From NCBI GenBank assembly GCA_023252195.1, contig JAHEXI010000012.1, positions 1-64,000 on the forward strand: 64,000 bases of DNA, in the 5' to 3' direction. The translations under genes were made by a program, and so were the position numbers. The notes beneath the pieces were generated by a model. That model saw only the letters and a list, made by a program, of their open reading frames with translations, was not told where the DNA came from and ran no database searches. The stretch is from Pseudonocardiales bacterium (GTDB lineage Bacteria; Actinomycetota; Actinomycetes; Mycobacteriales; Pseudonocardiaceae). This document shows, piece by piece, positions 1 to 64,000 of this stretch; position 1 is the first letter of the stretch, and every line of letters starts with the position of its first letter.

Positions 1-191
1 GCCCGGTCGCGCGGGTGCACCGGACCGCCCCGGACCCCCCGGCCGGTCCGGTCGCCCGGCCCGCGGCACCGCCGCCGCAGGCCGGGCCGCCGCCCCCGTA
101 CCCGGTCGACCTCGACCGGCTCGACCGCGACCTGTGGCGGCGGTTCGAGAAGCGGATGCAGGTGGAACAGGAACGACACGGGAGGAGGTGA
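1..191 (+). CDS. C-terminal part of an eCIS-associated proline-rich protein (partial)
   Basis: The frame is open from base 3 and stops at 189-191. It encodes about 62 residues: a Pro/Ala-rich linker followed by a charged helical tail containing DLDRLDRDLWRRFEKRM. The gene enters from outside the window and ends 7 bases before the LysM gene, with the AGGAGG of the next gene overlapping its last codons. Its position, directly upstream of the LysM tube protein, suggests a small tail or baseplate accessory protein of the injection system. I do not recognise a named family. Confidence 0.6.
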   Translation, partial: PVARVHRTAPDPPAGPVARPAAPPPQAGPPPPYPVDLDRLDRDLWRRFEKRMQVEQERHGRR

Positions 192-198
192 TCGACCG

Positions 199-882
199 AT
201 GGGCCAGGAGCTGGCGAAAGCCGTCGTCACCCTGCTCGACGGGCGCAACAAGGGTCAGGCGGTCAACGTGCTGTTCAACCCGACCGAGTACAGCGTCGAG
301 TACTCGGCGGCTTTCCAGGAGACCGCCCCGCCCGGGCTGTCGAGCCCGATCATCCAGTTCGTCAATGGAAACGCGCAGGTGCTGACCATGGACCTGCTGT
401 TCGACACCTACACCGACGGCGGTGGCGCGGACGTGACCACGACGACCCGGCAGTTCGCCGCCATGCTGGCCATCGACGGGGACCTGCACGCGCCGCCGCG
501 GGTCGAGTTCCGCTGGGGCTCGTTCGCCTTCCGCGCCGTGGTCGCGAAGGTCACGCAGAAGCTCACCATGTTCCGCTCCGACGGAACCCCGGTGCGCGCC
601 ACCCTCTCCGTCACTTTCAAGCAGTACAAGACGATCGCCGAACAGCTCGAGGATCCCCGCCGCAACTCGGCCGATAAGACCAAGCGGCGGGTGTTCGAGG
701 CGCACGACAGCATCTGGCTGCTCGCCGCCAGGGAGTACGGCGAGGTCCGGTGCTGGCGGCTCATCGCCACCGAGAACGACATCGACGATCCGCGGCGCAT
801 CGAGCCCGGCCGAGTGCTGGTGCTGCCGCCGATCGACCGTGACGCCGGGAAGGAGGCCGCCAATGCAGATAGCGGAGCTTGA
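199..882 (+). CDS. LysM-domain contractile injection system tube protein (Afp7/Pvc7-like)
   Basis: A 227-residue protein. Residues 1-150 match the CIS tube-associated fold: an N-terminal strand with LFNPTEYS, a central FDTYTDGGG segment, and FRSDGTPVRATLSVTFKQY, which is typical of this family. Residues about 165-215 form a LysM-like tail (IWLLAAREYG, then RIEPGRVLVLPP). In known eCIS particles this protein links the inner tube to the spike hub and baseplate. The start is ATG with GGAGGAGG 8-15 bases upstream. It overlaps the gpD-like gene by 20 bases. Family assignment is firm; the exact position in the particle follows from homologues. Confidence 0.9.
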   Translation: MGQELAKAVVTLLDGRNKGQAVNVLFNPTEYSVEYSAAFQETAPPGLSSPIIQFVNGNAQVLTMDLLFDTYTDGGGADVTTTTRQFAAMLAIDGDLHAPPRVEFRWGSFAFRAVVAKVTQKLTMFRSDGTPVRATLSVTFKQYKTIAEQLEDPRRNSADKTKRRVFEAHDSIWLLAAREYGEVRCWRLIATENDIDDPRRIEPGRVLVLPPIDRDAGKEAANADSGA

Positions 883-1975
883 GCGCAGGCATGGCGACTT
901 CTACGTGCCCACCGCGGTCATCAAGGTCGGCGGCGAGGACGTGCTGCGCGACCTGTACCTGGCGGTGTCGGAGGTGAGCGTCGATTTCAAGGAGAAGGCC
1001 GCGGCCCGCTTCTCCTTCACGATCGCGAGCGCATTCGACTGGGAGGCCCGCGAGTTCCTCGCCACGCGCGCGGAGGAGCGGGTCGATCTGCTCGAGCTGT
1101 TCGCGTTCGGCCGGAAGGTCGAGATCGGGGTGGGCTACGGCGACCCGGCGAAGCTTGGGCCGCCGATGCTGACGGGCGTCCTCACCGAGATCACCACGAA
1201 CTTCGCGGCTGGATCGACGCCCACGCTCACCGTCAGCGGCTACGACGACCTCTACCCGCTGACCGTCGGCAAGAACACCCGGCACTGGGAGAACAAGCCC
1301 GACAGCGTGGCGGTCGAGGACATCGCGGGCATCGGCGGCGTGGCCACCGACGTGCGCCCGACCAGCCCCGTGAAGCTCCGGATCGACCAGAACAAGGAGA
1401 GCGACATGGCGTTCCTCGGGAAGCTGGCCGAGCGCAACGGCGCCACGTTCTACCACCGCAACCGCAAGCTCTACTTCGGCCGACGGCAGAACGACGCGAG
1501 CGACGTCGTCGAGCTGGACTGGGGTCAGGGCCTCCTCTCGTTCCGCCCGGAGGCCAACCTGGCCCGCCAGGTCGCCGAGGTCCAGGTGCACGGCTGGTCG
1601 GCGGCCAAGGGCGAGGCGGTGCTCGGCCGGGCCCGCCGCGGCGACGACTCCGGGCACGCCGCAGGCACCGAGAGCGGCAGCGAGCGGGTGGTCACCGCAC
1701 TGTCCTCGACGCCCGTGCTGCACATGCGCGCCGCGGTCCACACCCAGGCCGAGGCCGACGCGCGGGCCAAAGCGGCACTGGAGGAACGGGGCCAGGACTT
1801 CGTGACCGGCAGCGGCGAGTCGATCGGCGTGCCGGAGATCCTGCCGGACACCAACATCGCCCTCGGCGGGCTCGGCAGGGCGTTCAGCCGGACCTACTAC
1901 GTCTCGGCGGCCACCCACAAGCTCAACGGCCGCGGCTACCAGACGACGTTCACGGTGCAGGAGTCGACGATCTGA
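863..1975 (+). CDS. Phage late control D / VgrG-hub-like protein
   Basis: A 370-residue protein starting MQIAELERRHGDFYVPT. It resembles gpD/gp27-type hub proteins: an early region with KVGGEDVLRDLYLAVSEVSVDF, a middle LTVSGYDDLYPL segment and a C-terminal DWGQGLLSFRPEANLARQ region. In eCIS it forms the trimeric hub that carries the spike. An earlier in-frame GTG at 839 exists, but the ATG at 863 has GGAAGGAGG just upstream and is preferred. Hub and OB-fold spike are separate genes here, as in actinobacterial CIS, rather than fused as in Afp8. Confidence 0.88.
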   Translation: MQIAELERRHGDFYVPTAVIKVGGEDVLRDLYLAVSEVSVDFKEKAAARFSFTIASAFDWEAREFLATRAEERVDLLELFAFGRKVEIGVGYGDPAKLGPPMLTGVLTEITTNFAAGSTPTLTVSGYDDLYPLTVGKNTRHWENKPDSVAVEDIAGIGGVATDVRPTSPVKLRIDQNKESDMAFLGKLAERNGATFYHRNRKLYFGRRQNDASDVVELDWGQGLLSFRPEANLARQVAEVQVHGWSAAKGEAVLGRARRGDDSGHAAGTESGSERVVTALSSTPVLHMRAAVHTQAEADARAKAALEERGQDFVTGSGESIGVPEILPDTNIALGGLGRAFSRTYYVSAATHKLNGRGYQTTFTVQESTI

Positions 1976-2616
1976 TGGACGGGACGGCGTGGCCACCGAC
2001 CGCCGAGGCCGAGCGGGAGTCCGACGGCTTCCTGGTCGGCCTGGCCGTGGGCGCAGTGACCGACAACCAGGACCCTGAGCACCTGGCGCGCGTGCGGGTG
2101 CGGCTGCCCTGGCACACAGGTAGCGACACCAGCTTCTGGGCCCGCATCGCGATGCCGATGGCCGGGAACGACCACGGCACGTACTTCCTGCCCGAGGTGG
2201 GCGACGAGGTGCTCGTCGGCGCCGAGGAGGGCGACCCTTCGCACCTCTACGTGCTCGGCGCGCTGTGGAACGGCAGGCTGAAGCCGCCCGTGACCGCCGA
2301 CGACGGCAACAACACTCGGTTGCTCAAGAGCCGTTCGGGACACACCGTCCGGTTCAACGACGACCAGGCTGCACCCGAGATCGAGGTGCGGCTGTCTGAC
2401 GGTAAGCAGATCCTGCTCGACCAGAACACGATCGTCATCAACGACGCGCACCAGAACGTCATCACGTTCCGCTCGGAGTCCGGTGCCATCGAGATCAGCG
2501 CGGCCCAGCAGCTCACCCTCAAGGCGGCGTCCGTCTCGATCGAGGCGACCACCGCACTGAACGTCAAGTCCTCGGGGACCCTCGCGCTGAACGGCGCGCT
2601 CGTCCAGATCAACTAA
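1975..2616 (+). CDS. Baseplate assembly protein V / gp5-like spike (OB-fold plus beta-helix)
   Basis: A 213-residue protein. Residues about 15-90 form the OB-fold (VGAVTDNQDPEHLARVRVRLPW, with MPMAGNDHGTYFLPEVGDEVLVGAEEGDP; the GDEVLV block is typical of gpV/VgrG). Residues about 105-213 are alternating hydrophobic strands that end in a short beta-helix. The ATG shares one base with the stop codon of the hub gene. The product should be the central spike shaft that punctures the target membrane, capped by the PAAR protein encoded next. Confidence 0.9.
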   Translation: MDGTAWPPTAEAERESDGFLVGLAVGAVTDNQDPEHLARVRVRLPWHTGSDTSFWARIAMPMAGNDHGTYFLPEVGDEVLVGAEEGDPSHLYVLGALWNGRLKPPVTADDGNNTRLLKSRSGHTVRFNDDQAAPEIEVRLSDGKQILLDQNTIVINDAHQNVITFRSESGAIEISAAQQLTLKAASVSIEATTALNVKSSGTLALNGALVQIN

Positions 2617-2626
2617 AGGAGACATC

Positions 2627-2923
2627 ATGGGCCAGCCCGCCGCCAGGGTCGGTGACCTCACCAGCCACGGCACCCCGCTCGGCCCCGGACCGGGCTGCCC
2701 GACGGTGCTGATCGGCGGCATGCCCGCGTGGCGGGCGGGCTCCGACTTCCACACCTGTCCGCTCGTCGACGGCGTCAAGCCGCACGTCGGCGGGGTCGTC
2801 GCGGTCGGGAGTGCCACGGTGCTCATCGGCGGCCTGCCCGCCGTCCGCCAGGGCGACCAGATCGTCGAGGCGGGTGCGCCCAACGCCGTCGCGCTCGGCG
2901 CGCCCACGGTGGTGATCGGGTAG
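2627..2923 (+). CDS. PAAR-domain spike tip protein
   Basis: A 98-residue, Gly/Pro-rich protein (GQPAARVGDLTSHGTPLGPG at the start, repeated GGxPAxRxGD-type turns, and VLIGGMPAWRAGSDFHTC). This is the compact PAAR fold that sharpens the spike tip of T6SS and eCIS particles, usually with a bound metal. One histidine lies in TSHG and another in DFHTC. An AAAGGAG Shine-Dalgarno lies 7 bases before the ATG. It sits between spike and wedge genes, as in other eCIS operons. Confidence 0.92.
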   Translation: MGQPAARVGDLTSHGTPLGPGPGCPTVLIGGMPAWRAGSDFHTCPLVDGVKPHVGGVVAVGSATVLIGGLPAVRQGDQIVEAGAPNAVALGAPTVVIG

Positions 2924-2925
2924 CT

Positions 2926-3348
2926 ATGACGGTCGGCGACGAGCGGGGACGCGAGTTCCTCGGCACCGGTTGGGCCTTCCCACCCCGGATCGCCTCCGAG
3001 ACGGGTCTGGTCGCGACGGTGTCCTACGAGCAGGACATCCAGCAGTCGATCCTGATCATCCTTACGACCGCGAAGGGCGAGCGGGTGATGCGGCCCGACT
3101 TCGGGTGCGGGATCCACGAGCTGGTGTTCGCGGCGGTCACGGCACAGGTCGTCGCGCAGATCGCGACCACCGTGCGCGACGCCCTGCGTACCTACGAGGC
3201 CCGCATCAACGTCCAGAAGGTGACGGTCGGCACGGCCGGCCTCGCGCGCGGCTACCTCGACGTCGTCATCGACTACGAGGTGCGGGCCACCAACCAGCCC
3301 GGCAACTTCGTGTACCCGTTCTACTTCCAGGAATCGGCGAGCCGGTGA
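2926..3348 (+). CDS. gp25/GPW-like baseplate wedge protein
   Basis: A 140-residue protein, the usual length of the gp25 lysozyme-like baseplate family. It contains the family core: an N-terminal block, then QSILIILTTAKGERVMRPDFGCGIHELVF. The ERxMRPxFGxGL pattern is diagnostic. It ends with a beta segment (GYLDVVIDYEVRATNQPGNFVYPFYF). The start ATG lies 2 bases after the PAAR stop. A longer frame reaches upstream to 2728, but that part only shadows the PAAR gene. It nucleates the wedge and sheath in known particles. Confidence 0.92.
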   Translation: MTVGDERGREFLGTGWAFPPRIASETGLVATVSYEQDIQQSILIILTTAKGERVMRPDFGCGIHELVFAAVTAQVVAQIATTVRDALRTYEARINVQKVTVGTAGLARGYLDVVIDYEVRATNQPGNFVYPFYFQESASR

Positions 3349-6300
3349 GCAGCTACCGAACCCTCCTCCGGCCGGTCGATCCCCGCCGAGCCGCGGCGCT
3401 GCGCGCCCAGCTGAGCCGCCTGGCCTCGGCCCTGACGCCGCGGTGGTCACCAACCGGCGAGCGCGACGACTTCGCCTCCGCCCTCCTCGCGATCGCCGCC
3501 CGGCTGGGGGAGGAGACGACCCGGCGTCTCGACCAGACGGCCGTGCGCGACGCACTGGCTTTCTTCGACTTCCTCGGGCTGCCACCGCTGCCGCCGCGCG
3601 CCGCCGCGGGCGTGCTCGCGATGGCGCTCGCCGACGGCTCCACCCTTCCCGTGTTCGCACCGGTGCGAACACAGGTGACGGTGGCCGTGGCGGGCGGCGA
3701 CCCGGTGCCGTTCGAGACCGCCAGCGGGCTGCAGGTGGTGCCAGGGCAGCTCGCCGAGCTGATCGCCGTCGACCCGGCCGCCGACCGCATCGAGCTGGCC
3801 CCCGCGCGAGTCACCGCGATAGCCCAGCCCGCTCCAGCGCCGGGGAGCTACGCCGTGGTGAGCCCCGCAGCCGCGGGCGGCCAGACCCTGCAGCTCAGCC
3901 CCGCGGTCGGGCTGGCCGCCGCGGACGTCCTGCGGATCGGGACGGCGGCGTACCGGATCGCGACCGTCGACAAGAACACCGGTATCGTGACCCTCCTGGA
4001 CCCGCTGGAGGCGCCGGTTGCGGCGGGCGCGACCGTGAAGAGGATCGCGTCGTTCCCGTCATTCACCCTCCGCGACCTGCAACATCACGCCTTCTACGTC
4101 GGGCACTCCGCGCTGTTCGACCTGAAGCAGCCCGCCCAGATCTCGCTCGTCCTCACCCCGCCCCATCTCGCGCGGGAGCTGACCGGCCTCGCCGTCGCGT
4201 ACTCGATGTGGGGCACGAAGGACGGCGACCCCGCGCCTGCCTGGCATCCGCTGGTGCTGCGCGGCACCACCGGCGGCACCGTCAACCTGGTCAAGCCGGA
4301 CGCGGGTGCCGTCGACAAAGTCAAGGTCGACGGCCACGACGGCCGCTGGCTGCGCGCCGAGCTCAGTGGCCCGGTGCGCAGCCTGCGGAGCCTCAGCTCG
4401 CCCGCTGCCGAGGTCCGTGTCGCCGTGGCCTCGCTCGTGCAGCCCGACCAGGACCCGCCGGAGGGCAGCGCCACCATCGCGCGCGCGTTCTACAACGGCA
4501 CCCCGCTCTCCACTGCGGGGCGATTCTTCCCGTTCGGGCCCGAGCCGCTGCGGTTCGACGCGTTCGCCCTCGCCGCCCCCGAGACCCTGTCCAAGAAGGG
4601 CGCCGTCGCCACGGTGGACATCACGATGGTCGACTCGTCCCTGGCCACCTTCGAGATCGCCGCCGTGGCCGACCCGGCGACCGTCCGCGGGTACGGCGTG
4701 GGCCGCAACGACGACCTGCAGGCGCTGGCGTTCCGCCCGGACGGCGGCCTGCGCTGGCACGTGCTGCAGGCGGCGGACTCCGACGGCAAGCGGCTCCCGT
4801 TGGTGAGCGCCGCCGCGGCCGAGACCGCGACGCCAGGGGCCGACCTGGTGGTCGCTGCCACCCGGGACGGGAAGCTGTACACGGCCAGGATCCGCCGCTT
4901 CGGCGACCAGGAGGTCCCGACGGCCGACGCAGCCTGGCAGAAGCTGCCCGACCCCGCGCCGTCGGCAGCTCAGCCGGGGAACGGCCGTCCGCCCGGCCCG
5001 GTCCTCGCGCCTGCGCCGCCCGGCTCGGGTGTGGCCGCGGTCCTGTTCGGCGTGGCCGAGGGGGCGCTCTACGCGCTGAAGGTGACCGACGCGGGCACCG
5101 CCGTCGGCACCGACTGGCAGAAGGTCGACGGCAGCGGCGCGCCCACGCTCATCGGCGCCTGGCAGCTCACCCCCGTGCAGGGCCCGGACTGGCCGAAGCG
5201 CCCGGATCGGGTGGAGCTTGTCGCGATCGACCAGGCGGGCGCCGTGTCGCTGGCCCAGATCGCGCCGTTCGAGGCAGCCACACGGCTCACTGCGACCTGG
5301 CAACCGTTGGCCGCCAACGGGTTCGCCGTGGATGACACTGCGCCCGCCGCCACCCGGTTCCGCCGGAAGGACGACCCGGCGGACCGCCTCTGGGTCGCCT
5401 ACGCCGCGGCCGACCGGACGCCGCGCGGGGTGCTGCGCGTCGGCACGGACGACCCGACGTCCGTGTCCGGCGACGGCCTCGCGGACACCGTGCGCGCGAT
5501 GACCACGCTGCACGCCGATCCCGGGTTGCTCGGCGTCGACGGTCGTCCGGTGACGGTCGCGCTGGGCTCGGGCGGGGCGCTCGTCTGGCCCGACGCCGAC
5601 GATCTCACGGCCACCCCGCCTCCCCCCGCCGGAACGCCGACCGGGCGGCCGATGCTGCTCCGGACCGGTCCCGACCAGGGACCCGAGGTGGTCATCGGCG
5701 GCACGGACGAGCGGCTCTTCCGCGCCGCCCTCGCGGCCGCGACCGTCGGCTACCTCCTGCATGACGCCGTTGTCACGGTCAGCGGCCAGCCGCCGCACTG
5801 GGTCGAGATCGGGAATCCCCCCGTTCTGGTCGAGCTCGGGGAGGACAACCGCCGGATCGTGGACGGCGGGATGCGCGTCTACCAAATCGACGAGTCCGCG
5901 CTGCAGCTCGGCACGCCGCTCACCTTCCTCCGCTACGTCAAGCCGACCGCCTCGCACTACGAGGGATCGTTCCCCGACCCCGCGAACCGGGCCGAAATGC
6001 AGCTCGACGCGACTGACGATGACACCGCACCCGACCACCGGCTGATCATCGACGGCACGGCCTACGTCGTGCTGTCCGCAGCCGAGGGCGTCGCCACCCT
6101 CGCCCCGGCGGTGGCGGGCGACGCGGCGACGCCCGCCTACCAGCCCGCGGCTCTCCTTCTGTCTACCGTCGTCCAGGCCGCCAACCTGGGCACCCTGGCC
6201 GAGCTCGACACCACCGACGCCGTCGAGGCCCTGGACTTCGGGCCCGCGGCAAACCCGGCGCAGCAGACGGCCCAACGCCAGAAGAAGGTGGGCTCGAAGG

Positions 6301-8297
6301 TGTGGGCGCAGTTGACCGATGCTTGGACCACCCAGCCGCCCGCCGCGGGCCGGGTCCTGCTGCCGGGCACGGTGGCGGCGGGCCCGGTCTGGACCGAGAG
6401 CGCGCTCGAACGCGGCTACCAGAACCCCGAGCTGTCGTGGGAGTACTACGACGGCCAGGGCTGGCGGCGCCTCGAGGAGGGCTTCGTCGACGGCACCGCG
6501 AACCTGTCCAGCACCGGAAAGGTCGGCTTCACGGTGCCCGACGATCTGTCGCCGACTGAGATCGGCGGCAAGACCGACTACTGGGTCCGGGCCCGGCTCG
6601 TCGGCGGCGACTACGGCCGCCCGAACTACATCGTGCAGACCAACGGGAACGTGCAGTCGGTCACCGTCGACACCTCCGCCATGCACCCGCCGGAGATCCT
6701 GGCGATCGAGGCCCGCTTCGTCCTGGCCGACCAGCGGGCGCCGGAGGTCCTGCTGGTCGAGAACAACCTCGACGTCCGCGACCAGACCCAGGCCGCGCTG
6801 GTGCCCGAGGCCCGGTTCGACCTGTTCCAGGGCGCGGTGGCGGTGAACGACGGCGACCGCGCCCTGTTCCTCGGGCTGACTGGCCCGGTCGGCGTCGGGT
6901 CGGTGTCGCTGCTCGTCGACGCCACCGACCAGGCGGGCACCGGGCCGTTGTACGTGGACCTCCGCATGGCCGACGGCTGGCACGCGGTCGGCGTGGACGA
7001 CCGCACCGCCGCGCTGCGCCGCCGCGGGATGGTCACCCTGTCGATCGACGTCGACCCGGTGACGGTGCGGCTCTTCGGGCGGGACCGCGTCTGGCTGCGG
7101 ATGCGCCCCGAGCAGGCGGGCGCCACGGCCTGGGCCCCCGAGGTGCGCGGGCTGTGGCTCAACGCCGTCGCGATCAGCCAGGCCCGCGCCGTCGAGAATG
7201 AGATCCTCGGCTCCAGCCTCGGCGAGCCGGGACTCACGGTCGCGCTCGCCGCGGCCCCGGTGCTGCCCGACACCGTGCAGCTGCGGGTCCGCGAGCGGCT
7301 CAGCGACGAGGAGCTCGCGACGCTGCAAGCCGGACACGACGGGCCGGACCCGGTGGTCGTCACGGACCCGGCGAAGTTCCCCGGGTCCTGGGTGCTATGG
7401 CGCCGGGTGGACGGCCTCCTCGGACAGGACGCCGACGCGCGGGTCTACCTGCTCGAGCCGGGCTCCGGCCGGGTGATGTTCGGCGACGGCCGCAACGGCA
7501 AGATCCCGCCCGCGGGCCGCGACGGCATCCGGGCCTTCGCCTACCAGCAGGGTGGCGGCACCGCGGGCAACGTCGCCGCCTGGTCGGAGGCCAAGCTGAC
7601 CTCGGCCGTCGAAGGCGTCGACACGGTCGTCCTCCCCATCGACGCCGCCGGGGGCTCCGGCGGGACGGACACCGCGCAGGTCGGCCAGGCGGCCCGCGAC
7701 TCCCTCCTGGCAGGCGCGCCCGACCTGCTGCGGCACGCGGGCAGGGCCCTCACCCTCGCCGACGTCGAGGCGCTGGCCGTCGCGTCCGCCACCGACGTCG
7801 TCCGCGCCCGCTGCGCTCCGCCGACCGGCCCCCGGACACCGATCACCGTCACCCTTTCGGTACGTGACGGCACCCGGCGCCCGGTGCCGACCCTGGCTCG
7901 CCGCGACGCGGTCGCCGCGCTGCTGCGGTCTGCGGGCTGGGGCGGGTTGGGCCCGGCCGCGATCGTGGTCAAGGCCCCCGTCTATGTCGGGGCGACGGTT
8001 ACGGTGCGGCTGGTTGCCCCGCGGGCGGTGCTTGCCGACGTCGAACAGTCCGCGAAGACGGTCCTGACCCGGCTGTTCCACCCGGTCGATGGCGGCCCGG
8101 ACGGCACCGGCTGGCCGTTCGGGCGCCCAGCGACGCGCAGCGACGTGCTCCGGGCGCTCGGCGCGGTCGACGGGCTGGACCGGGTGGTGTCGGTCGAGCT
8201 GAGCACGACCGACGCTGTTCCCGCCGACGGTCAGGTGACCGCCGAGCCCACCGATGTCACGGTGGTCGTGACCGCGGCCGAGGAGGATGTCTCGTGA
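3345..8297 (+). CDS. Giant baseplate J-like wedge protein (Afp11-like) with inserted beta-propeller-like region
   Basis: A 1650-residue protein starting at a GTG that overlaps the stop of the gp25 gene (GTGA). The N-terminal region (SSYRTLLRPVDP, then FFDFLGLPPLPPRAA) and the late baseplate-J block (VMFGDGRNGKIPPAGRDGIR near residue 1375) place it in the putative baseplate assembly family. Homologues I know are nearer 900-1200 residues. The extra length includes residues about 500-790, which repeat DGxLYxxxxxxG and WQxL units (TRDGKLYTARI, AEGALYALKV) like blades of a lectin- or sialidase-type beta-propeller. The longer open frame beginning at 2970 is a shadow of gp25. Probable function: baseplate wedge. 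The propeller role is inference. Confidence 0.85.
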   Translation: MSSYRTLLRPVDPRRAAALRAQLSRLASALTPRWSPTGERDDFASALLAIAARLGEETTRRLDQTAVRDALAFFDFLGLPPLPPRAAAGVLAMALADGSTLPVFAPVRTQVTVAVAGGDPVPFETASGLQVVPGQLAELIAVDPAADRIELAPARVTAIAQPAPAPGSYAVVSPAAAGGQTLQLSPAVGLAAADVLRIGTAAYRIATVDKNTGIVTLLDPLEAPVAAGATVKRIASFPSFTLRDLQHHAFYVGHSALFDLKQPAQISLVLTPPHLARELTGLAVAYSMWGTKDGDPAPAWHPLVLRGTTGGTVNLVKPDAGAVDKVKVDGHDGRWLRAELSGPVRSLRSLSSPAAEVRVAVASLVQPDQDPPEGSATIARAFYNGTPLSTAGRFFPFGPEPLRFDAFALAAPETLSKKGAVATVDITMVDSSLATFEIAAVADPATVRGYGVGRNDDLQALAFRPDGGLRWHVLQAADSDGKRLPLVSAAAAETATPGADLVVAATRDGKLYTARIRRFGDQEVPTADAAWQKLPDPAPSAAQPGNGRPPGPVLAPAPPGSGVAAVLFGVAEGALYALKVTDAGTAVGTDWQKVDGSGAPTLIGAWQLTPVQGPDWPKRPDRVELVAIDQAGAVSLAQIAPFEAATRLTATWQPLAANGFAVDDTAPAATRFRRKDDPADRLWVAYAAADRTPRGVLRVGTDDPTSVSGDGLADTVRAMTTLHADPGLLGVDGRPVTVALGSGGALVWPDADDLTATPPPPAGTPTGRPMLLRTGPDQGPEVVIGGTDERLFRAALAAATVGYLLHDAVVTVSGQPPHWVEIGNPPVLVELGEDNRRIVDGGMRVYQIDESALQLGTPLTFLRYVKPTASHYEGSFPDPANRAEMQLDATDDDTAPDHRLIIDGTAYVVLSAAEGVATLAPAVAGDAATPAYQPAALLLSTVVQAANLGTLAELDTTDAVEALDFGPAANPAQQTAQRQKKVGSKVWAQLTDAWTTQPPAAGRVLLPGTVAAGPVWTESALERGYQNPELSWEYYDGQGWRRLEEGFVDGTANLSSTGKVGFTVPDDLSPTEIGGKTDYWVRARLVGGDYGRPNYIVQTNGNVQSVTVDTSAMHPPEILAIEARFVLADQRAPEVLLVENNLDVRDQTQAALVPEARFDLFQGAVAVNDGDRALFLGLTGPVGVGSVSLLVDATDQAGTGPLYVDLRMADGWHAVGVDDRTAALRRRGMVTLSIDVDPVTVRLFGRDRVWLRMRPEQAGATAWAPEVRGLWLNAVAISQARAVENEILGSSLGEPGLTVALAAAPVLPDTVQLRVRERLSDEELATLQAGHDGPDPVVVTDPAKFPGSWVLWRRVDGLLGQDADARVYLLEPGSGRVMFGDGRNGKIPPAGRDGIRAFAYQQGGGTAGNVAAWSEAKLTSAVEGVDTVVLPIDAAGGSGGTDTAQVGQAARDSLLAGAPDLLRHAGRALTLADVEALAVASATDVVRARCAPPTGPRTPITVTLSVRDGTRRPVPTLARRDAVAALLRSAGWGGLGPAAIVVKAPVYVGATVTVRLVAPRAVLADVEQSAKTVLTRLFHPVDGGPDGTGWPFGRPATRSDVLRALGAVDGLDRVVSVELSTTDAVPADGQVTAEPTDVTVVVTAAEEDVS

Positions 8298-10138
8298 GCG
8301 ACGTCGTCCCCGACCTCGACACCATCGAGTTCGACCAGCTGGTCGAGCTGGCGCGCGGCGAGATCCCCCGCTACGCGCCCGACTGGACCGACCACAACCT
8401 GCACGACCCCGGCATGACCCTGATCGACCTCCTGGCCTGGGTCGTCGACCAGCAGGTCTTCCGGGCGGGCCTCGTCGGCGGTCGGTACCGCCGCGCGTTC
8501 GCCGCCCTTCTCGGGCAGCAGCCCACCGGCCCGACCCCCGCCCGCGGCCTGATCTGGCCCGTCAGCCCGCTGCCGGCGGGGCGGATCGTGCAGGCCGCGA
8601 CGGAGGTGGTCTGCCTGCAGCACCTCGACGTGGACTTCGCGCTCGACACCGATGTGGAGCTCTACCTCCCGCCTGCCGCCCTCGACGGCATCGGCCTCAC
8701 CCGCGACGGCGTCGAGTCGCCTGCGCCGCCCACCGGAGGTGGGTCGTGGGCACTCGGGCGTCCCGCGGACAGCGTGGTGACGCTCCGATTCGACGGGCCG
8801 CTCGGCGCGGCGGGGCCCGCGCAGGTCGCGCTGGGCATCGAGGTGACGCCGCCCCCCAGCCCACCGCCCGCCGACCGGCCGTGGGGCCCGGTCCGGTACG
8901 CCTACCGGGTCGGGGCGGCCAGGTGGCGCGAACTGGCGGTCGTGCGCGACGGCACGGCGGGGCTGGCCAATACGGGCGTCGTCGTCTTAGCGGTGCCCCC
9001 GGCGGGCACCGCTACCGGCGGCGCCGAGCTGCGGCTCACGTTCGACCGGGGGTTCTTCCCCGTGGCCCCGCAGATCCGGGCCGCGGCGATCAACGTGCTC
9101 CCGGTCGTGCAGCGCCGCTGGGACGCGGCCGCCGTGCTGGGCACGGGCACCGGCCAACCCGACCAAGTGATCGTGCTGGACACCACCGATCTCCTCGGGG
9201 CGCCGGAGGTCCGGGTCGGGGACGAGCCGTGGGAGGGGCGGCTCGACTTCGTCCGGTCCGGCCCTGACGACCCGCACTACGTCGTCTTCGGCGACCACGT
9301 GCTGTTCGGCAACGGGGTCAACGGCCGCCGTCCGGGGACCGGGGCCGGGATCCGTCACACCGGGCTCGTCCGCACGCTCGGCATGGCCGGGAACCTGCGA
9401 CCCGGCCTGTCGTGGGCGGTGCCCGCGCTGGGGCCGCAGGCTTACGGGCAGAACCGGGAGGTCCTCGCGGACGGCGCCGACCGCATGACGCCCGACAACC
9501 TCGCCCGCGCCGCTCGGCAGGCCGCGGTCGCCCGCGCGGCCCTGCTGACCGACGCCGAGCTGGTGGCGGCCGCGAGCGGGCTCACCGGCATGGCCGTCGC
9601 CCGCGCCGAGGTGCTGCCCCGGTTCGACCGCAGGCTGAGCGGCCACCCCGTGGACGGAACGCGGACGCTCGTCGTCGTTCCCCACCAGCCGCCGTGGTCG
9701 GGCCGCGGGCGGCCACCGACCCCGGTGTGGCCCGCGCAGGGCTACCTCGACGCGGTAGCGGCCCGGCTCGCGCCCCGGCGGGTGCTGGGCGAACGGCTCG
9801 TCGTGCAGGGTCCGGCCGTGGTGGCCGTCGACGTGGCGGTGACGGTGACCATCGCCGCCGGGGCGGTGGCCGCCGACGTCGAGTCCGCGGTGCAGGCGGC
9901 GGTCTACCGCAGGCTCGCCGCCGTGGCGTGGCCGCTAGGGCGGGAGCTGACCGTCGTCGACCTGGAGGCTGTCGCCGCAGGCGTACCCGCGGTGGAGCAG
10001 GTCGGGGCGGTGCAGGTGGGCACCGCGGGCGGCCCGCTCGGGACAGACCCGGTCGCCGTGGCGCCGGACGGGCTGATCGTGGCCGAGCGGGTCGAGGTTT
10101 CCTCAGCGGTCGCCGGACGGGCAGGGCGGGCGCGATGA
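8294..10138 (+). CDS. Second baseplate J-like protein (Afp12-like)
   Basis: A 614-residue protein. Its GTG start overlaps the stop of the previous gene (GTGA). The N-terminus has the family block HDPGMTLIDLLAWVVDQQ, and a central VLFGNGVNGRRPGTGAGI corresponds to the FGDG turn of baseplate J. The C-terminus (QYG-like LGPQAYGQNREVLADGADRM, then two alpha/beta segments) follows the same plan as the larger partner. In eCIS the two J-like proteins form the wedge heterodimer of the baseplate. Confidence 0.88.
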   Translation: MSDVVPDLDTIEFDQLVELARGEIPRYAPDWTDHNLHDPGMTLIDLLAWVVDQQVFRAGLVGGRYRRAFAALLGQQPTGPTPARGLIWPVSPLPAGRIVQAATEVVCLQHLDVDFALDTDVELYLPPAALDGIGLTRDGVESPAPPTGGGSWALGRPADSVVTLRFDGPLGAAGPAQVALGIEVTPPPSPPPADRPWGPVRYAYRVGAARWRELAVVRDGTAGLANTGVVVLAVPPAGTATGGAELRLTFDRGFFPVAPQIRAAAINVLPVVQRRWDAAAVLGTGTGQPDQVIVLDTTDLLGAPEVRVGDEPWEGRLDFVRSGPDDPHYVVFGDHVLFGNGVNGRRPGTGAGIRHTGLVRTLGMAGNLRPGLSWAVPALGPQAYGQNREVLADGADRMTPDNLARAARQAAVARAALLTDAELVAAASGLTGMAVARAEVLPRFDRRLSGHPVDGTRTLVVVPHQPPWSGRGRPPTPVWPAQGYLDAVAARLAPRRVLGERLVVQGPAVVAVDVAVTVTIAAGAVAADVESAVQAAVYRRLAAVAWPLGRELTVVDLEAVAAGVPAVEQVGAVQVGTAGGPLGTDPVAVAPDGLIVAERVEVSSAVAGRAGRAR

Positions 10139-12267
10139 CCGTCGTCGACGAGCGGATGTACCGGTTCGCGCTGCCCGCGCAGTGGGCCGCGGGCGCGCGG
10201 CGCAACCTGACGGTGAGCGGCGATCGGCTGGTCGTCCCGGACCAGCTGGCCCTCGTGCCGATCCCGGGCGCGGCCGAGGCGGGGGCGTTGCCCACGGTCG
10301 ACGACAGCGGCGTGCTGCGGTGGCTGCGGCCGTCGCGGCGGCTCGTGCGCAGGCCGCTGCCGGGCACCCGGGGGCCGGTCGTAGGCGGCAGGCTCTACAG
10401 CCCCACACCCGCACGGCGGCTCCTGTCCGGGCGCAGCCTGCTGTGGGTGCTCACCTACCGCGGTCTCGACCGCTACGCCGCGGCCACCCTCCAGCGGCTC
10501 ACCCCGGTTGCCCGCCCTGGCATCTCCGACACCGCCGAGGACGGCCGCGACGGCGTGTGGCTGGTCGAGGTGGGACCCGCGGGCCGGTGGTGGCTGCGGC
10601 ATGTCGACTGTTGGGGGCGCACCTGCCCGCCGCCGATCGCCGTGCCCGGCCCCGAGGGCGGTGCGCCCGCGCTGGCCGTCGCCGGGGATCGGTTGGTCGT
10701 GCTCGATCCGGTGGCCTCGACGGAGGCCTACGTGGTTAACCCGGTCACCGGCGCCGTCACCGCGATAGCGCTCGGCGCTGTGCACCACGGCCGTCCGACG
10801 CTGGTGACCGGGGCCCGGGGGGCACGGATCCACCTGCTCACGGCCCTGTCCGACGACCGCGCCGTCTACCAGGCGGTGAGCCTTACCGGCAACGTCGAGG
10901 ACCACCAGGAGCTCGACCTGCCGCTCGGACGGCCGACGGCACTGGTCGGCGGCCCGGCGGGGCTCGTCGTCGCCTGCGCGCGCGGCCTCGCCGACATCGC
11001 GGCGCGGCCGGGCCCCACCGGCGCGCGAACGTCGACCTTCATCACCCCGGCACTGGTCTCGCCGCCGGGGCCGCGGGCGGGCTGGAACCGGGCCGAGATC
11101 GACGTGGTGCTCCCCGTGGGCACGGCGATGGACGTCACCTGGGCCGCGTCCGACGACGCATGGACGACGGATCGGGCGGCGGACCTGCTCGGCGGGCCGG
11201 TGCCTGCGGACCTCGTCGACCAGCTGGACGCGCTGCTGCCGTGGCGCGATGACGAGGCCGTCGCCTACCCCGGGGTGTCCGACACCGGCGAGGTCGAGCA
11301 GCTGGCGGCCCCGCTCGACGACGCGGTCGCGTCCACACTCTGGCTCCGCGTGCGGCTGCACACACCTCCCGGGCGCACCCCGCTCGCCCTCGTCGCCCTG
11401 CGCGTGCGCTACCCCGACGTCACCTACCTCGACGACCTGCCCGCCGTCTACCGGGAGGACCCGCAGGCCGCCGCGGAGCTGCGGCACATCCTGGCCCCCT
11501 ACGAGCTGCTGTTCGACGGTCTCGACGCCAAACTGGCCGCCCTCCCCGACGGCATCGACCCGGCCACCGCGGACGACGCCCACACCGACTACCTGCTGAG
11601 CTGGCTGGGGTTCCCACCGCTGGGCGACCTGCCCGCCCGGATCCGGTCGGCGCTGCTGGCGCAGGCCGCGGACCTGCTCGATCAGCGTGGCACGCACCGG
11701 GGCCTGCAGCTGTTGCTGGACCTGGTGACCGACAAGCGGGCCACCGTGACCGACAGCGCCGACGAGCCCGTCGCATGGTTCCTCGGCGCGGGCGGCGGCC
11801 CGTCGGTCGGGGCGGCGGCCGGGCGCCTGGGCGTCGACACGGTGAGCCGGGCGCAGCGGCCTCCGCCCGCCCGGGCGGGCCGCATGGTCCTCGGCAGCAC
11901 TCCCCTGGGGCGGGGCTGCCCGGACCCGGAGCTCGTGCTGGCTGAGCGGGCCGCCACGGTGACGGTCACCGTCGAGGTCGACCGGGCGGAGCGGACGGCG
12001 CTACAGCCGGTGATCGAACGGTTGGTGCCCGCGTTCGTCCCCGCCCACTGCCGTCTGCAGGTCCGCTACACCTCCGCGGACGCCGCCGACCGCAGCAGGC
12101 GGCTGGACGTCGACTTCCCGCTCGACGCGGCGGCGCTGCACAGCGACGTGCACTGGCGCCTCGGCGCCACGACCCGGCCCGGCGCGTGGACCCTGCCCGC
12201 GCCGCCGTGTCACCCGGTCGTCCTCGACCACGGCGCCCCCCTGGGCGGCCCCCAGCGACTGCACTAG
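10135..12267 (+). CDS. gpI-like phage tail protein of the eCIS baseplate
   Basis: A 710-residue protein starting at an ATG that overlaps the previous stop (ATGA). Residues 1-420 form a large beta-rich domain. The C-terminal third carries the conserved tail-protein domain: VTYLDDLPAVYREDPQAAAE, YELLFDGLDAKLAALP, then the LLDQRGTHRGLQLLLDLVT helix pair. This domain is found in eCIS tail proteins that follow baseplate J genes. The open frame extends upstream to 9412, but that section shadows the J-like gene. Confidence 0.85.
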   Translation: MTVVDERMYRFALPAQWAAGARRNLTVSGDRLVVPDQLALVPIPGAAEAGALPTVDDSGVLRWLRPSRRLVRRPLPGTRGPVVGGRLYSPTPARRLLSGRSLLWVLTYRGLDRYAAATLQRLTPVARPGISDTAEDGRDGVWLVEVGPAGRWWLRHVDCWGRTCPPPIAVPGPEGGAPALAVAGDRLVVLDPVASTEAYVVNPVTGAVTAIALGAVHHGRPTLVTGARGARIHLLTALSDDRAVYQAVSLTGNVEDHQELDLPLGRPTALVGGPAGLVVACARGLADIAARPGPTGARTSTFITPALVSPPGPRAGWNRAEIDVVLPVGTAMDVTWAASDDAWTTDRAADLLGGPVPADLVDQLDALLPWRDDEAVAYPGVSDTGEVEQLAAPLDDAVASTLWLRVRLHTPPGRTPLALVALRVRYPDVTYLDDLPAVYREDPQAAAELRHILAPYELLFDGLDAKLAALPDGIDPATADDAHTDYLLSWLGFPPLGDLPARIRSALLAQAADLLDQRGTHRGLQLLLDLVTDKRATVTDSADEPVAWFLGAGGGPSVGAAAGRLGVDTVSRAQRPPPARAGRMVLGSTPLGRGCPDPELVLAERAATVTVTVEVDRAERTALQPVIERLVPAFVPAHCRLQVRYTSADAADRSRRLDVDFPLDAAALHSDVHWRLGATTRPGAWTLPAPPCHPVVLDHGAPLGGPQRLH

Positions 12268-12284
12268 CAACGAAGGAGCGATCG

Positions 12285-13634
12285 ATGCCCACGAAGAACC
12301 CGGCGGAGCGGAGCGCGTGGTCGGCCCGACCCAGCTTCCGGCCCCGCCAGATGCTGACCGCCCACCAGCTCAACGCGGGCCTGGCCGACGAGGTGCGCCG
12401 GGAACGGCTGCTGAACCGGGCCCTGCACGGCTACGGCGTCGTCGTCGGGCTCGGGCTGGCCGTCGACGAAGACGGCAACCTGGTCGTCGAGCGCGGGTGC
12501 GTCGAACTGACCGGCGGGCTCGCCCTGGACCGCCACGGGCGCATGCTCTACTGGAAGGGCGGCCACATCGGGCCGTCCGACATCGTCGGCGAACCCCCGA
12601 CCGCGGCGGGCCGCTACACCCTCAGCGCGCACTTCGCCTCCCACCCGCCGGAGACCGACGGCTGCTTCCCGTTCGCGGGCGAGCGGGCGCAATGGTGGAA
12701 GGAGGGTGTGGTCTTCACCCTGCGGCCGGAGTGCGACCCGGTCGACCGGCGCTGCCCGACCCACCCGGAGGGCGCGTGCATCGGCCACGACGCCTACATG
12801 TGCCGCCGCACCGGCGCCCGCCCCGGCCCCGAGCCCTGGAACGTCCCGGTGAGCCCGGACGTCGGCTGGGTGTTCGCCGAGCCCGGCGAACTGTGCGCCA
12901 CCGGGCTCGACGGCTGGCGGTACGACCCCGAGCCCGAGGTCTGCGTCCCGATCGCCTGCGTGGAGATCCGCGACCTGGCCGACCCCGGCTGCGAGCCGCG
13001 CTACGGGTTCGCAACGGACGCGCCCAACGTCTGCGTGGTGCGGCCCTTCGTCTACCGCAACCCGCTGCTCTACGAGCTGGTGAAAGGCTGCGACGTGCGA
13101 CTACCGCGGGTGCAGCAGATCTCGTGGCAGGACTGGATCGACCGCGGCTGGCGGGAACGGATCCCGTGGGCAGAGTTCGCCGAGCGGATCGCCGAGGGGC
13201 TGGAGATCCGGTTCACCCGCCCGATCCGGATCGCGACGATCCACCACGCCAGCATCTTCGTCACCGTCCTCACCCAGGACGACGACGACTACTGGGTGAG
13301 CCGCACGCTGCCGATGCGCTTCGCCGCGATCGACGAGGAGGGCGACACGGCACGAGGCGTATGCCTCCGCCCGGATCCGGACTGGCTGCAGGCCGAGGTG
13401 ACCGGGCGCCGGTCGGGCCTCTTCGACGGCGCCCGGTTCGAGGTGACGATCCGCGGCCAGCTGCTGCGCGACGCCTGCGGACGCATGCTGGACGCCCGCC
13501 CCCTCGACATCGCGCCCGCCGAGCTCAGACACGAGCGGCCCGGCGGCGACTTCGTTTCGGCGTTCCGTGTCGCGCGCCGCCACCGCGTCGACTACGGCGG
13601 CGACTCCGGCACTGCAGACACCTCCGCGGACTGA
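12285..13634 (+). CDS. eCIS accessory protein with RPRQMLTAHQLN-type N-terminal domain
   Basis: A 449-residue protein; GAAGGAG precedes the ATG by about 8 bases. Residues 15-90 contain RPRQMLTAHQLN, then HGYGVVVGLGLAV and GCVELTGGLALDRHGRML. A matching arrangement occurs in the next gene (FRDGMIVTADDL, then GCGVVCGLTLR and DRGVAIDGHGYPI), so the two proteins share a module. The middle has several cysteines (CFP, CDPVDRRC, CIGHDAYMCRR). No catalytic motif is evident. The two genes sit between tail protein and cargo, which suggests structural or cargo-loading roles. This is inference. Confidence 0.7.
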   Translation: MPTKNPAERSAWSARPSFRPRQMLTAHQLNAGLADEVRRERLLNRALHGYGVVVGLGLAVDEDGNLVVERGCVELTGGLALDRHGRMLYWKGGHIGPSDIVGEPPTAAGRYTLSAHFASHPPETDGCFPFAGERAQWWKEGVVFTLRPECDPVDRRCPTHPEGACIGHDAYMCRRTGARPGPEPWNVPVSPDVGWVFAEPGELCATGLDGWRYDPEPEVCVPIACVEIRDLADPGCEPRYGFATDAPNVCVVRPFVYRNPLLYELVKGCDVRLPRVQQISWQDWIDRGWRERIPWAEFAERIAEGLEIRFTRPIRIATIHHASIFVTVLTQDDDDYWVSRTLPMRFAAIDEEGDTARGVCLRPDPDWLQAEVTGRRSGLFDGARFEVTIRGQLLRDACGRMLDARPLDIAPAELRHERPGGDFVSAFRVARRHRVDYGGDSGTADTSAD

Positions 13635-13658
13635 CCGCCCCGACCCCGAGAGAGAGCC

Positions 13659-14444
13659 ATGACGACCACCGAGAGCACCTACGTGCTTCCCGAGACGACG
13701 AAGCCCACCACCATCGAGGCCGTCAAGTTCCGCGACGGCATGATCGTCACCGCGGACGACCTGGACGCGGCCATGCGCTACCCGACCAGCCTGCTGCGCA
13801 CCGTGTTCCGGGCCTACTTCGGGTGCGGCGTCGTGTGCGGCCTGACGCTGCGGCCCAAGCAGACCGGGGGCGGTGGCTGGATGCTGTGCATCGACCGCGG
13901 GGTGGCCATCGACGGCCACGGCTATCCGATCGAGCTGTGCGCCCCCGTCGAGCTCGACCTGAGCCCCGAGGCGTGCGCCTGCGAGCCGCCGCCCGCGAAG
14001 GTCTGCATCGCCGTGCGGCGCGTCACCTCCGACGAGGCGCCGCGCGACGCCTGCACGTGCGGTCTCGACGAGCCGCCGTGCGACTGCCGCCGGGTCCGCG
14101 ACCACGTCCTGGTGAAGGCGTTCACCGAACCGGAACTTGACGCGCTGGGCGACCGGGTGTGCCGTCGGACCGCGGGCGACAAGACCCCGGTCTGCACCGC
14201 CCTGACCGCCTGCTCGGCCTGCGCCTGCGGGGAGAGCTGGATCCTGCTGGGCTGCGTGACCCTCGGCAAAGACAAGGGGATCGTGGACCCGCCGGACACC
14301 AGCGGGCGGCGATGGGTGAAGCCCGTAGAAGCCCTGTGCGCGGGTCTCGTCGGCCGGATCGGAGCGCTGGAGGATGCGGCGGCTGAGCTTCCCAAGCTGG
14401 TGGAACGGGTGGCCGCCCTCGAAAAGCAAGCTCCAGCGAAGTAG
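13659..14444 (+). CDS. Cysteine-rich eCIS accessory protein, related to the preceding gene
   Basis: A 261-residue protein. Residues 20-90 hold the module shared with the previous protein (FRDGMIVTADDL; GCGVVCGLTLR; DRGVAIDGHGYPIEL). The centre is dense in cysteines (ACACEPPP, CTCGLDEPPCDC, CSACACGESW), at least 14 in about 110 residues, which suggests metal binding or cross-linking. The C-terminal 40 residues form a short coiled coil (GRIGALEDAAAELPKLVERV). A GAGAGA tract is the only weak ribosome-binding site. Function unknown. Confidence 0.65.
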   Translation: MTTTESTYVLPETTKPTTIEAVKFRDGMIVTADDLDAAMRYPTSLLRTVFRAYFGCGVVCGLTLRPKQTGGGGWMLCIDRGVAIDGHGYPIELCAPVELDLSPEACACEPPPAKVCIAVRRVTSDEAPRDACTCGLDEPPCDCRRVRDHVLVKAFTEPELDALGDRVCRRTAGDKTPVCTALTACSACACGESWILLGCVTLGKDKGIVDPPDTSGRRWVKPVEALCAGLVGRIGALEDAAAELPKLVERVAALEKQAPAK

Positions 14445-14446
14445 TC

Positions 14447-17400
14447 GTGCACCCGATGGCTCCGACCCCCGCGTCTCTCACCCACCGGGCAGGCCCCGAA
14501 CGCCGCCCGCCCGCGGCGTCGAACGCTGCGCGGCGACCGACCCCGATGGCGCCCGCCGACCTACAGCGCCGCCTGGGCAACCGCGGCGTGTCGGTCGCGG
14601 TGCGCAGGCGTGCGGCCGGCGCCGCCGCCCCGAGCGCGGTCGGCTCGCCCGCACCGCTCGATGCCGTCGCGTCGGACCGGGCGAAGCGGGTGCTGGAACG
14701 CGCGACTGAAGGCCTCGACGCTGACACCCGTGCCGCGGCGGTGGACGCGGTCACCGACCCCACCGTCAAGCGCGCACCGGTCGGCGATGCCGGGAGCGAG
14801 GAGCCGGAGCCCGTCGAGACGCCCGACGCCGCCGAACCGGCCCCCGCCGAGGACGCGGCCGACGAGGACGGCGGGAGTCCCGATCAGCCGGAGCAGGCCG
14901 CCGAGGGGGGCGGCGCGAGGGGTCGGGAACAGGGTCCATCCTCCGCGGGACCCGGCACCGATCCCGACGCCGAACCCGACGCCGAACCGCGAGCGCCGGT
15001 CGTGCCCGAAACCGGCGCAGGCGCGCTCGGCACCGACGATCTCGTCCTCATCGACGTCGAACTCGCCGAGCACGAGCGCTGGTCGGGCGCGCAGGGCCGG
15101 GTCGGCGCGGCCGCGTCGCTGCAGCGCGCCGAGTTCGTCGGCGAAGCGGTCGGAAGCGGCTTCGCCTCCGGTGTCGCCTCCGGGGCCAAGATGGGCTTGG
15201 GCATGGGCATCGCGACGCGGCTCGTGCCCGCGATCGGTCCCGCGCTCGGCGGGGCGATGGCGCTGCACGGGCTAATAGGGCGCGACTGGGCGGAGACCGG
15301 GGCCACGATCGCCAAGTTCGGCGAGGGCAACGAGGACTACGAGACGCTCGCCAATTCGATCGCGGCCGTCTCGGCGGTCGTCGACACCGTGTCGCAGGTG
15401 CTCACCGTCGTCAACGGGATCGTCGGTGTGGTCCAGACCGCGGCCGAGGTCATTGCCGGGGGCGCGGTCGTGGCGGCTTTCTTCACCTTCGGCGCCACGC
15501 TGGGTGTCGCCGCCGTCGCGGCTGACGTGGTCGCGACGTGCGAGGAAATGTCGCTTGCCATCACCGCAGTCACGGCCGCGCTCGACGGTATCAATAGCGC
15601 CATCCTCCAGCCGTGCGTCGTGCTCTTCCGTGCGCTCCACGCGTTCACGGCTCAGGCTGACCCGCGCGATGTTGAGGCGCAGGGGCAGAGCATTTCGTCG
15701 GCGGCCGAGGCCTCCGGCGCCGCGCTCGGCGGGTGGATAGGCGGCAAGGCCGCGCACGCACGCGCGAAGGCCCACGCGCCCGGCGAGGACCTGCCGCCGT
15801 CGCAGAAGCCGGAGCCGGAGCTGCCGCCGCCCGCGTCGGGTGACGGGCCAACGGTGCGGTTCGAAGAACCGGTCACACCCGCGGCCGCGGCAGATGCAGG
15901 CTCGCCGGCCGCGTCGCCCCCGCCCGTGGCGGCGACGGAGGCGCCTCCAGCGGCCGCGCAGCCGCCGACGTCGGACGGCGAGCAGCTCACGCTGCCGCAC
16001 GTGGACGGGCCGGGCAGCAATCTGCGACCGATCACCGCGCCACTGAAGCTACAGCCCATCAGTGGTACTGAACCCATCCCCCAAGGCCTGGCCCCGGGCG
16101 CGATCGGCAACTACGAGCGCTCCGTCCCCAACCCGCATCCCGCGGCGCTCGCCAGCCAGCCGCCCGGCGCGCCCGGAGCGACGGCGCGTGGCGGCCGCAT
16201 GCCCGCCACCGGACGGCAAGCGGCAGGCGTGTATCTCGAGCATCAGACGTCGGCCGCGGCAGCGCACGAGGTCTTGCCCGGTCACCAGTTCCACGGCCCG
16301 CAAGGGCAGCGGCGCGGCGGGCGGGACACCAAGGAGGCGCTGGTCATCGCGCTGCCCACGTCGGTCAAGACGGCGAAAGACCCCGCGGATGCGGCGCTGT
16401 TGGGCGACGTGCGGGCCCGGAAGGCCCGCGGTGAGGATGTGCCTGCCGTCGAGGTCATCGCGCGGAGCACCAAGATCACCCAGGACGCCATCTCGCAGTC
16501 GGGCGCCAACGTTCCCGGGCAGCAGGTCTCCCGGAACTTCCTCGCCGAGATGGACCAGTTCCACGACCCGCGGTTTGGCTATCAGGAGGTACGTCCGGGC
16601 GAGCCCCTCCCGCCGGGACATCCGTTGGCCGACACGAGCCCCGCGGAGCTCGACGCGTTCCTGGACAGAACGTTCGACCCGTTCATCGTTCCGCCCGAAT
16701 CCGGCGGCAGTCCGCCGTATGGCAGTTCGCCGTATGGCAGTTCGCCGTCCGGCGGTCCATCGTCGGCGCCGCCGGCGCCGGACCCGAACCAGCTGTCCTT
16801 CGACTTCGGCGCGACCCCAGCTGCGGCGTTGACCACGGCCCCCGCGGCGTCGACCACGGCCCCAGCGGCCGTGCCAGAGACGTCGGCCACCGTTCCCACG
16901 GCCGCCCCGTCCGTTGCCCCGTCCGCCGCTCCGCCGGTTCGGCCCGGGTCCGCCCCGCCGGAGGCGACCGGCGGCCCGCTGCCGACGAGCGCGGTCGTCG
17001 CAGCCACCGGCGTCCGCAGGTCGCAGGCGTCGCACCGTGCCCAGCAGGAAGCGACGCACCGGGCCCGCTTCACGCCGGACAACCAGCCCGCCGAAGGCGT
17101 CGAGCGGGTGAACCCGCAGTACCCGCCGCCGCCTGCCACGCCCGCGCAGATTGTGGCGATGCAGAACGAGATCATGAACCTGCTCACCGTCCGGGTGGCC
17201 GCGGAACAGGAGGCGCAACGCGAGGGTGAGCGCCTCGACCGATGCGTGGGGAACCAGGGCCCGATCGCGCAGACCGTCGCCGACACGACGGCCGGGATCT
17301 CCGGCGTGCAGGCGCACGACGCGGCGGTCGCGCGGCGCGCGGCAGTCAACCAGGAGCAGCAGCAGCGCCAGCAGGAGTCGCAGTCGCTCGCGGCCGGATA

Positions 17401-17941
17401 CCCGAGCCGGGCGGCCGGGTTCGCGGTGTTGACCGTTCCCCTGCGCGCGTGGGAAGGATTCACCAGCCTGGCCTCGCACCTACCCGGACGGGCGGGCGCG
17501 GAGATGCTGCGGATGAACACCGAGGCCCAACAGTTGCAGGAGGCGTTCGGTCAGATGGCCGCCAAGATGCTGGGCGTCGACAGCGCGGGCCCGTCGAACG
17601 CGCAGCGGCTGCAGGACGACCAGGGCCGCCTGCAGGCGACCGGCGAGGAGGCGCAGCGGTCCGAGAAGCGACTCGAGACCGCGAGCGCCGGAGCGCAGGG
17701 CCTCCAGCAGGCCAACGAGGAGGCGCTCGCCGAGGCCACCGACCGGCGGAACACGGCCACCGGACGCGCGCAGGAGTCCGGCGACGCGGCGGAGGCCCGC
17801 GAGAAGCAGGCCGACACCCTCGCCGAGCGGCTGCGCGCCTGGGCCGGGCAACACGCAGAGGCGCGGCGGAAAGCCATCGAGGAGACGACCAACCGACTGC
17901 GGAGCAAGGGCCGCACCATCCTGGGGAGCACCGAGCGATGA
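14447..17941 (+). CDS. Candidate eCIS cargo / effector, 1164 aa
   Basis: The start is GTG, two bases after the previous stop, or ATG at 14456. Residues about 35-45 (LQRRLGNRGV) resemble the LQRxxGNxxV motif found near the N-terminus of eCIS-associated cargo. Then come an acidic Pro-rich linker, a Gly/Ala-rich membrane-active-looking stretch (residues about 225-360), and a second Pro-rich linker. A folded segment follows at about 540-740 (GVYLEHQTSAAAAHEVLPGH, RNFLAEMDQFHDPRFGY). After a PYGSS repeat, a long C-terminal coiled coil covers the last 150 residues. I see no recognised toxin active site. The position at the end of the structural operon supports a cargo role, but a tape-measure-like role cannot be excluded. 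Confidence 0.55.
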   Translation: MHPMAPTPASLTHRAGPERRPPAASNAARRPTPMAPADLQRRLGNRGVSVAVRRRAAGAAAPSAVGSPAPLDAVASDRAKRVLERATEGLDADTRAAAVDAVTDPTVKRAPVGDAGSEEPEPVETPDAAEPAPAEDAADEDGGSPDQPEQAAEGGGARGREQGPSSAGPGTDPDAEPDAEPRAPVVPETGAGALGTDDLVLIDVELAEHERWSGAQGRVGAAASLQRAEFVGEAVGSGFASGVASGAKMGLGMGIATRLVPAIGPALGGAMALHGLIGRDWAETGATIAKFGEGNEDYETLANSIAAVSAVVDTVSQVLTVVNGIVGVVQTAAEVIAGGAVVAAFFTFGATLGVAAVAADVVATCEEMSLAITAVTAALDGINSAILQPCVVLFRALHAFTAQADPRDVEAQGQSISSAAEASGAALGGWIGGKAAHARAKAHAPGEDLPPSQKPEPELPPPASGDGPTVRFEEPVTPAAAADAGSPAASPPPVAATEAPPAAAQPPTSDGEQLTLPHVDGPGSNLRPITAPLKLQPISGTEPIPQGLAPGAIGNYERSVPNPHPAALASQPPGAPGATARGGRMPATGRQAAGVYLEHQTSAAAAHEVLPGHQFHGPQGQRRGGRDTKEALVIALPTSVKTAKDPADAALLGDVRARKARGEDVPAVEVIARSTKITQDAISQSGANVPGQQVSRNFLAEMDQFHDPRFGYQEVRPGEPLPPGHPLADTSPAELDAFLDRTFDPFIVPPESGGSPPYGSSPYGSSPSGGPSSAPPAPDPNQLSFDFGATPAAALTTAPAASTTAPAAVPETSATVPTAAPSVAPSAAPPVRPGSAPPEATGGPLPTSAVVAATGVRRSQASHRAQQEATHRARFTPDNQPAEGVERVNPQYPPPPATPAQIVAMQNEIMNLLTVRVAAEQEAQREGERLDRCVGNQGPIAQTVADTTAGISGVQAHDAAVARRAAVNQEQQQRQQESQSLAAGYPSRAAGFAVLTVPLRAWEGFTSLASHLPGRAGAEMLRMNTEAQQLQEAFGQMAAKMLGVDSAGPSNAQRLQDDQGRLQATGEEAQRSEKRLETASAGAQGLQQANEEALAEATDRRNTATGRAQESGDAAEAREKQADTLAERLRAWAGQHAEARRKAIEETTNRLRSKGRTILGSTER

Positions 17942-18933
17942 CGGATCCGGACGGGCCCGCCCAGGCCCTGGTAGCCCACGCGAAGGATCTGGTGCGCCGG
18001 GGTCGGATCGGCGAGGCGCGCGCGGAGCTGGATGAGGCCGCGGCCCTCCATCGCCGCGCGGGCCACCGCCGCGACGAAGCCCGCTACACGCAGTTCGCGG
18101 CGACGCTCTGCCGACTTGACGGCGATCTCGCCGCCGCGAAGGTGCGCTGTCGACAGGTGTTGACGCTCTGCACGGCCACGGGGCCCGTCGCGGCGGCGGC
18201 GCACGCGGAGCTGGGCGAGATCGCGCTCGCCGAAGGGAGCGCCGCGGACGCCGTGGCCGCCTTCGGTGCGGCCCTTGACACGGGTGGCGCTTGCGATTCC
18301 GGTGCAGCGGCGCGCGCCGCCCTACTGCGGAAACGCGCGGTGGCGTCCACGGCCATGGCGCGGTACCCGGACGCCATCGCTGACCTGGAGGCTGCCCACG
18401 ACCTGCTGGTCCGCGCGGGCGATCGGAGCGGCGCGACCCGTGCGCTGATCGAGGTGGCCACTGCGTTGCGGCACGCAGGCCGCACGGCGGACGCGGAACG
18501 GGTCGTCGAGCACGCCGAAGGCCTGGCCACCGACGACGACGACCACGCGGCGTTGGCCGATCTGCACCTGCTGCGTGCGGCGCAGGCGCTCGATCGCCGC
18601 GACCCCGCAGCGGCCATGCAGTCGGCGCAGGCGGCTCGCCGCGAGGCGTTGGCGGCGAACGCGCCCACGTCCTACATCGGCGCTGCGCACACCATCGCGC
18701 AGCTTGCGGACGCGGCAGGGGATCGGCAGGGGGCCTACGCGGCACTGGCGACCGGTTGGGTGACGGTCGGCGACCTGCTCGGCGGCGACATCGCGCGGAT
18801 GAGCTTCGCCCCAAAGCTCGGCGAGCTGCACAAGCGATGGGGCGCCGCTGCCTTCGCCGACGTGAAGCGGTCCTACGAGGCCCGGCGGCGCCACGATGGT
18901 CCGGACCGCGCGGCGCCGCCTACTACCTCCTGA
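17938..18933 (+). CDS. TPR-like helical repeat protein
   Basis: A 331-residue protein coupled to the cargo gene by an ATGA overlap. The sequence is almost entirely Ala/Arg/Asp-rich helical pairs of about 35-40 residues (ARAELDEAAALHRRAG, AKVRCRQVLTLCTATG, ADAVAAFGAALDTGG, ADLEAAHDLLVRAGD), the layout of tetratricopeptide repeats. No signal peptide is present. It probably acts as a cytoplasmic adaptor or cargo-binding protein. Its 3' end overlaps the convergent LuxR gene by 61 bases, so the two transcripts are antisense at their ends. Confidence 0.7.
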   Translation: MTDPDGPAQALVAHAKDLVRRGRIGEARAELDEAAALHRRAGHRRDEARYTQFAATLCRLDGDLAAAKVRCRQVLTLCTATGPVAAAAHAELGEIALAEGSAADAVAAFGAALDTGGACDSGAAARAALLRKRAVASTAMARYPDAIADLEAAHDLLVRAGDRSGATRALIEVATALRHAGRTADAERVVEHAEGLATDDDDHAALADLHLLRAAQALDRRDPAAAMQSAQAARREALAANAPTSYIGAAHTIAQLADAAGDRQGAYAALATGWVTVGDLLGGDIARMSFAPKLGELHKRWGAAAFADVKRSYEARRRHDGPDRAAPPTTS

Positions 18934-19616
18934 ACCGCCTCCGCACCCTTTCTGCGGCCCGCCGGGCCGCTGTGCGGAAAGCGGAGCACCCAAGGGTTCT
19001 CGACCAGTAGGGTGGCGACCCGGGCGCGGCTGCACACCTGCAGCTTCTGCAGCACCGCATGCACGTGGTTCTTCACCGTCGCGATGCTCAGCTGCAGTTC
19101 CCGGGCGATTTCCTTGTTGGAAAGGCCTCGGGCCAGCATCCGGGCGGTCTCAATCTCCCGCGGCGTGAGGCACTCGTCCGGGTCGGGCGGCGGGGTCGTC
19201 GACTGGCGGCGGGACAACTCGTCGAACAACGACCGGGTGATCCGCGGAGCGCAGACCGTCTCGCCCCGGAATGCGAGGTCGACGATCTCGAGCATTTCCT
19301 CGGCGGACGCGCTGCGGGGAATGTACGCGGCGAATCCGGCGTCGACACAGGCGATGACGTCCCCGGCCTCCTCCGTGACCGCCATCGCGACCATCGTGAC
19401 GTCCGGGCACAGCGCTCTGACGCTCTGCGCGACTAGCAGCACACTCTCGGTCGTTACATCGAAGAGCGCGATGTCGGCGGCGAAGCCAAGGGCCTGTTCC
19501 TCGAGCTTCCCAGCATCGTGTTCGACCAGCACCGCATCGATCTGTTCAACTGTCCGGAGAAAAGCGCAGAGCCCCTCCCCGAACAATCGGACTGGGGAGT
19601 AGATGAGAACGCGCAT
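18873..19616 (-). CDS. NarL/FixJ-type LuxR-family response regulator
   Basis: A 247-residue protein. Residues 1-115 have a receiver-like fold (MRVLIYSPVRLFGEGLCAFL; DIALFDVTTESV with an Asp at the usual phospho-acceptor strand; VTMVAMAVT; AYIPRSASAEEML). Residues about 148-205 form the LuxR HTH (LTPREIETARMLARGLSNKEIARELQLS then TVKNHVHAVLQKL). The receiver is slightly degenerate, so phosphorylation is uncertain. It is divergent from the second LuxR gene and convergent with the eCIS operon, and is a candidate local regulator. Confidence 0.85.
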   Translation of the reverse strand: MRVLIYSPVRLFGEGLCAFLRTVEQIDAVLVEHDAGKLEEQALGFAADIALFDVTTESVLLVAQSVRALCPDVTMVAMAVTEEAGDVIACVDAGFAAYIPRSASAEEMLEIVDLAFRGETVCAPRITRSLFDELSRRQSTTPPPDPDECLTPREIETARMLARGLSNKEIARELQLSIATVKNHVHAVLQKLQVCSRARVATLLVENPWVLRFPHSGPAGRRKGAEAVQEVVGGAARSGPSWRRRAS

Positions 19617-19804
19617 TTCGTCTCCAGCGGCCGCGTACCGCGATGGTGCCGGGCAGTGGCATCATTGTCCGCTATTGCCACTCTGTCGGGCAATACGCAG
19701 AGTTACGTACACGTCGACATATCGGATATCTGTGCGAATGTGTATCACAGCGCCGATTTTCGCCCTCCTCTCTTCGTGCGATCCCGAGTGGACGGAGATC
19801 GATC

Positions 19805-20584
19805 ATGTCGGTTGGGCTCGATGCCGCATTGACCACGACACAGTGCGAGACCACGCCCAGGTGTCAGAGCGCGCTCCTCCGCACCCGGGGTGACGGCCAG
19901 GTTCCCGAGCGTGCGTGGCTCGACCTCTTAGCCGAGGTGACGGTGTGTCCGCCACCGACGTTTCCTTGCGAACGCATCGCACGGTTGCTATGTGTGACCT
20001 TCGAGTCGAGGGCGTGCTCGTACTCACTTGTCGTCGACGATGTTGTCGTCGGTGGGCTGGTCTCGTCGGGTGGCGGACCCATAGCGCCGCAGGTGCGGCA
20101 CTCGCCGGGGCCGCCAAACGCCGTCGGTGCCCTGGCCGTGGCGATGTGGGACGGCATTCCGTTGGAGATGCGTTGCCCCGATCTTCTATCGCTGCCGGAG
20201 TCAGGAGCGTCTGCGGGAAAGCTAGCTTTCGTTGTGGGTCGCAACGGTACCTTCCGCTCGACCGACCGGCGGCTAGCGGCGACGCTTTGGATCCTCCTGA
20301 CCGCCTTCTATACCCGCTACCGGGCCGAGGTGTCGCCGGAGGCGCCGTCAGGGGAATCGATCTCGCTAACCGCTCGTGAGGCGGCCGTGCTCGCTCAACT
20401 AGGCGAGGGGCTGACCGCGGCTGCGATCGCCTGTCAGCTGCAGATCAGTGTCCGCACGGTGCACAAGCACCTAGAGCGCATCTACGTCAAGCTTGGGGTT
20501 ACCAACCGGCTGGCCGCTGTACTGGCCGCCCGTCGCCTCGATATCCTTCCGCTGAGGCTGGACGCCAACAAGATCGGGGCGTGA
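19805..20584 (+). CDS. LuxR-family transcriptional regulator with unknown N-terminal sensor
   Basis: A 259-residue protein from the ATG at 19805, preceded by GGAG; an open frame reaches 19643 but has little coding character. The C-terminal 65 residues are a LuxR HTH (LTAREAAVLAQLGEGLTAAA, then QLQISVRTVHKHLERIYVKL). Residues about 35-170 look like a small alpha/beta sensor, possibly GAF-like (SRACSYSLVVDDVVVGGLV). It is divergent from the response regulator, with a 188-base intergenic region between start codons that should hold both promoters. Its stop overlaps the GTG of a broken recombinase gene. Confidence 0.75.
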   Translation: MSVGLDAALTTTQCETTPRCQSALLRTRGDGQVPERAWLDLLAEVTVCPPPTFPCERIARLLCVTFESRACSYSLVVDDVVVGGLVSSGGGPIAPQVRHSPGPPNAVGALAVAMWDGIPLEMRCPDLLSLPESGASAGKLAFVVGRNGTFRSTDRRLAATLWILLTAFYTRYRAEVSPEAPSGESISLTAREAAVLAQLGEGLTAAAIACQLQISVRTVHKHLERIYVKLGVTNRLAAVLAARRLDILPLRLDANKIGA

Positions 20585-20702
20585 TTAGCCAGACGTTCGG
20601 CGAGCACCTGACCGGGTGGCTGGCCGCGATCGAGCCAACGGTCCGGGCGGCTACGCACTACAGCTACAGCCGAAACATCCGGTTACATGTCTTCCCCAGG
20701 CT
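20581..20702 (+). pseudogene. N-terminal relic of a tyrosine recombinase
   Basis: A GTG overlapping the LuxR stop opens a frame encoding [20 protein letters not shown] and then [19 protein letters not shown]. This is the SAM-like DNA-binding N-terminus of phage-type integrases. Homology stops at about 20702, where an integrase-core transposase fragment begins. No catalytic domain remains. Confidence 0.6.
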
Positions 20703-21175
20703 CGGATCGGCGCAAGGTGCACATCCTGGGGGTAACCGCTCACCCGACCGCGGCCTGGACCACCCAAACCGCCCGCAATCTGCTGATGGACCTGGGCGAT
20801 CAGATCAGCACCTTCCGCTTCCTGATCCGCGATCGGGACTCCAAGTTCACCGCTGCCTTCGACGCCGTCTTCGCCTCCGAAGACATCAACGTTGTGACGA
20901 TCCCTCCCCGTACCCCCCGGGCGAACTGCTACGCGGAACGGTTCATCGGCAGCGTCCGCGCCGAATGCACCGACAGGCTGCTGATCTACCACGAACGACG
21001 CGCCCGCACCGTTATCGACCAGTACGTGCGCCATTTCAATGACCACCGCCCGCACCAGAGCCTGGGCCAACACCCACCAACCCACGACCCCGCCACCGTG
21101 ATCCCTCTCGGCACCCCGATCCGACGCCACCGAGTCCTCGGCGGCGTGATCAACGAGTACCGACGAGCCGCCTAG
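20702..21175 (+). pseudogene. C-terminal half of an integrase-core (rve) transposase, IS3/IS481-like
   Basis: The frame encodes the C-terminal half of a DDE integrase-core transposase: [38 protein letters not shown] (second catalytic Asp), [18 protein letters not shown] (the ERF glutamate), and the typical tail [13 protein letters not shown] ... INEYRRAA. The N-terminal HTH and first catalytic Asp are missing. A 3' sequence, cgagttttggcacgc, at about 21212 recurs near another fragment of this family at 27690 and is probably part of its end. The element is dead. Confidence 0.8.
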
Positions 21176-21258
21176 CTCAGCCAGAGAAACACCTGGTCAA
21201 CGGCTACTCATCGAGTTTTGGCACGCTACAGCCTGGATTCGTTCGGTGGCCTGTTCGA

Positions 21259-21972
21259 TCAGATGGCTCGAGTCAGCTCAGTGAAAGCTGCCATCACCCG
21301 TAGTGTCGTGGGTTCCTCAATGCCGAGTTCGTAGTGTCCGCAGCGGATGTTCTGGACGAACGCATGTCCTTCGCTGATCACCCGTGCTGAGCGCAGCCGT
21401 TTAAGACCACGCATGGGTCGTAGCCGGGACTTCAGTCGGCCGTGATCGGCTTCGATCCGATTGTTGCTGTGCTGCTCGGTGTGATGCCAGGCGCCCGGGG
21501 CCAGCTCATCGAGGACCTGTGGATAGACCGCTGCCTTGTCGGTGATGACCTCAACTGGGGTAACGCGGGTGGTGTTCAGCGCCCGGGTGAAGAAACGGCG
21601 AGTAGCCGCCAGATCGCGCTTTGCCGAGACCAGGACATCGATGACCTGGCCGAACTGGTCGATGGCTCGGTACAGGTAGACCCACCGGCCGCTGACCTTG
21701 ACATACGTCTCATCCGCGAACCAGCGATCCCCCGAGATATGTCGGCAGGGACGGGCCGCGTCGATGAGCAGTGGAGTGAACCGCTGCACCCAACGGTAGA
21801 TCGTGACGTGATCGACATCGATGCCCCGCTCAGCCAGCAGTTCTTCCACGTCGCGATAGGACAGCCCGTAACGCAAGTACCACCGAACCGCAACCATGAT
21901 CACATCCGGCGGGAAGCGGAACCCCGCGAAGTTGGACCTCGATGCAGACACTCGACGAGGGTGACGACGCAT
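21259..21972 (-). CDS. IS6-family transposase
   Basis: About 237 residues from the ATG at 21972; the frame extends to 22056. It carries the IS6 signature: FAGFRFPPDVIMVAVRWYLR, ELLAERGIDVDHVTIYRWVQ, DETYVKVSGRWVYLYRAID (catalytic Asp), VEVITDKAAVY (second Asp) and the glutamate in NRIEADHGRLKSRLRPMRG. It appears intact. An IS6-type end (RC GGCACTGTTGCGTA) lies at 22082-22095. The opposite end is cut off at about 21229 against the integrase-core fragment, so the copy probably cannot move alone. Confidence 0.9.
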   Translation of the reverse strand: MRRHPRRVSASRSNFAGFRFPPDVIMVAVRWYLRYGLSYRDVEELLAERGIDVDHVTIYRWVQRFTPLLIDAARPCRHISGDRWFADETYVKVSGRWVYLYRAIDQFGQVIDVLVSAKRDLAATRRFFTRALNTTRVTPVEVITDKAAVYPQVLDELAPGAWHHTEQHSNNRIEADHGRLKSRLRPMRGLKRLRSARVISEGHAFVQNIRCGHYELGIEEPTTLRVMAAFTELTRAI

Positions 21973-22110
21973 CAACCAAGCCTGCCCGATCTTGTTCTCC
22001 ACTGACGCAACAGACCCCGGCGGACGCACCCAACACTGGCGACGAGGCATCAGCACAGCCTGCCCGAGCTCCTGAGCCGTCTACGCAACAGTGCCAATCG
22101 GCCTCCTCAG
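21965..22110. repeat. Imperfect tandem duplication of the IS6 terminal region
   Basis: Two about 77-base units in tandem: gacgacgcatcaaccaagcc ... ctgacgcaacag and gacgaggcatcagcacagcc ... ctacgcaacag. Each contains cctgcccga and ends with the IS6-like cgcaacag end. The second IS6 copy at 58.7 kb has a single unit. So this copy either carries a duplicated end or lies against the remnant of another IS6. Confidence 0.55.
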
Positions 22111-22376
22111 AAGGGAAAGATCCGGGTGAGGAGCACCTTGTGTTCTGCTTCGTTGATCGCGTACTCGATGATGCCACCACCGTCTGGGATGGGCACGGTG
22201 CGCCATGGTTGGCCCTGTTCGGCCGGGCGGCTGCCGGGCAGCCAGGGGTCTTGGGCGATGGCGACGGTCAGCGCGACGATCCTGGCGAACTGGTCGACCG
22301 GCAGCCTCGGGTCAGCCAAAGCATCCGCCACGACCTGGGAGGGTTCAACCGGCCAGAGCTCGTCGTCCTCACTCAC
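22107..22376 (-). CDS. RelE/ParE-like toxin
   Basis: An 89-residue protein starting at GTG (SEDDELWPVEPSQVVADALA). The C-terminal half has the RelE-type core: WRTVPIPDGGGIIEYAINEA then HKVLLTRIFPF, a beta-hairpin with the usual final basic/aromatic strand. It overlaps the DUF6247-like gene upstream by 8 bases. By analogy it would be an mRNA-interfering toxin, with the upstream protein as antitoxin. Confidence 0.6.
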   Translation of the reverse strand: MSEDDELWPVEPSQVVADALADPRLPVDQFARIVALTVAIAQDPWLPGSRPAEQGQPWRTVPIPDGGGIIEYAINEAEHKVLLTRIFPF

Positions 22377-22719
22377 CGGGCATCGCGGCGCCGTTGGCGC
22401 GTCGGCGCCGCAGGACCTCGGCCATAGTGGTGGTGGGCAGAGTGCCGGTCTGCACAGCGGTGATGATCTGGTCGCGGTCCGGATCGGTGTCCAGCATGGC
22501 CTGGCCCCACCAGGTGGCGATGACGTGCTGCAAGTCCGGACCGGCCTGGGCTTGACCGACCGCCCGGTAGAACTCCATCCGTCGGGCACCGGCCAGCGCG
22601 TCGGCGATGCCGTCAATGGTGCGCGGAACCCGAGGTGGGGGCCCGGGAATGGGTGTGTGCAGGGGCTGTGCAGTCACTGCGGTCTCCGATCCGTGGCCAT
22701 GCCACCCAGTCTTCCCCAT
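22369..22719 (-). CDS. DUF6247-like protein, probable antitoxin partner
   Basis: A 116-residue protein. The helical region PRTIDGIADALAGARRMEFY ... DLQHVIATWWGQAML matches small actinobacterial DUF6247 proteins, which commonly precede a RelE-like gene. It overlaps the toxin gene by 8 bases, as expected for a co-translated toxin-antitoxin pair. Antitoxin function is inferred from gene order only. Confidence 0.6.
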   Translation of the reverse strand: MGKTGWHGHGSETAVTAQPLHTPIPGPPPRVPRTIDGIADALAGARRMEFYRAVGQAQAGPDLQHVIATWWGQAMLDTDPDRDQIITAVQTGTLPTTTMAEVLRRRRANGAAMPGE

Positions 22720-22823
22720 CGCCGTCCTGAGGCTCAGCGGCCCTGCCGGCGCTGCGACCCGAAAGTGAACTGACGGGCACAGTGCCGGGCAGGCCGCGCA
22801 TGTTGAACCCGAGGAGGTCGGAG

Positions 22824-23858
22824 ATGATCATTGGTATGGTCAGCCAGTTCAGCATGGCGGGTGTCCTCGCTCAGTCTCGTCCCAGAGACGTCAGTGGTGT
22901 CGTGCTCATGACCGATCATGGTTCCCAGGAGGGAAGTCGTGGCCCGCTGGAGCAGGCGGTCGGATTGCTCACCGGGACACAGCCGTTGTCTATCGATGCT
23001 CGGTATTTCCTGGCTGGGGGCGGCGGCCGGGTGCGTTTAGGTCCCGGCGGGTTGCGGATGGAGGTGGCGTCTGCGGGGCTTGTCACCACTCCCGATGTAT
23101 TGATCATTTATGAAATCCCTCCATCCGACCGTCGGCGGTTCGAGGCGTTTCAACGCCACCTGCCAGCGCAGGGACCGTTGTCTTTCAGTGCGAATCCACA
23201 AGCGTGGCGCAATGCCACCGATAAACGGCGGACCGTCGAATGCTTCCGCCGTGACGGTATTGCCCACATGGAGACAATCGCCTTGTGCCGACCGGAACCC
23301 CGAACCGTCTACGAGGCTTTTGACCGGCTGGGGCGCAACGTCTGGGCGCGACCAGCGGTGGGAGCGGGCGGCAAGGACGTCTTTCACATCACTACCCGCG
23401 AACAACTGGACACCGCAGTACGGCATTACGCCGCCACAGGCCAGGACTGGTTGCTGTCCCGTGACGCCGGCAACTTCACCACCGCCGGTCGGCGTCACCA
23501 GTTTCGGGTTGTCGTGTTGCACGACCGAGTACTGCGGGTCTGTGAGCACGTGCAGGCCAATACCGACGCGCCGTGTAATGAGTCGCAGGGTGCGGTCTCC
23601 ACCGTTGTCCCGGTGGAGCAGCTAGCGTCGAAGTACCACCGCTTGGCCATCGCCGCGACACAATCGCTCGGGCTACCCTTCGGAGGAGTTGATCTCGCCA
23701 CCGAAAACGGTGGCGTGGTCTTCGAGGTCAACGTGCATCCAGTACTCGATGTCCCCGGAGGACTAGAATCGGTCGCCATCCCCTTCGTCGACACCCATTT
23801 ACGCAGAATCACACCGGTGATCTCTTGGGCGCGGACTGCGCGCAACAGCGCCACTTAA
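22824..23858 (+). CDS. ATP-grasp / RimK-like ligase
   Basis: A 344-residue protein from the ATG at 22824, six bases after GAGGAGG. N-terminal alpha/beta domain (MIIGMVSQFSMAGVLAQ). The ATP-grasp core has NVWARPAVGAGGKDVFHITT (the Lys/Gly-rich nucleotide-binding loop), QFRVVVLHDRVLRVCEHVQA, and GGVDLATENGGVVFEVNVHP, with the Asp and Glu/Asn metal ligands. This fold joins a carboxylate to an amine or thiol using ATP. No substrate or RiPP precursor gene is visible next to it, so the reaction is unknown. It appears intact. Confidence 0.75.
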   Translation: MIIGMVSQFSMAGVLAQSRPRDVSGVVLMTDHGSQEGSRGPLEQAVGLLTGTQPLSIDARYFLAGGGGRVRLGPGGLRMEVASAGLVTTPDVLIIYEIPPSDRRRFEAFQRHLPAQGPLSFSANPQAWRNATDKRRTVECFRRDGIAHMETIALCRPEPRTVYEAFDRLGRNVWARPAVGAGGKDVFHITTREQLDTAVRHYAATGQDWLLSRDAGNFTTAGRRHQFRVVVLHDRVLRVCEHVQANTDAPCNESQGAVSTVVPVEQLASKYHRLAIAATQSLGLPFGGVDLATENGGVVFEVNVHPVLDVPGGLESVAIPFVDTHLRRITPVISWARTARNSAT

Positions 23859-24215
23859 GCTACAACGGGAATGAACCCACCGGTAATACCGACTGCCGCG
23901 GGCCAAGTCAGCTCTTGCCCTCCGGAACTCCTTAAAGCTCGGCCTTGGATCGGGTGAAGGTGAAGATCTGGCAAGAAGGTCCCGATAGCATTCCAACGTT
24001 TAAAAGAAGCGACAGACCGAGCTGGAGAATCGAGGAAATCCAACGGGATGAAGTCCGAGATACAAACCCCAGCCTGGTTGCTATCAGGCCCAGGCGTTGA
24101 TTCGGGTACCAGTACCTGCGTTCCGCCGCTTGATCGCGCGCCGCTCGTCTTCGCTCAGGGCCACCCCACACACCAGCATCCTGCCCTGAAGCCAGCGCCC
24201 ACTGAAGACACTCAG

Positions 24216-25938
24216 ACCCGATTCCGCGAGTAGCGCAGTGAATTGATCTTCGTCTTGTTTTAGTTGAGCGTTTCGGGTGGTGTGTGGGTTGGTTGCAGGG
24301 TAAGGGCCCGAGTGTCGCCTCGGGTGGCGGGGTTCCGGTGTGTTCGGAGATGTTGGGCCTGGTCAGGGTGTTGCTGGGAGTGCGCGTATGCGGGCGAGGA
24401 CCGTTTCGAGCAGGTGGTATCCCGGTGGTAGTCGCAGGTCGAGTGCACCGGCGTGATGGATCAGGCGGGCTGGCACGCGGATCAACGTGTGCCGCAGGGT
24501 GGTGATCATGGCTTGGCCGTCGCGGACGCCGTGACCGGCCAGTCGCCCGTCGGGTCCGAGGGTGGCGGTGAGCAGGTGTAGCCAGCCGGCGATGCTGACC
24601 GCGAGCAGCGCACCCCACATCCAGGCCCGGTTGACCGCGGGATATCCGGAAGGGAGGTGCCGCATAGCGGCGCCGAGCTTGCTGTCGCGGAAGATGTTCT
24701 CAATCGCGGTGCGGTGCCGGTACCAGAGCTCGGTCGCCGTGGCTTTGTCGGGTGTGGACACATTCAGGTTGGTCACGATGAACGAGTAGCCATACACCGC
24801 GTCGAGGCCGGCCAGGGCCGGGATGGGCAGCGCGCGCTGGTCGGGCCGCAGCGTGCGGCGGCGCCGTGCTCGGGGGTCGTGGGAGACCTGTCCGGTGTTG
24901 ATGTCTAGGCGCACCCTGCGGATCAGCAGCCGGGTCGCGGTCGGCCACCAGGGCGGGCAGTAGGAGGCGACCGCGACCTGCGCGCCGTCCATGTCCAGCG
25001 CGTCGGTCCAATTGGCCTCGGGTACCCCCTGGAGCAGCCGCCACAGGGGGGCGATGCGCTTGGCCCCGATGGCGAACTCGACCCCGGCCAGGTGCGCGGC
25101 GCGGGCCAACTGCCCGGCGAAGTAGCCGGCGTCGGCGCGCAGCCGGATCCGCCCGACCCGCGCTGCGGCCGGCAGCGCGCCCAGCGCCCTTCTCAGCAGC
25201 TCGGGGGCGTGTGACCGGGGGTCGGCGTTGCCGGCCATCAGGTCCGCGGCCAGCACCGTCGCGGTCTGCGCCCAGCTGGCCACAGGCGGGCGCCCACAGC
25301 GTTGCCCCTGGTAGTTGTAGGCCACCCCACGCTTTTTGCGCCCGTAGACCTCGACATCGGTGGTGTCCAGATCGATGGTGACCGTCTCGCACAGCGCCGC
25401 CGCCCGCACCGCTGGCAGCGCCGCGAGCATCGCGGTGTGAATGTCACCGATCCCGGTCTCCACCGCATGCCACTGCCCATCGGACAACCTGCGTGCCAGC
25501 CCGGCCGCGGTGGTCGATCCCAACCCCGCCACCGGCGCCAGCAGCTGCCCAGCGGCATCGGCGCGTTGGCGGTCGAGCCCGACCAGGAAGTCCTCCCCTG
25601 CCAGCTGCGCCGCCGCCATCCCGACCAGCAACTGCCCACCCGACAACCCGCGGTCACGGGTCTTGATCGCCCCGATCGCCGCGTCCAACAGCTTGATCAT
25701 GCCCAGCCGGCTGACCAACTCGGTCACCGCCACCATCCCCGACACCGGGGTCAGCCACGGGTCCGGCGCGCCAATCCGCACCCGCCGCCGCAACCGATGG
25801 ATCTCGCGTACTCTGCCCACCCGATAGGTGTCCTCTCAACCCGCATGATCGTGGCCTGGTAACCGCCATCATCGCAGGTCAGAGCGACGCCTATCGCCAT
25901 CTCACGGCCCGTGTCGGAAACCTACTCGCGGATTCAAG
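24216..25938 (-). mobile_element. Complete IS1380-family insertion sequence (1723 bp)
   Basis: The ends are acccgattccgcgagtag at 24216 and its near inverted copy ctactcgcggattcaag ending at 25938. A 4-bp duplication TCAG flanks it at 24212-24215 and 25939-25942. Length, target duplication size and transposase all fit IS1380. The boundaries are supported by precise restoration of the whiB frame when the element is removed. Confidence 0.85.
24363..25820 (-). CDS. IS1380-family transposase
   Basis: A 485-residue DDE transposase. Visible features: ETVTIDLDTTDVEVYGRKKR (first catalytic Asp), RIRLRADAGYFAGQLARAAH (second Asp in the beta strand), and WYRHRTAIENIFRDSKLGAA with the catalytic Glu. 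The frame is open throughout, so the enzyme may be functional. It lies within the 1723-bp element that splits the whiB gene. Confidence 0.93.
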   Translation of the reverse strand: MGRVREIHRLRRRVRIGAPDPWLTPVSGMVAVTELVSRLGMIKLLDAAIGAIKTRDRGLSGGQLLVGMAAAQLAGEDFLVGLDRQRADAAGQLLAPVAGLGSTTAAGLARRLSDGQWHAVETGIGDIHTAMLAALPAVRAAALCETVTIDLDTTDVEVYGRKKRGVAYNYQGQRCGRPPVASWAQTATVLAADLMAGNADPRSHAPELLRRALGALPAAARVGRIRLRADAGYFAGQLARAAHLAGVEFAIGAKRIAPLWRLLQGVPEANWTDALDMDGAQVAVASYCPPWWPTATRLLIRRVRLDINTGQVSHDPRARRRRTLRPDQRALPIPALAGLDAVYGYSFIVTNLNVSTPDKATATELWYRHRTAIENIFRDSKLGAAMRHLPSGYPAVNRAWMWGALLAVSIAGWLHLLTATLGPDGRLAGHGVRDGQAMITTLRHTLIRVPARLIHHAGALDLRLPPGYHLLETVLARIRALPATP

Positions 25939-26072
25939 TCAGAACTGACCGAATAGTGCCCACACACAGCCTTCGCCTCGGCGATCTGCAGCAACGTGGG
26001 ACCACTCGTTCCTACCGGGAAAAACAGCTCCGGATCCTCATCTCTACAGGACGCGTGATCACGCCAGTCCAT

Positions 26073-26921
26073 GGCTCATAGCTCCTTAAGGTCAATGGAA
26101 CGACCGGTATCCTCGCGCTGTTCCGCGGTCATCGGTCTTGCGAATGCTGCCATGATCCTCACTGCTGTCACTGTGAGTAGCAGCCCTGTTGCGGCGAAGC
26201 GACCAGGACGCGCGCTAAGCGGCTGCCGTGATATATGACCGTCAGTTACACCGGCCAGCTCAGCGGTCGGCGCTGCCAGGCTGATTAGAGCCGCAGACGG
26301 GGTGATGCGCTGGAGCGGGGCCACGTCACCGGATAGCCGCATTCTCTGGCACTGGTACACCATGATCGCGCAGCCGGTCCCCGCAATACACCGGTAGCAA
26401 TTCTGATTGCACTCGCTCCGCGCCGCCAGTATCCACAAAGACTAGCCGGGCTATTGAACTGCTGAAACGGCAGTAACGATGCGCCCTGAATCGCCGGTCG
26501 ACGCCCTTGAAAGCACGTGTGGTTCCAAAAGCCGGGCTGTTCCTCCGACATGGGTGATCGGGGTGTTCGGTCTGTGGGTACTGAATAGGTCATCCATATG
26601 AGGCAACCTGGACACATTCGTAGATCAGTCCACCGAGCTGGTTATGACTCGGAAGCGAGGGCCGGATGGTGACGCGGCCATGATCGCCAGTCGTGGTGGA
26701 CAAGTTGTCGCGTCGGCCGTTTCCCAATGAATTATGAGCGCCGTGGAATGACCTAGGCAGTCGGGGACTGGTCGACTGGTCCCGTGCGGGCGGCAAAGGC
26801 CACCACGTGGACCGGACAAGGTGTGGCGTTCACACGGCAATTAACGTGTGGGGCTCGAAAACTCGATGCAGCGCCTTGACCTGCGCTCCTCGTGTGCTGA
26901 CCGGTCAGGGATCATCGTCGG
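26073..26921. other. Gene-poor stretch with a transposase tail relic
   Basis: No convincing gene. At about 26596-26645 on the minus strand a short peptide, NQLGGLIYECVQVA, matches the C-terminal end of the integrase-core transposases nearby (compare RLGGLIHEYTQVA at 33.8 kb). Near 26850, gtggggctcgaaaactcg may be a remnant of that IS family's end. Confidence 0.5.
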
Positions 26922-27256
26922 ATGCTGTCATTGTCGATCTTGTACCGGCTCGTGCGCTGGCTGCTCGGTCTCATCGCTGTGCTGGTGCGGCGAGACCTGA
27001 GCAAGGACGCCGAACTGCTGGTCTTGCGCCACGAGAACGCCGTGTTGCGCCGGCAGGTCGCCCGGGCGCACTACACGCCCGTCGACCGGGTGTGGCTGGC
27101 CGCCTTGTCCCGGTTGTTGCCGCGTCGCCGCTGGGCCGAGGTTTTCGCGGTGACTCCTGCCACCATCTTGGCCTGGCACCGCAGGCTCGTCTCACGCAAA
27201 TGGGACTACACCGCACGCCGCCGCCCCGGACGTCCATCCACCGCAGCAGCGATCAA
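26922..27256 (+). pseudogene. N-terminal fragment of integrase-core transposase
   Basis: Encodes the HTH N-terminus of the same family as at 20.7 and 32.8 kb: MLSLSILYRLVRWLLGLIAV, DAELLVLRHENAVLRRQVAR, TPATILAWHRRLVSRKWDY and RRRPGRPSTAAAIKKLVIRM. The catalytic core is absent. Homology ends at about 27256, where the sequence meets a second, oppositely oriented N-terminal fragment. Confidence 0.8.
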
Positions 27257-27359
27257 GAAGCTGGTGATTCGCATGGCAACCTGTGCCAGGCGCAGCACCA
27301 GGGCCTTGATCTGGTCATCGATCGGTGGGCGGCCTGACCGGTGGGGATGAGTCCATTTC

Positions 27360-27626
27360 CTGGTGACCAGGGGGCGGCCAGGCCAGCAGCGTGGCAGGAG
27401 TGACGATTCGATGGGTCCGCTGCCGGTGGGGGAGCAGGCGGGTCAGGGCGGACAAGATCGCTCGGTCTGGCCAGGTCAGGCGAGGCCGGGTCACCTGACG
27501 GCGCAGTACCGCGATTTCGTGACGCGGGATGAGGATCTCGACATTTTTGGCGGCGGCGCTGCGGGCGAGCAGTCCGAGCCAGCCGAACAGCCTGAGTGTG
27601 ATCAGATACAGCAGTCGGAACAACAC
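27360..27626 (-). pseudogene. Second N-terminal fragment of integrase-core transposase, inverted
   Basis: On the minus strand, [40 protein letters not shown] and VTPATLLAW are another copy of the same transposase N-terminus. A frame change follows at HQEMDSSPP, which should read as the HRRLVxRKW block. With the + strand fragment at 26922 it forms a head-to-head pair. Confidence 0.7.
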
Positions 27627-28080
27627 GACCGGTGATCATGCCATGATCGTGTGGGGTCGCCGAAGCCGCAGGTCATCACACTTGTAACGAGTTTTGGCAC
27701 GCCACAGGCTACCTGCTCAACCACATCGCCACCGTGCTGACCTGGCAGCGCCAGCCGGCAAAGCCTACCGGAATCGTCCTCCCCGCGACGCCGCCGCATA
27801 GAATAGCCGCATAGAATAACAGCCATGAGCTTAAGATGCTTTCGTTACCAGGTCCTCTACGCTCTGTCAGCACCAAGTAAGCCAGCGACCAACAGTGGGC
27901 TCATATCGGGCTCCGCAGTTTCGTCACTATCCAACATTATGTGACACTCGGAGCAGCAAACTTTAATTTGTTGGTGTCGAAGCCCGCCACTACCCCACCA
28001 CCAGGAGTCTGTGCTGGAAGAGGACGTGTGCGTAGTGGTCCAGTCCCCCCTCGGACACCGTATTAGTACAGGTCAGACAG
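27627..28080. other. Intergenic stretch with IS end and a coding relic
   Basis: At about 27690, cgagttttggcacgc repeats the sequence following the transposase fragment at 21.2 kb. At 28062-27985 on the minus strand lies the tail of an unidentified gene (DHYAHVLFQHRLLVVG then stop), closely similar to a segment at 46.8 kb. Nothing else is convincing. Confidence 0.5.
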
Positions 28081-28292
28081 CTAATCATGGTCGCCGCAAC
28101 CCCCCGCTGCTAACGGATTGCTAACAGGCTGCGTCATCAGCTGCGCGACCAACGCCGCGGCGTCGGCCTGCATGCCCTCGGCGACGTGGCTGTAGGTGCC
28201 CAGCGTGATCCCCACCGTGGAGTGCCCCATGCGCTCCTGCGCGACCCGTGGATGCACCCCGGCGGACAGTGCGAGCGTCGCCCAGGTGTGCC
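28081..28292 (-). pseudogene. C-terminal part of a phage-type tyrosine integrase (split by the RIT element)
   Basis: On the minus strand this encodes HTWATLALSAGVHPRVAQE, then RMGHSTVGITLGTYSHVAEG with the GH box and catalytic Tyr, and ends ...LAAGGCGDHD-stop at 28081. It continues directly from the HDLR motif at 31907. The two halves join in frame when the 3.6-kb insert is removed. Confidence 0.85.
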
Positions 28293-28294
28293 TG

Positions 28295-28314
28295 TTATGG
28301 GGAATTCCCCATAA
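28295..28314. repeat. 20-bp perfect palindrome at the left RIT end
   Basis: ttatggggaattccccataa is its own reverse complement. It lies between the interrupted integrase C-terminus and the left inverted repeat and has no counterpart at the right end. It may be a crossover or recombinase-binding site retained at one junction. Confidence 0.7.
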
Positions 28315-28318
28315 GCGC

Positions 28319-28452
28319 CATTAGGTGGACGGCGGGGTTATGCGCCCTGTCGGTGTGTTTGTGCTGGTGGGGGCCGCGCCGGTAGTGTTTTCGTCCGCAT
28401 AATCCTGGTGGTTGGTGTTACCGGGCCAGCGAGTCGAGCCAGCTGATCAGAG
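28319..28452 (+). repeat. Left 134-bp inverted repeat of the RIT element
   Basis: Starts cattaggtggacggcggggt and ends agccagctgatcagag. Base-by-base comparison with the reverse complement of 31773-31906 shows no mismatch. It covers the leader of ritA. Confidence 0.92.
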
Positions 28453-28549
28453 GCGGCGTGGGCGGGCTCGCGGCGCTGCTGAGCGCTGCTCGTATCGGCG
28501 AAGAATCGCTTGTCTGTTCATTCCACTACCGAATGCAGAGGTGATTCTC

Positions 28550-29818
28550 GTGGGAGAGGCGGATGTCGGGGTCTCGGTTGGCCGCGTCTTGGCGGTGTTG
28601 CGCGGTGTTGGGAGGGCCGAGGGCACGGTTCGTCGTTATCAGGTCGTGCTGGACCGGTTCGCGGCCTTCTTGGCTGGGCGCGGCCTATGCACTGCGAGTG
28701 ACCGGGTGTGCATCGAGTTCATCGCGGACCAGACCGGGGTCAGGTTGGGGTCGTTGCGCGAACCGGTCAAGGACAGGGCTGTCCAGGCGGTTCGTCGGCC
28801 GGTGGTGTTGATGGCAGACGTGCTGGCTGGCAGGGCGGTCGAAGTTGACCGGACGGTGGTCCCGGCGAAGGACGGTTGTGCCGCGAAGTTCCGTCCGCTC
28901 AGGGGCGACTACCTCGCGTTGTGTCGTCGGCGCGGCAATGCCGAGGCGACCGTGGTAGCGAAAGACAGGGCGGTCAGCCGGTTGTTGACCTATCTGGACG
29001 AGGTGGGCGTCGATGATCTCGCGGCACTTGGCGTGCGGGACGTGTCTGGCTTTTTGCTGCGTCAACGTGGGCTACGACGCAAGACCGTCTCGGCTATGAG
29101 GTCGTGCCTGGCCGACTTCTTGGACTTCTTGGCTGCGGCGGGCCGGACTCCGCGCAGTCTGGCGGATCGGCTGCCGCCCCACCGGCACGTCCGTCACGAG
29201 TCCGAGCCGCACCTGTGGACCGCGGATGAGATTCGCCGGACGCTGGCCGGGATCGATCGTCAGTCCGCCACCGGCAAACGCGACTACGCGATGATCCTGA
29301 CGACTGCCCGGCTCGGGCTGCGGATCTCGGATCTGCGTCGCCTCGAACTGGGCGATCTCGACTGGCGGGCGAAGAGGATCACGATCGTTCAATGCAAGAC
29401 GGGTCGGCCGTTGAGCCTGCCGTTGCTGGACGACGTCGGCTGGGCGATCATCGACTACGTCAAATACGGCCGCCCCGAGACGGTCTGGGCGAAGGTGTTC
29501 GTCAAGCACCGTCACCCGTTCGACACGTTTGGGTGCGCTTCGTCGGTCGCCTCCCGGTTGTCGCGGCACGCCGCCCGCGCCGGGATCACGTTTCCGCCGG
29601 GCCAGGTCTGCGGGATGCATTCCCTGCGGGGCGCGCTGGCCGTTGTCATGATCGGCGACGGCACGCCGATGCCGGTGGTATCGGCCGTGTTGGGACACGC
29701 CTCGAGCGATACGACTCAGGCCTACTACCTGCGGTTCGACGTCGAACGGCTGCGGTGTTGCGCGTTGGACGTCGAAGACGTCATCGAACGGGCTGGGGCG
29801 GGTGAGCGCGATGCCTGA
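28550..29818 (+). CDS. ritA: RIT tyrosine recombinase A
   Basis: A 422-residue tyrosine recombinase from the GTG at 28550, with AGAGGTG upstream; the frame reaches back into the inverted repeat but without coding character. Catalytic features: GLRISDLRRLELGDLDW (box I Arg), the CKTGRPLSLPL beta-hairpin with Lys, MHSLRGALAVVMI (HxxR), LGHASSDTTQAYYLRF with the second His and the nucleophile Tyr. It acts with RitB and RitC in site-specific recombination of the element. It overlaps ritB by 8 bases. Confidence 0.88.
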   Translation: MGEADVGVSVGRVLAVLRGVGRAEGTVRRYQVVLDRFAAFLAGRGLCTASDRVCIEFIADQTGVRLGSLREPVKDRAVQAVRRPVVLMADVLAGRAVEVDRTVVPAKDGCAAKFRPLRGDYLALCRRRGNAEATVVAKDRAVSRLLTYLDEVGVDDLAALGVRDVSGFLLRQRGLRRKTVSAMRSCLADFLDFLAAAGRTPRSLADRLPPHRHVRHESEPHLWTADEIRRTLAGIDRQSATGKRDYAMILTTARLGLRISDLRRLELGDLDWRAKRITIVQCKTGRPLSLPLLDDVGWAIIDYVKYGRPETVWAKVFVKHRHPFDTFGCASSVASRLSRHAARAGITFPPGQVCGMHSLRGALAVVMIGDGTPMPVVSAVLGHASSDTTQAYYLRFDVERLRCCALDVEDVIERAGAGERDA

Positions 29819-30767
29819 GACGACGCTGCCGGACCTGGTCGCTGACCTGGTCGCTTCACGCCACGCCGGCGGATACAGGTTCAAAGTCCAACAACGGGTC
29901 CTGCGCCAATTCGCCGACCACTGCCGGCGGCAGGGCTACCCGGATGGGTCGATCACCAAAGAAGCGATCGACGGATTCCTTTACGGCCGTCACCTGCGGT
30001 CGGCCACGGTCAGGCGCAACGAGTTGGCGCTGCGCCAACTGGCCGACCACGCCCAAGCCTTCGGCTGGGACGCCTACACGCCGGCCGCGGCAACTCGCGT
30101 CCGGGTACGCCACCAACCGCCGTATGTGCTCACCGACGATGAGGTGCACCGCTTATTCGCCGCGATCGACTCCCAGGCCATGTCCTGCTACTCGAACAAG
30201 GCGCTGGTCGACTCGGTTCTATTCAGGGTGTTATACGGCGCCGGGCTGAGGGTCTCCGAGGCGCTGAACCTGACCCTGTCGGACGTGGACACGAACGTCG
30301 GGACGCTGCGGATCCGCGATTCGAAGAACGGTGAGAGCAGGACCACCCCGATCACCGGCCGACTTGCCGCGACCCTGCACACCTACACCGCGGCCGCGCA
30401 CCCCGCCCCCGAGCACAGCGATTACGTGTTCTACAGCAGGGCCGCGGGCAGGCCGATCAACCAGGCGACCGTATACACCCGGTTCCGCGGCTACCTGACC
30501 GACGCCGGCATCCCCCACTTCACCGGCGGCCCGCACCCGCACTCGCTGCGCCATGGCTTCGCCGTCGCCAACCTACGACGCTGGGCCGCAGACAACGTGG
30601 ACCTGGCCGTGATGCTGCCCTACCTGGCCTGCTACATGGGCCACGCTGACCTTCGCGGCACCCAGTACTACCTGAGGCTGACCGCGGACGCCTACCCCGA
30701 GGTGATGGCCAAAGCCCAAATCCGGTTCGGCTACGTCATCCCCGCCCCACCCGAGGACCAGCTGTGA
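29811..30767 (+). CDS. ritB: RIT tyrosine recombinase B
   Basis: 318 residues from the ATG at 29811; a GTG at 29802 is also in frame. SAM-like N-terminus (FKVQQRVLRQFADHCRRQGY). Catalytic domain: GAGLRVSEALNLTLSDVDTN (Arg), DSKNGESRTTPIT (Lys), PHSLRHGFAVANL (HxxR), YMGHADLRGTQYYLRLT (His and Tyr). All core residues are present. It overlaps ritA and ritC by a few bases, consistent with co-translation of the trio. Confidence 0.9.
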   Translation: MPETTLPDLVADLVASRHAGGYRFKVQQRVLRQFADHCRRQGYPDGSITKEAIDGFLYGRHLRSATVRRNELALRQLADHAQAFGWDAYTPAAATRVRVRHQPPYVLTDDEVHRLFAAIDSQAMSCYSNKALVDSVLFRVLYGAGLRVSEALNLTLSDVDTNVGTLRIRDSKNGESRTTPITGRLAATLHTYTAAAHPAPEHSDYVFYSRAAGRPINQATVYTRFRGYLTDAGIPHFTGGPHPHSLRHGFAVANLRRWAADNVDLAVMLPYLACYMGHADLRGTQYYLRLTADAYPEVMAKAQIRFGYVIPAPPEDQL

Positions 30768-31807
30768 CCCCGCGGCCCGCGCCGCCCCCGGATCTGGCCG
30801 GGCGCTGGCTGACGAAGTTCTTCACCGACTACCTGGCCGGGGAGCGCGCAGCCTCTCCCAGGACCGTCGCCTCCTACCGGGACGCGACGAAACTGCTGCT
30901 CACCTGGTTCAAAGTCGCCGAACGCATACCGCCTGAGAAACTGCGTCTGGTCGACATCGATCGGCCCCGGGTCCTGCGGTTCCTGGACTGGTTGGAAATC
31001 GAGCGGTGCTGCTCGGCGGCCACCCGCAACCAGCGCCTCGCGGTGATCAAGTCGTTTTGCCGCTACACCGCCGTTGAGCAGCCCGAAAGGCTCGACCAGG
31101 TCACCCAGGTCCTCGCGATCCGGCAGAAGAACAACCCGGCCCCGGATCTGGGGCACCTGACTGGAGACGAGGTCAAGGCGCTGCTCGCCGAACCCGGCAC
31201 GGCCAGCGCACGCGCTGTCAGAGACACCGTCCTGCTCGCCCTGGCCTACGACACCGCCGCCCGTGTCCAAGAGCTCTGCGACCTCAACGTCGCCGACATC
31301 CGCCGCTCCACACCGATGACGGCGGTGATCCACGGGAAGGGATCCAAAATCCGATACGTGCCCGTGATGGACCAGACCGCCCGGCTCGTCGCCGACTACC
31401 TGGACCACCGTGACCCGCACCCCGGCCTCGGCGCCGACGCGGACCCGCTGTTCCACGGACCGAACCACTCCAGGTTGACACGGTCTGGGATGGCCAAACT
31501 CCTGGCACGCCACGTGCGAGCCGTCCGGGCCCGCGATCCCGGGTGGGCCCCTGGACTGCCGGTCACACCCCACACCCTCCGGCGCAGCCGGGCGATGCAC
31601 CTGATCCAGGCCGGCGTCAACCTGATCTACATCCGCGACCTGCTCGGCCACGCCGACGTGTCCACCACCGAGATCTACGCCCGCGCAGACGCGGAGACCA
31701 AACGCAAAGCGATCGAAAATGCCTACCAGCCACTCACCCCAGACGTCCTGCCCGACTGGACCTCGGACACCTCTCTGATCAGCTGGCTCGACTCGCTGGC
31801 CCGGTAA
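30764..31807 (+). CDS. ritC: RIT tyrosine recombinase C
   Basis: 347 residues, starting at a GTG that overlaps the ritB stop. SAM-like N-terminus with ASPRTVASYRDATKLLLTWF. Catalytic residues: DTAARVQELCDLNVADI (Arg), HGKGSKIRYVPVM (Lys), TPHTLRRSRAMHLIQAGV (HxxR) and LGHADVSTTEIYARAD (His, Tyr). The last 12 codons (ending SLISWLDSLAR) lie inside the right inverted repeat, so that repeat is constrained both as DNA end and as protein. Confidence 0.9.
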   Translation: MTPRPAPPPDLAGRWLTKFFTDYLAGERAASPRTVASYRDATKLLLTWFKVAERIPPEKLRLVDIDRPRVLRFLDWLEIERCCSAATRNQRLAVIKSFCRYTAVEQPERLDQVTQVLAIRQKNNPAPDLGHLTGDEVKALLAEPGTASARAVRDTVLLALAYDTAARVQELCDLNVADIRRSTPMTAVIHGKGSKIRYVPVMDQTARLVADYLDHRDPHPGLGADADPLFHGPNHSRLTRSGMAKLLARHVRAVRARDPGWAPGLPVTPHTLRRSRAMHLIQAGVNLIYIRDLLGHADVSTTEIYARADAETKRKAIENAYQPLTPDVLPDWTSDTSLISWLDSLAR

Positions 31808-31906
31808 CACCAACCACCAGGATTATGCGGACGAAAACACTACCGGCGCGGCCCCCACCAGCACAAACACACCGACAGGGCGCATAACCCCGCCGTCCAC
31901 CTAATG
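31773..31906 (-). repeat. Right 134-bp inverted repeat of the RIT element
   Basis: Exact reverse complement of 28319-28452. It contains the 3' end of ritC (to 31807) and ends ...ccgccgtccacctaatg. Its last bases create a stop codon directly after the integrase HDLR motif on the minus strand. Confidence 0.92.
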
Positions 31907-33568
<1,662 letters not shown>

Positions 33569-33625
33569 TCGAACCAAGCCCGAAAACCGCAGATCAAACC
33601 CAGAACCCTATATTCGAGCCCCACA

Positions 33626-33860
33626 GGATCGGCACCCTACGCCGAGAGCTGCTCGACCGAATACTGATCCTCAACCGGCGCCATCTCGAACACGTACTGG
33701 CCGAGTACACGATGCACTTCAACCAGCACCGCCCCCACCGCGCCCTGCAGCATGCAGCACCACCAGGCCACTCCCACCGCCCTCGTCCCAGCCCGACCTT
33801 TGCCTCCGACGTCGCGATCGGCTCGGCGGGCTGATCCACGAATATACCCAGGTCGCATGA
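33626..33860 (+). pseudogene. C-terminal scrap of another integrase-core transposase
   Basis: Encodes [20 protein letters not shown] then LAEYTMHFNQHRPHRALQHA. After a frame change it ends RLGGLIHEYTQVA. It corresponds only to the last quarter of the family. Its end abuts a decayed minus-strand gene. Confidence 0.75.
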
Positions 33861-33861
33861 C

Positions 33862-34334
33862 GTGGATGACCAATCGGCATCCACAGGCTCGAAGTCTTCG
33901 TCTGCCTTCTGCAGCTGGGCTATGCGGCGCCCGGGATCGGTGTAGGGCTGTCCGTTGCCAGTCTCGTCTAGGAGGTACAGGCGGCTGGGTTCGCCTGGGC
34001 GGTGTTCCGCGTGAACGAACTGCTAGGCGACCAGCTGGCGCACCGCGCTGTTGATGCGTTGTGCGCCCCGACCTCCGGGGTCCGGAAGTCCGATCAGCTG
34101 CGCCCACACTCGCCCGGGAAGGGTCATATCATGTGGTTCGGCAACGCCGATCCACAGTGCAGAAAGCAGGGTCTTCAGTTTCACCTCCCCACCACGGCCG
34201 CCGCGCAGCCTCGCTAACACAGGCAGCTCGCCCGAACTCGCGAGGTTGGGTTGCAGCGAGACAAACGTCGCTTGAACCGGTGCACCAGCGGGTCGACGCA
34301 CTCGTTCGGCAAGCGGAAGCGCGACATAGCCCAC
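33862..34334 (-). pseudogene. Decayed unidentified gene with an in-frame amber codon
   Basis: The minus frame reads PVQATFVSLQPNLASSGELP, KLKTLLSALWIGVAEPHDMT, GRGAQRINSAVRQLVA, then TAG at 34023. It continues in the same frame as QFVHAEHRPGEPSRLYLLDE and KADEDFEPVDADW. The continuous coding character on both sides suggests a CAG or similar codon became TAG. I do not recognise the family; the central helix-turn region could be DNA-binding. It overlaps a GntR-like relic on the other strand. Confidence 0.5.
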
Positions 34335-34450
34335 CGCGTCTGCTCCAGGGAGCTGGCTGCGGGCACGGCGCTATCGACGGTCCGCGAGTACGCCCGCAGG
34401 CAGCGCACCACCACCTCGACTGTCGGTCGTGCGTACCAATATCTCACCGG
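34251..34450 (+). pseudogene. GntR-type winged-helix relic
   Basis: The + frame contains RVCSRELAAGTALSTVREYA then TTTSTVGRAYQYLTGRR, the HTH pattern of GntR regulators (LPTVRELA...STVxRAYxxL). The upstream part continues in another frame (HQRVDALVRQAEA), so the gene is frameshifted. No effector domain remains. Confidence 0.45.
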
Positions 34451-34462
34451 ACGGCGGAGTAA

Positions 34463-34765
34463 TCATCCTGGCCGGATGCCGCAGTCCTTGACGTTGAACG
34501 CGGCGAGCAGCTGCCCGCCGACGAGGCAGCAGGCGGCGATCCAGCTGTCGTTGACCGGCCGCTGCCGGCTCCGCAATTGGGGGTAGGCCTGGAGCTCGCC
34601 CCACCGCGCCGCCACTCGCTGGTCGTAGTGGTCGGCGAGCCGAGTGCTAAGAGCGTCTGGCACTCGCCCATGTAGTACTGCGGAGTCGGGTCGAGGAAGA
34701 AGAAGCTCATACGATGTCCAAGCAGCGGGAGGCGTAGAAGTCGGGGCGGTACTCCTCGTACTCAC
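34463..34765 (-). pseudogene. C-terminal relic of a PIN-domain (VapC-like) toxin
   Basis: The minus frame contains RLADHYDQRVAARWGELQA and RPVNDSWIAACCLVGGQLLA then AFNVKDCG. This is the C-terminal half of a PIN nuclease (the D-WIAA block and the final N-x-KD motif). The N-terminal Asp motif and any antitoxin gene are missing. The tail is cut short at GIRPG. Confidence 0.55.
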
Positions 34766-34767
34766 CT

Positions 34768-37700
34768 TTACGCATCCCCAACCGGCTCAGACGCGCCGGT
34801 TCGCGAAGACGCAGATGGCGCGTGCTTCCAATGAACACTCGCCTCAGCGAGGCGAACAGACAGCCCGCGGTCCCGAGGGACAATCAGAATATGGAGGCCA
34901 TTGTCTTTGAGTAAGTACGTCACTCGCTCCGTATGGATATCCGCGCACGGTAGAGACACAACCAGAGCCTCGACACGCCGGCCACGGCGTCTACGAGCCC
35001 GTCTAACTTGATCGTGACTAATCAGAGGGGTTGGACAGCCGCGACTAAGCCGGACGTCATCCTTCGAAAGCTTGATCGGCTCCCCGTCTTCGTGGGTGAA
35101 GATGATATTGAGCACCGTGTCCTCAAGTGTGTAGCTGACTCTGCCCACGGCACCTTCCCAGTAGGGAATCGAGACAGTCGCGGTATTCTCTCGCCCGAAG
35201 ACGACATCGTACGCAGTCGCGTCCAAGTCCTCGATTCGGGGTCGGAATGCCAGGTGGAGGTAGCCGTTACTGTATGAGTATGATGGAGAGTCCACCGCTG
35301 CTTCACTAATTGCAACAACCAAGTTGTCGCTGCTAGAGATCGGACCTAGCTGATTCAATTCATCTAGTTCGGATTCTGATCCATCTAGTTGGGGTGGGGC
35401 CTCAGGCGGCTGGACAGCTACAGTGATCGATGCCTTCCGTTCGTCAAACTCGAGTACGGAGCCACCGGTATCGATAATGACGCGAATGTAGCCGTTTTCC
35501 GCCGATTGGGAGATGCCACGGATAGATTCCGATGGAATCGGAATTGATACGAAGCAGCGGTGGGCATAATCTATATCAGAGGTAACTTGATTCCAGAGCT
35601 CTTCTGCACTCTCATCGCGAGGGGTTGGCGGGAATATGGCTCGCTCCACTGCTTCGTCAGCAGGTGGCTCAAACGATCGTCGCCACACTAAGTGCGCTGA
35701 TTCAAATTGAAGGCCAGGCGAAGATTCCTGGCCCGCAAGCACCCCAGCCAACGCTTCAAATATTACATCGTAGAGCGGGCCAAGCGTCACTACTTCGCGC
35801 TCATCTTGACTGATAGCGCGAACGGTCCGTTTTGAATTCTTGTGCGCAAGGGCCCCGACCATCTGGGTGACAATTTGATTCTTCTCGATCTGTCCCAAAT
35901 CGCGCGATCGGTTCATTCCTAGAATGCCAAGCAACGTGGCCGAGTGACTTGCAATTAGAGGTCCAACGTTGTCACCGCTAAGACCCGAACAAAGTATCGG
36001 AAGGCAGCCGGCAGAAAAGACACTGAATTTGCGAACGGCCTCCATGGCTTCGCGATAGACTACAAATGTATCACCACACGCTTCAAACAGGGCCGCACTA
36101 ACCGGCGGAGTAAAGTGCTGCAGATTTCCAAGAATCCGAACTGCAAACCGCCTTGTGCTGTAGCTCTCAGCGTCCCGTCCTATACGCGCCACAAACTCGA
36201 CAAAACTCGCTAGCGGACGACCCGACTCGAAGGTCTTGAAGGTCAGCCGTTCGCTGACTTCCGCTAACACTGCCATCGTAATACGCCGGTATGACCAGAA
36301 TTGATCGCCATCCAAGAGGATATCCTCTGGGCGCAGGGCCGCGGATCGTGCGCATGAGCGCTCAAGTTCCGATAGCAGAAGGGCGACGAGACGGCGGCGC
36401 TCTTCGCGAGGTCGCGCGGCGAGCCAACTCCCGACCGTTGCAGCGACTTTAACGTGGTGACTGTCGGCTGTATCAACGCCCTGCTCTTCCCAAAAGTCCT
36501 CATCGCCAGATCCCTCAATGATGGCGGTGAGAGCGGATGCAGTATCTCCGAACAGTGTTGTCAAGAGATCCATCACATCGTCGCGTGACTCCAGCATGGC
36601 AGCAAGTCCCGCCGCGGCGGCCCGGGATAGTTCAGCGTTGTCAGTGCTAAGGAACGACGCGAAAAGTTTCAATAGGCTCGCAGGCGCTAACATTGGTTGC
36701 GGGCTGCTGCGCTCTCCCTCGCCAGAGTTAGCAGTGGTGACCCCCGCCAGTATGATGTCAGAAGGAGTCGAGAGGACGGTCTCCCAGTCGCGCATATACC
36801 TACCGAGTGAGATAAGTGCATAACGTCGAGTCGTAAGGTCAGGGTCCTCACCGGCGGAGCCCCCCAGAGCTGCAACGATCCTCACCCTGTCCATTAAAGC
36901 CCACTGTAGGCCGTATGCCGCAACACGCCTAACATTAACGTCGGGGTCACTCAAAGCATTTATAAGCGTCTCTCCTATGATTGTAGGATCGCCTTCTGAA
37001 GAAGACGTTCGGAAGTTGACAATATTAGATAATTCGTGGACTATCGCTAAACGGGTGAAGTCGACGGTAGACTCAGCCAGCTTTGCGCCGAGAAACTTGA
37101 CCACCGCGTCAGATACTGAAACGGATGAAATGATGGCCTGGGCGGCATGCAACCTTACAGAAGGCGACTCCTTCGATCGCTCAATCAGATCGATCCACGT
37201 CTCGATCCAGAACGGCGAGGAGTGCGAGACGCACGAGACTGCGTGCGTAGCAGCGGTACTTCCTGGCCCGGTCCCTTCCGCGAATCCGTCAACCCATCGA
37301 TGCTGCTCGATCCGCTGGAGGCGGTCGACCGCGGAGGTCAGGCCATTTGTCGGCATCCATGAACACATAAGATATAGCGCTCGTCGGGCCAACCAACGTA
37401 CATGGTCCGGACCTGACAATGTAGCGTCCAGGAGAGGGGGCAGCGTTCTTTCATATAAATCAAGCAGCAGAACGCGTAACGCAGCGGCAATCCTCGTTAG
37501 TGGAAGGATAGATGTGAGATGCGCACCTACTTCCTCAATGGGCGTGGAGAATATTGCGCGTGTATCAGGCGTTAGAGCCGTGGCGCCCCCTAATGCAGGA
37601 AGGGCAACTACAAGCTGGTTGGGCCACGTACTTGGAAACGATGTACCCGCGATGAGGGCCAGGAGCTCTGGATCCGCCGATCCTTCAATTGCTTGCACCA

Positions 37701-40700
37701 GACTTTGTGTCTCGCATTGGGCACGGAGCTCAGGATTCCGGGTCAACGCCAGCAAGGCGAGTCTTTGCTCGTCTGCTTGCCCGAAACGTAGCTTGGCCAG
37801 CAGCGATTCAACGACATTCGGTAGTGAGTTGGTACTCGGGGAGAGAATCATTGCAGCCGGATACCAGACAGCGGGTGATGGATGCGCGAGCATCTCGCCG
37901 ATTAAGCCTTGCGCAGGAAGGATAGGTCGCTCATGCCGAAGCCCGGTTAATATGATCTCAGCGTCGAACTCCATGAGCGAAAGTTTTTCGCTTCGGCTCG
38001 CGAGGGTCGTTAATTCATCGAGCAGCATACCTTCTAACTCTTCGAATTGGGGCGTGCGGTCTTGCGCGTATTGTTCTGCTGTGACAACGAAGAGTGTTAT
38101 TAGTCCCTGGCCAAACCTTGCGTGCTGCAGAAGCGACGTTACAAGATACTCTACACTGACTTCGGCGTATTGGGTTCCAATGGGAATGTGATTTTCTCGT
38201 ATCTGAAGAAATTCTCGTGCGGAAGTATGAAGTAGAACTTGTGTCAGCGCGTTCAGCCAGCCTCGATTGACACATAGCCATTCGAGCAGTAGCCGCACCG
38301 CACTATTGTCAATCAGGCTAGCCCAGCTTAGATTCTTTGTGGCCGCAGTGCGTTCGAGTTCGGACCGCGCGGCTTCGGCTGCAATTTCGGCCGGAACGCA
38401 CAAGGCTCGGCCGTGCTCGGCTAGCATGATCCCGGCCGTGACGAATATTGCATCGGGACTGGATGGTCCGAGCCACCTAATGCATTCGACGAAGCTCTCG
38501 ACGCCGAGCCATAAAACACGCGGCAATAGTCTTACGGCGACGTCCTCTATTCGCTCGATGCAGAGTCCATCGCGTATGGAGGACAGCACACTCGATGAAC
38601 CCCTGATTGCACTCACGGTGCCAATTCGCTCGCGAATCTCATCGTGAAGCTCCGCGTATTGATCTTCAGTGAGAATGATCCAGCACCAGTCGAGAAGCTC
38701 GGATGTTAGATCGCATGTAAAGAGAAGATCGAGCGCGATGCCAGACTGGCCAGGGACGTTGGTGGCTATATCAGTGAGCTTGTCTGTTAGGCGGGCCGTG
38801 TCCCGAACTAGACTGCGGATGGAAGGCTCGTACAGTGCGAGCAGGGTGGCGGCGGGACGGTCGGCGGTATCACCTCGATTGGCGTTCAGCTGTTCCACTA
38901 GGCTTACTACTGGCTGCTCGGCTTGTATCGGGTATGAGCGAGCCAGTAATGCGAGCGCGTCGAGGTACTGCCTCGAGTCTGTTCCCTGCTCGAGGACCTC
39001 CTTTACACAGTTTATGGTGGCTGTGCCAGCGGCCGACGCGAGGCCTTTGAGCCGGTCGAGTCCGGATGGCACCGTGACGAATACTGATTGACGAACTGCC
39101 CCGGCAATAGCCGGACCAAGGCTATGAGCTCGTTGCGCATTCCGCAGTATTCGTCCGCCGATTTCTCTAAGATCGATTTCTACCTGATCTAGCCAGGTGG
39201 AGTGGATATCGTGGCGAAGCAATGATATTTCAGCGACGACGGAATCGACTGCACCTTCGACCTGAACGTCTGCCATGAGCTGATCAACACGATCAGTGAA
39301 CTGGTTTCGTATGGGTGTTAGTACTTTGAGGCATGCCCCTATCGCGAGGCGTTCTCGGCGAATAGCAAACGAAGTGGTGCTCGTATCGTGAGCCGGGAAG
39401 GATTGCGGGAGTGCAGCCAGGCTGCTGGAGAGATCTAATGCGCAAGCGACAACTGAGGCTCGAGGTGTTGCGCGGCTGAGAAGATGGTGTGGGCCATAGG
39501 AGACAGCCTGGTCGAGCAGTTTAGACAGCTGGCCACATGTCACTGGCTCCGCAGTTTTGCCCGATAGTACGTTACGGAGTGAAAGCGAGAACCCTTGCCA
39601 ATCGGCGTTGTGGCGTAGAGCATTGTCCGCTTGTTCGACAATTTCTCTCAACTCGGTGATTGTCGTCTGGGCATTTACTTGCGACCTACCCGCCGAGCGT
39701 TTCAGCTCGTTGGAGAGCTCTCGCAGTCTCGCCACCAATGTCCACGGTGCTGCCTCTGCTCCGGTGTCATCGGGCAGTATTAGCTCGATGGGCGCAGACA
39801 GTCCGTCTAGAATAAGTGGTCGCCAGCCGTGCAACCACAGCGCGCCCATCGCCTGAGCGATGAGGCGGTCATTGGCGAACTCGGCCCAACCGCTCGGGTG
39901 TTGGGTGAGGTCTTCGGCCTGACTTATCTTCGATCGTATTTCGATCGTCGCATTCGACGCCATTACGGCATACGGGTTTTGGTGGAGGGCGTCAGTTAAT
40001 GCAGGGGTCCGGGCGCGAACCGTGTCAATGAGACCGAGTAGCCGTGCGAGCGATAGTTTGTCTCGGCATCGTTCGAAGTAGTCTGCCGCAGCGGCTTCCA
40101 CGATCCAGTAGTGGTGGCCTTGGTGCAGACTTGCGAAGGCCTCCTTAAGCTGGCGCTGAAGAAGAGCGTAGCGGCCCGATACATGAGGGTCACAGTAACA
40201 CTCGATTACGCGGTCCGCGACGATTCGCCGTGTTGACGGGGCGACACCGGTGCACTCGGAAATGCAATCGACGACAAATAGCAGGTCTCTGTGTAGTAGA
40301 GCTTCGTATGCACTTCCGGCGTCCAGAATTTCTTTGAGGATTTCATCAACATCGCCGAAGTATGGATCGGTCAACGAGGCGACTGCGAGGAGGATGGGCT
40401 CACGCCACCGGGGTTGGTGCAGCCGGTACAGGATGTCTTGCAGAGCGTGAGCGCGACGGCTAACGAGATACCGCGCAACAAAGTATTCTTGGAATGTCAG
40501 GTGCATAAAACCAAAGAGGCCTGTCCCGCGTTCGACAAATAGACCACTGTGTTCCCTTACCATCTTTAGGAAGGTCCGAACAGCGGATACCGTTTCCGGC
40601 GACGGGTCGGCCGATTCATCTCCAATCTGCGGGCTATAGAATTGACTAAGTAGACTCTCGGTCTCGCCGGGTGTTAAGAATCCACTTGGTCGATGCTCGT

Positions 40701-42342
40701 GTATGTGCATTGCTAGCGGGCAAAGGAGGCGCAGAGCCTCGCCCTGATCGATCGCAACGCCTTTAGGGCTCGGTCGCTCGTAGTGCCAATCGTAGAGCAT
40801 TTTGCGAGTCGCCTTTTCGTACAACTCGACACGTCGAGCCGGCAGGCCCCCGGATGATCGATGGAGTATAGCCAGCGTTCTCAGCAAGAGAGGGTTTTCG
40901 GCTAGTCGCTTCACCCCGGGAGCCTCATCAATCGCTGCCAAAATCCTGGCGACCTCCTCACGTGCAACTGGGCCGGAGGAGGTCGGTGGGCTATATTTCG
41001 AGATTCGTACAGCAACATCGACTAGACATCGTTCTACGGCGACGCACCAGCGGTTTAGAAAGGCCTCAATCTTTTCCCGTGACATTGGTTGAATTGTGAA
41101 GTGATTAAACGTAGGTGGCAATTCTACAAATGGTCGATATCCTGCTATCCTACTTGTGACGACAATTCTGTTGCGGGGGTTGGAACTCAGTGTTGGGCTG
41201 CGATGTGATCGCCCGACAGTTTCAGAGAAGTGCGCAATCGCGGCGGCCACCTCTCGGCGATCGTGATCATCAATGACTTCGTCGAGGCCGTCTAGAAGCA
41301 CGATAGAGCGGTCACTATCAAGCATGCTATAGATAAGCTGGAGAACGTCTTTCCGCAGGTCTTGCGAAACCGTGTTTGCAACATAATGTGGAAGGTAGTC
41401 AAGCAACGACATTTTGGAATCATGCCTTGCTCGGGCTTCGGTGTAGTCGGCAATGCGAATATAGATCGGAAAGCCAAGCGAGCCGAGGCTCTCTGTCTCC
41501 CGTAGTGAATTGTCGAATTGTTTGGTGCCAGCGAGTAGGTCTTGCGCGAAGCGTAGCGCGACATATCGGAGTAGCGTAGTCTTTCCTGAACCGGGATCGC
41601 CAAGCAGAACGATCTGTGAATTCTCAGCGATTAACTGTTCGACATCGTGAGCGCGATCGATGTTCTTGGTAGCGTAGTTTGCCGCGCGGTAGAGCTCTGC
41701 GTAAATGCGCCTCTGTTGCTCGCGCTCTTTGTCATCTTCCCATCCTTCTACCCGTAATTGCACGGTCGCCAGTTCGTCAAGCGTTACTCGCTGGTCGACG
41801 GTTGGCCTATCTCGCACCGCCTCGAGGCCTACAAAGATGTCGTCTAATGCGAGAACGAGAGGGGTGTCCGCTCCATCTTGAATTACACTACCGGGCCGGA
41901 GATGTTGCACTTCGGCGATTAAGGCTCGCAGATATGTTTCGAGCCGGGCTTCGAAAATCGCGGAACTGACGGCGTCTTCTTCGAGTCGCGTGCCTTTACT
42001 GCGGCTCGTGTTGTCGTTCGCGACATTGTATCTCGCAATGCCGATTCGTACTTCGTCCGATCCGCCACCGAGGGCGCGGACTAAGGCGATCATCTGCCGC
42101 TCGTCTGCCGGCAGGGACTTTCCAGTCAAGATCGCGCTGACTCGACTATGTGCTAGCGGTTGAATATTCGCCGTAGTTCGGCTCGCAGTCCCGTCTCCGG
42201 CGAGGAAGTCGGCTACTCCTTGGCCGATGAGTCGGAGAGATTTGCATCCGTTGTCGACATGAACTCGATCGAAATGCTCGAGTAGCTGTCGGTGAGGCCC
42301 GGCCGACGGCCAGCGTGAACGGTTGATCCGCCGACCACCCAC
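34768..42342 (-). CDS. Giant NACHT-type STAND NTPase with HEAT-like repeats
   Basis: 2524 residues; the GTG start has TAGGAGG four bases upstream. Domains: an XRE-like helical N-terminus (residues about 40-100, LAHSRVSAILTGKSLPADER), a NACHT NTPase at about 235-520 with Walker A LLGDPGSGKTTLLRY, Walker B SIVLLDGLDEV and sensor RIVVTSRIAGYRP, then FGFMHLTFQEYFVARYL. About 1500 residues of alpha-helical repeats follow, including HEAT-like DPDVNVRRVAAYGL. Four beta-rich C-terminal repeats cover about 2250-2500. Codon use is markedly AT-richer than the neighbours, a sign of transfer. NACHT proteins of this kind act in bacterial anti-phage immunity; this role is inferred. Confidence 0.8.
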   Translation of the reverse strand: MGGRRINRSRWPSAGPHRQLLEHFDRVHVDNGCKSLRLIGQGVADFLAGDGTASRTTANIQPLAHSRVSAILTGKSLPADERQMIALVRALGGGSDEVRIGIARYNVANDNTSRSKGTRLEEDAVSSAIFEARLETYLRALIAEVQHLRPGSVIQDGADTPLVLALDDIFVGLEAVRDRPTVDQRVTLDELATVQLRVEGWEDDKEREQQRRIYAELYRAANYATKNIDRAHDVEQLIAENSQIVLLGDPGSGKTTLLRYVALRFAQDLLAGTKQFDNSLRETESLGSLGFPIYIRIADYTEARARHDSKMSLLDYLPHYVANTVSQDLRKDVLQLIYSMLDSDRSIVLLDGLDEVIDDHDRREVAAAIAHFSETVGRSHRSPTLSSNPRNRIVVTSRIAGYRPFVELPPTFNHFTIQPMSREKIEAFLNRWCVAVERCLVDVAVRISKYSPPTSSGPVAREEVARILAAIDEAPGVKRLAENPLLLRTLAILHRSSGGLPARRVELYEKATRKMLYDWHYERPSPKGVAIDQGEALRLLCPLAMHIHEHRPSGFLTPGETESLLSQFYSPQIGDESADPSPETVSAVRTFLKMVREHSGLFVERGTGLFGFMHLTFQEYFVARYLVSRRAHALQDILYRLHQPRWREPILLAVASLTDPYFGDVDEILKEILDAGSAYEALLHRDLLFVVDCISECTGVAPSTRRIVADRVIECYCDPHVSGRYALLQRQLKEAFASLHQGHHYWIVEAAAADYFERCRDKLSLARLLGLIDTVRARTPALTDALHQNPYAVMASNATIEIRSKISQAEDLTQHPSGWAEFANDRLIAQAMGALWLHGWRPLILDGLSAPIELILPDDTGAEAAPWTLVARLRELSNELKRSAGRSQVNAQTTITELREIVEQADNALRHNADWQGFSLSLRNVLSGKTAEPVTCGQLSKLLDQAVSYGPHHLLSRATPRASVVACALDLSSSLAALPQSFPAHDTSTTSFAIRRERLAIGACLKVLTPIRNQFTDRVDQLMADVQVEGAVDSVVAEISLLRHDIHSTWLDQVEIDLREIGGRILRNAQRAHSLGPAIAGAVRQSVFVTVPSGLDRLKGLASAAGTATINCVKEVLEQGTDSRQYLDALALLARSYPIQAEQPVVSLVEQLNANRGDTADRPAATLLALYEPSIRSLVRDTARLTDKLTDIATNVPGQSGIALDLLFTCDLTSELLDWCWIILTEDQYAELHDEIRERIGTVSAIRGSSSVLSSIRDGLCIERIEDVAVRLLPRVLWLGVESFVECIRWLGPSSPDAIFVTAGIMLAEHGRALCVPAEIAAEAARSELERTAATKNLSWASLIDNSAVRLLLEWLCVNRGWLNALTQVLLHTSAREFLQIRENHIPIGTQYAEVSVEYLVTSLLQHARFGQGLITLFVVTAEQYAQDRTPQFEELEGMLLDELTTLASRSEKLSLMEFDAEIILTGLRHERPILPAQGLIGEMLAHPSPAVWYPAAMILSPSTNSLPNVVESLLAKLRFGQADEQRLALLALTRNPELRAQCETQSLVQAIEGSADPELLALIAGTSFPSTWPNQLVVALPALGGATALTPDTRAIFSTPIEEVGAHLTSILPLTRIAAALRVLLLDLYERTLPPLLDATLSGPDHVRWLARRALYLMCSWMPTNGLTSAVDRLQRIEQHRWVDGFAEGTGPGSTAATHAVSCVSHSSPFWIETWIDLIERSKESPSVRLHAAQAIISSVSVSDAVVKFLGAKLAESTVDFTRLAIVHELSNIVNFRTSSSEGDPTIIGETLINALSDPDVNVRRVAAYGLQWALMDRVRIVAALGGSAGEDPDLTTRRYALISLGRYMRDWETVLSTPSDIILAGVTTANSGEGERSSPQPMLAPASLLKLFASFLSTDNAELSRAAAAGLAAMLESRDDVMDLLTTLFGDTASALTAIIEGSGDEDFWEEQGVDTADSHHVKVAATVGSWLAARPREERRRLVALLLSELERSCARSAALRPEDILLDGDQFWSYRRITMAVLAEVSERLTFKTFESGRPLASFVEFVARIGRDAESYSTRRFAVRILGNLQHFTPPVSAALFEACGDTFVVYREAMEAVRKFSVFSAGCLPILCSGLSGDNVGPLIASHSATLLGILGMNRSRDLGQIEKNQIVTQMVGALAHKNSKRTVRAISQDEREVVTLGPLYDVIFEALAGVLAGQESSPGLQFESAHLVWRRSFEPPADEAVERAIFPPTPRDESAEELWNQVTSDIDYAHRCFVSIPIPSESIRGISQSAENGYIRVIIDTGGSVLEFDERKASITVAVQPPEAPPQLDGSESELDELNQLGPISSSDNLVVAISEAAVDSPSYSYSNGYLHLAFRPRIEDLDATAYDVVFGRENTATVSIPYWEGAVGRVSYTLEDTVLNIIFTHEDGEPIKLSKDDVRLSRGCPTPLISHDQVRRARRRRGRRVEALVVSLPCADIHTERVTYLLKDNGLHILIVPRDRGLSVRLAEASVHWKHAPSASSRTGASEPVGDA

Positions 42343-42590
42343 GTTGCCTCCTAAGATCTGCCCTGACGCTCTGGTGGTGAGTGTTCTCTACCTGGTCTCC
42401 GTTCTCCAGCGGCCGACCGTGCGTTGCGCGGTGTGAGAAGCATGGCAGTTGGTCTCTCGACGTTGCAGCACAGGTGGAGAACGCTTCGCGTTCGGAGCTT
42501 GGAGGACCGTGATGCTGGCTCGACCTGGAATCCCGGAAGACCGGTGTCCCCGGCTCGGGCGCCACCGAGATGTCGAGTCGGAGGACAGAG

Positions 42591-42884
42591 ATGGACGTGG
42601 TTCGAAGGCTCAACGGGCTGGAGCGTGGTGTTGTAGCTGTCGCGGCCCTGCTGCCCTTGCTGGTGATCGTGATTCTGTCGGCGCCCGCCTGGGTCATGTG
42701 GCCCTTCGTGAGCGTGGGTCGGCAGCGCGCGACCCTACGGCTTCTGGACGCGCTCCGCTCCTGGGCAACGGCTGTGGTTGAGGGCGTGTGCGCGCCGCCG
42801 TCTCGACTTCACACAACGAGTAAGCGAATGGGATCAGAGGGCGACCACAGTCGCGTCTTTGGTCGCATCAAACCGCCGTGTTGA
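42591..42884 (+). CDS. Small single-pass membrane protein
   Basis: 97 residues from ATG 42591 with GGAGGA about 6 bases upstream. One hydrophobic segment at residues about 14-36 (VVAVAALLPLLVIVILSAPA) follows a charged start (MDVVRRLNGLER). The rest is basic and soluble. It is divergent from the NACHT gene, with 248 bases between the starts, and GC-rich unlike it. I do not recognise a family. Confidence 0.45.
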   Translation: MDVVRRLNGLERGVVAVAALLPLLVIVILSAPAWVMWPFVSVGRQRATLRLLDALRSWATAVVEGVCAPPSRLHTTSKRMGSEGDHSRVFGRIKPPC

Positions 42885-43192
42885 TCTGTTCACCGGCTGA
42901 GGCGCGACCCGCGTCGGCAAGAATAGCGGTAAATGACCTCGGGGAGTCTTCGGGCCGTTGGCGTTGGAGGAAACTTCAGGGTCGATCGGTGGTAGCGTGC
43001 TCAGGCCTGGGCCGCGAATAGCACCGTGCCACCGCATGGGGCCCATCCGGGCGCGGGGACCATCAGGCGCCCCGCCGAAGCGATGCTGGGCGTGTTCAAC
43101 CCGGCGGGAGATGAAGCTCCTCGTCGGATTCGATTTCGTCGGCGGCTACCTCGGCATCCCAACCCACAGCGTTGATCCGGACGTGGACGCTC
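42885..43192. other. Intergenic, no supported gene
   Basis: Several short frames occur on both strands without ribosome-binding sites, conserved motifs or neighbours that support them. Confidence 0.5.
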
Positions 43193-43440
43193 GCGCACTT
43201 GACCCAGCCCGCAGCCCCATGGCATCGGCAGGGAGATCATTCGCGAGGCAGAGCGGGTCTGCCGCGACGAATTGGGATTGAAGAGATGCGCATGCACGTC
43301 CTTCATATGAGAAGAACGACATTATCGCTTGGTACGACGACGTGGTTACAAGCCGAGTGGCGAACGGGCTCCGTTTCCATATGGCGACGAGCGTGTCGGA
43401 GTCCCCATACGCGACGACTTAGAACGTGTTGGGAAAGCGA
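43193..43440 (+). pseudogene. Relic of a GNAT-type acetyltransferase, cut by IS5
   Basis: A single frame reads PHGIGREIIREAERVCRDEL, GLKRCACTSFI, TGA, then EERHYRLVRRRGYKPSGERA and PFPYGDERVGVPIRDDLERV. The HGIGREII block matches the acetyl-CoA loop of GNAT enzymes, and YRxxRRGYKPSGE matches the last helix-strand. The in-frame stop and the loss of the C-terminus at the IS5 junction make it a pseudogene. Confidence 0.5.
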
Positions 43441-44274
43441 TCATTGCCAGGGTTTGCGACCGGGTGCAGGGGCCAGCCGGCGGGTCATGAGTCCGATCAT
43501 GGCCCACTTGACCCAGGCCTCGGCATGCTCGGGGAGACGTTCGTAGTCACGTGCCAGTCGGCGGTGCGCGGTCAGCCAGGCCAGCGTGCGTTCGACCACC
43601 CAGCGCCGCGGTAGTACGGCGAAGCCATGTTGACCTGCGGGCTTGCGCACGATCTCGACCACGGTGCGCAGCACGCGTTGCGCCCAGCGCACCAACCGTC
43701 CGGCGTAGCCGCCGTCGGCGAACACCAGCGCCAGCGAGGGCATCGCCATCCGCGCCCTACCCAGCACCCGGGCACCACCGTCGCGATCCTGCACCGACGC
43801 AGCGGTGACCAGCACCACCAGCAGCAACCCGAGGGTGTCGACCACAATGTGACGCTTCCTACCGTTGATCTTCTTTCCTGCGTCAAACCCCCGACTAGCA
43901 GCACCGACGGTATCCGCACCCTTCACCGATTGGGAGTCGACCGACCCCGCGGAGGTCATCGGGTCGCGACCCGCCTCATCCCGCACCGCAGCCCGCAGAC
44001 GATCATGGATGCAGTCGACGGTGCCATCGGCGTTCCACAGCGCGAAGTAGTCATACACCGTCGCCCAGGGCGGCAGGTCACCCGGCAACTGCCGCCAAGA
44101 ACACCCCGCACGAGCCACATAGAGAATCGCGTTGACGATCTCCCGACGGGGATGAGTCAGCGGTCGTCCCCAACCGCGTCCGCCCCGCTCCGGTGGCAGC
44201 AGCGGCTCCACCAGCGCCCACTGCGCATCGGTCAGATCCGACGGATAACCATGACGACCAGCATGATCACTCAT
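43441..44274 (-). CDS. IS5-family transposase
   Basis: 277 residues: YPSDLTDAQWALVEPLLPPE at the N-terminus, AILYVARAGCSWRQLPGDLP, then the DDE core SVDSQSVKGADTVGAASRGF (first Asp) with KINGRKRHIVVDTLGL, VFADGGYAGRLVRWAQ (second Asp) and RRWVVERTLAWLTAHRRLAR (Glu). The frame is intact in a single ORF. It ends directly against the acetyltransferase relic, which it truncates. Confidence 0.93.
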   Translation of the reverse strand: MSDHAGRHGYPSDLTDAQWALVEPLLPPERGGRGWGRPLTHPRREIVNAILYVARAGCSWRQLPGDLPPWATVYDYFALWNADGTVDCIHDRLRAAVRDEAGRDPMTSAGSVDSQSVKGADTVGAASRGFDAGKKINGRKRHIVVDTLGLLLVVLVTAASVQDRDGGARVLGRARMAMPSLALVFADGGYAGRLVRWAQRVLRTVVEIVRKPAGQHGFAVLPRRWVVERTLAWLTAHRRLARDYERLPEHAEAWVKWAMIGLMTRRLAPAPGRKPWQ

Positions 44275-44413
44275 CCGCCCAACACGATCACGCCTTAACC
44301 CTGGCTTTTCATCCGGATAGGGACGCTGACCGGCGCGTTGATCGTGGAAGGTGCTCCTGAGCTGGGACGATAAGAGTGCTGAGGCCCTTATCTATGCCAG
44401 TTCGAGGAGCACC

Positions 44414-45907
44414 TTGAAGGTGAACGTTACCGGTTGGTCGAAGGGATTGGACGTCACCGCCGATGGCGAGGGTGTCGTGTCGCACGCTGGGCTGGTCCTG
44501 CTGCGTCAGCTGGCCGACAAGGCAGGGCTGACCGGGGGGCTGTCGGGGGCGCTGGCCTGTTCGCGGTTGCTGATCCATGACCGGGGCCGGGTGATGGCCG
44601 ATCTGGCGTGCGCAATCGCCGATGGCAGCGAGGTGATCAGCGATTTCCGGGTGCTGGCTGATCAGAAGGAGTTGTTTGGCCTGGTGGCGTCGGTGCCCAC
44701 GGTATGGCGGACGCTCAGCGAGGTCGCCGCGGGCGGGCCGGGGACGCTGGCCGGGATCAGCGGGGCGGTCAATGCCGCCCGGCGCCGCGCGTGGGCGGCG
44801 GTCGGGGCCCGCCACGGCGCCCTGCCCGGCGTGCGGATCGCGGACAAGGTACTGGAGGGGGTGCTCTGCATCCGGCTGGATGCCACCGTCACCCCGGCGC
44901 ATTCGGACAAGGAGCTGGCGGAACCGAACTTCAAAGGGTTCGGCCATCACCCCTTGCTGTCCTACTGTGACAATACGGGCGAGCCGCTGGCCGCGATGAT
45001 GCGTCGTGGCGGTGCCGGCTCGAACACCGTGACCGATCACCTCACGGTGCTTCAGGACTCGATCGCCGCGCTGCCGCCGGAGCACCGGCGCCGGCTGATG
45101 GTGACCTGCGACGGTGCCGGGGCCAGCCACGGGCTGCTCGGCCGCCTGGACACCCTCGCCGCCCGGCCCGGGTATCAGCTGACCTACTCGGTCGGCTGGG
45201 AGCTGGGGGCCCGTGAGGCGATCAACCTGGTGCCCAAGGGCGGCTGGCAGGTCGCGATCGATCACCGCGGGGCGGTGCGGGAGCGTCGCGCCGAGGACGC
45301 CTGCCCGGCCCGGTGGTGCGGGCATGCGCGGTGCTGGCGCGAACAAGCGCACGTCACCGAGCTGACCGGGCTGCTGCGCGACGGCCCTGGCGGAGACCAG
45401 CTCGCTGGCTGGCCTGCCAGTATGCGGGTCTTCGCCCGCCGCGAGCGCCCCCACCCGGGTGCCCAGCTGAGCCTGTTCGAGGCCGAAGACGGCTGGCGGT
45501 ATTCCCTGTGGGTGACCAACCTGCCCACCAGCCTGCGGGGCTGGCGGGCCAATCCCGCCTACATCGACGCCGCCCATCGGGTGCATGCCCGGGTCGAGGA
45601 CGGGATCCGCACCGGCAAGGACTGCGGCATCGGCCGGTTTCCCTCGCACGACTTCGCGATCAACTCCGCCTGGCTGGCCGCCGCCCTGATCGCGGCCACC
45701 CTACTGGCCTGGCTGCGGCTGCTGGCCTTGGACGGTGACCTGGCCCGCGCCGAACCCAAGACCCTGCGCTACAAAATCCTGCACGCCGCCGCCCGGCTGG
45801 CACACAGTGGCCGACGGCGCCGACTGAAAATCTCCAGAACCTGGCCCTGGGCCACCGCGATAGCCACCGCCTGGACCCGCCTCGCCGCCCTGCCGCAGGC
45901 CCCATGA
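44414..45907 (+). CDS. IS1380-family transposase (second copy type)
   Basis: About 497 residues from the TTG at 44414, after AGGAGC; the frame is open from 44351. IS1380 features: LACAIADGSEVISDFRVLAD, CIRLDATVTPAHSDKELAEP (catalytic Asp), MVTCDGAGASHGLLGRL (second Asp), YIDAAHRVHARVEDGIRTGK (Glu) and the typical final NSAWLAAALIAATLLAWLRL. A ggtgctcct ... aggagcacc inverted pair lies just upstream of the start. It is only distantly similar to the copy at 24.4 kb. Confidence 0.9.
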   Translation: MKVNVTGWSKGLDVTADGEGVVSHAGLVLLRQLADKAGLTGGLSGALACSRLLIHDRGRVMADLACAIADGSEVISDFRVLADQKELFGLVASVPTVWRTLSEVAAGGPGTLAGISGAVNAARRRAWAAVGARHGALPGVRIADKVLEGVLCIRLDATVTPAHSDKELAEPNFKGFGHHPLLSYCDNTGEPLAAMMRRGGAGSNTVTDHLTVLQDSIAALPPEHRRRLMVTCDGAGASHGLLGRLDTLAARPGYQLTYSVGWELGAREAINLVPKGGWQVAIDHRGAVRERRAEDACPARWCGHARCWREQAHVTELTGLLRDGPGGDQLAGWPASMRVFARRERPHPGAQLSLFEAEDGWRYSLWVTNLPTSLRGWRANPAYIDAAHRVHARVEDGIRTGKDCGIGRFPSHDFAINSAWLAAALIAATLLAWLRLLALDGDLARAEPKTLRYKILHAAARLAHSGRRRRLKISRTWPWATAIATAWTRLAALPQAP

Positions 45908-46653
45908 ACAGCGCGAAACCAACCCGCGATCACGAAAGGAGCCAACCGCAGGGGCCCGTGGAACCCCCGGCCACCCGGCCCGCCAGCCGAGCCACTGTCA
46001 TACCCCGACCTTAAAATCAAGATCTCAACGAGGCTCAGCGCCCGTTCCAGACCAGCCACCGACCAGCGTGAATGATCAAGGTTAGAGTTCGTTGCGTTGG
46101 TGAAGACGTTGCAGTAGCGGATTCCTATATGCAATTGATCAGCACTTTGCGTGATGCACACTACAGTGGATCCAGTTCGCGGGCGGGGACTCGCACGCCG
46201 ATGAGGAAAAGGGACGGCAATCATGTCGACATCTCATCGGAGCGTGACACGCATCCCCGGGGCGCGAAGCGTCGTGGCGGGGGTTCACCGCAGAGCACGG
46301 TGATCCACCCGCTGCTGGGTGGCGCGCTGGGCGCGGTTCCGCCGGCGAACACCTCGTCCACCTCGACGCGCATCCGCTCGCTGGGCGTTACTCTCTTCGA
46401 CACGGGCATGGGCTCCTTCCTCGTGACTTGGTCGTCTTCGAGAGGAACCTACGTCCGTCTTCATTTACACCGGAGCTGCGACGCGACCGTGTCGAGGATG
46501 TGCCAACCGCAGGAGCCTTGTCCGCTGTCTATGGCTTCCTCACGGGTGCGAGCTTGGGTGCGAACCAGGGTGCTTGGGTGCGAATCTTGCTGCTTCGGAC
46601 GGCACTGCCGTCGACATATGCCCTGCTAATCGAACTAAGCGACCGAACATGAT
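45908..46653. other. No supported gene; possible coding relics
   Basis: About 750 bases after the IS1380 gene. A + frame at 46428-46652 (LVVFERNLRPSSFTPELRRD, ALSAVYGFLTGASLGANQGA) could be the tail of a decayed gene. Near 46550-46590, three gggtgcgaa-type units precede the tRNA fragment, and similar units occur before the second tRNA fragment at 59.83 kb. Confidence 0.4.
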
Positions 46654-46684
46654 CGTCTCATAATCCGTCAGGTCGTGGGTTCGA
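46654..46684 (+). repeat. 31-bp tRNA-Met 3'-half fragment (att-like direct repeat, left copy)
   Basis: cgtctcataatccgtcaggt cgtgggttcga matches the anticodon arm (loop CTCATAA, CAU anticodon) and part of the T-arm of an actinobacterial tRNA-Met. It is identical to 59948-59978. The acceptor end is missing here. It looks like an attachment-site core left by an integrative element. Confidence 0.7.
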
Positions 46685-46956
46685 AGGATCGTGGCAGGAG
46701 TGTGAGAAGACCGCCGCCCAGTGGAGCCGGGCCGAGCGGGGACAGGGCGACCAGCCAGTCGACTGGCGTGTAGTGCGCCCGGGCTCCGGGGTTGTGTCCC
46801 TGGGGACTTGAACCCCCACCGTGTCCGACGAGGGACTCGACCACTACGCACACATCCTCCACCAGCGGAAACTACTGGTGGTGGGATAGTGGTGTCAGCG
46901 CACCGCCACCATGATCACATCCGGCGAGAAGCCAGCGAAGCTGGATCGCGGGGCTG
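46685..46956. other. Cluster of IS and gene relics
   Basis: On the minus strand near 46690-46790 is a scrap of the integrase-core transposase N-terminus (ARAHYTPVDWL, cf. RAHYTPVDRVWLAALS at 27.06 kb). At 46819-46895 on the + strand is the gene tail DHYAHILHQRKLLVVG, repeated inverted at 28.0 kb. At 46908-46950 on the minus strand is the N-terminal scrap of an IS6 transposase (FAGF-SPDVIMVAVR). Confidence 0.55.
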
Positions 46957-48057
46957 TCATCGGAATACCTCGCTGAGACGGTATGCCAGTGATATCGCTG
47001 TCGGCCAGCCGGCGTCGACAAAGGCATGCAGCACTGAGCGGATTGCCGTCAGCAGGTCGTTGTCGGCGACCATGATGGCGCGGAACTCGGCCAGGTATCG
47101 TTCTATCAGTTTGGTCGTCTCGTCGACTGCCAGCTGGTCGTAGGTGTATTCGTCACCTGTTCCCACGGCCGCGGCGACGAGGCGGAAGGCTTTTGCCGGA
47201 TCGGCCGTGGCGAGGGGGCCGAGGGCCTTGACCAGCGAATGCGTGATCGAGGGATGTTTGAAGCGGGCAAGAACTTCAAGGGCGGCGAACGCCTTTTCGG
47301 CGAAACCTGGCGCTGGAGGGGTGGGGTTGACGCCGCCGTCGGCGTGGGCGCTGGCGGCGAAATAGAGGTTCCGCGCGATCAGATCAGCGATCGTGTAGGC
47401 CGCCCTGGTTCGTTCCTGGGCACCGTTCGCGGTGTCTCGGAGCTCGACCACGGAGGTGATTGCCAGGTTCAGCAGCTCGAAGGCGCGCGTACGCTCGTCG
47501 TCGCGGTTCGCTGGTAGTTCGATCCATGCTCGCAACCGGCTCAGTGTGTGCCAGGCGGTTTGGGTTTCGGCTGGAGCGGACATCCAATTTCGGGTTAGCT
47601 TTGTCGCGAGGGGTGTTCGGTGCCGGATGGTCAGTGAGAGCGCCAGCCCGGTGAAAGCTCCGAGCGGCTCTAGCTGATCAGGTGTGTGTTCGGCCTCGTT
47701 CAGCAGACCCGACCACGGTTCCCGGTCGGCGAGTGTCGCGAGGAGCGCGTCCACATCTGCCGGGCGCTTTTTCGCGAAGGGTGAGAGCCCTTTGAGGAGG
47801 ACCGCCGAGACAAGTAGCTGATTTTCGGTCAAGAGGCGTTCGCGAACGAGCTCGAACGTGGTGTCGTCGTCCGAATTGAGCAGGTGTACGACCTGTGCAA
47901 GGTGTAGCCGGACGACGTCGTCGGCGTCGGTCAGCTTGGCCCGGAGGACGGCCTGGATAGAGGGTGCATACGTCGACGATCGCCAAGCCGGGTGACGCCA
48001 GAGGTCCGTCAGCGTGCTGACGGCGGTTCGCGCGGGTGTCGGGGACCAGGACATCAT
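46957..48057 (-). CDS. Helical-repeat (HEAT-like) protein, partner of the PNP-NTPase
   Basis: 366 residues starting MMSWSPTPARTAVSTLTDLW at an ATG that overlaps the PNP-NTPase stop (ATGA). The protein is helical throughout (SIQAVLRAKLTDADDVVRLH, KAFAALEVLARFKHPSITHS), like HEAT/ARM repeats, and has no catalytic motif. It is the last gene of a three-gene unit. It may be a separated C-terminal sensor or an effector partner of the NTPase. The longer upstream frame (to 48321) shadows the NTPase gene. Confidence 0.65.
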   Translation of the reverse strand: MMSWSPTPARTAVSTLTDLWRHPAWRSSTYAPSIQAVLRAKLTDADDVVRLHLAQVVHLLNSDDDTTFELVRERLLTENQLLVSAVLLKGLSPFAKKRPADVDALLATLADREPWSGLLNEAEHTPDQLEPLGAFTGLALSLTIRHRTPLATKLTRNWMSAPAETQTAWHTLSRLRAWIELPANRDDERTRAFELLNLAITSVVELRDTANGAQERTRAAYTIADLIARNLYFAASAHADGGVNPTPPAPGFAEKAFAALEVLARFKHPSITHSLVKALGPLATADPAKAFRLVAAAVGTGDEYTYDQLAVDETTKLIERYLAEFRAIMVADNDLLTAIRSVLHAFVDAGWPTAISLAYRLSEVFR

Positions 48058-51000
48058 GTGATGGGTCCTTCCTCGTCCTTTGCACCGTCCGATCGGATCG
48101 CTCCGAGAAGCAGCGGCATGATCAGCGCGGCCAGCTCGGAGTCCGGTGCGGGCGGCGAGACCCGGACGACGGCTTCGATTCCTCTGAACACGATTTCGGC
48201 GCCAGGGCCCAGATGGTCGGCGCTGACGATGCCGGTCGCCAGTGCGTGGCGAAGGACCTGTTCGGCGTTGGCCGCCTGTTCTTGTGACGGTGTGGCGGGT
48301 AGCGCGTCGAGAGTGAGCCACAGTGTGTCGAGCGCTTCGCGTTGCCGCTGGTCCGTGAGCTCGGCGTCCTCATCCGTGCCGAGGTACTCCCGTAGAGTCG
48401 TCGGTACGAAGCTTGCCACGGGTCTCTGAGGCTCGGGAATGACAGGGGGACCACCGTTTTCGGACTGCCGGCTGACCCGTTCGCCCAGCGTCGCATCCTG
48501 GATCTTCCCGGGTGCAAGGCATCCGCTCAGCTGATCGAGGAGACGATTGGTGGCGGCGTCCGACGGCGGTGCGAGGAGGTGGGTGGCCGAGAGGATCGCT
48601 CGTTCGAGATCTGCATGTTCGGCATCCGTGAGCAGCGGATCGACTGCCCGGATCAGCGTGCCCGCCGCAGCGCGCGTACCAGAGTGTGCGAACAGCCCGC
48701 CGGCCAGGAGCACCGGAAGGAACGCACGTCCTAGTTCAGCGGGGCGTGACGCCGCAGCGGTCAGGATGAGCCGCCACGCTTCGGGGTGCCGGATGGTGCG
48801 GACCAGTTCTTCGACGATCGCGCCCAGGTCGGTGCTTGCCAGGTCGAGGTCCCGCGAGGCGGCGGCGAATTCCGTCGCGATCTGCTTGGCGACTCCGTGG
48901 CCGGGACCGTACTCAAGATCGACCATGAACATGTCGACCTGCCCACGGACGGACCAAACGGAGATCGGGTAGCCGCCCTGACCCCCATTCAGTTCGCTAC
49001 CGCGGAAACGAAGGGCCTCGGCGAGCACTTCGACGGCGTGGCCGAGGCCCGCAACCGCGATGAAGGCGGACAGCCGTTGCCCGACCTCGTACTTGGCCAT
49101 GTCGACGTCCTGGCGGCGAGTGCTGGTCAGCGCTAGCACCCCTTGAAAGAGGGGAGTGACGTCGTCGCGGTCCTCGTCGAATCGCAGCACCGCGACGAGC
49201 ACATCCCGGGCCAGCTCCGGATCACCGGTTGCGATCGCGTCCACCGCGTCGACGTAGTGGTGGAGATAGTGCGATTCCCAGAGCACCATGATCTCCGGTC
49301 GCAGGGTCTGCCGCATGATGCTCGCATGCGCGGGGTTGATCGCGACCGCGCGAGGCAGGAATCTGGCGACCATGGTGGCCAGCCGTTCGCGCTCGGCCGG
49401 CGCCACGAGTGCGGCGCGCATTAACGCTGCCACGCAGTCGGCCCAGACGGGCGCTGCTCGTGTTCCCGGCAGCATCGTCTGCAGCTTGTCCAGCTGTGCC
49501 AGCAGGCGGTAGGTCTGGTTAACCAGCTGGATCTCGAAGTCATGCGCCACCTGCGTGGCGGCTCTCTCGAGTACCGTCGCCCAGATTTCCAGCCGCTCAC
49601 AAATTCGCAGCCGGACGCCTTCGTCCGCCGCGTCCAGCATCGCGGCGATCCATCCCGCGACGGTTGAAAAGACCGCGGTGTGGCCGGCGGAGAGATCGGT
49701 GAGCCACCGGAGGTCGGCGTCGGCCTCGGCTTCGGAAACGACGACGCGTACCGCGGCAACTCCGGCAAGGCTGTCGCCGTGCCGCACCAACTCTGCTACC
49801 ACCGCAGCGAAGGTGGAGTGGTCATCGTCGACGTGCCAGAGATCGGCCAGGTGAAGATCGATACTCGGCCGGGCGATCAGTACCAGGTTGGGGTCCTGCT
49901 CCAGGCTCGGTACCAGCAGCGACTCGTCACCGTCGGTGAGGATCAGCGCCGCAACGCCGTAGTCGAAGAGGATGTGATGGGAGTAGGCCAGGGACGGTGA
50001 CCCGCTCGCTTTGAGCCGGCCGGGAAGTTCCTGAAGCACTCCATCCTGGACGAGACCGGTTCTCGCGTCCAGAAGCGCGTCGGGTACGGATCGGCTGTTG
50101 GCGCGCAGTGTGCGTTGTTCGACCATGGTGCAGCTGAGCCGTTCCAGGACTCGCAGCCGCGCTTCGCTGCCGGGGTGCTGGGTGACGCGCACCCGCCAGT
50201 ACTTCTGCAGAAGCTCGAGTTGGTCTCGTGCGTCAGCGAGTGATGCTTCACTGACTCCGGTATCCAGCAGTTCGCAGGCCAGGCGGAGATTGAAGGGATT
50301 GAGGATGAGATCAATCAGGTGGTCGCTCGCGTCCGCGATGAGCCTGCCGACGCCAGGATGATCCTTCGCTAGCTTCTTGAGCTCTTCGACGGAGAAGTTC
50401 CCAAGAAGGAAGTGACGAACACCGGGCAGGTCGTTGTCGCGGTGCTCGGGCCGGTCCGACACCGGTGCTCCGGCGAACGCCTGCGTCCAGGCCGAGCTGT
50501 GACGAAGGTCGAAATGCCGCATCGTCGCGATCGTCCGCCACCTGGTGCCACTCAGGTCCCGGATCAGGTTGACCAGCCAGGTGAGCGGCCCGCCCCGGGT
50601 CGCGTCGAGGCCGTCGATCAGCAATGTCGCCCGTGACTCACCCGACCAACCGCGAAAGGCGGCGAGCAGCGGCTTGGTGAGCACGACGTCGTCCCGAATT
50701 GCCCCGGGCTGGGTACCGAGGCTGTCGACGATCAGGAGAAAGACGTCCTCGCCGTTCTCGATCAGGTGGTGGGCCAGACTGCTGAGCACGCCGGACTTAC
50801 CGCAGCCCGGCTCACCGGTCAGGACGAAACTGCCGTCGACCTCGAGGAGGATGTGGAGCTCCTCGCGCTGGACCGCGAGCTTCTCCGGCACACCAGGTAG
50901 AGTCGCGTGCTCGTCCAGGGACAGAAGGTTCGACGCGGTGACCTCGCGTACCGCAGCGGCGTCTTGGCGGGCCGGGTCCGGGATGTCGGCGCCGGCCGGT

Positions 51001-51764
51001 GGCAGGCGGTCGAGCAGTTCGAAGGCGAACGCTGCCGCGTGGCGCGAGGCGACGGGCTGCCAGAGTCTGTCCGCGGCTTCGGTTTTGTCGGTGGGCGGAT
51101 CGGAGATACCGCGCACGACGAGCGCGTCGACTTCCTTGTTGACGTAGGCGCCGTACAGGAACCCGTGCCCTTCCATCTCGACCGCCACGGCATCACCGCA
51201 GTACTCACGCAGAAAGGTAGCGGTCAGCGATTCCTGGTCGGCCACCACCTTGCCTCCAGCGGCGATCGGTTTGACCAGCGCGGCCGGAGTCGTCTCCGGC
51301 GGGGCCGGCCGGATGCGGTGCTGCCACCCATCGGTGCGGGCGACCTGGAGAGCGCGCTGGACCAACCGGTAGCTGGCGGTGGCGGTCTTGATCCGGGGGT
51401 GGTAGCCGGCGGCAGTATCTTTGCCAGCCTCGTAGTCGTAAACGTAGTCGGCGACCACCACGTCACCGAGTCTGACGTCCTTGACGCCGCCGGCCACTCC
51501 GACGAAGAGCACGATCTGCGGACGGAACCGGGAGACGGCGCGTTCGAGGTGGACGCCGGCCTGGGTGTTGCCGGCGCTGGTCTGGGTCAGTACCACGGTC
51601 CAATGGCCGTGGCCGGTGGGGAAGGTGGCGTATTCGTAGAGCGTGCCGCGTTCTTCGCATTGGTGAAACGATCCGGTCAGGTGCTCGCGAACGGCGCGGT
51701 ACTCGACGTCCAGGGCGGTGCAGATCACCACCGTGCCCAGCGGGGTGCCGTCATCGGTATTCAT
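48054..51764 (-). CDS. PNP/nucleosidase-domain STAND NTPase (NLR-like)
   Basis: 1236 residues from the ATG at 51764 (MNTDDGTPLGTVVICTALDV). Residues 10-270 are a PNP_UDP / MTA-SAH nucleosidase domain: LFVGVAGGVKDVRLGDVVVA, VAVEMEGHGFLYGAY, VVRGISDPPTDK, which retain the EMEG and RxxSD catalytic region. Residues about 300-560 form an NTPase with Walker A LTGEPGCGKSG and Walker B TLLIDGLDA. The remaining half is helical. Nucleosidase domains on NLR-like ATPases occur in bacterial anti-phage proteins and fungal NLRs, and related immune PNP effectors cleave ATP. A defence role is inferred. The start overlaps the NUDIX gene by 14 bases. Confidence 0.85.
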   Translation of the reverse strand: MNTDDGTPLGTVVICTALDVEYRAVREHLTGSFHQCEERGTLYEYATFPTGHGHWTVVLTQTSAGNTQAGVHLERAVSRFRPQIVLFVGVAGGVKDVRLGDVVVADYVYDYEAGKDTAAGYHPRIKTATASYRLVQRALQVARTDGWQHRIRPAPPETTPAALVKPIAAGGKVVADQESLTATFLREYCGDAVAVEMEGHGFLYGAYVNKEVDALVVRGISDPPTDKTEAADRLWQPVASRHAAAFAFELLDRLPPAGADIPDPARQDAAAVREVTASNLLSLDEHATLPGVPEKLAVQREELHILLEVDGSFVLTGEPGCGKSGVLSSLAHHLIENGEDVFLLIVDSLGTQPGAIRDDVVLTKPLLAAFRGWSGESRATLLIDGLDATRGGPLTWLVNLIRDLSGTRWRTIATMRHFDLRHSSAWTQAFAGAPVSDRPEHRDNDLPGVRHFLLGNFSVEELKKLAKDHPGVGRLIADASDHLIDLILNPFNLRLACELLDTGVSEASLADARDQLELLQKYWRVRVTQHPGSEARLRVLERLSCTMVEQRTLRANSRSVPDALLDARTGLVQDGVLQELPGRLKASGSPSLAYSHHILFDYGVAALILTDGDESLLVPSLEQDPNLVLIARPSIDLHLADLWHVDDDHSTFAAVVAELVRHGDSLAGVAAVRVVVSEAEADADLRWLTDLSAGHTAVFSTVAGWIAAMLDAADEGVRLRICERLEIWATVLERAATQVAHDFEIQLVNQTYRLLAQLDKLQTMLPGTRAAPVWADCVAALMRAALVAPAERERLATMVARFLPRAVAINPAHASIMRQTLRPEIMVLWESHYLHHYVDAVDAIATGDPELARDVLVAVLRFDEDRDDVTPLFQGVLALTSTRRQDVDMAKYEVGQRLSAFIAVAGLGHAVEVLAEALRFRGSELNGGQGGYPISVWSVRGQVDMFMVDLEYGPGHGVAKQIATEFAAASRDLDLASTDLGAIVEELVRTIRHPEAWRLILTAAASRPAELGRAFLPVLLAGGLFAHSGTRAAAGTLIRAVDPLLTDAEHADLERAILSATHLLAPPSDAATNRLLDQLSGCLAPGKIQDATLGERVSRQSENGGPPVIPEPQRPVASFVPTTLREYLGTDEDAELTDQRQREALDTLWLTLDALPATPSQEQAANAEQVLRHALATGIVSADHLGPGAEIVFRGIEAVVRVSPPAPDSELAALIMPLLLGAIRSDGAKDEEGPIT

Positions 51765-52491
51765 GACCCGTGGCGCCCTTCGTGTGCTGTTCACTGTGTG
51801 GCTCCCGCAGGATGGCGGGGTGCAGCCGGGTCGCGGGACCGGCGCGGTGGAGCGTGGCGGGGCGGCCGCCGGTGCCTGCCGTCCTGCCGCCGGTGGGTAC
51901 CAGGAACCCGGGGGCGCCGGTGACCTTGCGGTGGAAGTTCGACGGGTCGAGTTGGGTTCCCCAGACGATCTCATACACCTCACGCAGCTGGGCAATGGTG
52001 AACTCTGGCGGGCAGAAGGTCGTCGCGAGGGTGGTATGCGACAGCCTGTCGCGAGCGTGCTCGACCGCGTCTGTCAAGAGAAGGTGATGGTCGAACGCGC
52101 GCTGGTCTGGCTCGGCCAGCAGTTGCTCGACGGGTGCCCAGTCCGCGGCACGGGCGTCACCGCCGGCGATAGGCAGCGGTAGGTCGGGCATCAGCGCGAC
52201 GTAGCACACGGACACGACCCGGCCGCGCGGATCACGATCGGGTGCGCCGTAGCTGCGCAGCTGATGGACGTTCAAGTCGGCGGCGTCCAGACCGGTCTCC
52301 TCGGCCAGTTCACGGTGGGCGGCCTGGTCGAGGTCCTCATCGGGTTCGAGGAAACCGCCGGGGAGGGCCAGCCGACCCTGATGCGGACGTTTGGCGCGGA
52401 CGACGACCAGGACATGCAGGCAGCGGTCACGCACGGTCAGAACAGCCAGGTCGACTGCGACGGCGCTGCAGGGCACGTCTGGTCTCGTCAT
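51751..52491 (-). CDS. NUDIX-domain NrtR-like transcriptional regulator
   Basis: 246 residues from ATG 52491. Residues about 10-145 are a NUDIX domain with the G-x5-E-x7-REL-x-EETGL box starting LPGGFLEPDEDL. Residues about 155-225 match the winged-helix tail of NrtR-type regulators (FTIAQLREVYEIVWG, then LDPSNFHRKV). NrtR proteins sense ADP-ribose or related NAD metabolites. It heads the operon with the PNP-NTPase, whose start codon lies within its 3' end. Two GTCA-N3-TGAC repeats lie in its promoter, so autoregulation is likely. Confidence 0.85.
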   Translation of the reverse strand: MTRPDVPCSAVAVDLAVLTVRDRCLHVLVVVRAKRPHQGRLALPGGFLEPDEDLDQAAHRELAEETGLDAADLNVHQLRSYGAPDRDPRGRVVSVCYVALMPDLPLPIAGGDARAADWAPVEQLLAEPDQRAFDHHLLLTDAVEHARDRLSHTTLATTFCPPEFTIAQLREVYEIVWGTQLDPSNFHRKVTGAPGFLVPTGGRTAGTGGRPATLHRAGPATRLHPAILREPHSEQHTKGATGHEYR

Positions 52492-52498
52492 GCGACAT

Positions 52499-52527
52499 AC
52501 CTTACCCACTTATGGTCACATTGACAA
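52499..52527 (-). promoter_or_regulatory. Promoter of the NUDIX / PNP-NTPase operon, probably leaderless
   Basis: On the minus strand, TTGTCA (52527-52522), a 17-base spacer and TAAGGT (52504-52499) lie 7 bases before the ATG at 52491, so transcription should start at or next to the ATG. No Shine-Dalgarno is visible, consistent with a leaderless mRNA. The -35 box overlaps the operator-like repeat at 52515-52525. Confidence 0.55.
52515..52525. promoter_or_regulatory. Operator-like inverted repeat GTCA-CAT-TGAC
   Basis: GTCACATTGAC overlaps the -35 box of the NUDIX operon promoter. The GTCA-N3-TGAC pattern recurs at 52562 and 56865 and, with one mismatch, at 56831. Confidence 0.6.
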
Positions 52528-52561
52528 AAATACGGTAGGGGCACTACGGTCCAGACTTATG

Positions 52562-52572
52562 GTCAAATTGAC
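52562..52572. promoter_or_regulatory. Operator-like inverted repeat GTCA-AAT-TGAC
   Basis: The core extends to GGTCAAATTGACC. It lies 47 bases from the first copy, upstream of the promoter. Both copies are preceded by TTATG, so the repeated unit is longer than the core. Confidence 0.6.
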
Positions 52573-52639
52573 CCGAAGTGGCGATCTGCCTGCTCCATGC
52601 CCTTGTCGTCTGTCTCGTGAGCAGTTGGGCAGGGCGGAG

Positions 52640-53590
52640 ATGAAGATCTACTGCTCAGTCCGGACCTTGGTGACCCAGGTGCCCGCCCCAAGCAGCTCTT
52701 CGCCGTATTCGGTGAGGGGATCGGCGAAGAGAGAACAGAGGAGACTGGTGACGCATCCACGATCAGTACGAAGGCTCACGCCATCCGAGCCCGGTCGAAT
52801 GCTTACTGCGACCGACGTCGCCAATTTTCGTACCGAACTCGCCGACGTCGCAGGCATCCTTCCCGACAGTCACGGCAAGGGCCACATGCTGCCCCGCCTC
52901 CCCGAAGACCTCACGGTCACCTTCACTCGACAAGACCAACTCGCCGACCCCCACGACCACCGAGCGGCCAGCCCCGAAGTTCCTCTTGTGTTCAAGGCGC
53001 ACGCCGGGGAAGCCCTGTGGGTACTCAACCACACGCTGAGCACTTGGGCGGACACCCTTGGATATTCCGGAGCAGAGCGGTCCCCGGCATGCCTGGGTCG
53101 CTGGTTCCTTCAGAATCTGAACCTAATCCAAAAAAGTAGTGTCGCTGCGCAGCTCGTCGACGAGATCACCAGCGCGATTCACCAGGCCCGTCGCGCGATT
53201 GACCGACCCGAAGACCACCGAATCTTCCTCGGATCCTGCGGCGGTCCGGTCACTACTACCAGCGAGAGCATGAACTGCAAAGAAGAGTTGTACGGCCTGC
53301 CGTGGAACACCCACGCGGTGTGTCAGCCGTGTGGAGCTAAGTACGTCATCAGCACCCGCCAGGAAGAATTACGGGCACGCGCGCGGCAGTACGTGGGAAC
53401 CGCCTCGACTATCGCGTGTTTCCTTCGTGCGACAGGACTGAACTGCAGCACGGAGATGATTCGTGGTTACGCAAAGCGTGACCGACTCAAACCAGTATCG
53501 ATTAATGAACGTGGACACCGCGTGTATGCAATAGGAGACGCGCTTGACGCATTACGTAAGCGGTACGAGCGAAACAAAGCGGAACGCTAA
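52640..53590 (+). CDS. Phage/plasmid-type DNA-binding protein with zinc-ribbon and MerR-like HTH
   Basis: The frame is open from 52391; likely starts are ATG 52640 (316 aa) or ATG 52799 (263 aa). A helical N-terminal part (VFKAHAGEALWVLNHTLSTW) is followed by a four-Cys segment, IFLGSCGGP ... NCKEELYG ... AVCQPCGAKYVI, and a C-terminal HTH: TEMIRGYAKRDRLKPVSINE then HRVYAIGDALDAL. The layout is common in actinobacterial phages and integrative elements. It is divergent from the NUDIX operon and shares its operator-bearing intergenic region. Confidence 0.65.
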   Translation: MKIYCSVRTLVTQVPAPSSSSPYSVRGSAKREQRRLVTHPRSVRRLTPSEPGRMLTATDVANFRTELADVAGILPDSHGKGHMLPRLPEDLTVTFTRQDQLADPHDHRAASPEVPLVFKAHAGEALWVLNHTLSTWADTLGYSGAERSPACLGRWFLQNLNLIQKSSVAAQLVDEITSAIHQARRAIDRPEDHRIFLGSCGGPVTTTSESMNCKEELYGLPWNTHAVCQPCGAKYVISTRQEELRARARQYVGTASTIACFLRATGLNCSTEMIRGYAKRDRLKPVSINERGHRVYAIGDALDALRKRYERNKAER

Positions 53591-53593
53591 ACT

Positions 53594-54166
53594 GGTATGA
53601 AACGATTGTTTCACGGACCCGACTTCTCCAGCAACCGGACATCGTGGGTTCGGCCAGGTTGCCGATCTAGCAAATCACGCCCACGTCGAAGCTTCGCCGC
53701 TGCGCGGATCGCGGTAGATTCCTGACCCCTACCCGCCTGTGCAACATAGCGACAGGTGGAACCCAGCGACCGACAACGCCAACTCTGCAGATAAGAACCT
53801 ATTCGATCTCGCTCTATTTGCGTCCATCGCAGATAGTCTGAAGACGTGGCGACCTCGACTCTTTGCGCTCGCCAACCGAGACGTAGGTGCTCATTATAGC
53901 GCGGATTCCCCAGCAGGGCCCTGCCGCCTTGCTGGGCAGTTTTTCTATCCACATATTCGTTGCCTGGGATATGCGATCTCTTCCGTGTCGATAGAACTGA
54001 CTTTGCACGGATGTAAGGCTGCATTGGGTCTTATTCGACAAGTTGACCTTCTGGTTTCATGGTCCCCGGCCAGGTGGCGTAGTGATATTTCACAGCCTCG
54101 TGGCATGAAGCCGCGAGATGCGTCGATCATAGGATAGACCTGTAGTAGGCGAAAGTTTCAGCTTGT
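53594..54166. other. Intergenic region with one hairpin, no supported gene
   Basis: Short frames only. A strong hairpin at 53908-53936 is the only clear structure. Local composition is more AT-rich than the eCIS region. Confidence 0.5.
53908..53944 (+). terminator. Rho-independent terminator-like hairpin
   Basis: cccagcaggg and ccttgctggg can pair over 10 bp with one G-T pair around an 8-base loop, followed by cagttttt. Oriented for + strand transcripts; the nearest upstream + gene ends 318 bases earlier. Confidence 0.55.
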
Positions 54167-55060
54167 TCAGTCAGATTTTGCTGATAGGTATGGAATCATG
54201 TGCTGGAGGGTAATAGCAGCGTTGTGGGCGGCTGAGTGTTGGTGATCGTAGGTCTTGGCGTGGTCGGCGAGGTCGGAGATTCCGCGAATGATCATCCAGC
54301 GGGGGTGATCGGGTGGCGGGGTCTCGTGGCAGAATTGAGTGAGGCCGCCGGCTTCCATATCGACGGCGAGGATTTTCTCATTGTAGGCTAGAAGAAATTT
54401 CCGGATCTGGCTTTCGGCGTCCATGATCACGGCATCGCCGGATCCGATGGGCCCGGGCAGTACCCGGAACGGGCCTGCCGGTGACTTGAGCTGTGCTGGG
54501 TCGGGGTAGTCGTTAAAGAACGCGTTGAGGGCGTGGGTGATGGCGGCGGGGGCATGGCGCTCCTCGCCGCGCCGGTGCGCTCCTTCGGGCGTTTCCCGGC
54601 GCAGGTCGTAGTAGACGACCCTGTTTGCGACAACCACATCGCCGATAACGAGATTGCGATTGATGGCACCGCCGATCCCCACCAGAATAAATATGGCGGG
54701 GTTACTGTGTCGCCGGAGGTTCTCCAGGGTGGGCATGATCGACCGTTGGCCCTGCTCGAGCGTGCGCGTCGCGATAAGGTTGACCGTGCCATCGGCTGAC
54801 TCGACGGTTCCGGTGTAGAAGTTCTGCCCGCTCGGCGTTCCTCGGTTCTTTGTGAGTCCGAAGATGTCGATGACAGCCCGTGCCTCGGTGGCTTTGATTG
54901 TGACCAGGCCAATGCTCGGTGATCGCGATGCGGAACGCGCGGCCTGAGACATGGGATGGACGTTGGTGATACCGGCACCCGGTCCGGCAGCCAACTGGCC
55001 GATATTTGTGGTGGCGCCCCGGGTGGCCATGAATCCGGAATTGTGGATTACGTCGTTCAC
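54167..55060 (-). CDS. PNP/MTA-SAH nucleosidase-family protein with N-terminal amyloid-like motif
   Basis: 297 residues; the GTG start overlaps the stop of the upstream membrane-protein gene (GTGA). Residues 5-31 (IHNSGFMATRG, then IGQLAAGPGAGI) align without gaps to the C-terminal motif of that protein. Residues about 50-290 are a nucleoside phosphorylase/nucleosidase domain: LVTIKATEARAVIDIFG, LVGIGGAINRNLVIGDVVVA, ILAVDMEAGGL (EMEG equivalent, here DMEA) and MIIRGISDLAD. The shared motif and co-translation suggest a receptor-effector pair; the nucleosidase would be the effector. Substrate unknown. Confidence 0.8.
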   Translation of the reverse strand: MNDVIHNSGFMATRGATTNIGQLAAGPGAGITNVHPMSQAARSASRSPSIGLVTIKATEARAVIDIFGLTKNRGTPSGQNFYTGTVESADGTVNLIATRTLEQGQRSIMPTLENLRRHSNPAIFILVGIGGAINRNLVIGDVVVANRVVYYDLRRETPEGAHRRGEERHAPAAITHALNAFFNDYPDPAQLKSPAGPFRVLPGPIGSGDAVIMDAESQIRKFLLAYNEKILAVDMEAGGLTQFCHETPPPDHPRWMIIRGISDLADHAKTYDHQHSAAHNAAITLQHMIPYLSAKSD

Positions 55061-56805
55061 GCGCTCGCTCCTTCGGGACCGTTGTTACCGATCCCGTTGT
55101 TGATGATCTGGGCGCTCATTCCTGCGGCCATTTGTTCGACCGTCATTTGACCGCCGCCCATGTTGAGTACCCCGCTGTTGATGATGTTGGTTGCCTGTTT
55201 CTCGAATACTGAGGTGTCCACCCCGTACTCGGTGAGGAAGTCCTTCGTGGCCTTGAGAATCCGCTGCTCGACTATCTTCATGTGGTCATAGATCGTGGTG
55301 CGGTCCAGTTGAGCGTTGTCCCACGCGTCGGCGATCTCCTCGCGCACCGCCACGTTTAGCTCTATCGATCGATGTCCGGTAACGACCGTGCGTTCCTTCT
55401 GCGCCCACCAGGCCCGTCCGAGAACCCGGGGAATCTCAAGCAGCCGCCACAGCCGCCGGAGGTCCTCGGGCACGGCCAGGGCGCAGCGCACTGCCGAGTG
55501 AAGCAGGGCTCCGGTTCCTCGCTCACTGGACCAATCGATCACGTGGTAGTTCTCTGGTGTTCGGGTGAGTGCACAGGTGGCGACATCGAGGCTCAGGCAG
55601 CGGCCCTTGACGCTGACCCGCAGGAGCACAGTGGCCACCAACTCCCCACCGAAGATCGGCACGCTGATCTCCAGGAAGTGATGCCCGGCGTGCCGGTGGT
55701 CGTTGATGATCGTCCAGATCTCGAGCTTTCCCCATCTCCTGCGGAGGAGGTCAGCGTTGGCGGGGAAATCGGCAGCGGCAATGTAGATCCGGTCCCGCAC
55801 CTTCAGCCCCGGGAGATTTTCCGCGCCGGGGTCGGACCCGAGTTCGGTCAACGCGGTACGCAAGGTCTCGACCAGTTTGCGGGCGGGGAACGGGGGCTTG
55901 GTGTATTCACGCTCCGCCAAGCTCCCATCGCCGGGCTTGAGCAGTTGCACCGTCAACGGCGGCAACCAGCGGTTCACCAGCCTACCGCTGCCCACGAAGG
56001 GCGATGGCCTCTCAGAACGCGCCAGCAGATCCAGGGGATCGGCGTCGTCACTCCGATGCGGAGGACGGTGATAGACGACGCAAGTGTAATCTTGCTGTTC
56101 GTTAATGATCTTCTCTCGGCGAGTCAGTGTCACCGGCCGCAGCGTCTCTGGGTGGGCGACAGCTGAGAGCAGACGCTGGCGTACCACCCCGGCAACGATC
56201 GCACAGCAGACGAGAACAGAGCTGATCACGGTCGCCTGCCAAGCTGCGGAGGCAAGCGGAACCTGGAGAAGGAAGGACACCGCAAGCGGGCACAGCGCCG
56301 CGATCAGGCAACAGGCGAGCATCGCCTTGAGAAGTCGCTTACGGCTCTTCAGATTCGGCTCGGACAAACGTCGACGCGGCACGTCGACTCGGAAGCCCCA
56401 GTGTTTGGACGCCTCTTCGACGTGCCGCCGGAACACTTCGGGAAACTCCTGGGCGATCTTGCGGAGCAGGAGGCAGAGCACGACTGCGCAACAGACGATC
56501 ACAACGGCCAACAGGCCGTCGATCGCCAGGCCGGCTGCCAGAATGACCAGCATCGCGAACAGGTGCCCGCTGTCCAGCAGCCAGGACCGCCAGGCATTCC
56601 GGATGACCGGCACGAGATCGAATCCATAGGACGGCGCGATCCGCTTCCGTGCCTCGTTGTGAACCTTCCGGATGATCAGATCACGGAACGACGGGTCGAC
56701 GTACACACCTGCGCACAGGTGGCGCGTTGCCGCCGAATCGATGGGCAGGTGCGTGTCATGGCTAGCGTGTGCTTGCCGGATGGGTGTGACCAGCGCGTCG
56801 CTCAT
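55057..56805 (-). CDS. Four-TM membrane protein with C-terminal amyloid-like motif
   Basis: 582 residues. Two TM pairs, about 78-115 (FAMLVILAAGLAIDGLLAVV) and about 155-207 (LLKAMLACCLIAALCPLAVS), are followed by a cytoplasmic-looking alpha/beta region of about 300 residues (VRDRIYIAAADFPANADLLR, HHFLEISVPIFGGELVATVL). A helical stretch then leads to the C-terminal motif IINSGVLNMGGGQ ... EQMAAGMSAQI at 541-567. I do not recognise the middle domain. The arrangement suggests a membrane sensor that passes a signal to the nucleosidase encoded next. A -35/-10 pair lies upstream, overlapped by operator-like repeats. Confidence 0.75.
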   Translation of the reverse strand: MSDALVTPIRQAHASHDTHLPIDSAATRHLCAGVYVDPSFRDLIIRKVHNEARKRIAPSYGFDLVPVIRNAWRSWLLDSGHLFAMLVILAAGLAIDGLLAVVIVCCAVVLCLLLRKIAQEFPEVFRRHVEEASKHWGFRVDVPRRRLSEPNLKSRKRLLKAMLACCLIAALCPLAVSFLLQVPLASAAWQATVISSVLVCCAIVAGVVRQRLLSAVAHPETLRPVTLTRREKIINEQQDYTCVVYHRPPHRSDDADPLDLLARSERPSPFVGSGRLVNRWLPPLTVQLLKPGDGSLAEREYTKPPFPARKLVETLRTALTELGSDPGAENLPGLKVRDRIYIAAADFPANADLLRRRWGKLEIWTIINDHRHAGHHFLEISVPIFGGELVATVLLRVSVKGRCLSLDVATCALTRTPENYHVIDWSSERGTGALLHSAVRCALAVPEDLRRLWRLLEIPRVLGRAWWAQKERTVVTGHRSIELNVAVREEIADAWDNAQLDRTTIYDHMKIVEQRILKATKDFLTEYGVDTSVFEKQATNIINSGVLNMGGGQMTVEQMAAGMSAQIINNGIGNNGPEGASA

Positions 56806-56830
56806 GGTGGCCCCCTCACGAGAATTTAAG

Positions 56831-56841
56831 GTCAGGTCGAC
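56831..56841. promoter_or_regulatory. Operator-like repeat GTCA-GGT-CGAC (one mismatch)
   Basis: It differs from GTCA-N3-TGAC by one base and overlaps the -10 end of the minus-strand promoter. A longer dyad, ttaaggtc ... gactttaa, surrounds it (56826-56846). Confidence 0.5.
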
Positions 56842-56869
56842 TTTAATGGGCTCTAGAGGTTAGAGTCAA
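56841..56869 (-). promoter_or_regulatory. Promoter of the membrane-protein / nucleosidase operon
   Basis: On the minus strand: TTGACT (56869-56864), a 17-base spacer, TTAAAG (56846-56841), then about 35 bases to the ATG at 56805. Operator-like repeats overlap both boxes, consistent with repression. Confidence 0.55.
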
Positions 56870-56875
56870 GGTGAC
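56865..56875. promoter_or_regulatory. Operator-like inverted repeat GTCA-AGG-TGAC
   Basis: A perfect GTCA-N3-TGAC dyad over the -35 box of the minus-strand operon and immediately upstream of the Shine-Dalgarno of the NUDIX gene on the + strand. Same core as the sites at 52515 and 52562. Confidence 0.62.
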
Positions 56876-56892
56876 CTATAGGAGGTGATCCG

Positions 56893-57579
56893 GTGTCTGT
56901 GTCTGTGACGGTGGACTTGGTGATCTTGACCGTGCGCGATGACGAGCTGCAGGTCCTGGTCGTGGAGCGAGGAAACCCACCGTTCGAAGGGCAGCTCGCT
57001 CTACCCGGCGGATACCTGCGGGGCCGGGAGACCCTCGACGAGGCCGCGGTGCGCGAACTCCACGAGGAGACCGGCGTGGACGGGATCCGGCTGCATCTTG
57101 AGCAGCTGCGGACCTATAGCGATCCGGCACGGGACCCGCGAGGCCGAGTGATCACCGCCGCATACCTCGCACTCGGGCCCGATCTGCCGACACCAGTGGC
57201 CGGGACGGATGCACGCGAGGCGTACTGGGTACCAGTCAAGACCGCCATGCAGGACGGTGCATTGGCGTTCGATCACGTCCAGATCCTGCGCGACGGTGTG
57301 GAGCGGGCCCGCTCGAAGCTCGAATACACCACCATCGCGATGATGTTCTGCACCGAGCCGTTCACCGTCGGCGATCTGCGACGGGTGTACGAAGTCATCT
57401 GGGGAATGCCGCTCGACCCGAGCAATTTCCGCCGCAAGATCACCCGTGCCGACGGATCCCTCGAACCAACCGGAGACCGGCGCGTCCACACGACAGGCCG
57501 CCCCGCAGCACTGTACCGCCGGGGAGCAGCGAGCCTGCTCATGCCGCCGTTCCTACGAACCCACGAGTACGCGTCATAG
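56893..57579 (+). CDS. Second NUDIX-domain NrtR-like regulator
   Basis: 228 residues; the GTG start follows TAGGAGGTGAT. NUDIX domain with LALPGGYLRGRETLDEAAVR then ELHEETGV (complete NUDIX box). The C-terminal winged helix reads FTVGDLRRVYEVIWGMPLDP then SNFRRKITRADG. It is closely related along its length to the NUDIX regulator at 51.8-52.5 kb. It is divergent from the membrane/nucleosidase operon and separated from it by only 87 bases that contain the two operator-like repeats, so it is the obvious candidate regulator. Confidence 0.87.
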   Translation: MSVSVTVDLVILTVRDDELQVLVVERGNPPFEGQLALPGGYLRGRETLDEAAVRELHEETGVDGIRLHLEQLRTYSDPARDPRGRVITAAYLALGPDLPTPVAGTDAREAYWVPVKTAMQDGALAFDHVQILRDGVERARSKLEYTTIAMMFCTEPFTVGDLRRVYEVIWGMPLDPSNFRRKITRADGSLEPTGDRRVHTTGRPAALYRRGAASLLMPPFLRTHEYAS

Positions 57580-57918
57580 CATTTTGTGAGTTCCTTTCTT
57601 TACTAGCTTGTTGATCCTCCCCTGGAGGCTCGTTTTCCAGATCGCTACGATTAAATAAAACAGTAGAGCCGCCAGTTCAGAGTTCGGAGCCGGCCCAACG
57701 CAAGCCGCCAGCACTTCTGTTCGAGGCCACCCTCTTCCAACCAAGGAACCGCACGGCCCGCCTTCAGCGGCTAGCGCAGCGATAACGGGTGACCGAAACG
57801 TCGACGACCAGGAGCAAGGACGAACAACTCACGGCAGACACTCGCACACCCGCAACAGCGAAAAAACCTAGAGCACAGCCCTGGTTCTTGTGGTTGTACC
57901 ATCAGAAAGGAAATTAGA
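57580..57918. other. Intergenic, no supported gene
   Basis: AT-richer spacer between the NUDIX gene and the membrane-anchored protein. Short frames only; no clear hairpin terminator found by eye. Confidence 0.5.
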
Positions 57919-58677
57919 GTGAATTGGAGTGAGGTTTCTGCGCCGATCATCGCAGATCTGCGCAACGGCCAGCACCGGGAGGCATATACAATATTCTCCG
58001 TCGGGTTTGCGCTAACCTTGCTGGGCTTGTTCGGGGTCGCGTCCCAGCCAGTGCTTCTCAGCGGAATTCTGATCGCCGCTACCTTCTTGGTCTTCCAAAC
58101 TACCATCCGGCTTGACGGCGCCGCGGGGACTCTAGAATCATTCCTTAAAAGCCGCAACGCCCTGGGCGCATTCAACACCATCATACCCGACGGGGGCGAA
58201 CTGTGGGTCTACGGGCCTACCGCGGTCAACGTGCTCGTCAATGCGCCTGATATCAAGGCCAAGGTTCTCAGCAAGGGCGGCCGCGTCCGCATAGTCGTGC
58301 AGGACCCCTCTTCAGACGCCATGCGCCACACCAAGAACCAGCTTGACGATACTTTAGACTTTGACCATACCCTTGCCTCATCGATTGCCACACTGCGTAG
58401 GATGCGCACCTGGGGAGACTGCGATTATCGCTTGCTCGCGTGCAACCCCGGGTTCAGTCTCGTCGTGATCAACCCGAACAAACCTGACGGGTTCCTTATC
58501 CTGGAGATGCACGGCTTCAGCGACGATACCATCACTGGCCGCATGCATATAAGGATCAGCCGGACAGATTCGTTGCACTGGTTCGACTACTGGGCCAGCC
58601 GATTCAACAATTTGTGGCAACAGGGTAAAAGTGACAATATATTGACTGAGTCAAGGCGCTCTGCACAACGAAGCTGA
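57919..58677 (+). CDS. Membrane-anchored protein with PLD-like fold
   Basis: 252 residues from GTG 57919, with AAAGGAA upstream. Two TM segments at residues about 24-62 (FSVGFALTLLGLFGVASQPV, LLSGILIAATFLVF). The soluble part follows the plan of phospholipase-D-like domains: GGELWVYGPTAVNVLVN, AKVLSKGGRVRIVVQDPSS, and a final DSLHWFDYWASRFNNLWQQ. The HxK catalytic pair of true PLD enzymes is not evident, so it may be a non-enzymatic or divergent member. It lies downstream of the NUDIX gene and may belong to the same defence island. Confidence 0.6.
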   Translation: MNWSEVSAPIIADLRNGQHREAYTIFSVGFALTLLGLFGVASQPVLLSGILIAATFLVFQTTIRLDGAAGTLESFLKSRNALGAFNTIIPDGGELWVYGPTAVNVLVNAPDIKAKVLSKGGRVRIVVQDPSSDAMRHTKNQLDDTLDFDHTLASSIATLRRMRTWGDCDYRLLACNPGFSLVVINPNKPDGFLILEMHGFSDDTITGRMHIRISRTDSLHWFDYWASRFNNLWQQGKSDNILTESRRSAQRS

Positions 58678-58691
58678 AACGACAGGTTCTG

Positions 58692-59511
58692 ATTGGCGCC
58701 GTTTCGTTGGTGGATCAACTCTACTCGGGCAGGCTGGGCGGATGCGCCGTCGCGAGGTCCGGACACCACTGCCCAGCTCCAGCTTCGCGGGTTCCGGTTC
58801 CCTCCGGAGATGATCACTGTGGCCGTCAATGGTACCTGCGCTATGCGCTCTCGTACCGGGATGTCGAGGAGCTGCTGGCAGAGCGCGGCATCACCGTCGA
58901 TCACGTGACCGTGTTCCAGTGGGTTCAACGGCTCACGCCACTGCTCATCGACGTAGCCCGGCCCTGCCGGCACGCTCCGGGAGATCGCTGGTTCGTCGAC
59001 GAAACCTACGTCAAGATCGCTGGGCGGTCGGTCTACCTGTACCGCGCGATCGACCAGTTCGGGCATGTCATCGACGTGCTGGTCTCCGAGAAGCGGGATC
59101 TGGCAGCCACCCGCCGATTCTTCAGCCAGGCGCTGACCACCACCACGCTCACCCCGGTCGAGGTCATCACCGACCAGGCGGCGGTCTACCCGCACCGTTC
59201 TCGAGAAGTTAGCTCCAGGCGCCTGGCACCACACCGAGCCCTACGCCAACAACCGGATCGAAGCCGACCACGGCCGCTTGAAATCCCGGCTGCGACCGAT
59301 GCGCGGGCTCAAACAGCTTTGCTGCGCACGGGTGATCACCACCGGGCACGCGTTCATCCAGAACATCCGCCGCGGGCACTACGAACTCGGGATCGAAGAA
59401 CCGCTGAACTTGCGGGTCCTGGCTGCCTTCACCGAGCTGACCCAGGCGATCTGATCAGATCACGGAACAGATCCAGGCTGCCACCGCTTCGCGCAACGCA
59501 ACAGCACCCTT
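58692..59511 (+). pseudogene. Second IS6-family element, transposase frameshifted twice
   Basis: Ends ggcgccgtttcgttgg at 58692 and caacgcaacagcaccc at about 59511 form an imperfect inverted pair of IS6 type. The transposase reads FRFPPEMITVAV in one frame, then after a one-base loss near 58830 WYLRYALSYRDVEELLAERG through DETYVKIAGRSVYLYRAID. After one extra base near 59193 it continues APGAWHHTEPYANNRIEADH to FTELTQAI. Both catalytic Asp and the Glu are present but the gene cannot be read through. Confidence 0.85.
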
Positions 59512-59692
59512 GACCCAACTCCGGCTCGCGAGGACACCGAAACGGTCCGAGGTGTGCACTTCGTACGAGGTCGTAGTCGGCGTTTGCCGACACTGCGAGT
59601 GGAACCGATCCGTCGTACATACCGTCCGAACCGTCGCAGCTATCCGAAGAAAAAAAGGACACGGCAACTGACCGAGTTGTGCACACCAAGCG

Positions 59693-59746
59693 CGGACATC
59701 TCGACAAGCTCGGACATCTCGACAAGCTCGGACATCTCGACGTTCA
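59693..59746 (+). repeat. 18-bp direct tandem repeat, 2.7 copies
   Basis: cggacatctcgacaagct occurs twice in tandem and then a third partial copy, cggacatctcgac. On the minus strand it would encode repeated VEMSEL. Confidence 0.75.
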
Positions 59747-59947
59747 TCAGCTCCAACGACGTCTGGCAACGCCACACATGAGGAGCCCCGGGCTCCTGAT
59801 CGATCAAGGCGCACCGCGAGTTCACAGTGGATCGCCTGGGTGCGAATGTGGGTGCCAGCTGGGGTCCACTAGTGCCAAGGATGCGGTTTTCGGTGCCAAT
59901 GCTGCAGTTGTTATCGCAGGTAGGTGCGTAATGCGACAGTGAATGGC

Positions 59948-59995
59948 CGTCTCATAATCCGTCAGGTCGTGGGTTCGATCCCCCACCCGCCCTAC
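59948..59995 (+). repeat. tRNA-Met 3' half (att-like, right copy)
   Basis: Starts with the same 31 bp as 46654-46684 and continues to the end of the acceptor stem (cccccacccgccc). The anticodon loop CTCATAA marks tRNA-Met. There is no 5' half upstream, so this is a displaced 3' fragment, as left when an integrative element enters the 3' end of a tRNA gene. The intact gene would lie to the left, outside the window. Confidence 0.7.
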
Positions 59996-60213
59996 CCGAT
60001 GACCAGCACAGAGAAGTGCGGGATCGTGTCGATCAGGACTGCTACCAGGTCGGGCGGGTAGTGGGGGTCGTTGATCATGCATCATCTTTAGTATCCGAAC
60101 CGACGAGGCATTATCCCAGGTCCTACGGCGGCAAGTTGTGCAGAAGCTGGCTGGCCCAGCGGCTGACGCATGAGAGAAAACTTACCGCTCCCGTCCATGC
60201 GTATCCCGCATCG

Positions 60214-60921
60214 TTACCCCTCGGTCCAGAGCTGGCGGATCGGAGCACCGCTGCTGATGGCCTGAGTGCGGGGCAGGACGGCGATATTACGGTCCTGCCG
60301 GATCTTAGCGAGCTGATTCGCGGCCCGGTTTGTGAGAACGGCCAGCTGCGGGATCGGCAGCGGCGCGTCTCCCGGGTTGGACGGCGTCACCGGGTTGAAC
60401 CGCTCGTGGGTGAGCAACCCGGCGGCGCTGCGATACAAGTTACGGGCATGGGCGATCGACTCGTCGGTCTCGGTGGCGAATTCGGAGTCGGCGTAGTCAA
60501 GCAGGCAGCTAGTGATCGCCAGCATGGTGGCACGCAGGTACGGATACGGGCGTTTAGTAATCAGTGTGAACGGATCGAAGGCTGTCCAATCGGTGAGAGC
60601 GAGATCAGGGTGGGCGGCAGGGGTGGATCTTTCGTTGTTGACTTCATCATAGATGGAGTTGTAGGGGAAGATAATCGACAACCGGTCCAGCGCGGCCTGA
60701 TAGTAGCCGTCGGCGTGCAATCGCTGCGCAATGAGCATCGGCACCGCCCAAAACACCTCAAGTGCCAGGTTCGGGTCAGTGTGGCCTAGCAGCCCGGACA
60801 ACCTCGCCAACACAGCCTGCGCAGACGTGTAGGGAGTCTGGGGGTACGGTCCCCATTTGGAGTCCGGCGCCACGAAACCTTGCGCATCCGCCCCGAGATT
60901 TTTCTGCAGCAGTGGCAACAC
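60214..60921 (-). pseudogene. Fragment of a Tc-toxin A subunit (TcA-like)
   Basis: The 235-residue frame matches the conserved region before the TcB-binding end of TcA proteins: FWAVPMLIAQRLHADGYYQA, LDRLSIIFPYN, TKRPYPYLRATMLAITSCLL, DESIAHARNLYRSAAGLL, then PIPQLAVLTNRAANQLAKIR. Full TcA proteins exceed 2000 residues. Here the frame is open only to 61005 upstream, near an IS1380 copy, and stops at 60214 right after ISSGAPIRQLWTEG. Both ends are lost, so it is a relic unless expressed as a solo domain. Confidence 0.65.
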
Positions 60922-61136
60922 CTCGGTCGCGTAGGTTTTGGTCGGCCCGGCGGGGTCAAGGCCCGGCCTGGATTTTGCACCGGGGTGACGGCCTTGGCCC
61001 CTGAACTACAGTATTGTCATTTTGATCATCGTTTCCTGTTCGTGGACATGGCCGGAGTCCGATCGTCGCGTCGGGGCGCCGGGTTCCACTCTCCGGTCGG
61101 TGTTCCTTCCATGATTGTCGGGGCAGATGGTGCTGG

Positions 61137-62546
61137 TCAGGTCGGCGCCGGCAGCGCCGTGACCGCTCGCCAGGCGTTAATCACGTCGTTGGTCCAGGGC
61201 CAGTCCGCGCGGAGGTGCAGCCATCGTTTGCGTTGCCCGCGGGTCAGTCGGGCGGGCAGGTGCAGCAGCCGGTAGCGGAGCAGTTTCGGGGCTGCGTCGC
61301 GGAGTTCACCGGCGGGGAGGGCGAGGTAGCGGAAGCAGGCCAGCAGGTTCGCGGCCAGGGCGACGATCTGGGTCCAGGCCACGTTGATCGACCAGTGCCG
61401 GGAGGGCCACCGGTTCAGGCCCAGGTCCTTGGCTTGTTTGACGTCGTTCTCCACGTGGACGTGCGAGCGGTGCCGCGCGTCGAGCCAGGCGAGCTGCCCG
61501 ACTGTGGTGTTGGTGGCGATGAGCTGGTAGCGGCGCCCGAGCTCGCGTTCGCGCCCGGTGGCCCGCTTGCGGTAGCGGGGGTGCAGCGGCTCGTCGCGCA
61601 CGATGACTCGCAGCCCCGGGATCTTCTCCTGCCACGAGCCGAGATCGAGCAGGCCGGTCAGATCCGCGACGAACGTGTCGGCGGTGATGTCGCCGTTCTG
61701 GTCGATCCCGGGAGTGCGCGCCCCGGCGGGCAGCCGCGCAATCGCGTCCATCTCGGTGTCGGTGCACGACCAACCCACCGAGAACTCCCAGTTCCGCCCC
61801 CGGACCCCGCCGCCAGCGGCGATGTGTTCGAGCAGGTCGTGGGAGAACCTGGCACCGTCCAGACGCACCAACATCCGGCGCCGGTAGCGGCCTGGCAACC
61901 GCGAGGTCGCCAGGTCCAGCAGGGCAATGTTGTCGGTGGCGCAGTTGGAGGTGGCGTTGCCGGGGCGGGGGTCGATCGCCAGCACGTCGTCGGTGTTGTC
62001 GCAGGTGGCCAGGTTGGGGCAGAACCCGATCCCACCCTTATAGGTGGCCCGCGCGTTCTCCTTCTCCGAGCTGGCGAACACGATCGAGGCGTCCAGATCC
62101 ACCACGGTGATCCCCCTCAGCTCCCGCCCGGCCACCCGCAGCCAGGGGAACCCTTCCGGGCGGTTGGCCAGCAATCTCCACCAGTGCCGCCGGAAGCGGG
62201 CCACGGCGGTGTTGATCCGGATCAGCTGGAGATCGCCGACCTCTGACAATGCCCGCCACACCGTTGGGTTCGACGGCACCGGCCCGATCACCGGCCCGAG
62301 GTGGCGCAGGCCCTGGAAGTCGCTGATCGCCTCCCCGCCCAGGATCTGCGCCACAGCCAGGTCGATCAGCACTTGGCCCCGGTCATAGACCGGGTCGAAC
62401 CTGCACCGCGCCATCGCCGCCGACAGCCCGGCGCGCAGCCCGCTCCGCTCAGCCAACAGCCGCACCGGCAGCGCCCCGGCGAACCCGACCAGGCGATCAT
62501 CATCGCCGACGAGTTCCAGCCGGTCAGCCCATGAAGTATCTTGCAC
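61137..62546 (-). CDS. IS1380-family transposase (third copy)
   Basis: 469 residues in one open frame: IDLAVAQILGGEAISDFQGL, TVVDLDASIVFASSEKENAR (Asp), GFCPNLATCDNTDDVLAIDP, MLVRLDGARFSHDLLEHIAA (Asp), HRSHVHVENDVKQAKDLGLN (Glu), and INVAWTQIVALAANLLACFR. Upstream, aggtgcacct sequences at 62551 and 62601 may be end repeats. It is closer in plan to the copy at 44.4 kb than to the one at 24.4 kb. It may have truncated the TcA-like gene. Confidence 0.9.
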   Translation of the reverse strand: MQDTSWADRLELVGDDDRLVGFAGALPVRLLAERSGLRAGLSAAMARCRFDPVYDRGQVLIDLAVAQILGGEAISDFQGLRHLGPVIGPVPSNPTVWRALSEVGDLQLIRINTAVARFRRHWWRLLANRPEGFPWLRVAGRELRGITVVDLDASIVFASSEKENARATYKGGIGFCPNLATCDNTDDVLAIDPRPGNATSNCATDNIALLDLATSRLPGRYRRRMLVRLDGARFSHDLLEHIAAGGGVRGRNWEFSVGWSCTDTEMDAIARLPAGARTPGIDQNGDITADTFVADLTGLLDLGSWQEKIPGLRVIVRDEPLHPRYRKRATGRERELGRRYQLIATNTTVGQLAWLDARHRSHVHVENDVKQAKDLGLNRWPSRHWSINVAWTQIVALAANLLACFRYLALPAGELRDAAPKLLRYRLLHLPARLTRGQRKRWLHLRADWPWTNDVINAWRAVTALPAPT

Positions 62547-62822
62547 GGAAGAGGTGCACCTGCCTCAGCCAGACTACGATCTTCGAGAAATCGCATTCTG
62601 CCTGGTCAGGTGCACCTCTCCCGCGTTCTACAGCCGTCTCAGACCCGACGTGTCCCAGCTCGATGAAAGACGGAGGCCGGCCCGGCGGTCAGCGCATCGC
62701 ACAGCTTGATGAACGCATTCGAGGGCGAGTCGCTGCCTGCTGGACGGGCTCTGTTCGCGAGCATGCCTGGGTCAAGCGCCGCTCCGGGAACAGGAAGGCG
62801 GTGGTCGCCGACTTCCAGCTAC
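62547..62822. other. IS end sequences and unassigned DNA
   Basis: Two copies of aggtgcacct (62551 and 62601) probably mark the upstream end of the IS1380 element. No gene is supported in the remainder. Confidence 0.45.
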
Positions 62823-63165
62823 TCAGCGTCCCGATCCACGCCCACGCCTGGTGGATGCGTCCAGCGGTGTCCCCGCCTGGCTGGCGAAGACGAGGCCGTG
62901 CTCCCGCCAGCGCTTGCCCGTCGCCAGCCGCTGCCTCGCCTGCCGTACGTGGTGGGTGCGGAGCGCCTCAGCGGCCTGCGTGGGCAGTTCCAGTGTCCGG
63001 CGTGACTTCTCCGGTCTTGGTGTCACCGTGGGCACGCACCGAGCGCCAGACGTAGATCGCGAACCGCTGGTGATCGAACCCGGCTTCGGACCTCGGGTGC
63101 TGGTCTCCGACAGCTACCGGGTATGGATCGGACTCGATCAACTCGACGTCGTGGTTCTGGTTCAT
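62823..63165 (-). pseudogene. Frameshifted fragment of a phage-type integrase
   Basis: The minus strand reads IYVWRSVRAHGDTKT and, one base out of frame, EKSRRTLELPTQAAEALRTH, RLATGKRWREHGLVFASQ, GTPLDAS. This is the region between the first catalytic Arg and the HxxR motif of actinobacterial tyrosine integrases (TKTxKSRRTLxLP). An extra base after TKT breaks the frame, and catalytic blocks on both sides are missing. The start of the frame (MNQNHDVELIESDPYPVAVG) overlaps an upstream minus-strand stop. Confidence 0.6.
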
Positions 63166-63460
63166 CGGTCCTCCTCTTCCTCGGTCGGGTCGGCATCGAG
63201 CTCGGCGTGCACGGTCCTCGCCATGGGCCGGATCCTGCGTGCGAGGTGGATTTCGGTCGCCCAGGCTCCCTCCGACGAAGGACGTCTCCGGGACGAAGAC
63301 AGCGTCCTGAAGCCGACACTCGGCCGCAGTCGTGGCGTTCCTCGTCGCTTGGCAATCTTCGATGACGGCATCGGGGCAACTGTGGTGAACGTTGAACCGC
63401 CCACCTCCGATGTCTGACCACGAATGGATCTAGGGGAATGGCGCGGAGGGTGGCTTAGAA
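63166..63460. other. Unassigned, possible small minus-strand gene
   Basis: A minus frame ending MARTVHAELDADPTEEEEDR stops at 63162, overlapping the next ATG (ATGA). Its upstream part has no clear coding character. Confidence 0.35.
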
Positions 63461-63793
63461 GTGAATCGACCATTGGCTGCCGGCGTTGTGCACTCGGGTG
63501 GGGATGTGCCGCTGGGCCTCCACGCGGTAGCCCGGGCGGCCGGTGCGTCTAGGGTCCGGCTACCTCTGAGCAGCGTAGAGCCGGTGTATGGGCTGGTTCC
63601 CCACGTGCTGGTGGGCAAGATCAACCATTACCCCGACCATGGCTGCCCGGCCCCGCAGCATCAGCGGCGCCGGAGCGCTCTCCCGCCCGAGCACATCAGT
63701 CTGCCCGTCCGTTTATCCGGCCAGCATCTGCATCCGCAGCTCCACCGCTCGTCGTGGGATGGCCCCTCCGGTCGAGCAGGGAGCAACGCATGA
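63461..63793 (+). CDS. Possible small unknown protein upstream of the final gene
   Basis: A 110-residue frame ending SGRAGSNA. Its stop overlaps the start of the next gene (ATGA), the main reason to keep it. Sequence features (EPVYGLVPHVLVGKINHYPD, then a His/Pro/Arg-rich tail) match no family I know, and other frames are also open here. Confidence 0.3.
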   Translation: MNRPLAAGVVHSGGDVPLGLHAVARAAGASRVRLPLSSVEPVYGLVPHVLVGKINHYPDHGCPAPQHQRRRSALPPEHISLPVRLSGQHLHPQLHRSSWDGPSGRAGSNA

Positions 63794-64000
63794 GGCGGCT
63801 CCCGTCCGCAGTTCCTCATCACAGTGGGCAGGCGGGCCTGCCCAACATCGTGGAAGAGCTGCTCGTTGATGTGACCGCCGACGGGTTCACGCTGTATTGC
63901 TGCGGACCGAAATCGGCACCGAATGCGCTGGTCGCGGCCTATGAGTGGGAGCAGTACGTCGATCTGCTCACCATCCGGGACTTCGATCGGGTCACCACGG
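63790..64000 (+). CDS. Start of an unknown gene, runs off the window
   Basis: ATG 63790; the frame is open to the end of the window (70 residues). GLPNIVEELLVDVTADGFTL, YCCGPKSAPNALVAAYEWEQ and YVDLLTIRDFDRVTT look like a small alpha/beta protein. Similar short proteins are frequent in actinomycetes, but I cannot name the family. Confidence 0.6.
   Translation, partial: MRRLPSAVPHHSGQAGLPNIVEELLVDVTADGFTLYCCGPKSAPNALVAAYEWEQYVDLLTIRDFDRVTT

Follow-up and report, generated by a model that had tools for sequence, protein, structure and literature searches.

Matching terminal tails link a four-helix membrane protein to a downstream nucleosidase in an actinomycete family of candidate signalling pairs

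Could a bacterial membrane protein take the place of an NLR ATPase and signal to an enzyme through a short motif carried by both proteins? This question is raised by two overlapping genes in the window, i.e., the whole 64,000-nucleotide stretch of DNA analyzed in this study. The known amyloid signalling pairs came from screens starting at NLR or executor architectures, and a review points to the bias of such searches (PMC7889193). The features of the locus are the following.

55057..56805, minus strand: receptor-like four-TM membrane protein of 582 aa (ORF, AF2 model, hydropathy), with an N-terminal segment, four TM helices, an alpha+beta domain, and a C-terminal tail predicted to be disordered, in this order
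56161..56616, minus strand: the four transmembrane helices, residues 64-215 (hydropathy and AF2)
55105..55185, minus strand: tail motif at the C-terminus of the receptor-like protein (residues 541-567)
54167..55060, minus strand: translationally coupled PNP/MTAN-fold nucleosidase of 297 aa
54968..55048, minus strand: tail motif at the N-terminus of the nucleosidase (residues 5-31)
56893..57579, plus strand: divergent NrtR-type regulator, NUDIX and NrtR winged helix (Pfam)
56830..56842, no strand: operator-like inverted repeat GGTC-N5-GACT, extended TTAAGGTC/GACTTTAA
56864..56876, no strand: second operator-like inverted repeat, AGTC-N5-GACC
57919..58677, plus strand: possible fourth component, TM segments and a domain with a sub-threshold DUF5919 match

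The GTG start of the PNP gene overlaps the stop of the membrane gene by 4 nt, in agreement with the translational coupling proposed in an earlier note on this DNA. Residues 541-567 of the membrane protein (IINSGVLNMGGGQMTVEQMAAGMSAQI) and residues 5-31 of the nucleosidase (IHNSGFMATRGATTNIGQLAAGPGAGI) are Gly/Asn-rich and align without gaps with 11/27 identical positions, reproducing the common 27-residue motif described in that note. This alignment has a local score of 48; among 20,000 composition-shuffled sequences, 22 scored as high or higher (about 0.001). Taken alone, the tail match of the window pair is only moderately significant; it is among the weakest, and the window receptor tail scores 51 against two foreign PNPs vs 48 against its own.

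The membrane protein was modeled by AF2 with a mean pLDDT of 87.4, and its helices 64-94, 98-135, 150-180, and 184-215 are backed by both hydropathy and the structure model, so that the four-TM assignment of the earlier note holds. Pfam detected no family above cut-off in this protein, and no NTPase domain either there or in the 4 relatives scanned. The cytosolic domain, conserved over ~300 residues in the family, gave no significant fold match. In the AF2 model, the first residues of the tail motif close a predicted helix (532-544), and pLDDT is mostly <50 from residue 550 on, while residues 1-50 of the modeled nucleosidase include blocks at pLDDT 44-66. Both tails are thus of low confidence in the models and are read as disordered.

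Family-wide comparison was based on two sets of loci. Set 1 started from 89 loci (the window, L021-L034, and L065-L138) and was brought to 84, L121 having no candidate and the four motif-less paralogues L135-L138 being left out. As the partner we took, of all starts lying from -45 to +500 nt relative to the receptor stop, the one with the highest score, and the identical rule applied to foreign loci served as a control. At a score of at least 40, the downstream N-terminus matched the receptor C-terminal tail in 77/84 homologous loci, window included, vs 371/2,100 in the foreign-locus control, and it is this family-wide match that confirms motif sharing in the window. According to the earlier note, the proposal would fail if close homologues lacked the motif; the homologues keep it, and this check did not refute the pairing. 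No partner was found in L026, L030, L108, and L127 of set 1, and L073, L083, and L107 score 36, below 40, though a motif-like N-terminus is visible. Set 2 comprises 80 named genome loci, shares several genomes with set 1, and is PNP-biased because its query was. The gene is present in 79/80 of these loci, with a PNP directly downstream in 72 and without one in 7; all 72 receptor-PNP pairs score at least 40. The count of 60/394 genomes is a lower bound, because only 3 candidates were scored per genome. The matches run from the C-terminus of the membrane protein to the N-terminus of the partner, the ends covered by the main search, and when both ends of the neighbours were compared in 15 loci, matches in adjacent partners were likewise N-terminal.

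The motif sequence varies between loci yet matches within each locus (0/100,000 with shuffled partners), the correlations in this study being only partly corrected for phylogeny. Moreover, in genomes bearing several systems (n = 16), the own tail beats the tail of the other system in 44/44 comparisons. When PNP loci whose bodies are very much alike are compared, the own tail wins in only 58 to 62% of cases, and it is the best of all in 24/74, identical tails having been dropped from this comparison and from the codon analysis below.

The receptor is constant, and what follows it is a small helical protein, an EAD1 adaptor, or a PNP. Most receptor relatives precede a small helical protein and few an EAD1 adaptor: in set 1, the partner is a PNP in 12/84 loci and an EAD1 domain protein in 5/84, the window not being among these five. 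No caspase match was found in the small-protein partners scanned, the other scanned partners being PNP or EAD1. In a tree built without the split genes of L023 and L133 and with only 8/72 PNP loci of set 2, PNP appears to have been recruited twice behind the receptor. Altogether, the paired motif, its co-variation, its within-genome specificity, and the exchange of partners are features of this family at the sequence level, and the four-TM protein, as the constant part of the pairs, is most likely the receptor.

The window nucleosidase has a PNP_UDP_1 domain and an MTAN fold; its nearest solved relatives are MTA/SAH nucleosidases, and among PADLOC models a PN-superfamily effector fits it best. 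E59, E236, and D263 are invariant in 46 sequences and in 13 covering both PNP subfamilies, and we take them to correspond to the catalytic Glu, the Met-Glu glutamate, and the Asp of MTA/SAH nucleosidases (E12, E174, and D197 in E. coli), the pairing having been read from a phmmer alignment. Of the DMEA and RGISD motifs singled out earlier, Met-Glu and RG-x-SD are kept across both subfamilies, whereas DMEA becomes EMEG in the second. The fold of the nucleosidase and its intact catalytic residues are thus shown at the sequence level.

The NUDIX control suggested in the earlier note stands in part. The regulator (PF00293, 4.7e-18; PF21906, 2.1e-15) is a real NUDIX/NrtR gene, and a homologue lies near the receptor in 11/12 PNP loci vs 0/76 other loci of set 1; these 76, in the regulator and operator comparisons, include L135-L138. 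The repression itself is something we infer from an NrtR-like makeup, i.e., (i) a NUDIX domain, (ii) a winged helix, and (iii) palindromic repeats as putative operators. The operator-like pattern occurs in 55/66 PNP+NUDIX loci of set 2 vs 1/633 control stretches, and in 8/12 PNP loci of set 1; the loose pattern is absent from the other 4, including all three PNPb loci. Predicted regulator and operators are conserved in PNP loci.

We propose a model in which the window pair belongs to a large family of signalling pairs, each made of two genes and found in actinomycetes. Here a four-TM protein, most likely the receptor, ends in a disordered Gly/Asn-rich tail, and the presumed output protein encoded by the next gene begins with the same motif. 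Triggering of the receptor would bring its tails together and let them order into a homotypic assembly, for which a beta-arch amyloid like that of the fungal HET-s/PP/PUASM and bacterial BASS motifs is the most likely form. This assembly would template the same conformation in the partner tail, the signal passing from receptor to partner, which would be clustered and activated. The window partner, an MTAN-fold nucleosidase, would then hydrolyse a purine nucleotide or nucleoside, possibly ATP by analogy with PNP immune effectors, and starve the cell or the invading phage, in what could be a defence or cell-death function. The divergent NrtR-type NUDIX repressor would keep transcription low by acting at one or two operator sites of the promoter that the divergent genes share. 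The reading we favor, and consider fairly probable, is a non-NLR variant of amyloid signalling: homotypic assembly of the tails, probably amyloid-like, would let a membrane receptor switch on an effector that destroys nucleotides. More tentatively, and with slightly less than even confidence, we suggest a large class of amyloid signalosomes in many actinomycetes, in which a constant four-TM receptor would use many mutually orthogonal homotypic tail motifs, each a private channel to one of several exchangeable outputs: small helical proteins, EAD1 adaptors, or one of the two PNP subfamilies, which would have been recruited independently. The tail version peculiar to each pair resembles a dedicated line running from a sensor in the membrane to an enzyme that harms the cell.

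The tails could also be a docking pair or a tether that does not polymerize, the membrane protein holding the nucleosidase or adaptor inactive or localized and releasing or orienting it on a signal. Disordered tails commonly fold upon binding, gene coupling and adjacency (4-nt overlap in 61/72 PNP loci of set 2) suit stoichiometric complexes, and homotypic binding without polymerization predicts the same sequence pattern. However, both sides carry the same motif and not complementary ones, and the tandem motif copies of 7 partners (judged by eye) and the N/G-rich, charge-poor composition of the tails fit homotypic beta assembly better, and we hold mere docking to be rather unlikely. It is still less likely that the membrane protein is the executor, a pore or membrane disruptor like BELL/HeLo, and its N-terminal-motif partner the sensor or a second effector. 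This protein is indeed embedded in the membrane, and in fungal and BASS pairs the C-terminal motif is on the effector side (PMC7889193, PMC9815663), but here the membrane protein stays constant from locus to locus and has a conserved cytosolic domain, whereas the exchanged part is the partner, and a PNP with its catalytic residues or an EAD1 protein looks like an output.

The idea that the two tails are alike merely because duplication or gene conversion spread over the overlapping gene ends, with no function behind it, is largely refuted, even if recent DNA copying is suggested at some loci: the 15 most similar pairs (score >100) share codons at identical residues 288 times vs 202 expected (ratio, 1.42), a contrast resting on little because only 5 between-locus pairs are that similar (ratio, 1.27), and pairs scoring 48 to 60 show a small codon excess (1.23 vs 1.09). 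In the 105 pairs scoring 60 to 100, however, the codon ratio of 1.06 to 1.08 is no higher than that between loci (1.13 to 1.15); moreover, the match is kept with non-homologous partners, and the motif survives deep divergence of both protein bodies. An ordinary metabolic operon, with an MTA/SAH-type nucleosidase and a membrane protein under NrtR control, would be in line with the nucleosidase fold and its solved relatives and with NrtR regulators, which are known for NAD metabolism. This reading appears very unlikely to us, as the system is patchy (one distant relative and no close one among 10 same-genus draft genomes, 87 to 98% complete), transposases lie near the window locus (nearest at 58707-59513), one copy is on a plasmid, other loci have adaptors in place of the enzyme, and the highest-ranking PADLOC model is that of a PN-superfamily effector.

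Returning to tail assembly between receptor and output, the closest bacterial parallel is BASS (Dyrka et al. 2020), described in PMC7889193 as adjacent NLR and BELL genes of filamentous actinobacteria sharing a short terminal motif, with many motif families. As in BASS, adjacent genes here carry a co-varying short terminal motif on the presumed receptor and effector sides. Unlike the BASS NLR with its NB-ARC/NACHT, the receptor is a four-TM protein with an alpha+beta domain and no detected NTPase domain; the motif order is reversed (receptor C-terminus and partner N-terminus, vs receptor N-terminus and effector C-terminus in BASS); and PNP, EAD1, or small helical proteins serve as partners, with predicted NUDIX control in PNP loci. 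In fungal PUASM (PMC9815663), an NLR and a PNP_UDP effector share an amyloid motif whose peptides experimentally form amyloid; a PNP-superfamily effector would likewise be coupled to its receptor by a common motif here, whereas PUASM is fungal and has a NACHT NLR receptor, the motif at the effector C-terminus, and another consensus. PNP effectors cleaving ATP are reported in Detocs, CBASS, and other immune systems (Rousset et al. 2023, as cited in PMC10952713 and PMC11249213). The PNP-superfamily output module is similar, a PADLOC PN-superfamily model matching here, but the nucleosidase partners a tail-bearing membrane protein; no genes of Detocs, CBASS, or similar systems were found among the window neighbours scanned by Pfam/PADLOC. 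Detocs is a three-gene system with two-component-like DtcA/DtcB, and no DtcA/DtcB-like protein was detected among these neighbours, the Pfam/PADLOC scan covering part of the ORFs. System 4 (Kaur et al. 2020, PMC7159879) consists of actinobacterial membrane-associated EACC1 and caspase pairs, where EAD1 couples variable effectors to a constant core. The present pairs resemble it as actinobacterial two-gene membrane-associated pairs with EAD1 adaptors among the partners, and differ by four TM helices instead of the single one of EACC1, by tail motifs, by a PNP instead of a caspase as the window partner, and by EAD1 being one of several partner types. Finally, NrtR-type NUDIX repressors also occur in ADP-ribose conflict systems, ADP-ribose being a reported NrtR ligand (PMC9503650); the NUDIX and winged-helix regulator here similarly adjoins a conflict-type operon, with the difference that it is a receptor-nucleosidase pair.

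A membrane-receptor class of amyloid signalosome was not found described in the literature searched. The shared-motif rule does hold for a family of membrane proteins that are most likely receptors, and some genomes have several paralogous pairs which appear insulated from one another. If the reading is true, bacteria would use prion-like templating beyond NLRs, and a single cell would run several insulated channels. The motif rule and the paralogous pairs make the specificity of prion-like templating, two-sided co-evolution, and modular output swapping directly testable on natural series of sequences, and the bacterial pairs would match the nucleosidase amyloid pairs of fungi.

Two minor observations concern the surroundings of these pairs. 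A TM gene family accompanies 8/12 PNP loci of set 1 and 48/72 of set 2, and the window gene at 57919..58677 is not among the matches to it; BLASTP of this gene against the L082 gene gave nothing. Its DUF5919 match (E = 0.1) and that of the L117 gene (E = 0.054) are both sub-threshold, and the L082 gene has none. Elsewhere, the C-terminal motif of a cyclase-like protein matches an orphan receptor (L245), which hints at a link with BASS.

The earlier note had described a candidate system in which a membrane protein and a nucleosidase carry a common 27-residue motif, are translationally coupled and seem to be controlled by a NUDIX regulator; the motif, the overlapping genes and the NUDIX gene were recovered in the window.

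56893-57579, divergent from the receptor gene: NUDIX regulator gene, with NUDIX and NrtR winged-helix domains (Pfam)
55057-56805, minus strand: ORF of the membrane protein (putative receptor), 582 aa
54167-55060, minus strand: ORF of the nucleosidase, 297 aa, with a 4-nt overlap with the preceding receptor gene

The receptor end and the nucleosidase start align without gaps over the 27 residues, with 11 identities, and the local score of the pair (48) was attained or exceeded in 22 of 20,000 composition shuffles. The 297-aa protein belongs to PNP_UDP_1 (Pfam, 1.5e-19), and Pfam gave no family above cut-off for the receptor.

The only receptor match in the window's own genome at E<=1 was the receptor itself. 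At E<=0.001 the receptor had matches in 14 of 100 genomes, and at E<=1e-10 the family profile built from 14 rows picked up at least 60 of the 394 genomes belonging to the class. Both counts include the window's genome. We fetched 88 neighbourhoods (L-numbers), added the window and, for receptors whose profile match reached position 520 of 571, aligned the final 75 residues against the N-termini of downstream ORFs; the resulting 84-locus set leaves out L121, which had no candidate, and four motif-less paralogues. The search for pairs with the motif at the same termini, as the earlier note had suggested, gave a score of at least 40, counted as a match, in 77 of the 84 loci. The motif diverges strongly from locus to locus and agrees within each locus, as in the following receptor / partner tails.

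L080: NSGVLNLGGTNDFTNTTFGDQAQVQNHGS / NSGIVNAGGTNSFTNTTFGDQAQVQNHGS
L025: IHIEGPVTGNVFMGDENRVGPV / ISIGGGVVGNTFIGDGNRVGDV
L120: NYGNQVFGTQNADGMNFGPGSTTV / NHGNQVFGTQNADGMNFGPGSTTV

Its composition is high in Asn (16.1% versus 2.0%) and Gly (15.5% versus 7.5%) and low in Leu (2.0% versus 10.8%) and Arg (2.9% versus 9.8%). The partner tails of L073, L083 and L107 scored 36, and L026, L030, L108 and L127 had no matching partner among the downstream ORFs. For the orphan receptor L026, a tail match was found at another place in the genome, in the C-terminus of a 252-aa protein (L245:841-1599, genome G025); its score of 62 was reached by none of 5,000 shuffles, but the genome-wide E was only 0.485; by eye, this protein looks like a nucleotide cyclase, and Pfam found nothing in it. 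The paralogues (L135-L138, four genomes) are receptor-like, with neither tail motif nor matched partner, and may represent an ancestral or housekeeping form; weak profile matches resembling them turn up again in other genomes from that family.

The agreement is specific to the locus. When partners were shuffled among loci, the observed score sum of 6,017 was never reached in 100,000 shuffles (mean 2,621, s.d. 98), and the true partner was the best of 84 for 44 loci and within the top three for 67. Under the same best-start rule applied to downstream regions of other loci, the own mean was 71.6 versus 33.2 for foreign regions, a score of at least 40 was reached by 77/84 own versus 371/2,100 foreign regions, and own exceeded foreign in 1,997 of 2,100 comparisons. 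Moreover, 16 genomes hold two or three systems each, and there the partner from the same locus scored higher in all 44 comparisons (mean 73.7 versus 26.4), the closest being 36 versus 35 for the partnerless L127.

Among 74 non-identical PNP loci, C- and N-terminal motif similarity remained correlated once the similarity of both bodies was removed (partial r 0.33; permutation maximum 0.185, 0 of 2,000 reaching 0.33). Where bodies were similar, the own partner came out ahead in no more than 58-62% of comparisons, and it ranked first in 24 of the 74 loci; a tail common to close relatives would give this result. Codons at identical residues showed no excess over between-locus comparisons at scores of 60-100 (105 pairs), and a small excess at 48-60. 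Above 100, the 15 pairs shared 288 codons where 202 were expected, and the between-locus ratio in that range, 1.27, comes from only 5 pairs. Hence, a few tail pairs may have been homogenised by DNA copying, and most matches are maintained at the protein level.

The commonest partner is a 104-147-aa protein made of the tail and a helical domain; among 14 scanned, DUF5955 reached the cut-off in two (L024, L070), fell below it in five and was absent from seven. In seven loci the motif stands twice in the small partner, as judged by eye. In five loci the tail precedes EAD1 (PF19955, E 8.4e-15 to 4.5e-12), for which PMC7159879 proposes an adaptor role linking effectors to conflict systems, and in 12, including the window, it precedes PNP. 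In a receptor-body tree (90 rows, quick method), nine of these 12 and eight further PNP loci form one group of 17 rows (support 96), and L117, L120 and L128 form a separate group (support 100) on a different main branch, with a second PNP subfamily resembling the PNP of the window's PNP-NTPase protein. Judged from partner types and tree, the output is thus exchanged behind a constant receptor, and PNP apparently entered receptor loci twice. Several non-PNP loci, among them L021, L022, L025 and L026, have a small TM-rich protein of ~180-230 aa upstream of the receptor, a possible further component, with no meaningful Pfam match in L021 and L026. The neighbours of the PNP-type locus L080:984-4373 match a type I methyltransferase and the PADLOC candidate PDC-M02B, which suggests a defence neighbourhood.

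A search of genome contigs with PNP-type receptors gave a second set of 80 named loci, from Actinophytocola (49% identical), Nonomuraea, Actinomadura, Nocardiopsis, Streptomyces, Lentzea, Phytohabitans and others. In 79 of them the receptor gene could be located. PNP follows it immediately in 72, overlapping by 4 nt in 61, and every one of these 72 tail pairs matches at >=40. Small partners with matching tails occur in L212, L216 and L217 (86, 72 and 66); L214 and L218 have neither PNP directly downstream nor a tail-matching partner, L201, with no PNP directly downstream, may be a broken locus, and the score of 54 in L215 lies outside the tail. Streptomyces plasmid CP106748.1 carries a NUDIX gene, the receptor and the nucleosidase with tails matching at 64, annotated as three hypothetical proteins for the receptor and one for the nucleosidase.

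The NUDIX regulator accompanies the PNP output: a homologue lies near the receptor in 11/12 PNP loci versus 0/76 other loci of the first set (fetched stretches), and within 3 kb in 66/72 PNP loci of the second. Upstream of the receptor stands an inverted repeat, typically AAAGGTC-N5-GACTTAA, whose loose pattern occurs in 55 of the regions in these 66 second-set loci versus 1/633 control stretches and 0/76 receptors without PNP, and whose core, RGTC-N5-GACY, occurs in 59/66 versus 22/633 and 4/76. In the first set, the loose pattern is present in 8 of 12 PNP loci, including L100, which has no NUDIX gene nearby, and absent from L079 and the three loci of the second PNP subfamily. The window contains the following matches and a second PNP system.

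56830 and 56864, upstream of the receptor: inverted repeat copies
52561, upstream of the second NUDIX gene, next to the PNP-NTPase protein: core match
12319: core match, possibly by chance
46957-52491: fusion of PNP with a P-loop NTPase-like protein, preceded by an NrtR-type NUDIX gene of its own

The core at 52561 suggests that a single regulator type may serve both PNP systems. NrtR-like repressors, which are reported to sense ADP-ribose, are also present in other conflict systems (PMC9503650).

The sequence evidence supports the pairing, its specificity, the exchange of partners, the link to the regulator and the enzyme fold; assembly, signal direction, substrate and purpose are what we infer. 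Homotypic templated assembly would be expected to leave such a trace: a membrane part that stays constant, an output that is exchanged, Gly/Asn tails that are almost identical, within-genome specificity and, in some cases, tandem motifs. In the most likely chain, a trigger at the membrane would cluster the receptor tails, whose beta assembly would recruit and activate the nucleosidase, resulting in loss of purine nucleotide and in growth arrest or death, halting phage spread. ATP-cleaving PNP immune effectors are known (PMC10952713, PMC11249213), and a fungal PNP effector and its NLR have a common motif whose peptides form amyloid (PMC9815663). The pair would work like such a fungal amyloid pair or the bacterial amyloid signalling sequences (BASS) but departs from them in two defining features: the receptor gave no hit to an NTPase domain, and the motifs stand in the opposite order. 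No earlier description of these pairs was found in the literature searched, the original BASS paper lying outside that search.

The PNP-NTPase protein corresponds to the PADLOC candidate PDC-M54A (6.6e-96), with Pfam AAA/NACHT matches below cut-off; the following ORF (46957-48057) aligns with the C-terminal portion of the profile (3.2e-32), and thus the gene is split or broken in the window. Positions 199-17941 resemble a cluster for a contractile injection system: of six proteins scanned there, four gave tube protein, baseplate hub, PAAR and gp25 domains. Four transposases, all assigned to DDE families (4/4 scanned), and further transposase-like ORFs seen by eye at 20.7-34.6 kb are in keeping with a mobile region.

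24366-25820: transposase
44420-45904: transposase
58707-59510: transposase
61140-62465: transposase
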